Positions 1-28,264 of a stretch of DNA of 28,264 bases are shown piece after piece. Position 1 is the first letter of the stretch. The number at the start of each line of letters is the position of its first letter. The position numbers were made by a program, and so were the translations under genes. Origin of the DNA: a virus; IMG/VR virus record IMGVR_UViG_3300009151_000296, positions 1-28,264 of that record. One strand, 5' to 3'. Under the pieces are notes generated by a model. It was given only the letters and a program-made list of their open reading frames with translations. It made no database searches and was not told the origin of the DNA.

Positions 1-1
1 A

Positions 2-580
2 GCCCACGATGGCAGCAAAACCTTAAAGCTAAAAGGTGTTTGCATAGAAGGCGGCGTTAGAAATGCCAACGAACGAGTATATCCTGTAAATGAAATTGCC
101 AAGGCAGTTGACACTATTAACGAACAAATTAAAACAGGTCATTCAGTTTTAGGCGAAGTTGATCATCCAGAAGATTTAAAAATTAACCTGGATCGTGTGA
201 GCCACATGATTGAAAAAATGTGGATGGACGGCCCTGCTGGAATGGGCACGTTAAAGATATTACCTACACCGATGGGCAAACTGGTTGAAACCATGTTGAC
301 TAACGGTGTAAAACTAGGGGTTAGTAGTCGTGGATCAGGAAATGTCGACGACAGAACCGGACATGTCAGTGACTTTGAAATTGTCACTGTAGATGTGGTT
401 GCTCAGCCGAGTGCTCCAAATGCATATCCCACAGCAATTTATGAAGGCCTTTTGAATCACAAAGGCGGACAACGATTGTTGGATATGTTCAAAGACCCAG
501 CTAAGAGCGGCAAAGCACAGAGATACGTCAAAGACGAAGTAATGCGTCTGATACGTGGTCTCAAGATTGAAGGGAAATAA
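2..580 (+). CDS. 21: Prohead core protease gp21, 5' end outside window
   Basis: The reading frame is open from base 2 to TAA at 578-580, giving 192 residues of a protein whose N-terminus lies outside the window. It carries the T4 gp21 hallmarks: an NERVYP segment near the front, LGEVDHPE with the presumed catalytic His (codon 164-166), and LGVSSRGSG with the presumed catalytic Ser (codons about 323-328). In T4 this serine protease sits inside the prohead, matures itself, then cleaves scaffold and capsid proteins after (I/L)-x-E. The ATG at 197 is an internal Met, not the start, because the HPE motif lies upstream of it. Scaffold and capsid genes follow directly on the same strand, as in other T4-like phages. 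The identification is strong; the catalytic assignments come from family knowledge. Confidence 0.93.
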   Translation, partial: AHDGSKTLKLKGVCIEGGVRNANERVYPVNEIAKAVDTINEQIKTGHSVLGEVDHPEDLKINLDRVSHMIEKMWMDGPAGMGTLKILPTPMGKLVETMLTNGVKLGVSSRGSGNVDDRTGHVSDFEIVTVDVVAQPSAPNAYPTAIYEGLLNHKGGQRLLDMFKDPAKSGKAQRYVKDEVMRLIRGLKIEGK

Positions 581-581
581 T

Positions 582-1682
582 ATGCTAGATGCTATTAAAC
601 CGTTACTAGATAGCGACCTTATCAACGAAGAAGCTCAACAACAGATCTCAGAAGCTTGGGAAGCAAAGTTGAACGAAGCTCGTGAACAGGTACGTGCAGA
701 ACTCCGAGAAGAGTTTGCACAACGCTATGAGCATGACAAACAAGTGATGGTGGAAGCCCTGGATCGTATGATAACAGATGGACTTACTGCAGAGCTTGAT
801 CAAGTGAAAGCTGAAAAGCAAGCACTTGCTGAAGATCGCGTTAAATTTCAAGGCAAAATGAAAGAGTCAGCTACAAAGTTCAACAACTTTATGGTGACAA
901 AACTTGCTGAAGAAATTGGCGAACTGCGTAAAGACCGCAAGATGCACACAGAAGGTGTCCAGAAATTGGAAAACTTTGTGGTTCATGCTCTTGCACGTGA
1001 GATTCAAGAATTTGCAACAGACAAACAAGACGTGGTCAACACTAAGGTTCGTTTGGTGCGCGAAGCTCGCAAACAATTGGAAACACTCAAAGCACGTTTC
1101 GTTACAGAAAGCGCCAAGAAGATGTCCAGTGCTGTTAGCACACACCTCAAGGCTGAACTCAGTCAGTTACAAGAAGACATCAAAGTTGCTCGCGAGAACA
1201 ATTTTGGACGTCGTATTTTTGAAGCGTATGCAAGTGAATTTGGTGCAACTCACCTAAATGAGAAGCAAGAAGTTCGCAAGTTGCATGATACAATCGCCGC
1301 CAAGGATGCTAAACTGTCTGAAGCCATCAAATTCGCCCAGAGAGCAAAAACTCTAGTCGAATCCAAAGAACGCGAAATGCGTATACTTAAAGAATCTAAT
1401 CAGCGTGAAGCTGCTTTAGAGGAACTGTTGGCTCCTTTAAACAAGGAAAAAGCAGAAGTAATGCGTAATTTGCTTGAAAGTGTCCAGACAAGTCGCTTGT
1501 CGAATGCTTTTGAAAAGTATCTACCAGCAGTTTTAGAAGACCGCTCAGTAAAAGCCAAAAAAGTAATTACTGAAACGTTCAACGAAGCAACTGGCGATAA
1601 ATCTGCCCGCAGTCCAGATGCAGATCAACAAGCTGATAATACCAGCAATGTGATCGATCTAAAGCGTTTGGCAGGGCTGTAA
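582..1682 (+). CDS. 22: Prohead core scaffold protein gp22
   Basis: This gene encodes 366 residues, starting MLDAIKPLLD and ending VIDLKRLAGL. The ATG at 582 is preferred over an upstream in-frame ATG at 555 because it follows an AAGGGA ribosome site and starts just after the gp21 stop. The composition is that of a scaffold: rich in Glu, Lys, Ala and Gln, with long heptad-like helical stretches over roughly residues 15-290 and no membrane segment. In T4, gp22 forms the inner core of the prohead and is degraded by gp21 after assembly. Several L-x-E/I-x-E triplets are possible cleavage sites. It is longer than T4 gp22 (about 269 residues). The call rests on composition and its place between protease and capsid genes, since this family diverges quickly in sequence. 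Confidence 0.88.
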   Translation: MLDAIKPLLDSDLINEEAQQQISEAWEAKLNEAREQVRAELREEFAQRYEHDKQVMVEALDRMITDGLTAELDQVKAEKQALAEDRVKFQGKMKESATKFNNFMVTKLAEEIGELRKDRKMHTEGVQKLENFVVHALAREIQEFATDKQDVVNTKVRLVREARKQLETLKARFVTESAKKMSSAVSTHLKAELSQLQEDIKVARENNFGRRIFEAYASEFGATHLNEKQEVRKLHDTIAAKDAKLSEAIKFAQRAKTLVESKEREMRILKESNQREAALEELLAPLNKEKAEVMRNLLESVQTSRLSNAFEKYLPAVLEDRSVKAKKVITETFNEATGDKSARSPDADQQADNTSNVIDLKRLAGL

Positions 1683-1709
1683 TTTAAGATATAATAAAAG
1701 GAGACTTAA

Positions 1710-2906
1710 ATGTCACAAGAATTATTAGAAGGTCGTTGGGACGAAACTAAAGACGCACTCTTGGAAGGCCTTTCTGGTTCCAAGCGCACGTCTATGAGTG
1801 TAATCCTTGAAAATACCAAGAAGTATTTGCGTGAGAACGCATCTTCTGGTTCTACAGTATCTGGTAACATCGCTACATTAAACCGTGTGATTCTGCCAGT
1901 TATTCGTCGTGTTATGCCAACTGTTATTGCTAACGAGTTGGTTGGCGTTCAGCCAATGACAGGACCTGTAGGTCAAATCCACACATTACGTGTTCGCTAT
2001 GCACAGAGCTTAACAGACAACTCAGCAGCCGCTACCAGCGTCCAAGCTGGTTCTGAAGCTTTGAGTCCATTCACAATTGCTACAGCGTATTCTACAGTTC
2101 CACAGAATACTACTACTGCTACTGGTTACACTGGTAACAACACAGCAACTATGGAAGGTACAGGCGGTAAGCAAATTTCCGTTCAGATCTTGAAACAAGC
2201 TGTTGAAGCTAAGACACGCAAGTTACAAGCTCGTTGGACTTTTGAATCTGCACAAGATGCACAAGCCATGCACGGTATTGACGTTGAAGCAGAAATTATG
2301 GCTGCTTTGGCTCAAGAGATTACCGCCGAGATCGACCAAGAAATTCTCTTGTCACTCAGCACATTGGCCGCAACAGAGTATACATACAACCAAGCTACCG
2401 TTTCTGGTACAGCTACATTCGTTGGTGACGAACACGCCGCTTTGGCAGTGTTGATCAACCGTGTCGCTAACTTGATCGCTCAACGCACACGTCGTGGTGC
2501 TGGTAATTGGGCTGTTGTTTCTCCAGCTAGTTTGACAGTGTTGCAATCTGCAACAACTTCTGCTTTTGCTCGCACAACAGAAGGCACATTCGAAGCACCT
2601 ACAAACACCAAGTTTGTTGGTACATTGAACGGTGCAATGCGTGTGTTTGTTAACTCTTATGCTTCTGATACAGCCTCTGTATTGGTTGGCTATAAGGGCA
2701 CAAGCGAAGCTGATGCCGCAGCGTTCTATTGCCCATACATTCCGTTGATGAGCAGTGGCGTTGTTCTTGATCCATCAACCTTCGAACCAGTCGTGTCATT
2801 CATGACACGTTATGGATTTGTCGAGTTGACCAACACAGCATCCAGCTTCGGTAACGCAGCTGACTATGTTGGCGAGATCGCAGTTCAGAACTTGTCATTC
2901 TCCTAA
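1710..2906 (+). CDS. 23: Major capsid protein gp23
   Basis: A 398-residue protein with the gp23 core signature VGVQPMTGPVGQIHTLRVRY at about residues 78-97, preceded by RVILPVIRRVMPTVIANEL. In T4 family phages it forms the capsid hexamers. The N-terminal region holds (I/L)-x-E triplets at E7, E19, E34 and E42. E34 (SVILE/NTKK) is the best guess for gp21 maturation cleavage, because its distance to GVQPM is close to that of the T4 site. The protein is much shorter than T4 gp23 (521 residues), so it probably lacks the T4 insertion domain. A strong AAAGGAGA ribosome site lies 6 bases before the ATG. A TATAATA at 1690-1696 is too close to that site to be an obvious promoter. A terminator follows at 2946. 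Confidence 0.95.
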   Translation: MSQELLEGRWDETKDALLEGLSGSKRTSMSVILENTKKYLRENASSGSTVSGNIATLNRVILPVIRRVMPTVIANELVGVQPMTGPVGQIHTLRVRYAQSLTDNSAAATSVQAGSEALSPFTIATAYSTVPQNTTTATGYTGNNTATMEGTGGKQISVQILKQAVEAKTRKLQARWTFESAQDAQAMHGIDVEAEIMAALAQEITAEIDQEILLSLSTLAATEYTYNQATVSGTATFVGDEHAALAVLINRVANLIAQRTRRGAGNWAVVSPASLTVLQSATTSAFARTTEGTFEAPTNTKFVGTLNGAMRVFVNSYASDTASVLVGYKGTSEADAAAFYCPYIPLMSSGVVLDPSTFEPVVSFMTRYGFVELTNTASSFGNAADYVGEIAVQNLSFS

Positions 2907-2945
2907 TCAGAGACCGCAACTTTCTCAGGGATGGGAAGGAAAATC

Positions 2946-2971
2946 AAAAAAGCGCCGAAAGGCGCTTTTTT
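2946..2971 (+). terminator. Rho-independent terminator after gp23
   Basis: The stem GCGCC/GGCGC is closed by a GAAA tetraloop and extended by six A-T pairs, ending in a run of six T. It lies 40 bases after the capsid gene stop and separates the head genes from the glycosyltransferase gene. The A-run on the left arm means it may also terminate in the opposite direction. Confidence 0.93.
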
Positions 2972-2990
2972 GTTGGTTGTAGTTTTAGTT

Positions 2991-2998
2991 GCTAAGTA
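2991..2998 (+). promoter_or_regulatory. Putative late promoter, CTAAGTA variant
   Basis: GCTAAGTA follows the capsid terminator and precedes the ATG at 3004. It is the T4-late-like motif of this genome with G in place of A (TAAGTA), a variant also seen at 17893-17900. With T4-like spacing (about six bases from the last A to the start), transcription would begin at or next to the ATG, leaving no leader. Confidence 0.5.
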
Positions 2999-3003
2999 GA
3001 TTT

Positions 3004-3849
3004 ATGAACTATTCAATGTTGGTTACAACCTTTAAAAATGATATCAAGCAGTTTCAAATGTTTTGTTATTGCATGAACAAAAATTGGAAAGGAAAGCGCG
3101 AACTGACTGTATGTATAGGATCGTGCGAAAAATCTAAACCGTACTGGGACATTGTTAATACAATGTTTGACCAAGATTGGAAAATTAAAATTTGTCCAAG
3201 TGTAGATATCTATCAAATTGGAGTTACAGAACAACAGGTCAACACGGTATACTACAGTATTGACACCGGAGCAGATGATGTTATTGTATGGGATTGTAAA
3301 GATTTTTTACTGAGGCCTTGCGATTATAATACATTTAAAAAAGATCACAAGTATCGAATCACCTATCATTGTCAAGGGGAAAAACTTGTAGATATGGGTT
3401 ATGACCTAAATGGATTAGTTGATCAACCTATTGACTATTACACTACTATCTTAAATATTCGTCCTTGGGTTTGGAATGTGCAACAATTAAAAAAATATTG
3501 GGATAGATTGCAAGAACGATTTGGACATTATCACACCTGGGGTGAATATCCTGCAGGAAATGAAATTTATGGTTACTATATTTTTACTTTGCAGGATCCA
3601 ACAAGCACAGTTGAATTCGCATCACACGAGGAAACACCGTTATTGTTTGGTGGAGGATATACTCACCAAACGTATGAGGCCATGCTGAAAGAAGTTGGTG
3701 ATTTTGAGAAAAATACGGACCGTGTGGTTTGGAAGCACAGTCGTAAATTAGAAGATCCAAGATGTTTGGAGGTCACAAGACAGGTTTTAGACAAGTATGG
3801 AATTGACAAAGAAATAGTCGAAATGATTTATGGAAAAGCAATAAGTTAA
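3004..3849 (+). CDS. Putative glycosyltransferase (DUF6492-like)
   Basis: A 281-residue soluble protein beginning MNYSMLVTTFKND, which resembles the opening beta strand of small bacterial glycosyltransferases that start with a short thr-rich strand followed by a K/R-x-D motif. ADDVIVWDCKDFLLRP at about residues 90-105 sits where these enzymes carry their acidic, metal/nucleotide-sugar-binding DxD-like strand. The C-terminal half is rich in Tyr/Trp (HYHTWGEYPAGNEIYGYY). No signal peptide or membrane helix is visible. The frame stays open upstream to a TTG at 2991, but ATG 3004 is the better start. There is no convincing ribosome site. It converges with the next glycosyltransferase gene; the two overlap by four bases at their stops. 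The family call is tentative and the substrate unknown. Confidence 0.5.
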   Translation: MNYSMLVTTFKNDIKQFQMFCYCMNKNWKGKRELTVCIGSCEKSKPYWDIVNTMFDQDWKIKICPSVDIYQIGVTEQQVNTVYYSIDTGADDVIVWDCKDFLLRPCDYNTFKKDHKYRITYHCQGEKLVDMGYDLNGLVDQPIDYYTTILNIRPWVWNVQQLKKYWDRLQERFGHYHTWGEYPAGNEIYGYYIFTLQDPTSTVEFASHEETPLLFGGGYTHQTYEAMLKEVGDFEKNTDRVVWKHSRKLEDPRCLEVTRQVLDKYGIDKEIVEMIYGKAIS

Positions 3850-4991
3850 ATCTTGTACCAACTTAAAAATTTGTGTATTTTATCTGTGACACTAGTCCAG
3901 TCACCCATTCGAGGTTGACGGAACAAGCGGGCAGTTGAATACCAAGGACTCGAGTCTCGATCCAATAACCATCGCCAATCAAGTGCATACTGACTCAGCA
4001 TGACCCAGACTGGTCTACCCAATGCTCCGGCCAAGTGAGCTATAGCAGTATCAACACTCAGCACCACATCCATGTGCATGATCAATGCGGCCGAGTCGGC
4101 AAAACTTCGTATAGCACCCGGGTATGCTCGAACACCCGCATCTACTAGTTGGGCCTCTTCTTCTACAGTGCAATCACATTGTAAATTGACCCATTCGTAG
4201 CTGGGGTTTCGTTTGATCAATGCCAACATGGTCTCAAACGGCATGGCTTTGTGACGATTGATCCAGGTGTCTCTACGACCACTCCAACAAAACCCCACAC
4301 GCAGTCGGTTCTTGTGTCCTAATCGTGTTTGCCACTCTTGTTGCAATTTGGCATCGGCAGTCAAATAGAATTGCACATTGGCCAAATTCTCAACGGTTGT
4401 TCCAATTACTCCAGGAATACTCATGATCGGTGTCCAGTAGTCAAACTCGGGCAACGGATCACCTTCGACTAGAATTGTCGGAATACTAGGACCAAGCAGC
4501 AATGGGCGAAGATTTGGGTTTAACGTTAAAATTACCTTAGCGCCACGTTCAATAATGTCGCCAATGAATCGAACAAATTGTATATTGTCCCCGTGCCCTT
4601 GTTCACCTGTGACTAAGACTGTTTTGCCCTTGACGTCTTGACCAGTCCATCTGGGTTGTGGAAACTGTGGCAATTCGCCAGCAAGATGTTCGTAGTTCCA
4701 TCTAGTTTCGTACTGTGGCCATCCACGAGCATAGTCACCGGCTAACAAATAAGCCACAGCCAAATTGAACTGTGAAGTTGGATGAGTAGGCGCCAACTGT
4801 ATACTGCGTTGTAAGAATGGTATAGCACCCAACGGGTCACCCAATTCGCGTAATACGTTTCCGTAGTTGTTGAATGCTGATGCTGAATTACGATCTTCAG
4901 TTAGGGCCTGAGCATAATATTTTAACGCCAGTTCTGGGTTGTTTTCTTCTCTGGCAGTGTTGCCGTGTGCTATTAAAAGTTCTGTATCCAT
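3846..4991 (-). CDS. TPR-domain glycosyltransferase (GT9/OGT-like fold)
   Basis: This encodes 381 residues. Residues 3-98 form about three tetratricopeptide repeats (for example NPELALKYYAQAL and SAFNNYGNVLRELGDPLGAI). Residues 110-381 match the glycosyltransferase part of bacterial TPR glycosyltransferases: PQPRWTG, GKTVLVTGEQGHGDNIQF (122-139), VGFCWSGRRDTW (232-243), VDTAIAHLAGALGRPVW (313-329) and DWRWLLDRDSSPWY (338-351). Such enzymes transfer sugars from nucleotide sugars to proteins or glycans; the TPR part usually binds the acceptor. The frame is open upstream to an ATG at 5039, but ATG 4991 is preferred, as the TPR begins there and a late promoter motif ends 4 bases earlier. No ribosome site is visible. 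It could decorate virion proteins or alter host surface glycans; the acceptor is unknown. Confidence 0.8.
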   Translation of the reverse strand: MDTELLIAHGNTAREENNPELALKYYAQALTEDRNSASAFNNYGNVLRELGDPLGAIPFLQRSIQLAPTHPTSQFNLAVAYLLAGDYARGWPQYETRWNYEHLAGELPQFPQPRWTGQDVKGKTVLVTGEQGHGDNIQFVRFIGDIIERGAKVILTLNPNLRPLLLGPSIPTILVEGDPLPEFDYWTPIMSIPGVIGTTVENLANVQFYLTADAKLQQEWQTRLGHKNRLRVGFCWSGRRDTWINRHKAMPFETMLALIKRNPSYEWVNLQCDCTVEEEAQLVDAGVRAYPGAIRSFADSAALIMHMDVVLSVDTAIAHLAGALGRPVWVMLSQYALDWRWLLDRDSSPWYSTARLFRQPRMGDWTSVTDKIHKFLSWYKI

Positions 4992-4995
4992 AACA

Positions 4996-5001
4996 TATTT
5001 A
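4996..5001 (-). promoter_or_regulatory. Late promoter (TAAATA), minus strand
   Basis: On the minus strand the sequence reads GTAAATATGTTATGG. The TAAATA ends four bases before the start codon of the TPR glycosyltransferase, so the expected transcription start falls on or within a base of the ATG. It is divergent from the plus-strand late promoter at 5037-5044. Confidence 0.6.
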
Positions 5002-5036
5002 CTGCTGTGTAGTGGTACCTGTAAAATATCTATTGG

Positions 5037-5044
5037 CATAAATA
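5037..5044 (+). promoter_or_regulatory. Late promoter (CATAAATA)
   Basis: GGCATAAATAC matches the T4 late consensus TATAAATA at seven of eight positions. Expected transcription start is near 5050, which gives an unusually long leader of about 88 bases before the ATG at 5138. Confidence 0.7.
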
Positions 5045-5070
5045 CTTGTCAACGTAATCATGCGTTTTAT

Positions 5071-5109
5071 GCGGCTCTTAACCCAGCCGCGTAGTAGGCT
5101 AGAACCTAC
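5071..5109 (+). promoter_or_regulatory. Two hairpins in the mRNA leader
   Basis: Two inverted repeats stand in tandem between the late promoter and the gene at 5138. The first is GCGGCT (5071-5076) with AGCCGC (5085-5090), loop of 8. The second is GTAGG (5094-5098) with CCTAC (5105-5109), loop of 6. Neither is followed by a T-run, so they are not a normal terminator. They could stabilise the mRNA or tune translation. The function is inferred. Confidence 0.45.
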
Positions 5110-5137
5110 AGACTTATTCATAAGGATTAAAAACAAA

Positions 5138-6085
5138 ATGGGTCGTCCACTTAAAATTAAAAAATCTACAACCATTGATATTGGTTTCAATGACTTTGGT
5201 AATGTAACAGCTCCAGTTATTCCAGTTGGAATGACCAGCACAGAATTCTTGGGTGTAGTCGGTGGTGCTAACGCCAGCATTGCTACTGCTGATTATCCAG
5301 TAGTTAAAATTACAGCCAACGTCAACGGTCAAGAAGGTGCCGCTTACATTATTACACAAAAAGGCACTACCAAGTATTTGGTATCAGGCGAAAACAGTGT
5401 CAATGCAGGTAGTTTCACAGCTGGCTTTAGCTATCAGATTCTGTCATTAGGCGATACTGATTGGACAGCAATTGGTGGTCCTATTACGCCAGCAGTTGGT
5501 GCTGTGTTTACTGCCACTGGTGTAGGTTCTGGTACAGGAACTGCTAGTGATTGCGGTCAATGCAGTTTGATTGCAAATGCCACTATTAACTCAGGTGAAA
5601 TGAACATGGTATTCAATGCTGATGGCAGTTCAATCTACGCCACTCGTTTGACCAACAAGTATATCTGGGATAATTCAACTCCTCCTGTTCGTTATGCTGT
5701 GAACTTCTTTGTAGCTGGTGAAACCACTGCTGTTACACTGGGTAGTGTTGCTGTTGCCAATACTGCAGGTTGGTTCACTGCCAATGCCAGTACCTTTACA
5801 ACAGGTCAAATTATCAATGTCAGCGGAACATTAACAGGTAATGCTACAATTACTGGATATGTTGATCCAACCGTTTATTATGTAGTTGCTACTAACGGAA
5901 CAACAACCTTCCAGTTGGCCGCTTCTGAAGGTGCTGCTAACATTGTTACTGTGGCTGGTAATACACGTGGCCTTACATTCAGTGAAGCTGTTTCGACAAC
6001 TGCTAAATCTGGTGCAGAAGTTTCAACCTGGACTAATACCACTGGTCTATTGACCTTGGGCGATGTTCAGAACTATACTTCGTAA
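5138..6085 (+). CDS. Virion structural protein (unknown position)
   Basis: A 315-residue protein starting MGRPLKIKKSTT with a basic N-terminus, then Gly/Thr/Ala-rich beta-type sequence. Residues about 90-135 hold a motif known from many phage structural proteins (SFTAGFSYQILSLGDTDWT... followed by FTATGVGSGTGTA). Residues about 230-295 look like a second beta domain (INVSGTLTGNATITGYVDP, then TTFQLAASEGA). The start is set by TAAGGA 13 bases upstream of ATG 5138; the frame is open further upstream to 5060 but that part overlaps the hairpin leader. It has its own late promoter and terminator, which suggests high expression, for example a decoration or abundant tail protein. The exact role is not recognisable. 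Confidence 0.7.
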   Translation: MGRPLKIKKSTTIDIGFNDFGNVTAPVIPVGMTSTEFLGVVGGANASIATADYPVVKITANVNGQEGAAYIITQKGTTKYLVSGENSVNAGSFTAGFSYQILSLGDTDWTAIGGPITPAVGAVFTATGVGSGTGTASDCGQCSLIANATINSGEMNMVFNADGSSIYATRLTNKYIWDNSTPPVRYAVNFFVAGETTAVTLGSVAVANTAGWFTANASTFTTGQIINVSGTLTGNATITGYVDPTVYYVVATNGTTTFQLAASEGAANIVTVAGNTRGLTFSEAVSTTAKSGAEVSTWTNTTGLLTLGDVQNYTS

Positions 6086-6099
6086 TTCGCGTAACGTCC

Positions 6100-6129
6100 A
6101 AAAAATCCCTACTGCGGTGGGGATTTTTT
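6100..6129 (+). terminator. Rho-independent terminator
   Basis: The inverted repeat AAAAAATCCC (6100-6109) pairs with GGGATTTTTT (6120-6129) around a ten-base loop, with the final T-run. It is near symmetrical, so it may work in both directions. It closes the unit transcribed from 5037. Confidence 0.88.
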
Positions 6130-6152
6130 ATGACTTTCACTATTGTATACCG

Positions 6153-6160
6153 CATAAATA
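6153..6160 (+). promoter_or_regulatory. Late promoter (CATAAATA)
   Basis: CGCATAAATAAC stands between the terminator at 6100-6129 and ATG 6178, with AAAAGGA ribosome site after it. Expected start near 6166. It would serve the 6178-7505 gene run. Confidence 0.72.
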
Positions 6161-6177
6161 ACAAAAAGGATCCTGAG

Positions 6178-6783
6178 ATGTCTACATACAAGAATACCAG
6201 TGGCGACCTAACCCTAACCGGCAACAATGGGGTTGCTACACTTACGATCAACTATGCCAATACCGTTTTCAACGGTAGTTTGACCTACACAGGTAACCTG
6301 ACCACGGTTGACGACTTTATTGTGGTGGCCGCCAACAACACTGGCACTGTTACAGACATGGGTTTATTGGCTGGGATCAATGTTGGAAACGGTCTTTATG
6401 CTGGATTAAGATTTGACGCAACAATCAATGCCTGGCAGGTCAGTAGTAATGTATCAGGATTGGGTGTTGGAACTTATGCCAATATTTTAACCACAGCATC
6501 GGCGGCCAATGCTGCTGGATCCAACACACAGATACAGTTTAATCAAGGTGGTGTATTTGGTGCCAGTGGTAACTTGACATTTGATTATGGCAACAACAAA
6601 TTGACCATGTTGGGCTATCAAGTATTTGGCAATACGGCCACTCCAGCTAACGTAGCTAATGCTGTGGCTCTATACAGCAATGTCACAGGATCAGGTGGAA
6701 CAGGTCTATACTTTACATCCTCATCAGCCAACGACGAGCTGGTCAGCAAAAGCAAAGCCATAGTATTTGCAATTATATTTTAA
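6178..6783 (+). CDS. Fibre-type virion protein ending in KSKAIVFAIIF
   Basis: 201 residues, starting MSTYKNTSGDLTLTG. The N-terminal half is a Thr/Asn/Gly-rich beta structure. The segment SNTQIQFNQGGVFGASGNL at about residues 119-137 is a motif shared by many phage tail fibres. The end, NDELVSKSKAIVFAIIF, is a short hydrophobic tail that recurs in proteins of environmental T4-like phages. ATG 6178 is chosen because the AAAAGGA ribosome site and late promoter lie directly upstream; an in-frame upstream ATG at 6130 would start inside the terminator/promoter region. It is followed after 9 bases by the next gene, so they are probably translated from one mRNA. A fibre or baseplate-attached role is likely but not proven. 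Confidence 0.65.
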   Translation: MSTYKNTSGDLTLTGNNGVATLTINYANTVFNGSLTYTGNLTTVDDFIVVAANNTGTVTDMGLLAGINVGNGLYAGLRFDATINAWQVSSNVSGLGVGTYANILTTASAANAAGSNTQIQFNQGGVFGASGNLTFDYGNNKLTMLGYQVFGNTATPANVANAVALYSNVTGSGGTGLYFTSSSANDELVSKSKAIVFAIIF

Positions 6784-6792
6784 GGAACAACA

Positions 6793-7107
6793 ATGTCAAT
6801 AACAACAGTATTAGTAACCAATTCAGTCAGTAACGCATACGTCAGCGGTGGCAATACTGCTATTACTTCACTGGTAATAAACAACTACACAGCCAACACA
6901 GTTACAGCCAACGTGTATGCTGTGCCAGCAGGAGGATCGGCCAACACACAAAATTTGATTCTAACTAATTTAGAACTCACTGGATTTGAAACTTATCAAC
7001 TGTATGTGGCTGCTGAAAAGATACTGTTGGGTAACAATGACACTATACGAGCAGTAGCCAACTCTACCGGCAATCTTAATATTGTAACCAGCTACACCAC
7101 AGTCTAA
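6793..7107 (+). CDS. Small conserved virion-type protein
   Basis: 104 residues with TAAGGAAC ribosome site just upstream. The sequence is a compact beta domain: VTNSVSNAYVSGGNTAITSL, then a central VTANVYAVPAGGSANTQNLI, and a C-terminal KILLGNNDTIRAVANS. The pattern resembles small single-domain phage proteins found beside tail fibre genes in environmental phages. It has no signal peptide or membrane segment. Its stop overlaps the start of the next gene (TAATG), so translation of the two is probably coupled. The function is not known. Confidence 0.62.
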   Translation: MSITTVLVTNSVSNAYVSGGNTAITSLVINNYTANTVTANVYAVPAGGSANTQNLILTNLELTGFETYQLYVAAEKILLGNNDTIRAVANSTGNLNIVTSYTTV

Positions 7108-7505
7108 TGGGAATTTATGTAAAAAATCGACGACTGCCGAGCGGTAGTACCGGTGTAGTATTGCCCACTGGATCATCAGAAACCCGGCCTGAATATCCAA
7201 CGTTTGGTATGATTCGATACAACACTGATGTAGGACTTGTAGAATTCTTCAATGGATCAATTTGGAACACACTCAGCACTGGTGGCAGCGTCAGCTACAC
7301 AGTGGACGATTTTACCGGCAACGGAGTTCAGACTGTTTTTACAATGAGTATAGCAGAGGATGTAGCAGCAAATATTATGGTATTTGTAGGATCAATCTAT
7401 CAAGACCCAGCTACAAGTTACACAGTCAACGGTGGTTACGACATTACATTTACATCAGCACCACCTAATACTGTGCCAATTAATGTAATTCACACCAGTA
7501 GCTAA
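7107..7505 (+). CDS. Short fibre-type protein with two shared fibre domains
   Basis: 132 residues in two modules that reappear in the bigger fibres of this window. Residues about 19-57 hold LPTGSSETRPEYPTFGMIRY followed by NTDVGLVEFFNGSIWNTL; the same module is in the proteins at 10913 and 12167 and is broken in the one at 19072. Residues about 65-130 (VDDFTGNGVQTVFTM to PINVIHTSS) match the C-terminal module of the 10913 protein. The start overlaps the previous stop (TAATG at 7105-7109), which indicates coupled translation. It is probably a small tail fibre or adhesin part; where it sits in the virion is unknown. Confidence 0.68.
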   Translation: MGIYVKNRRLPSGSTGVVLPTGSSETRPEYPTFGMIRYNTDVGLVEFFNGSIWNTLSTGGSVSYTVDDFTGNGVQTVFTMSIAEDVAANIMVFVGSIYQDPATSYTVNGGYDITFTSAPPNTVPINVIHTSS

Positions 7506-7508
7506 CCG

Positions 7509-7516
7509 GCTAAATA
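7509..7516 (+). promoter_or_regulatory. Late promoter (GCTAAATA)
   Basis: CCGGCTAAATATCC lies directly after the previous stop codon. Expected transcription start is near 7522, leaving a short leader with an AGGGAT ribosome site before ATG 7536. Confidence 0.72.
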
Positions 7517-7535
7517 TCCTATACAGGGATAATCT

Positions 7536-10500
7536 ATGGCAGTCAATTATGTAAAAGGGCAGATTTTATCAAGCATTCTTGAAAGAGACGGCATTGACAT
7601 ATCCATTGCTAACGCCAATGTTGGTATTAATACTGATAGCCCTGTATCTACCCTTGAAGTAGCCGGAGTTCTTACAGTTGGCAATGTGATCATTTCCAAC
7701 GTTGGCAATATCAGTGCTGGCAATGTTAATATTAACAACCTAGCTGAGCCAGTGGCCAATGCAGATGCCACAACTAAATTTTATGTAGATCAAACAGTTG
7801 GCAATGTTGCTGGCAATATATATGGCAATTTAATTCCATTAGGAACACCCACTGACGGCAGTTTAACCACCAACGTGGCCTATCCAGGGTGGACCACTGC
7901 TACATTTGTTACCGACGGTCTAGACGATTTAAATCAAGTGGCTTTGAACATTGCTGGAAACACCTATGTGGGCAATGTTTATATTACGGCCAATGTGACA
8001 TCGGGTCCAAGTCCATTGAGTGTGGCGTTTGTTGGCCACTACATTGGTAATCCTACCAGCTATCTTTGGAATTTTGGTGATGGTACAACTAGCACACTAG
8101 CAAACCCAACACATACCTATAGTAATGTGCTTGGTGGACAATTTACAGTTGTGTATACAGCCTACAACACCAATGGAACCTACAGTGGCAATGCCAATGC
8201 TGGTGCCAAAGGATCAACAGCAACGTCAACTAATACCAATTACATTACTCTGTATACACCTTTGCCAATACCATCGTTTACCACAAGTCCTACTAGTTTA
8301 AATACAGGTAGCAGTGTAACATTGACCAATACTAGTCAGTATGCAACATCATACACAATCAACTACGGTGATGGTAACACAGCAGTTAATCCTGGAAATT
8401 CTTGGACCACAAACAGTCATACCTATAATAATTCAGCCAACACTGACGCTCTTCGCAGTATCACATTAACAGGTACAAATCAAACAGCCGGTAACGCACC
8501 ACCATACAGTGTAACATCTGCTGCAACTGATGTTAAAATATATACGCAACAAAGTCCAGCAATTACTGCTAACGTAACAACAACCATTAACTACTCAGCT
8601 ACCTCTGGTGGAAATGTCCAATTTAGAAACGACACTCCTGGAAGTCCTGGCAACACAGCCAGCTTTGGCGCTCAACAATTATACAACTTCCAATGGGGAG
8701 ATGGCACTGCCAATAGCAATATTAATATTCAAACTGGTCTAGCCGGCAATCCTGGCGCAGCCAATACCTCACATATTTTTGCCCTTACGGCAGGTCAACA
8801 AAATGCAGCCACCACAGTTAACTATGTGGCCAATCTTTGGTTATACACTGGCTACAGCACCAGCCCGTTCAAGTCCAGCAACGTGACCATTTCCATCGAA
8901 CCAGAAGTTAGAGCTGGTTTTATAGGAACCAGTAACACTCAAACAGATGCCACAGGATTCACATCCAATGCACAGGTTGGATATCTATACACCGACTACA
9001 ACGGTCTTGACCGCAGTTTGTTTAACTTTCAAAATCAAACTTCGCCCAACGTGGCCTTTGCTGGAAATGTATTCAACTGGACCTGGGGTGATACCACCAG
9101 CAACACTGGCCTGATAACTTTTGCCAATGTCTCACATTCATATCAGACAGCAGTAGGATCTCCAACTACTGGAACCAAAACAGTTGCACTACAGGCCAAC
9201 GGAACACCTGGAACAATATCACAAAGTAACACACAGACCAAGACAGCATACATCACAATCTTGGCCAATCCCACAGCACCAACAAACCTCAGTGGCTATA
9301 CCAATGTGACCATATCCACAGCCAGTCAAGGCACTAGCCCGCTGTTGGCCGCTGGCGCAAAAGACAACACTGGTGGAAATATTGCGGCCAATGGCACGTC
9401 GGTGCTTCGTGTAGCAACTACCACACCAGTTGCTACCAGCACACAAGTTCAAAATGCCAACACAGCAACTACGGGCACACTGACTGCTTATGTCAATAAC
9501 ACAGCCGCTGGTAATGTGACATTTACCACTGGCGGAAATACAGTAGGCACAGCAGGCGCATTGATTGTGTCAGCTGACAGAGATCTGCACGTGGCCAATG
9601 CCGCTGTGCCCACAGGATTCTACAAGGTATTTTCTGCTACTATCAGCAATACTTTGGCCAGCTTGGGCACCGGTTATAATGATTTCCAACTGAGACACAC
9701 AGTATCCGGCAACACCAATACTGTAGGTATGGTCAAAGACAATTTGAATTCAGCACCTACCTTGGTGACCAGCAACGTGATCATGGCCGGCAATGTCACT
9801 GGAACCTACACTTACATTTCGGGTATTCCATATTACAGTGCTACAGGCAGTCCAAGTGTTACAGTGGCCACTTTAGAATTACAAAACTTTACTGGCCAAA
9901 CTTTCCGTAGTGCTGATCCAATGACATTGAGTGCTGGATCAGCCATAGAAGGCACCGGATCAATCATTGCCGCACAGACCAAAACTTTGGCTCAGATCAA
10001 CGGAACATCTAGTATGCTTACTGGCAGCAATGTCAATGCCAACGTGGGTATCGTATCAAACTATACTATGGGCAATCTCAATGTGTTGATCAATGGAGCC
10101 GTTAATGCTGTGGCCAATGTGGGAGCCAACATATTCAACGTGATTGGTACCAGCACCACAGTTCAGTTACCGACCAAGATACAGGTCAATGCCGCGGCCA
10201 ATACCGGCATCAGTGAAGGCAACATTGCAGTCAGTGTAACATTGGGTTCTGTATACACTGACAACGGTTTACGTATAACTGGGTTTGGAGCTGCTAGCAA
10301 CACACCAGCATTCAGCGGCAGCACGAATTACTATACCGGTAATGTATGGACCGGTGTGCAAACTATTGCAGGAACTCAAGACGCAGTTGACCGGTATGGT
10401 GTAGTTAAACATTATGTAACTGACTTGAGTACCGGATATTTGCCAGTGGGACCTGATCTTGCCACAGGACGCAGCGGACTACAATACTTTACTTTTGCTT

Positions 10501-10913
10501 TCCGCAGAGCCACAATGGCCAACTTTGACATTAGACTTACAACTACTACCGGCGTTGCCGGCATGTGGATTGCGGCCCCAGGTACAACCATTGACACAGG
10601 TGGATTCAGCTCACCTACTCCAGGCTTTCCTGGGCCAACCTCAACACTCAATGGTTGGTTGAGCTGTTCACTACAGTATAACGGATCGGGTGTGCCGGGC
10701 GCAAACATAGCCGGAGGCGGTAACGGAACCAATGGTGTTGCATTGACCGGTGCTGACGTTGTGCCACTCAACTCGGCTATTGCCAATGTGGGCTATACCA
10801 TGACACTAGGTTCGCAAAACTCCAGCAACAGCACAGGCAATAATATTTTGGTTCGTATAGCACTGAGTAGTGGACAAACCATAACTGCACTTTCGATAGG
10901 AGACGCTGCATAA
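7536..10913 (+). CDS. Large PKD-repeat tail fibre/adhesin protein
   Basis: 1125 residues. The N-terminus carries an Asn-rich fibre stem and the tail-fibre motif INNLAEPVANADATTKFYVD (about 68-87). Four PKD-like immunoglobulin-fold domains follow, marked by W/Y-x-F/Y/W-GDG signatures: WNFGDGTTST (about 155-235), INYGDGNTAV (about 243-315), FQWGDGTANS (about 342-420) and WTWGDTTSNT (about 457-552). The middle is Thr/Asn-rich. The C-terminal 160 residues (QYFTFAFRRATMANFDI to TITALSIGDAA) resemble the ends of structural proteins in cyanophage-type T4-like phages and include a Gly-rich loop. PKD domains typically bind sugars or proteins at surfaces. It is most likely a long fibre or host-contact protein. 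It has its own late promoter, and its stop overlaps the next start (TAATG). Confidence 0.8.
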   Translation: MAVNYVKGQILSSILERDGIDISIANANVGINTDSPVSTLEVAGVLTVGNVIISNVGNISAGNVNINNLAEPVANADATTKFYVDQTVGNVAGNIYGNLIPLGTPTDGSLTTNVAYPGWTTATFVTDGLDDLNQVALNIAGNTYVGNVYITANVTSGPSPLSVAFVGHYIGNPTSYLWNFGDGTTSTLANPTHTYSNVLGGQFTVVYTAYNTNGTYSGNANAGAKGSTATSTNTNYITLYTPLPIPSFTTSPTSLNTGSSVTLTNTSQYATSYTINYGDGNTAVNPGNSWTTNSHTYNNSANTDALRSITLTGTNQTAGNAPPYSVTSAATDVKIYTQQSPAITANVTTTINYSATSGGNVQFRNDTPGSPGNTASFGAQQLYNFQWGDGTANSNINIQTGLAGNPGAANTSHIFALTAGQQNAATTVNYVANLWLYTGYSTSPFKSSNVTISIEPEVRAGFIGTSNTQTDATGFTSNAQVGYLYTDYNGLDRSLFNFQNQTSPNVAFAGNVFNWTWGDTTSNTGLITFANVSHSYQTAVGSPTTGTKTVALQANGTPGTISQSNTQTKTAYITILANPTAPTNLSGYTNVTISTASQGTSPLLAAGAKDNTGGNIAANGTSVLRVATTTPVATSTQVQNANTATTGTLTAYVNNTAAGNVTFTTGGNTVGTAGALIVSADRDLHVANAAVPTGFYKVFSATISNTLASLGTGYNDFQLRHTVSGNTNTVGMVKDNLNSAPTLVTSNVIMAGNVTGTYTYISGIPYYSATGSPSVTVATLELQNFTGQTFRSADPMTLSAGSAIEGTGSIIAAQTKTLAQINGTSSMLTGSNVNANVGIVSNYTMGNLNVLINGAVNAVANVGANIFNVIGTSTTVQLPTKIQVNAAANTGISEGNIAVSVTLGSVYTDNGLRITGFGAASNTPAFSGSTNYYTGNVWTGVQTIAGTQDAVDRYGVVKHYVTDLSTGYLPVGPDLATGRSGLQYFTFAFRRATMANFDIRLTTTTGVAGMWIAAPGTTIDTGGFSSPTPGFPGPTSTLNGWLSCSLQYNGSGVPGANIAGGGNGTNGVALTGADVVPLNSAIANVGYTMTLGSQNSSNSTGNNILVRIALSSGQTITALSIGDAA

Positions 10914-11947
10914 TGGCTGCCTCATTTGGTGAAAGTCAAAAACTAGATTATCTTTGGAAGAAAGTTGGTTACGGTGTAGCCAAAACTTCTATACCTCCGC
11001 CGGGAAGTGGCAGTAAAGAAGCTTTTAACGAAAGCATACCCAGTCCCCTGCTGTATCGTGGTGATTTGGTCTGGACCAACAGCGGTGACGTTCCTGCAAC
11101 TCCGCCCAGCAACACCAGCTCCATAGTTCAAGTTTACAAAGATGGTGGCGGTGCTGGATACAGCCCCACAGTGCAATGTACCGAAGACCTAACAGCGCCC
11201 GACAATCAAACTTGGAAAACCAATCTTACCAACTGGATACCCACACAATTTGGTGACAACTATTTGGTAGTGGTTTACGTAGACACCACAGGATCTACTA
11301 CTCCACAAACCACTGGCACTAGACTGTTCCAAACCGGTTCTGGTAATGACGACACCTGGTTCTTTGATTATCAGGCCGGTGTCCTAAACTTCAATGGTGC
11401 TAATATACCATCAGTAATCACCGGCGGCGTCACAGGCAAATCTGTGTTTATTGTGGGCTATAGATATGTAGGACCATTTGGTGTCGCAGGCACAGCTCTA
11501 TTGGGCAACTTGACCATAAGCAATACCACAATCAGCAGCAGTTTGGCCAATGCTACAATTACATTACAGCCTACTGGCACTGGTGTAGTCAGTATCGATA
11601 CCACAACTGGCCTGATATTGCCAGTGGGTAATACTGCCCAACGTCCTAGTCCAGCCGCAACAGGCACCACAAGATTCAACAGCACCACTGGACTGATAGA
11701 AGTTTACAACGGTAATGCTTGGAATTCTACCAGTCAAGCAGTGACCAATCAAACACTCAACGGCAACGGAACTGCCACTGCATTTACATTAAATCGCAGC
11801 ACAACTACAGCGGCTGCATTGGTCATGTTGAATGGTATTACGCAGGTTCCTGATCAATCTTATTCGATGTCGCCCAGTCCCAGTACCAATCTAGTGTTTA
11901 CAGAAGCGCCGGCTACAGGTGACGTAATAGACATCAGATTCTTGTAA
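10913..11947 (+). CDS. Tail fibre protein (cyanophage-type N-terminus)
   Basis: 344 residues. The N-terminus, FGESQKLDYLWKKVGYGVAK, is a recognisable conserved block of virion proteins in environmental T4-like phages, followed by PSPLLYRGDLVW. The middle (about 60-185) is a compact domain with Trp/Tyr-rich strands. Residues about 225-265 hold the LPVGNTAQRPSPAATGTTRF module followed by NSTTGLIEVYNGNAWNS, and residues about 275-344 the NGNGTATAFTLNR... to EAPATGDVIDIRFL module, both shared with other fibres here. Start overlaps the previous stop, with a TAGGAGA ribosome site inside the previous gene. The N-terminal block probably attaches to the virion and the C-terminal modules contact the host or another fibre; this split is inferred. 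Confidence 0.75.
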   Translation: MAASFGESQKLDYLWKKVGYGVAKTSIPPPGSGSKEAFNESIPSPLLYRGDLVWTNSGDVPATPPSNTSSIVQVYKDGGGAGYSPTVQCTEDLTAPDNQTWKTNLTNWIPTQFGDNYLVVVYVDTTGSTTPQTTGTRLFQTGSGNDDTWFFDYQAGVLNFNGANIPSVITGGVTGKSVFIVGYRYVGPFGVAGTALLGNLTISNTTISSSLANATITLQPTGTGVVSIDTTTGLILPVGNTAQRPSPAATGTTRFNSTTGLIEVYNGNAWNSTSQAVTNQTLNGNGTATAFTLNRSTTTAAALVMLNGITQVPDQSYSMSPSPSTNLVFTEAPATGDVIDIRFL

Positions 11948-11951
11948 ACAA

Positions 11952-11959
11952 GCTAAATA
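11952..11959 (+). promoter_or_regulatory. Late promoter (GCTAAATA)
   Basis: AAGCTAAATAAC follows the previous stop by four bases. It is the same GCTAAATA octamer as at 7509 and 19043. Expected start near 11965, giving a leader of about 200 bases. Confidence 0.65.
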
Positions 11960-12068
11960 ACAGTTCAACCAATTGTTATTCTACAATTTATAATCCCCCC
12001 AATAGTTCTCGACAAGTATTAGCTCCGCAGTGAATAATAGGCACAGAGAACCGATTTCCCACGGCCGT

Positions 12069-12076
12069 GGTAAATA
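12069..12076 (+). promoter_or_regulatory. Possible second late promoter (GGTAAATA)
   Basis: GTGGTAAATAACAT preserves TAAATA but with GG in front, a weaker match than the others. Expected start is near 12082, about 85 bases before ATG 12167. Confidence 0.45.
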
Positions 12077-12112
12077 ACATATAGCCCATATTAGAGCGAC
12101 AAACCTTTATTA

Positions 12113-12145
12113 TTTTACTGCATTTGCAGTAAAAGTGCAGTAAAA
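12113..12145 (+). promoter_or_regulatory. Alternative hairpins in fibre mRNA leader
   Basis: TTTTACTGCA at 12113-12122 can pair perfectly with TGCAGTAAAA at 12125-12134 or with a second identical copy at 12136-12145. Only one of the two pairings can form at a time. The structure ends 21 bases before ATG 12167, close to the ribosome site, so it could control translation or act as a weak terminator/attenuator. The role is inferred. Confidence 0.5.
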
Positions 12146-12166
12146 AGAAGCCAACTGGAGAAAAAA

Positions 12167-15100
12167 ATGGCCGTAACTAGAATTAATAACAATCAGGTAA
12201 CTGACGCAGTAACAGGCAATACCTTGGTGGGTATCAACGCCGGTACCAAAATACAACCATACTCGATTACTGCTACTCGAATTGCCAACAACCTGACCTA
12301 CGGTAGTGATTTGACCATTACAGGTAACTTGACAGTTTCAGGAACCACAACCAACGTTGACACAGTTAACACACTAATTGCAGATCCGTTGATCACACTG
12401 GCTGACGGACAAGTTACAGGTACTCCTACTTTGGACATTGGTACAATTGGCCTGCGTGGTAGTCAACAATCTGCTGTTTTAGCTTGGCAAGAAAGTGCCA
12501 AAGAATTCGTTACAGCCCTTAGTAGCACCACAGTTAGTAACACAACATTTACACTGTCTGCCTATGCCAACTTGCACAGTGGTAACACAATTCACCAAGG
12601 CACCACTAGTTTAGTTGGTAACTTGATTGGTGCTGTCAACGCTACAGCCACAATCACCGGTGGCAACTTGGCCACTCCGGGCACTGCCAGTGCTACAGGA
12701 ACAATCACAGGTGGCAACTTGGCCACAGGCGGCACTGCCAGTGCTACAGGAACAATCACAGGTGGCAACTTGGCCACAGGCGGCACTGCCAGTGCTACAG
12801 GAACAATCACAGGTGGCAATGTTTTAACTGGTGGACAAGTTAGTGCTACTGGTAACGGTACTTTTGGTAATATTAGTACCGCTGGAACATTTAGTGCTGC
12901 AAGTTTAAGTGCCAGTGGTAACATCACTGGTGGTAATTTATTAACAGGTGGCTATGTAAGTGCCACTGGCAACGGTACTTTTGGTAATATTTCCACTGCT
13001 GGAACTGCAACTGCTGCATCTACAGTGGGTGGTGTAATCACCGGCTCAAGTGCTAGTGTTACAGGTGGCGTTACGGCCGCCAGTGTAGCCGGTGGAGTTA
13101 TCACAGGTACAAGTACCAGTGTAACTGGGTCACAATCAGCGGCCAGCACTGTGGGTGGTGTAATTACAGGTTCAAGTTCCAGTGTCACTGGCACACAGAC
13201 AGCTGCCAGCACAGTGGGTGGTGTAATTACAGGATCAAGTTCCAGTGTCACTGGCACACAAACAGCTGCCAGCACAGTGGGTGGTGTAATCACAGGATCA
13301 AGTGCTAGTGTTACAGGTGGCGTTACGGCCTCTAGCGTAGCAGGTGGCGTTATAACTGGCACAAGTACCAGTGTCACTGGTTCACAAACAGCTGCAAGTA
13401 CCGTGGGTGGTGTGATTACAGGTAGTTCAACTAGTGTAACTGGTTCACAATCAGCCGCCAGTACCGTGGGTGGTGTGATCACTGGATCAAGTGTCAGCGT
13501 CACTGGCACTGCTACTGCCGCTAGCACAGTGGGTGGTGTGATTACAGGTAGTTCAACTAGTGTAACTGGTTCACAATCAGCCGCCAGTACCGTGGGTGGT
13601 GTGATCACTGGATCAAGTGTCAGCGTTAGTGGCAACGTAACTGGTGGTAATGTATTAACAAATTACATCTACAGTGTTACTACCGGCGATACTCTTACAA
13701 TTAATGCTCAAACAATCAGTTTGAATCCTACCGGCAACGTAGGTATGAACAACAGATATATCAACAACTTGGCCGATCCAGTAGCTGATCAAGATGCCGC
13801 AACAAAAGTTTATGTTGATACAGTGGCACAAGGTCTTGATCCTAAGGCTTCTGTGGTATATGCTACAGCAGCCAACATAGCACCATACACATACAACAAC
13901 GGCACCAGTGGTGTAGGCGCAACAATTACATTAACTGCCACAGGCAACTTGACCATTGACGGCAGTATTGTAACTGCTAACTCACGTGTGCTGATCAAGA
14001 ACGAAGTTGGTGCGTTTGTAAACAACACAACACAATCAGCTGCATTCAACGGTATCTATGTGGTAACCACAGCAGGCGCTCCTGGTGTAGCCGCAGTATT
14101 GACTCGTGCCACAGACTTTAACCAACCAGCTGAAATTCCTGGTGCATTTACATTCGTTGAAGCAGGTACTGTCAACTCTGACACTGGATGGGTGTGTACG
14201 ACCAATTCTCCAGTTACTATTGGAACAACTCAAATTATCTTTACCCAGTTCTCTGGTGCAGGATCATACACCGCAGGTACTGCGTTAAGTCTTACTGGAA
14301 CACAGTTTAACGTTCTTTATGATACATCGGGCAACGCCACAATTGGTGTCAACGGTAGTAATCAACTATACATACCAGCTGGTGCTATATTGACCACACC
14401 TAACATTGGTGCAGCCACTGGTACAAGCGTCAGTGTAAGTGGTGCTGTCACAGCTGCCAGCACAGTAGGTGGTGTAATCACAGGATCAAGTGTCAGTGTT
14501 ACTGGCACTGCCACTGCCGCTAGCACAGTGGGTGGTGTTATCACAGGTAGTTCTAGTTCTGTAACCGGCACACAAACAGCCGCAAGCACAGTGGGTGGTG
14601 TAATCACTGGATCAAGTGTCAGCGTTAGTGGCGGTGTAACAGCTTCTAGTGTAGCAGGCGGTGTAATTACAGGGACAAGTACCAGTGTCACTGGTTCACA
14701 AACTGCCGCTAGCACAGTGGGTGGGGTTATAACTGGTACATCAACATCAGTAACTGGTTCACAAACTGCAGCCTCTACAGTGGGTGGTGTGATTACAGGT
14801 TCAAGTTCTAGTGTCACTGGTACACAGACAGCTGCTAGCACAGTGGGTGGTGTCATAACTGGTACATCAACATCGGTAACTGGTTCACAGACAGCTGCTA
14901 GCACAGTGGGTGGTGTTATAACAGGTTCAAGTTCAAGTGTAACTGGTACACAGACAGCTGCTAGCACAGTGGGTGGTGTTATCACAGGTAGTTCTAGTTC
15001 TGTAACTGGCACACAATCAGCTGCTAGCACAGTGGGTGGTGTAATTACAGGATCAAGTTCTAGTGTCACTGGCACACAAACAGCTGCATCAACAGTGGGT

Positions 15101-17845
15101 GGTGTCATAACAGGAAGTTCGTCTAGTGTTACTGGTAACGTAGACGGCGGCAATATCAACACCGGTGGACAAGTAAGTGCTACTGCCACAATCACAGGTG
15201 GCAATTTGGCCACAGGTGGTACAGTAAGTGCTACTGGCAACATCACAGGCGGAAACGTTTTAACAAGTGGTTCTGGTGGTGCAATTAGTGGCAGTGGTAA
15301 CATCACAGGCGGAAACATCCTGACCAGCGGCGTAGTAAGTGCAACCAGCGGTGTCACTGGTGGCAATATTGTTATTGCTGGCAACACTGTCAACATGCTG
15401 AACCCAGGTGGCACAATACAAGTCAACAGTGGCAACGCCAACACAAACTTCAGCGTAAGTGGTACAGCTGCCAATGTGTTCTTTGTCAATGCAACCACCA
15501 ACACAGCCAGCTTTGGATCAAGCGCACAGACTGTCAATGCCGTTGTAGCGTTCAACAGTACCAATTCAATCTTGTTACCAGCTGGTACGCAAGGTCAGCG
15601 TCCGGCCACAGGCGTTACTGGTATGTTGCGCTTCAACAGCACAACCAACAGTATAGAAATATACAACAACAGTGCTTGGATAGGTGTTGGCTCCACAGTG
15701 TTTACAGTTATCACTGATCAACAGTTTGCTGGTGATGGTGCTTGCACAGTGTTTACCTTGTCCAATACTTCAACCACAGCTGCAACAATTGTCAGTATCA
15801 ACGGTGTGTTGCAGATACCAACTTCGGCTTACAGTGTAAGTGGAACCACATTGACATTTACAGAAGCACCGGCCACAGCTGACTTGATCGACGTTCGTGC
15901 ATTGACCACAACAACAACCTTGTTGAGTTTGACCAACGTAAGTGCCAATGCTTCAGTTGGAGTCAGTGACACCACAAACATTGTTACTATAACAGGTACA
16001 GCAAACGTTGTGGGTGATTTGGTTGTGTCAGGCAATGCTACCATTCTTGGTAACGTGGCCACCAACTCAATTATAAATGGCATCAGTTCTGTAACGATTC
16101 CAACTCCGGGCGGCAATGTGGTCATCGACGTGGGCAACACCAACGATATAGCCACCTTCACAACCAATTCGATGGAAATTCATGGTAATATTTTGCCACA
16201 AAGCAACGTTACCTACAGTTTGGGCAGCACAACACAACGCTTTAAAGATCTATGGTTAAGTGGCAATACAATTTACTTGGGTAATGCACTGATCAGTGCC
16301 AATGCCACAGCCATTGTGATGACCAATCCAGCCGGTGGACAAACTGTGTTAGCTGGCGCAACTACAACAAGCAGCGTGGCTGGTAACATCACTGGTGGCA
16401 ACATCCTAACTGGTGGTATTGTAAGTGCATTTGGTAACATTATCACTGGTACCAATACCAGCACTCCGGGCTACATTGGTATAGGTACAACTACTCCTGA
16501 TTGTGAACTTAATATTTTAGGCAACCCACAGACTGTAAATTATCCTGTAACAGGTAACAGCACCACACTGGGAACAGAAATACACATAGTTGGTGCGGAT
16601 AGTTCACAAACTCGTATTGTTCAAGATGCATTTGGTACAGGTGCATACGTGGCGTTTACTGGACGTGCTGCTAGAAATACTGCGGCCAGTCCATCACAGA
16701 CCCAGAGCGGAGACTATATTGCTCAGTTTACTGGACGCGGATTCAGTAGTGGAAGTTTACAATTTGGTAATGCATCAACTGGTTTATTAGCCATAACAGC
16801 TGCAGAAGCGTTCACTGATACCAGTCGTGCTACCAACGTGCAGATATTGACCACAGCATCGGGAGCAATTAGCCCTACTGCTGTAGCCACATTCAGCAGT
16901 GCCGCAGGATTAAGCGTAGCTGGCAACATTACTGGAAGTTACATTCTTGGTAACGGTAGTCAACTGAGTGGCATTGATGCCACACAGATAATCAGTGGCA
17001 CATCAAACTTAAAAGTTACAACTTCCGGTGGTAATATTGCAGCCAGTGTTGGTGGAACCAGTAACGTGGCTGTTTGGGCATCAACAGGTGTTTACATTAC
17101 AGGATTGGCAAGTGTCACCGGCACAGTAACTGCCGCAAGTGTAGTGGGCGGTGTGATTACCGGTAGTTCAACCAGTGTTAGTGGTACTGTAACAGCTGCA
17201 TCGGTAGTGGGCGGTGTGATTACCGGTAGTTCAACCAGTGTTAGTGGTACTGTAACAGCTGCATCGGTAGTGGGTGGTGTGATTACAGGATCAAGTTCAA
17301 GTGTCACTGGCACAGTTACTGGTGGCAACATTGTAACAGCTGGTCAACTTACAGTCAACTCAGGTGCCAATGTCACAGCAATCGTCAACGGTGCAACAAC
17401 AGGTGTAGGTAATATTGGCTCAAGCACAGTGGGATTCAACACTGTATTTGCCAAAGCAACCACAGCACAATACGCTGACTTGGCAGAGAAATACACAGCC
17501 GACGCTGAGTATGCTCCAGGCACAGTGGTGGTGTTTGGCGGTACAGCCGAAGTCACAGTCAACGCTGTAGATGCAGATCGCAAGGTAGCTGGTGTAGTGT
17601 CTACTGACCCTGGTTTCTTAATGAATGAAGGATTACACAGCGAGTTTGCAGTGGCTGTTGCGTTAACCGGACGTGTGCCAACCTTGGTTGTTGGACCAGT
17701 CCGCAAGGGGGACTTGATGGTGGCCGCAGGACTGGGCCGTGCCAGAGCCGAAGCTGATCCTCGAGTTGGATCAGTAATTGGTAAAGCACTGGAAGACTTT
17801 GATGGTGCAGAAGGCACAATAGAAATTGTTGTAGGACGTTTCTAA
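12167..17845 (+). CDS. Giant repeat-rich tail fibre protein
   Basis: 1892 residues. In order: N-terminal fibre module with NLTVSGTTTNVDTVNTLIAD (about 50-69) and TIGLRGSQQSAVLAWQESAK; four 17-residue repeats (160-227); ten 21-residue repeats (280-489); INNLADPVADQDAATKVYVD (about 532-551) with a conserved ligand-like module (about 557-706); eleven more 21-residue repeats (760-990); an LPAGTQGQRPATG module (about 1140-1175) and an NGVLQIPTSAYSVSG module (about 1185-1245); a LWLSGNTIYLGNALI stem; a SQLSGIDATQIISGTSNLK module; three 21-residue repeats (1653-1715); and a C-terminal domain (about 1759-1892) with YADLAEKYTADAEYAPG and GRVPTLVVGPVRKGDLM, which is also at the end of the 21030 gene. 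It is likely the main long fibre. The repeats probably form an extended beta shaft, which is inferred. GGAG ribosome site at 12157. Confidence 0.85.
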   Translation: MAVTRINNNQVTDAVTGNTLVGINAGTKIQPYSITATRIANNLTYGSDLTITGNLTVSGTTTNVDTVNTLIADPLITLADGQVTGTPTLDIGTIGLRGSQQSAVLAWQESAKEFVTALSSTTVSNTTFTLSAYANLHSGNTIHQGTTSLVGNLIGAVNATATITGGNLATPGTASATGTITGGNLATGGTASATGTITGGNLATGGTASATGTITGGNVLTGGQVSATGNGTFGNISTAGTFSAASLSASGNITGGNLLTGGYVSATGNGTFGNISTAGTATAASTVGGVITGSSASVTGGVTAASVAGGVITGTSTSVTGSQSAASTVGGVITGSSSSVTGTQTAASTVGGVITGSSSSVTGTQTAASTVGGVITGSSASVTGGVTASSVAGGVITGTSTSVTGSQTAASTVGGVITGSSTSVTGSQSAASTVGGVITGSSVSVTGTATAASTVGGVITGSSTSVTGSQSAASTVGGVITGSSVSVSGNVTGGNVLTNYIYSVTTGDTLTINAQTISLNPTGNVGMNNRYINNLADPVADQDAATKVYVDTVAQGLDPKASVVYATAANIAPYTYNNGTSGVGATITLTATGNLTIDGSIVTANSRVLIKNEVGAFVNNTTQSAAFNGIYVVTTAGAPGVAAVLTRATDFNQPAEIPGAFTFVEAGTVNSDTGWVCTTNSPVTIGTTQIIFTQFSGAGSYTAGTALSLTGTQFNVLYDTSGNATIGVNGSNQLYIPAGAILTTPNIGAATGTSVSVSGAVTAASTVGGVITGSSVSVTGTATAASTVGGVITGSSSSVTGTQTAASTVGGVITGSSVSVSGGVTASSVAGGVITGTSTSVTGSQTAASTVGGVITGTSTSVTGSQTAASTVGGVITGSSSSVTGTQTAASTVGGVITGTSTSVTGSQTAASTVGGVITGSSSSVTGTQTAASTVGGVITGSSSSVTGTQSAASTVGGVITGSSSSVTGTQTAASTVGGVITGSSSSVTGNVDGGNINTGGQVSATATITGGNLATGGTVSATGNITGGNVLTSGSGGAISGSGNITGGNILTSGVVSATSGVTGGNIVIAGNTVNMLNPGGTIQVNSGNANTNFSVSGTAANVFFVNATTNTASFGSSAQTVNAVVAFNSTNSILLPAGTQGQRPATGVTGMLRFNSTTNSIEIYNNSAWIGVGSTVFTVITDQQFAGDGACTVFTLSNTSTTAATIVSINGVLQIPTSAYSVSGTTLTFTEAPATADLIDVRALTTTTTLLSLTNVSANASVGVSDTTNIVTITGTANVVGDLVVSGNATILGNVATNSIINGISSVTIPTPGGNVVIDVGNTNDIATFTTNSMEIHGNILPQSNVTYSLGSTTQRFKDLWLSGNTIYLGNALISANATAIVMTNPAGGQTVLAGATTTSSVAGNITGGNILTGGIVSAFGNIITGTNTSTPGYIGIGTTTPDCELNILGNPQTVNYPVTGNSTTLGTEIHIVGADSSQTRIVQDAFGTGAYVAFTGRAARNTAASPSQTQSGDYIAQFTGRGFSSGSLQFGNASTGLLAITAAEAFTDTSRATNVQILTTASGAISPTAVATFSSAAGLSVAGNITGSYILGNGSQLSGIDATQIISGTSNLKVTTSGGNIAASVGGTSNVAVWASTGVYITGLASVTGTVTAASVVGGVITGSSTSVSGTVTAASVVGGVITGSSTSVSGTVTAASVVGGVITGSSSSVTGTVTGGNIVTAGQLTVNSGANVTAIVNGATTGVGNIGSSTVGFNTVFAKATTAQYADLAEKYTADAEYAPGTVVVFGGTAEVTVNAVDADRKVAGVVSTDPGFLMNEGLHSEFAVAVALTGRVPTLVVGPVRKGDLMVAAGLGRARAEADPRVGSVIGKALEDFDGAEGTIEIVVGRF
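12644..12847 (+). repeat. 51-bp tandem repeats, 4 copies, in frame
   Basis: Four 51-bp units start at 12644, 12695, 12746 and 12797. Each encodes a 17-residue unit of the type TGTITGGNLATGGTASA. Copies 2 and 3 are identical at DNA level; copy 1 differs at a few bases and copy 4 diverges in its second half. This suggests recent tandem duplication inside the fibre gene. Confidence 0.9.
13004..13633 (+). repeat. 63-bp tandem repeat block 1, 10 copies
   Basis: Ten in-frame 63-bp units encode 21-residue repeats of the form TQTAASTVGGVITGSSSSVTG, with variants at positions 1-2 (TA, GV, SQ, TQ) and at the Ser/Thr position near the end. Third codon positions differ between many copies while the protein is kept. 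A 98-bp stretch at 13403-13500 recurs without change at 13529-13626. Confidence 0.93.
14444..15136 (+). repeat. 63-bp tandem repeat block 2, 11 copies
   Basis: Eleven in-frame 63-bp units of the same 21-residue family as block 1, separated from it by about 810 bp of non-repeat fibre sequence. The unit order (AV, TA, TQ, GV, SQ, SQ, TQ, SQ, TQ, TQ, TQ) differs from block 1. Confidence 0.93.
17123..17311 (+). repeat. 63-bp tandem repeat block 3, 3 copies
   Basis: Three units of the form TVTAASVVGGVITGSSTSVSG, with Val-Val instead of Thr-Val. The 63 bp at 17141-17203 and 17204-17266 are identical, which points to a very recent duplication. Confidence 0.92.
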
Positions 17846-17864
17846 ACAGGTAAAACTGTACCGG

Positions 17865-17889
17865 ATAGGGTCTTCGGACCCTATTTTTA
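17865..17889 (+). terminator. Rho-independent terminator after giant fibre
   Basis: ATAGGGTC pairs with GACCCTAT around a TTCG tetraloop and is followed by a T-run. It lies 20 bases after the fibre stop codon and just before a late promoter variant. Confidence 0.92.
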
Positions 17890-17892
17890 TTG

Positions 17893-17900
17893 TATAAGTA
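17893..17900 (+). promoter_or_regulatory. Late promoter variant (TATAAGTA)
   Basis: TATAAGTA matches the T4 late consensus TATAAATA except for one G. Expected start near 17906, then an AAAAGGA ribosome site and ATG 17917. It follows the terminator directly. Confidence 0.6.
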
Positions 17901-17916
17901 AACAAAAGGATATCAA

Positions 17917-18246
17917 ATGTCATTACCAAAATCAGTAACAATTGGCCCAGGATGGTCAATTGGCCCAGGATGGACCATGGGTGTAGGTAATTACGCTGGT
18001 CAAACAACGCCAACTAGCGTTCAAAACGTAGCTGGCTCTGATAGTACCACTGGATTCTTTTATGTTGGTGGTGCTGGTTGGAGCACAATATCTGGAACGC
18101 CAAATTTAAGCAATGTTGCTGCTGGTTGGTTAGTGGTTCAACTTCCTGGAGCCACGGTGGTCAGCGTTGATTCAGGAGCACAAACAATCACCATTACAGG
18201 TGGAACTTTTATTAGTGGATCATTTTACACATTTACAGGAGTATAA
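17917..18246 (+). CDS. Small virion-type protein with GPGWSIGPGW N-terminus
   Basis: 109 residues. The N-terminus contains VTIGPGWSIGPGWTMGVG (about residues 7-24), in which GPGW is repeated. The rest is a Gly/Thr/Ser-rich beta domain ending TISGSFYTFTGV-like (GGTFISGSFYTFTGV). No signal peptide, cysteine or membrane segment. AAAAGGA lies upstream of the ATG. The next gene starts 3 bases after the stop and has the same N-terminal motif, so the two are probably made from one mRNA and share an attachment partner. The role is unknown; a small fibre or tip protein is plausible. Confidence 0.65.
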   Translation: MSLPKSVTIGPGWSIGPGWTMGVGNYAGQTTPTSVQNVAGSDSTTGFFYVGGAGWSTISGTPNLSNVAAGWLVVQLPGATVVSVDSGAQTITITGGTFISGSFYTFTGV

Positions 18247-18249
18247 TTA

Positions 18250-18993
18250 ATGGTAGCACCAGTAACAGTGAGTGTTGGACCTGGGTGGTCAATTGGCCCA
18301 GGATGGAGCCTTGGATATGCTCCGGTACCACCTGCACTGATTCTCAATCTTGACGCAGCCAACTACTCAGCTGTTCCTACGAATGGCAGCACAATAGCGG
18401 GTACAGGCAGCTACACCATAACAACATTGAACCCGGGTGGTAGTATGTCGTGGTCTGCTGCTAACGGTGGAATATTTCGTAAGACCGCAGATACTGACAC
18501 AGACTTTTTGACATTTGGACCAGATTACTCAGCCACATCAGAAGACTATACAGTAATGATGGTCTATAGATCGCAAACTGGAGCATTGGGTAGATTGTTA
18601 AATGCCAACAGTGCCGCTCCAGACTGGTTAGCGGGCTTGTGGGGCAGCGGTGGCGGCGTCCAGGACGTTTTCTACAATGGTAACTTTGTGGGTGGCACTA
18701 CGCCACAGAACAATGCGTGGCAATTCATATGGGCCACATACAATGGCAACGCAGGATCACCACTATCGCAAAACTATGTTGCCAACTCAACTGTTCCAAC
18801 AACTACCTTTGGTACTGATACTAGCAACGGTGGATTTGCAGGCTTGAGATTGTTTGGTAGATATTCTGACGCTACTACCAGCACAGAAGTACCAACTGCT
18901 GATGTAGGCTTGGTCAAAGTATGGAACGGTGTGTTGCCGCTGTCAGAAATACAAACACAATGGAGTGCTTATCGGACAAGATTTGGATATTAA
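18250..18993 (+). CDS. LamG/concanavalin-like lectin-type adhesin
   Basis: 247 residues. The N-terminus VTVSVGPGWSIGPGWSLGYA copies that of the gene before. From about residue 28, ALILNLDAANYSAVPTNGST opens a domain that looks like the laminin-G/concanavalin jelly-roll found in phage and bacterial surface proteins: FRKTADTDTDFLTFG, DYTVMMVYRS, WQFIWATYNGNAGS and the ending DVGLVKVWNGVLPLSEIQTQ then WSAYRTRFGY, typical for the last strands of that fold. Such domains often bind glycans. A GGAG ribosome site stands 9 bases before ATG 18250, inside the end of the preceding gene. It probably serves as a receptor-binding or decoration protein; the ligand is unknown. A terminator follows at 19016. 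Confidence 0.72.
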   Translation: MVAPVTVSVGPGWSIGPGWSLGYAPVPPALILNLDAANYSAVPTNGSTIAGTGSYTITTLNPGGSMSWSAANGGIFRKTADTDTDFLTFGPDYSATSEDYTVMMVYRSQTGALGRLLNANSAAPDWLAGLWGSGGGVQDVFYNGNFVGGTTPQNNAWQFIWATYNGNAGSPLSQNYVANSTVPTTTFGTDTSNGGFAGLRLFGRYSDATTSTEVPTADVGLVKVWNGVLPLSEIQTQWSAYRTRFGY

Positions 18994-19015
18994 ACTACTA
19001 TTTCCACTGTAAAAT

Positions 19016-19041
19016 AGGACTCCGCGCAGTCCTGTTTTTTT
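19016..19041 (+). terminator. Rho-independent terminator
   Basis: AGGACT (19016-19021) pairs with AGTCCT (19028-19033) around a six-base loop, followed by G and seven T. It ends the 17917-18993 unit. The next late promoter begins two bases after the T-run. Confidence 0.88.
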
Positions 19042-19042
19042 G

Positions 19043-19050
19043 GCTAAATA
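19043..19050 (+). promoter_or_regulatory. Late promoter (GCTAAATA)
   Basis: TGGCTAAATATTGC immediately follows the terminator. Expected start near 19056, 16 bases before ATG 19072. Confidence 0.7.
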
Positions 19051-19071
19051 TTGCATACTAATGGAACTACA

Positions 19072-20784
19072 ATGGGATTAACCAAACCACGTGCCGCGCA
19101 GATATTTAACTTAGACTACAAACAGGCTACACGAGTAGTAGCCACGGTCAGCGTCTCATTGAGTGGCGGCGCCCCTAGTAGTGTAGATGGTGTTAGTCTC
19201 TCCACCGGCGACCGGGTGCTAGTTACAGCACAAACTACCGGCAGTCAAAACGGATTATACTACGTAATTACTGTAGGATCTGGATCAAACGGTACCTGGG
19301 CTAGAACCAGTGACGGCAACGACAACGGCGAAATTGAAGCTGGAATGATTGTGATGGTCACTGAAGGTGTGATTTATGCTGACACACAGTGGAAACTGAT
19401 CACAGATGATCCGATTACCATTGGAACTACATCACTATCTTTTACTCAAAACTATAGTGCAAATTCAATATCTGGCGGCTCAAGTAATGTAACAGTCTAT
19501 TCAAACGCCAACGTCGTTATCAGCAGTGCCGGCACGGCCAACGTATTAACTGTAAGCTCAACTGGCACCGTTACTACCGGAACAGCATCAGTTACAGGAA
19601 ACATTACTGGTGGCAATATTTCGGCTTCCAAGTATATAGGTACCGCAGTAAGTGTCACTGGTAATGTGACAGCAGCATCAACTGTTGGTGGAGTGATTAC
19701 TGGCACAAGCGCCAGTGTCACAGCTAATGTCACTGCTGGTAACATGTTAACTGGTGGATTAATTAGTGCTACCGGTAATGTTACCAGCGGTAACCTATTA
19801 ACAGGTGGATTGATCAGTGCTACAGGCAATGTCACTGGCAATTACTTTTTAGGCAACGTATTTTTTGCCAGTGGTATTACTGCCAGTAAAATTTACAACG
19901 GAACCAGCGAAGCCAATGTTGGTACTAGTGGCGGCAATGCCAACATCAGCATAGGCGGAACAAGTAATGTAGTGGTGTTTGCCTCAACTGGAGAATATGT
20001 CTCTGGTCTATTAAGTGTAACCGGTAATATCACCGGCGGTAATAGTTCAGCCACCAACTACACAGGAACCAACGTCAGTGTTACAGGAACTGCAACTGCT
20101 GCTAGCACAGTGGGTGGTGTAATTACAGGTTCAAGTGTCAGCGTCAGTGGCTCACAAACAGCCGCATCAACTGTGGGTGGTGTTATTACCGGAACTTCTG
20201 CTTCGGTTACAGGCACTGTAACTGCTGCCAGTGTAGTAGGTGGTGTGATTACAGGTAGTTCAACCAGCGTTAGTGGCACACAAACTGCGGCTTCTACCGT
20301 GGGCGGAGTTATTACGGGTAGTTCGGTATCAGTAAATGGTAACGTGACTGGCGGCAACGTCTTGACTGGCGGTGTAGTAAGCACAACAGGCAACGTCACT
20401 GGGAATTATTTTTTAGGCAATGTATTCTACGCCAACGGCATCACTGCTAGTAAAATTTACAATGGAACCAGTGAGGTCAATGTTGGAACCAGCGGTGGCA
20501 ATGCCAACATCAGCATAGGTGGAACCAGCAATGTGGCTGTGTTTTCCACCGCTGGTGCGTATTTTAACGGAAACCTTGTTCCGGCTGTATCAAACACATA
20601 CAGTCTAGGAAGTTCAACCAACCGCTGGGCCAATTTATGGTTAACCGGCAATACTATTTATTTGGGCAACAGCACTATCACTAGTGCTGCCAGTGGCGAT
20701 GTCATTATCGACTCTTCGGGTAGTTTTGCTGTGCCGGTAGGTTCAACCGCCCAGCGCAGTGCAGTTCAAGGAGCCATACGTTAA
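19072..20784 (+). CDS. Tail fibre protein, interrupted by frameshift near its end
   Basis: 570 residues up to the stop. The N-terminal module (about 10-135: NLDYKQATRVVATV, GDRVLVTAQTTGSQNGLYYV, DDPITIGTTSLSFTQ) is a diverged copy of residues 557-706 of the giant fibre. Then come TGGN-type repeats, one isolated and four tandem 21-residue repeats, and two copies of a module with ITASKIYNGTSE and GGNANISIGGTSNV (about 263-310 and 448-495). The end has LGSSTNRWANLWLTGNTIYL and VPVGSTAQRSAVQGAIR, then TAA. That last motif normally goes on with an aromatic residue and NTTVG; this continuation is in the +1 frame (see 20783-21004). So the gene is probably frameshifted, or the sequence has an error here. 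ATG 19072 is chosen over a TTG at 19051, which overlaps the promoter. Confidence 0.75.
   Translation: MGLTKPRAAQIFNLDYKQATRVVATVSVSLSGGAPSSVDGVSLSTGDRVLVTAQTTGSQNGLYYVITVGSGSNGTWARTSDGNDNGEIEAGMIVMVTEGVIYADTQWKLITDDPITIGTTSLSFTQNYSANSISGGSSNVTVYSNANVVISSAGTANVLTVSSTGTVTTGTASVTGNITGGNISASKYIGTAVSVTGNVTAASTVGGVITGTSASVTANVTAGNMLTGGLISATGNVTSGNLLTGGLISATGNVTGNYFLGNVFFASGITASKIYNGTSEANVGTSGGNANISIGGTSNVVVFASTGEYVSGLLSVTGNITGGNSSATNYTGTNVSVTGTATAASTVGGVITGSSVSVSGSQTAASTVGGVITGTSASVTGTVTAASVVGGVITGSSTSVSGTQTAASTVGGVITGSSVSVNGNVTGGNVLTGGVVSTTGNVTGNYFLGNVFYANGITASKIYNGTSEVNVGTSGGNANISIGGTSNVAVFSTAGAYFNGNLVPAVSNTYSLGSSTNRWANLWLTGNTIYLGNSTITSAASGDVIIDSSGSFAVPVGSTAQRSAVQGAIR
20089..20340 (+). repeat. 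63-bp tandem repeats, 4 copies, in second fibre gene
   Basis: Four in-frame 63-bp units of the same 21-residue family as in the 12167 gene (TATAASTVGGVITGSSVSVSG and relatives). A further single unit lies at about 19665-19728. The family is thus shared between two fibre genes. Confidence 0.9.
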
Positions 20785-21004
20785 TACCACAGTTGGTGCA
20801 TTTGAAACATACGATGGCGTGGGTTGGAATACCTTAGCTTATGGAACACAAACAGACTTTCCATTTGGTGATTACGGCAGTGTCAGTGACGCAGCCACTA
20901 CCGATGCATTTGGAGTATCTATAGCGGCCACATTTGATTGTGGATCCGAAGGCCCATATAGCTACACCGATTTGGCCACTGGTGAAGCCTGGGTCGGCGC
21001 ATAA
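20783..21004 (+). pseudogene. Detached C-terminal end of the 19072 fibre (+1 frame)
   Basis: This frame reads NTTVGAFETYDGVGWNTLAYG and continues to TAA at 21002-21004, ending DLATGEAWVGA. The first part is the second half of a fibre module whose first half (VPVGSTAQRSAVQGAIR) ends the preceding frame. In the three intact copies of the module here, the R is followed by Y or F and then N. Here one T remains between the CGT and AAT codons, so two bases of an aromatic codon appear to be missing. No plausible own start exists; the first GTG in this frame, at 20759, lies inside the fibre gene. Confidence 0.72.
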
Positions 21005-21007
21005 ATA
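21000..21007 (+). promoter_or_regulatory. Late promoter (CATAAATA)
   Basis: GCGCATAAATATAG overlaps the stop codon of the fibre remnant. Expected start near 21013, followed by an AAGGAT ribosome site and ATG 21030. Confidence 0.72.
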
Positions 21008-21029
21008 TAGCAGTATATAAGGATAATTC

Positions 21030-22562
21030 ATGCCAACAGTAGTCCAATTTAGACGCGGAACAACCGCACAAAACAACAACTTTCTTGGAGCCAACGGCGA
21101 AATTTCTGTTGACACCACTCTTAATGTGTTGCGTGTTGCTGATGCTGTTACATTAGGTGGATTTGCAATGGTTGGGCAAAATTGTGTTCAGACCATTGCT
21201 AATAAAACATATACTGGAACATTGCTCAGTGTAACCGGCAACGTCACCGGTAACTACATTTTTGGCAACGGTAGTCAATTGAGTGGCATTGATGCTACTA
21301 GTATTCAAAGTGGTACATCAAATGTAAAAGTTACCACTGCTGGTGGTAATGTTGCAGTCAGTGTGGGTGGAACCAGCAACGTGGTTGTTTGGGCCTCTAC
21401 CGGCACATATACCACTGGCATATCAAGTGTGACTGGCAACATCACAGGCGGTAATTTATTAACCAGTGGATTGGTCAGTGCCACTGGCAATATCACAGGC
21501 GGCAACATTTTAGGTGGTGCCAATGTCAATGCAACTACACACACAGGAACTACGGTAAGTGTAACAGGGAATATCACCGGCGGAAATGTAATTGCATCTA
21601 CTGGATTAACTGCCGGTACGTTATCATTGTCCGGCAATACAATTACATCGACTGACAATACAATCACAATCGATCCTGCTAGTTCTGGACCAACTGGACA
21701 CGTTATTATTCAAGGTAACTTGAGTGTAACAGGCAATGTAACATATATCAACTCTAACAATGTCACCACAAATGATTTAACTATTAATATGGCCAATAAC
21801 GCAGCAACCGCCGCGGCAGCCAACGGTGGTGGTATTGAAGTTGGTCCTGCCGGCACACCCTATGCTACTATTACTTACAATAGTACCAGTAACACCTGGG
21901 CGGTAAGCAACGGTGCCAATGTAAGTGGAGCTGTAAGTGTCAGCGGCAACATCACTGGCGGTAATATCAGCACCGGTGGAGTAATGGTTATTACTGGTGC
22001 AAGTACCGCCGCAAGTTACAGCGCAACTGGCAACGTTACAGGCGGTAACTTGTCGGCTGGCACCGGCACCATCACCGGTGGAAATATTGTTAACTCAAAT
22101 GCCAATGGTGTAGGCAATATTGGTAGTGCAACAACGTATTTCAATACAGTATTTGCCAAAGCAACTTCGGCACAATATGCCGACTTGGCAGAAATGTATG
22201 TAGCTGACACTGCTTATGCAGCCGGAACGGTAGTAGAGTTTGGCGGCAACAATGAGATAACAGTCGCAACCACAACCCATTCCACACAGGTGGCTGGCAT
22301 TATATCTACACAACCAGCATACCTAATGAACTCCGCACAAGCCGGTGAGCATCCACTTGAAGTGGCTTTGGTCGGGCGAGTTCCTTGCTCAGTGGTTGGC
22401 ACCGTACGCAAAGGCGATCGTTTAGTGTCTAGTGACCTGCCTGGTGTTGCCCAAGCACTTGATATCAATTTATACCAACCTGGATGCATCGTTGGTAAAG
22501 CCTTAGAAGAATACAATTCAACCGAACCTGGAGTGATAGAAGTAGCAGTAGGAAGGTCATAA
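21030..22562 (+). CDS. Tail fibre protein with Mtd-type N-terminus
   Basis: 510 residues. The N-terminus (VVQFRRGTTAQNNNFLGANG, EISVDTTLNVLRVAD, GGF) matches the small N-terminal domain of phage receptor-binding proteins of the Mtd_N type. Residues about 80-130 carry GNGSQLSGIDATSIQSGTSN and VGGTSNVVVWASTGTY, a module also in the giant fibre. TGGN-type repeats and a SLSGNTITSTDNTITID stem follow. The C-terminal domain (about 370-510: YFNTVFAKATSAQYADLAEM, GRVPCSVVGTVRKGDRLV, IVGKALEEYN) is a paralogue of the end of the giant fibre. Similar domains end many phage fibres and may help folding or trimerisation; that is inference. Its stop overlaps the start of the next gene (TAATG), so the two are coupled. 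Confidence 0.8.
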   Translation: MPTVVQFRRGTTAQNNNFLGANGEISVDTTLNVLRVADAVTLGGFAMVGQNCVQTIANKTYTGTLLSVTGNVTGNYIFGNGSQLSGIDATSIQSGTSNVKVTTAGGNVAVSVGGTSNVVVWASTGTYTTGISSVTGNITGGNLLTSGLVSATGNITGGNILGGANVNATTHTGTTVSVTGNITGGNVIASTGLTAGTLSLSGNTITSTDNTITIDPASSGPTGHVIIQGNLSVTGNVTYINSNNVTTNDLTINMANNAATAAAANGGGIEVGPAGTPYATITYNSTSNTWAVSNGANVSGAVSVSGNITGGNISTGGVMVITGASTAASYSATGNVTGGNLSAGTGTITGGNIVNSNANGVGNIGSATTYFNTVFAKATSAQYADLAEMYVADTAYAAGTVVEFGGNNEITVATTTHSTQVAGIISTQPAYLMNSAQAGEHPLEVALVGRVPCSVVGTVRKGDRLVSSDLPGVAQALDINLYQPGCIVGKALEEYNSTEPGVIEVAVGRS

Positions 22563-23224
22563 TGCAGTCTAGATATCGCACAGACTATGCTGGCGAATTT
22601 GTAATATTAGAAACTCGATGGGGTGCCGGTAAAAAAGAAGAATCCAGAGAGTGGATTCCAAATCCTATTGATAACCATCACCTTTCAGGACGTGCGGCCT
22701 GCATTGGTAGCAATTTAGATCAGTGGCAGTTTGATTACACACGACTACAACGTCACCGCGGTGGATTGCTAGGCAGTAAAAAACTACAAACTTACGGCAC
22801 AGGATTAGTTGCTCAACAAATGCGCCTGGACTTTGCAGTAGAAACTGACAACAACAATTTAGCTACAATTTTAGAGACAGGTTATCAACAAGACAACATT
22901 GTGTATACCACTGCACGTAATTGTATCAGTAATCCAGGAGAATTTTATTTAATTCCTCATAAACCCAGATTGATTGACATGACTCTTGCAGTGTATCTTG
23001 CTGCATTCGATGGCCATAAGGAAGTGTTCTTAATAGGATACACAGATGAATCACCTGGCAATTCATTAAATTGGGAATCACAACTTGCTGAAGTATTTTT
23101 GGCATATCCAGGGGTTAAATTTTATCTAGTAGGCGAAGGCACACGTATGCCCGATGTCTGGGTTGACTGTTTTAACACCCAGGTCATGACCTACCCGGAG
23201 TTTATCAGTTATTGTGATGTATAA
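22562..23224 (+). CDS. Conserved unknown protein coupled to fibre
   Basis: 220 residues, soluble. Unlike the fibres it has globular, enzyme-like composition. Visible features: AACIGSNLDQWQFDYTRLQR (about 45-64), HRGGLLGSKKLQTYGTG, a mid-region DFAVETDNNNLATIL, and a Rossmann-like strand-helix series DMTLAVYLAAFDGHKEVFLIGYTDE (in pieces, about 140-163), with LGY/VGEG strands after it. The VFLIGYTDE-type strand recalls DUF115/sialyltransferase-like folds that handle nucleotide sugars, but no family can be named with confidence. Its start overlaps the fibre stop, with AGGAAGG upstream. It could be a fibre-modifying enzyme, a chaperone or an unrelated protein. Its 3' end overlaps the end of the Nudix gene on the other strand by 16 bases. 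Confidence 0.6.
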   Translation: MQSRYRTDYAGEFVILETRWGAGKKEESREWIPNPIDNHHLSGRAACIGSNLDQWQFDYTRLQRHRGGLLGSKKLQTYGTGLVAQQMRLDFAVETDNNNLATILETGYQQDNIVYTTARNCISNPGEFYLIPHKPRLIDMTLAVYLAAFDGHKEVFLIGYTDESPGNSLNWESQLAEVFLAYPGVKFYLVGEGTRMPDVWVDCFNTQVMTYPEFISYCDV

Positions 23225-23649
23225 ACGCTGGATTCAATAGTCGAAATTTTATTTTGCACAGCTTCGAAATTCACAGTTGACCATAGGCCTGGATGCATGG
23301 GTCTAGGCCATGTGCCCGAATCAATCCATGCATATCCTATGTGTTCGTAATTTAATATGGGTCGAAATTCTTGATTCACTATGCAAAAAAATGTATGATA
23401 TTCAAATCCTGCATCTACGGTGGTGAACTTTTCCAACGGCATCATACGCACATAGTCAGGCATTGATCCAATTTCTTCTTCACACTCTCTGACAATAGCA
23501 GTCATTAAGGTTTCGCCGAATTCCACACGCCCACCCGGCAATCCCCATGACCCTGGATGCTTTGAATCATTACGCATGAGATACAGGTAGCGGCGAGTAT
23601 TGACCGCATAAAACCAAACGCCCACTGCTTTTATAATACTAGACTCCAT
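23209..23649 (-). CDS. Nudix hydrolase
   Basis: 146 residues with a complete Nudix box at residues 39-61: GGRVEFGETLMTAIVRECEE followed by EIG, that is G-x5-E-x7-R-E-x2-E-E-x-G. Members hydrolyse a nucleoside diphosphate linked to another group, using metal ions held by the box glutamates. N-terminal strands (KAVGVWFYAV, RYLYLMRND) and a C-terminal HPGLWSTVNF fit the fold; the look is close to NTP/NDP-sugar type Nudix enzymes, but the substrate cannot be told. A strong GGAGG ribosome site (23653-23657, minus strand) lies in the end of gp15, which overlaps the start by 19 bases. So it is the last gene of the gp14-gp15 unit. Confidence 0.9.
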   Translation of the reverse strand: MESSIIKAVGVWFYAVNTRRYLYLMRNDSKHPGSWGLPGGRVEFGETLMTAIVRECEEEIGSMPDYVRMMPLEKFTTVDAGFEYHTFFCIVNQEFRPILNYEHIGYAWIDSGTWPRPMHPGLWSTVNFEAVQNKISTIESSVYTSQ

Positions 23650-25040
23650 GTGCCTCCAGGATACAGGCCTTGATATGATTTAATCCAAGTATTTCCAGTC
23701 CATTCATACTGTATTTCTGTTGTGATATTTGTGACATACTGTATATTATCTGGACTTGAGTCACTGTCAAAAGAAATCTGCCACCTTGCGCCATCATATT
23801 CCACAATGTCGTTGGCTTGGGCAACCAGGGGTTGTCCATTGACTCCGGCCCAGGCCTCAGCATATCCTTCATTGAATGTTCCGGTAGCTTCGGTAAACAA
23901 ATAGCGTTGTCCTGCCGCCGGTGCTGCTAGTCCAGCACCAGGCCCACTGCGTAGTGGATCAATAACAGACAAAACTGGTTCCAATGTATTGTTAGGAGTT
24001 GATCCTGCGTCTACTGTAAACAACAAAAATCTGTCATCAGTAGGATCATAACTGACATAACCTACAACTTCGGTTCCGTCATCTTGTTCTAATTTAATGT
24101 AGCTGATGCCGTCTCTCAACACCCCGTATGCTCCAACAACATTGTGCCACAGCAAATTACTTTCTGGACTACTGGCTGGATTCAAACTGGCATTGGATTG
24201 GTCAATCACTTGTTGTTCACGCAAGGCCTGTAATCTACCAACTGTTCCCGGACTTCCGCCAATTAACAATGCTTGATATCCGTATGGTGTAATTACTTGG
24301 CGTGTGCCCAACAACAGATCATTGTCAAGGATAGCATTGCTGGCATCACCGTTGGCATCAAACACACTCATGACAATGCGCTCAACCACGCCCAGTTTCT
24401 TGACCTTGGCCGGACTTGACAGCCAAATTGGTATACTAAAGGTAAGAGTGGCAATGTCTATAGGGTTTTCAGTTCCAACCGGAATAGTTCGATTACTCCA
24501 TTTGGTTGATTCAAGATTACAAACAGTAAGACTGGTCCAGTCAATAAAATTATCAGTGCTTTGTATTTCCAAGCTGGGATTGAACAGCACTAGGATTTGT
24601 TCCAAGATCTGCATCTTTTGATTGGTATTTGATGTCCATATATCTAGGGCAATGGTCAACTTGTATGGTACCGGCATCAACCGCTCAATAGTAAATGCAT
24701 TGCCTTGTGTGGCTTCGTATGTGTCAGTGGCTTCATCATAAGCACGTTGTCGAACCTGCATGTTGCTTACAAAATTGGGTTCCTGGATCCTTGGACGATC
24801 GTAGTCTAATCCAGTTACATAAAACGTCATCAACGGTGTTGACGGCATATCGTTGGCTGAGTTTTGTTGTATGATAGTTTGTGCTTGGCGGCTTGCATCA
24901 CCATAACGAACTGGCACACGAACTAAGGTATCGTTTTTGCCAGACTCGTTACGACCGTACTCAACACTGAAGTTGCTGAAGATTCTAGCAAACTGTAGTA
25001 AGAAGCGACGTATTTGTTGATCGTAAAAAAACTGTGCCAT
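23631..25040 (-). CDS. 15: Tail completion / sheath stabiliser gp15
   Basis: 469 residues. The N-terminal half matches T4 gp15 in pattern: FFYDQQIRRFLLQFARIFSN, VEYGRNESGKNDTLVRVPVR, then MPSTPLMTFYVTGLDYDRPR, PVPYKLTIALDIWTSNTNQK and MQILEQILVLFNPSLEIQ. In T4, gp15 caps the contractile tail as a ring and joins it to the head. The protein is far longer than T4 gp15 (272 residues): residues about 230-469 are an extra region with WHNVVGAYGVLRDGISYIKL and EYDGARWQISFDSDS, seemingly beta-rich and Gly/Asp-rich. The ATG follows the gp14 stop without a gap. It forms one unit with gp14 and the Nudix gene. Confidence 0.87.
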   Translation of the reverse strand: MAQFFYDQQIRRFLLQFARIFSNFSVEYGRNESGKNDTLVRVPVRYGDASRQAQTIIQQNSANDMPSTPLMTFYVTGLDYDRPRIQEPNFVSNMQVRQRAYDEATDTYEATQGNAFTIERLMPVPYKLTIALDIWTSNTNQKMQILEQILVLFNPSLEIQSTDNFIDWTSLTVCNLESTKWSNRTIPVGTENPIDIATLTFSIPIWLSSPAKVKKLGVVERIVMSVFDANGDASNAILDNDLLLGTRQVITPYGYQALLIGGSPGTVGRLQALREQQVIDQSNASLNPASSPESNLLWHNVVGAYGVLRDGISYIKLEQDDGTEVVGYVSYDPTDDRFLLFTVDAGSTPNNTLEPVLSVIDPLRSGPGAGLAAPAAGQRYLFTEATGTFNEGYAEAWAGVNGQPLVAQANDIVEYDGARWQISFDSDSSPDNIQYVTNITTEIQYEWTGNTWIKSYQGLYPGGTWSLVL

Positions 25041-26396
25041 TTATCGTCCTGGAGGTCTTGGGTTGGGCGGTAAGTTGCCGCCTTGGTCACCGTTATCAGC
25101 TTGTGGTTTAAGTATTTGGCTAAGACTCTGACGGCTTGGAATGTTACCCAGGTCAGTGGTAGACACTGTGTAGGTATTGTTAACAAAGCTGGCACGTTGA
25201 GTCAATGCGCCTGAAGCCAAGTCAAGATCAGTACGAACATTGTCTTCAATTTTGACCCAACTTGCACCACTGAATCTAAACAAACGATTAGGAAAATAAT
25301 CTAAACGCAATGCATAATCGCCTGCAACTGGATTGGGCGGAAAGCTCACACCCGGTGTAACAGGTAGTCCATTGGGTGCTTGTCCGTCACCAGTTAGATA
25401 ACCCATAGTATAGCCAAAGCTCTTGGGCGTATTACCTTCACCAGGTGATGTGCTGTCTACTGTGGGATAGGTGTCGTCGGCAGTGAGACCAGCACCAGCA
25501 GGTTGACCGTCAGCGGTTGGTAAAATATAAAACTTTGTAACGTCGTATCCACTGAGTGGAACATCGGCCTGTGCTTGCACCAGCAATGCATCGTTGATTT
25601 CCAGATCTTTGGGTCTGGTACTCATTTGGTCGCCCACTGTGGTAGGCGTGGTTACTGGTTGCCAGTAATCTGTGTCGGTGATATCAGTTCCAGGCGGCAC
25701 GTTTTGTTGTGCAACATAGTAGGTACCACCGTTGTTAACAGTTTCGCCCGAAGGATAAAAATTGCCTGGATCCCAGATATTTTCCGGCATAAACGGCTGG
25801 TCGATGATTTGGCTGTATTCTTGAGCATTAACCAGCGGCGTGGCTTTGATCCGCCACAGGTGTGGTAACCAAGTTTGGCTAAATCCTTCACTGGCATAGT
25901 TACCATCCTGTATCACATAATATCTAGGCAAGGCATTGGGAATTGCACGATTCAGTGGATGGTAGTCTTTTAAGTTTGGCACTTCAATGACATCACCTAC
26001 CATGAGCTTGCGTCCAAACGTGTCGATCATGTTGTTGTAGTGGAATGTGATAAACAAGGTATCGTTGTTTAAGAATAGTCCAAATTGTGTTAAATCAAAA
26101 TCAACATCTTGCGTACGATAAACACCACGCATGATATACACGTCTGGGTCGTAGGCACGGTCTCGATTTTCTAACAACAGTAAATCTTCAATAAACAGCG
26201 GGTTAGTAGTGTCGTAAGTGGGCAGGGTAGCATCACCTGGATTGTTGGCCTGCTCTGGATCTACTATAGGTCCAAGATATTTGTGAACGTAGATGTCTAT
26301 GCCGCCAACAGTAAACATCTCTTTGATAGTGCGATCAAAGAATCGGTAGTCAGCAGTTCTGTTTGGTCTATAGAGTGAGAGGCGTGGCATAGTCAT
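25041..26396 (-). CDS. 14: Neck protein gp14
   Basis: 451 residues from ATG 26396 (MTMPRLSLYRPN) or 449 from the ATG at 26390; the longer open frame to 26450 runs over the promoter. The N-terminal 200 residues follow the T4 gp14 pattern: IKEMFTVGGIDIYVHKYLGP, LENRDRAYDPDVYIMRGVY, FGLFLNNDTLFITFH, GRKLMVGDVIEVPNLKDY and LPRYYVIQDG. In T4, gp14 builds the neck with gp13 and lets heads join tails. T4 gp14 has 256 residues; here a C-terminal extension adds roughly 190, including WDPGNFYPSGETVNNGGTYY and YWQPV, which looks like a carbohydrate-binding-module type 5/12 fold, and a Pro/Gly-rich tail (PPNPRPPGR). No ribosome site; late promoter ends right at the start. Confidence 0.85.
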   Translation of the reverse strand: MTMPRLSLYRPNRTADYRFFDRTIKEMFTVGGIDIYVHKYLGPIVDPEQANNPGDATLPTYDTTNPLFIEDLLLLENRDRAYDPDVYIMRGVYRTQDVDFDLTQFGLFLNNDTLFITFHYNNMIDTFGRKLMVGDVIEVPNLKDYHPLNRAIPNALPRYYVIQDGNYASEGFSQTWLPHLWRIKATPLVNAQEYSQIIDQPFMPENIWDPGNFYPSGETVNNGGTYYVAQQNVPPGTDITDTDYWQPVTTPTTVGDQMSTRPKDLEINDALLVQAQADVPLSGYDVTKFYILPTADGQPAGAGLTADDTYPTVDSTSPGEGNTPKSFGYTMGYLTGDGQAPNGLPVTPGVSFPPNPVAGDYALRLDYFPNRLFRFSGASWVKIEDNVRTDLDLASGALTQRASFVNNTYTVSTTDLGNIPSRQSLSQILKPQADNGDQGGNLPPNPRPPGR

Positions 26397-26397
26397 G

Positions 26398-26405
26398 TAT
26401 TTATG
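26398..26405 (-). promoter_or_regulatory. Late promoter (CATAAATA), minus strand
   Basis: The minus strand reads CCCATAAATACATGACTATGCC. Two in-frame ATGs for gp14 lie one and seven bases after the motif. Expected transcription start is about 26392, so the mRNA would have nearly no leader. Confidence 0.68.
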
Positions 26406-26412
26406 GGTTCGA

Positions 26413-26441
26413 TTGACTTGTAATTCAAAAGCTCGTATAAT
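26413..26441 (+). promoter_or_regulatory. Sigma70-type (early) promoter
   Basis: TTGACT (26413-26418), a 17-base spacer and a perfect TATAAT (26436-26441). The expected transcription start is 26448-26449, exactly at the ATG at 26449. It stands back to back with the minus-strand late promoter of gp14. Confidence 0.8.
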
Positions 26442-26448
26442 TACACGC

Positions 26449-26700
26449 ATGGACGAACTATTTCAACGCCTAGACCGTGCAGAACGAGCTATAGCCAATG
26501 TCAAAAATAAGGTAGCCCGTAAAGACCTGCTAAAAATGGTTCGTGCGGTAGATCATGCTATTACAGCCGCAGATATGGAAAGTGTAGAATGCCGCAGAAC
26601 ACGCAAGGAAACATTACGGTATCAAGAGCTGGTTAAAAAGGTAAACGATTTACTTACAAACCTAGAACAGCACATAACCTTTGCTAGTTTGCTTGGTTGA
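26449..26700 (+). CDS. Small charged helical protein, unknown
   Basis: 83 residues beginning MDELFQRLDRAERAIANVKN. Nearly the whole sequence is charged and helical, with heptad-like spacing of hydrophobic residues, so a coiled coil is likely. There is no known domain, signal or membrane segment. ATG 26449 is chosen because a sigma70-type promoter ends 7 bases before it; the frame is open further upstream to 26395 but that covers the promoter. There is no ribosome site, so it may be translated from a leaderless mRNA. Its stop codon lies within the -35 box of the next promoter. Transcription from a host-type promoter suggests early expression. Function unknown. Confidence 0.6.
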   Translation: MDELFQRLDRAERAIANVKNKVARKDLLKMVRAVDHAITAADMESVECRRTRKETLRYQELVKKVNDLLTNLEQHITFASLLG

Positions 26701-26725
26701 CAAACGGGTAATTTTCACATATAAT
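26697..26725 (+). promoter_or_regulatory. Sigma70-type (early) promoter, perfect consensus
   Basis: TTGACA (26697-26702), 17-base spacer, TATAAT (26720-26725): consensus at all twelve positions with ideal spacing. Expected start near 26732, which is the A of the next ATG. The -35 box overlaps the stop codon of the previous gene. Confidence 0.9.
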
Positions 26726-26731
26726 ACATGT

Positions 26732-27877
26732 ATGGCTAAAACAAACGAAATCAAACGACTAAACCCTAAAAGTGCAGACTCCAAATATATTGGATTTGAA
26801 CCCGAATGGCCGACGCAACCTGCCGATGAAAATCGTGTCAGTGCCTTGGCCAATGGATTCCATTGGTACAACTACCATTACGGTAAAAAAGATGCCAAGG
26901 ATATGTTGTGTCATTATTTAGAGCACAACGGTCGCACAAAAGATGCTCGAACAATGCGTGGCATTCCTGACAGTCAAATTCGACTTACACCTGCCTGGGT
27001 GTGTCGTATGACCTTGCTTGGGTTGCAATTAAAAGATTACGAGCAGGCCAGTATCAATGAGCAACTGAATGAAATGCTCCGGGCCAAACAAGAAATCCGA
27101 CGAGCACAGGCCGATGTTGATGCTGATGCCGCAGTGGCCCGGCTCACAATTCAAGATCACCTGCGTGAAAAAGTAAGTGAATGTTGTGGCGAATTAGAAG
27201 GCATGTTTGATAATTTTATTGATGCAGGTGCTAAGATGTCGGCGGACTTTAAACCACTGATGTTAATACGTGGTCTCAATATTAGTCCCAACATGATTGG
27301 TACAGTCGCTCGAGTTTGGGAATTAAGATTGGCTGAATTTACTGAAGTGTTGGAAGGCACGGACCCTCAGTTGGTCGAAGGCTACAGTCATCTTTCAAAA
27401 CTGCAACTTCGCAACTGTGTAAAATTCTGTGAAACTGTGATCAACGACTGCAACAGTTACGTTCAACTGAAAAAAGTAGAACGCAAACCGCGCAAGGCCA
27501 AGCCGGTTAGTCCTGAAAAGAAAGCGTCCAAGTTCAAGATTCAGGCAGAATTTGCAGAGCTCAAACTCAAGAGTTTGCCAGCGGCACAACTGGTTGACAA
27601 GAGTGAAGCCTGGGTTTATGACACCAAAAAGCGCAAACTGATTCACATTGTAGCAGACGAATATGCCAAGGTGTTTACCGTCAAGAATAACAGTGTAATT
27701 GGGTTTAGCAAGATAGAAACAGTGCAAAAGACCCTGCGTAAACCGGCCGAAACTGTTAAACTTGTAACAGCCGCAGGCAAACCGGCTGCTCGCAAGATTT
27801 TCAAAGAGCTCACAACAACAGAAACAGCCTGGAACGCTAGAGGAACCGAAAACTTGGTAATACTGCGGGCCTGGTAA
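26732..27877 (+). CDS. Conserved hypothetical protein, early promoter
   Basis: 381 residues. The N-terminal part has Trp/Tyr-rich EPEWPTQPADENR and ANGFHWYNYHYGKKDAKDML, then a helical region (about 100-255) with charged stretches, a basic linker (RKPRKAKPVSPEKKASKFK, about 248-266) and a C-terminal domain (about 285-381) containing EAWVYDTKKRKLIHIVADEY and the end AWNARGTENLVILRAW. I recall this type of protein, with such an ending, in marine T4-like phages, but no function is known to me. The start is ATG 26732: a perfect promoter ends 6 bases earlier, so the mRNA should be leaderless; a start at 26681 would lie upstream of the promoter. Basic linker and early promoter hint at nucleic-acid or takeover function; this is speculation. 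Confidence 0.7.
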   Translation: MAKTNEIKRLNPKSADSKYIGFEPEWPTQPADENRVSALANGFHWYNYHYGKKDAKDMLCHYLEHNGRTKDARTMRGIPDSQIRLTPAWVCRMTLLGLQLKDYEQASINEQLNEMLRAKQEIRRAQADVDADAAVARLTIQDHLREKVSECCGELEGMFDNFIDAGAKMSADFKPLMLIRGLNISPNMIGTVARVWELRLAEFTEVLEGTDPQLVEGYSHLSKLQLRNCVKFCETVINDCNSYVQLKKVERKPRKAKPVSPEKKASKFKIQAEFAELKLKSLPAAQLVDKSEAWVYDTKKRKLIHIVADEYAKVFTVKNNSVIGFSKIETVQKTLRKPAETVKLVTAAGKPAARKIFKELTTTETAWNARGTENLVILRAW

Positions 27878-27881
27878 AACT

Positions 27882-27889
27882 ACTAAATA
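27882..27889 (+). promoter_or_regulatory. Late promoter (ACTAAATA)
   Basis: CTACTAAATACAGG lies 4 bases after the previous stop codon. Expected start near 27895. After it, AGGGAA (27891-27896) and TTCCCT (27903-27908) could pair and expose the GGAG ribosome site in the loop. Confidence 0.65.
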
Positions 27890-27910
27890 CAGGGAACGGA
27901 GCTTCCCTAC

Positions 27911-28264
27911 ATGGCCTTAGAAAACCAAGCAAGTCTAGACACCCTAAAACAGAATCTTTTTGATTATGTTCGCCTACAGATAGGCGATCAGATCGTTGAT
28001 CTCGAGTTGGATGCTGAGCACTATGAAGCTGCATACCAACGTACCATTGGTGTATACCGTCAACGAGCACAAAATGCCTATGAAGAAAGTTACAGCTTTT
28101 TAGAGCTAGTGACCAATGTCAATATCTATGATATGCCACAGGAAGTTATTACTGTGCGTCAAATCTTTCGTAGAACATTTGGTGATAGCACAGGTCCGTT
28201 TGCCAGTAACTTTGATCCGTTTAGTCAAGCAAGTATGAACGTTTATCTAATGAACTTCAACGTG
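27911..28264 (+). CDS. 13: Neck protein gp13, 3' end outside window
   Basis: The first 118 residues of a protein that runs off the window end. The start (MALENQASLDTLKQNLFDYV followed by RLQIGDQIVDLELDAEHYE) follows the pattern of T4 gp13: a helix, a short conserved turn with I-x-x-E/D-L, and then a helix with Y and R (AAYQRTIGVYRQRAQNAYEE). A beta part follows (YDMPQEVITVRQIFRRTFG). In T4, gp13 with gp14 forms the neck that completes the filled head. A GGAG ribosome site stands 9 bases ahead of the ATG. It lies on the opposite strand from gp14, which is unlike T4. Confidence 0.82.
   Translation, partial: MALENQASLDTLKQNLFDYVRLQIGDQIVDLELDAEHYEAAYQRTIGVYRQRAQNAYEESYSFLELVTNVNIYDMPQEVITVRQIFRRTFGDSTGPFASNFDPFSQASMNVYLMNFNV

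What the first reader, a model, noticed from the sequence alone, without database searches (positions are those of the whole stretch)
13004..20340. A 21-residue (63-bp) fibre repeat spread in four blocks across two genes
The unit TxTAASTVGGVITGSSxSVTG occurs in blocks of 10, 11 and 3 in the 1892-aa fibre and 4 (plus one isolated) in the 570-aa fibre. Most units differ at silent positions while the protein stays near constant, which argues for selection on the repeat protein plus repeated shuffling. I do not know this repeat as a named fibre family. It may form a length-adjustable beta shaft, with copy number setting fibre length.
Basis: partly seen in the sequence, partly recalled or inferred. 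Interest (0 to 1): 0.68.

Follow-up and report, generated by a model that had tools for sequence, protein, structure and literature searches.

The report
Variable-length repeat shaft in phage fibres
A giant T4-like phage builds its tail fibres from conserved globular pieces joined by rods of a 21-amino-acid repeat, and related phages keep the same pieces but carry very different numbers of repeats, which suggests rods that change length as the viruses evolve.

Summary
Twenty-nine 21-aa units lie at the stated places (10+11+3 in the 1892-aa fibre, 1+4 in the next). All 29 differ in DNA, with only 23 protein versions. The window is 99.99% identical to part of a 197-kb T4-like phage contig whose capsid protein is closest (about 66%) to PA5oct-like jumbo phages.
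The unit is not private to this phage: it occurs in 95 stretches of IMG/VR, 21 residues apart in 566 of 622 neighbouring cores. It has no Pfam, PHROGs or solved-structure match and no real match in 84,980 bacterial and archaeal genomes.
In orthologous fibre genes four globular modules stay in order (up to 96% identical) while the rods between them change: 24 units here, then 20, 17, 12, 4, 1 or 0, with 17-aa units filling in. Exact 63/126/189-bp duplications point to in-frame recombination. Near-identical contigs have the same arrays, so fast switching is not supported.
Best reading: a modular fibre whose rod length evolves by gain and loss of interchangeable 11/16/17/21-aa units. Beta fold, trimer state and effect on infection remain inferred (repeat model pLDDT 61; full F2 model failed at 39).

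The parts
12167..17845 (+). F1: 1892-aa modular tail fibre
12167..12646 (+). F1 N-terminal module (aa 1-160), 92% identical in L101, 89% in L102
12653..12973 (+). 17-aa (51-bp) type repeat units ITGGN...SATG, five copies
13004..13633 (+). block A: ten 21-aa units (first rod)
13403..13626 (+). 98-bp exact duplication, offset 126 bp (13403-13500 repeated at 13529-13626)
13679..14431 (+). central globular module (aa 505-755); aa 534-700 match PDB 9efk orf22; 96% identical in L102
14444..15136 (+). block B: eleven 21-aa units (second rod)
15140..15391 (+). 17-aa type units after block B
15449..16366 (+). third module (aa 1095-1400), 81-86% identical in L101, L102, L114, L117
17123..17311 (+). block C: three 21-aa units with a 71-bp exact duplication at 63-bp offset
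17369..17842 (+). C-terminal module (YADLAE type), shared with F3 and with PA5oct-like, Phosso and Atu_ph07 virion proteins
19072..20784 (+). F2: 570-aa second fibre; N-terminal part related to phage head-decoration/fibre proteins
19663..19725 (+). isolated 21-aa unit in F2
20089..20340 (+). block D: four 21-aa units in F2
21030..22562 (+). F3: 510-aa fibre with Mtd_N N-terminus, 17-aa type units, no 21-aa unit, same C-terminal module as F1
10913..11947 (+). 344-aa gene just upstream; anchor used to find orthologous F1 genes

Best explanation
F1 and F2 are tail fibres (host-attachment proteins) of a jumbo T4-like phage. They are beads on rods: conserved globular modules joined by shaft segments made of interchangeable short units. 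The 21-aa unit is the commonest here; 17-aa, 16-aa and 11-aa units with similar edges (S-V/A-T/S-G followed by T/N-x-T/S) also occur. Rod length evolves by in-frame unequal recombination or copying of one to three units within a block, and of longer pieces between blocks, while purifying selection keeps the unit's protein sequence. The rod thus sets the distance between the virion and the binding modules. Shown: units, fixed spacing, conserved modules, changing copy number, exact duplications, confinement to the fibre locus. Inferred: beta fold, trimer state, effect of length on infection.
For: Fibre identity: matches to phage tail-fibre and decoration proteins and to solved protein 9efk orf22. 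Family-wide spacing: 566 of 622 neighbouring cores are 21 apart across 110 ORFs; main exceptions 32 (=21+11), 37 (=21+16), 25. Copy number in F1 orthologues: 10+11+3 (window, L099, L100), 10+5+2 (L101), 5+7 (L102), 5+3+3+2+5+2 (L108), 4 (L117), 1 (L103, L114), 0 (L104, L124); ORF lengths about 1130-2160 aa; module order N-central-third-C kept where alignments are strong. N-to-central spacer: 344 aa in the window, 252 in L102, 282 in L117, 107 in L104, 472 in L124. Recombination: exact repeats at +63, +126, +189 bp and between blocks (125 bp at +1863 in L029; 109 bp at +624 in L108). Repeats lie only in the fibre locus of the 197-kb relative. All-strand prediction for the units.
Against: The six-unit model has pLDDT 61 and no significant structural neighbour in PDB or BFVD; the F2 model failed (pLDDT 39). 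No trimer could be modelled. Near-identical contigs show no copy-number change. No data link copy number to measured fibre length or host range. Metagenome assemblies may compress arrays, and several contigs end inside one.
Confidence: 0.7

Rival explanations
1. The repeat is a fast contingency locus: copy number slips often within one phage population, switching fibre reach or presentation from virion to virion.
For: Tandem 63-bp units with exact in-phase duplications, up to 122 bp at +63 in relatives; copy number differs between relatives.
Against: Contigs at 99% identity or more have the same arrays: window/L099/L100, L106/L108, L064/L067, L104/L012, L156/L023, L152/L035. Units within an array average only about 71% DNA identity, far from the identical units that slippage favours. 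Assemblies may hide minor variants.
Confidence: 0.1
2. The units bind the host themselves: a Ser/Thr-rich multivalent adhesin or a glycosylated surface, in which copy number sets avidity rather than length.
For: The unit is rich in Ser, Thr and Gly and sits in attachment proteins.
Against: The core is strongly conserved across phages of very different genome size, unlike a host-facing surface under an arms race; 17-aa units replace it in orthologues, as expected for a spacer.
Confidence: 0.12
3. The repeats act mainly as DNA: sequence islands that promote recombination and module swapping between fibre genes, with no special role of the protein rod.
For: Inter-block exact copies in L029, L018 and L108; modules differ in age between relatives, for example the central module is 96% identical in L102 but 69% in L101.
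Against: DNA units are diverged at silent sites while the protein is kept (pS 0.573, pN 0.201); selection clearly acts on the protein.
Confidence: 0.06

Closest known systems
T4 long tail fibres (gp34, gp37), trimeric beta-structured shaft with globular bulges (PMC5537660, abstract; shaft detail from own knowledge)
   Same: Long rods interrupted by globular modules; host attachment role; T4-like virion.
   Different: No sequence match found; T4 shafts are not built from arrays of a near-identical 21-aa unit (own knowledge); trimer state here is not tested.
Triple-stranded beta-helix of T4 gp5 (PMC4576200, abstract)
   Same: Gly/Val-rich short units; strands predicted here.
   Different: gp5 has a much shorter repeat (own knowledge); no sequence match here.
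Adenovirus-type triple beta-spiral shaft (own knowledge)
   Same: Copy number of a short unit sets shaft length.
   Different: Roughly 15-residue unit with a different motif; no relationship found.
Collagen-like GXY repeats in phage fibres (PMC3368898; length variation from own knowledge)
   Same: Low-complexity rods in prophage fibre proteins.
   Different: No GXY pattern here; strand, not collagen helix, predicted.
Structural protein orf22 in PDB 9efk
   Same: Homologous to the F1 central module (about aa 534-700), E 6.8e-20 for the module alone.
   Different: The match does not extend usefully into the 21-aa blocks.

Membership tests
Phage tail fibre / virion attachment protein | Sequence homology to known fibre or virion modules and position in the virion gene cluster | tested here: met
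   gp23 at 1710-2906 and sheath at 23631-25040 in the same window
T4-like jumbo phage (PA5oct, GAP32, CBB group) | Gp23-type capsid protein closest to that group | tested here: met
   about 66% identity over 99% to PA5oct-like phages and Vibrio phage 2.275.O, 62% to GAP32/CBB; related contigs of 182-344 kb
Any curated repeat family (Pfam, PHROGs) | Profile match of the 21-aa blocks | tested here: not met
Shaft of a solved structure (PDB) | Sequence or fold match of the repeat to a solved chain | tested here: not met
   the fold search rests on a low-confidence model
Trimeric beta-helical shaft | Homotrimer with interwoven strands | not testable with these tools
   only monomers can be modelled; strands predicted at low confidence
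Diversity-generating retroelement target (Mtd-like) | Reverse transcriptase gene in the phage | tested here: not met
   no PF00078 match in five large relatives, although F3 carries an Mtd_N domain
Contingency (phase-variable) locus | Copy-number variation within a population | tested here: inconclusive
   no difference between contigs at 99% identity or more; reads not available, so minor variants cannot be excluded

The most novel reading that the evidence does not exclude
An undescribed construction kit for phage shafts: 11-, 16-, 17- and 21-aa units with shared edges stack interchangeably, so aquatic jumbo phages can lengthen or shorten rods between fixed binding modules by in-frame recombination, tuning reach to the host surface.
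Probability: 0.35. Interest if true: 0.6.

Novelty: new variant of a known kind. Interest (0 to 1): 0.45.

Why it matters
It gives a natural series (0, 1, 4, 12, 17, 20, 24 units in orthologous fibres with largely conserved modules) in which to ask whether shaft length matters for phage infection. It would also put a name to a widespread fibre repeat that current family libraries miss.

Tried and rejected
BLAST of the repeat against cultured phages gave nothing, but low-complexity masking makes this weak. Fibre regions of Phosso, Deifobo, Mosig, DC31 and S-CAM9 hold no such arrays. Two single pattern hits in bacterial genomes do not encode repeat arrays: one lies in a hydrophobic 146-aa ORF, the other in a 140-aa ORF with no array. 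A diversity-generating retroelement was considered because F3 has Mtd_N; no reverse transcriptase in five relatives. Weak phmmer hits to designed armadillo, antibody and ice-binding proteins (E 0.02 or worse) were treated as compositional. The paper on a new aquatic jumbo lineage (PMC12619734) does not mention this repeat in the passages found. Foldseek neighbours were all non-significant. Full-length F2 folding failed. A text search for the repeat strings found no paper. Covariation between unit positions 17-2', 1-8 and 2-7 hints at strand contacts, but shared ancestry of units is not controlled for.

Full report
Observation. Every unit has a different DNA sequence; there are 23 protein versions. 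The reversed control pattern gives no match, so chance is excluded. The same genes also carry 17-aa units (51 bp).

Host genome. The window carries a Gp23 major capsid protein and a tail sheath. It is 99.99% identical over 21 kb to a 197-kb IMG/VR contig (L100) and over 17.7 kb to another contig, L099. Gp23 is closest, at 62-66%, to PA5oct-like Pseudomonas phages, Vibrio phage 2.275.O, GAP32 and CBB. So this is a jumbo-type T4-like phage. That it comes from freshwater is a guess from memory of the IMG sample numbers and was not tested; the host is unknown. In the 197-kb relative all 29 repeat cores lie in this fibre locus and none elsewhere.

Spread. A degenerate pattern for the unit finds 95 stretches in IMG/VR. 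In 84,980 bacterial and archaeal genomes it finds only two single matches, neither in a repeat array. Over 110 ORFs (overlapping loci of one contig are counted more than once), 566 of 622 neighbouring cores are exactly 21 residues apart. The main exceptions resolve into extra small units: 32 = 21 + an 11-aa unit (AVSGASASVSG), 37 = 21 + a 16-aa unit (NVTSSSFLGTTVSVTG). Spacings of 25 involve a degenerate SGSGGAISG core next to 17-aa units. Neither Pfam nor PHROGs has a family for the blocks, and no solved structure matches convincingly.

Orthologue comparison, the key result. F1 follows the 344-aa gene in this window and in its relatives. Aligning F1 piece by piece shows four modules: N-terminal, central, third and C-terminal. 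In L101 and L102 they keep 69-96% identity. The rods between them do not stay the same: 10+11+3 units here; 10+5+2 in L101; 5+7 in L102; 5+3+3+2+5+2 in L108; 4 in L117; 1 in L103 and L114; none in L104 or L124. These counts exclude a degenerate GGAISG core that the wider pattern includes. Where 21-aa units are missing, 17-aa units fill the rod, up to 43 in L103. The N-to-central spacer ranges from 107 to about 670 aa. In distant relatives (L103, L127) some module matches are weak, and the order there is less certain.

How the arrays change. The window has a 98-bp exact copy at +126 bp (units 7-8 and 9-10 of block A) and a 71-bp exact copy at +63 bp in block C; relatives show exact copies at +63, +126 and +189 bp and between blocks. 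DNA identity between units is above a random-codon null built from the units' own codon usage (0.690 vs 0.649+-0.005; nearest neighbour 0.865 vs 0.771+-0.007). So units share ancestry and are copied around, yet silent sites have diverged (pS 0.573) while the protein is held (pN 0.201; serine codon switches inflate pN). Units within a block are slightly more alike than between blocks (permutation P 0.0085). One-to-one orthology of units with L101 and L102 is mostly lost, which fits turnover.

Speed of change. Contigs at 99% identity or more that span arrays align without gaps, so copy number is the same. Differences appear at about 90% identity. This argues against a fast switch. It is limited by assembly, which may hide minor variants, and the independence of the matching contigs is not established.

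Structure. Six units with 19 in-register rows give an all-strand monomer with turns near G9-G10 and G21-T1, pLDDT 61, pTM 0.60. Foldseek finds no significant neighbour. F2 gives pLDDT 39 and should not be used. The central module matches PDB 9efk orf22 (E 6.8e-20), deposited as 18 chains; a trimeric arrangement there is a guess from the chain number. F3 begins with Mtd_N; Mtd is a trimer by own knowledge. The trimer state of F1 is therefore inference.

Interpretation. The best-supported reading is a modular fibre with rods of variable length, evolved by gain and loss of in-frame units. A spacer role explains the conserved core, the swap with 17-aa units and the conserved modules. The effect on infection is untested. 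The repeat itself appears to be undescribed in the libraries searched, but the kind of thing, a repeat-built phage shaft, is known; hence a new variant of a known kind with moderate interest.

Noticed in passing
window 21030-22562: F3 has an Mtd_N N-terminus, 17-aa type units and the same C-terminal module as F1, but no 21-aa unit; no reverse transcriptase was found in five large relatives.
   Followed up: partly
window 7536-10913: 1125-aa protein in the virion cluster with a PKD domain (PF18911) and a PHROG of unknown function.
   Followed up: no
L018 (228-kb contig), 239-10014: Two adjacent fibre ORFs with 58 cores, alternating 21-aa and 11-aa units.
   Followed up: partly
L103 11205-17699: Orthologous fibre of 2165 aa in which about 43 units of the 17-aa type replace the 21-aa unit.
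   Followed up: partly
window 17917-18993: Two small ORFs between F1 and F2 both start with a VTxSVGPGWSIGPGW-like motif (SVTIGPGWSIGPGW / TVSVGPGWSIGPGW), suggesting a shared tag.
   Followed up: no
21-aa units, positions 17-2', 1-8, 2-7: Pairs of variable positions covary across 288 neighbouring unit pairs, possibly strand contacts; ancestry not controlled.
   Followed up: partly
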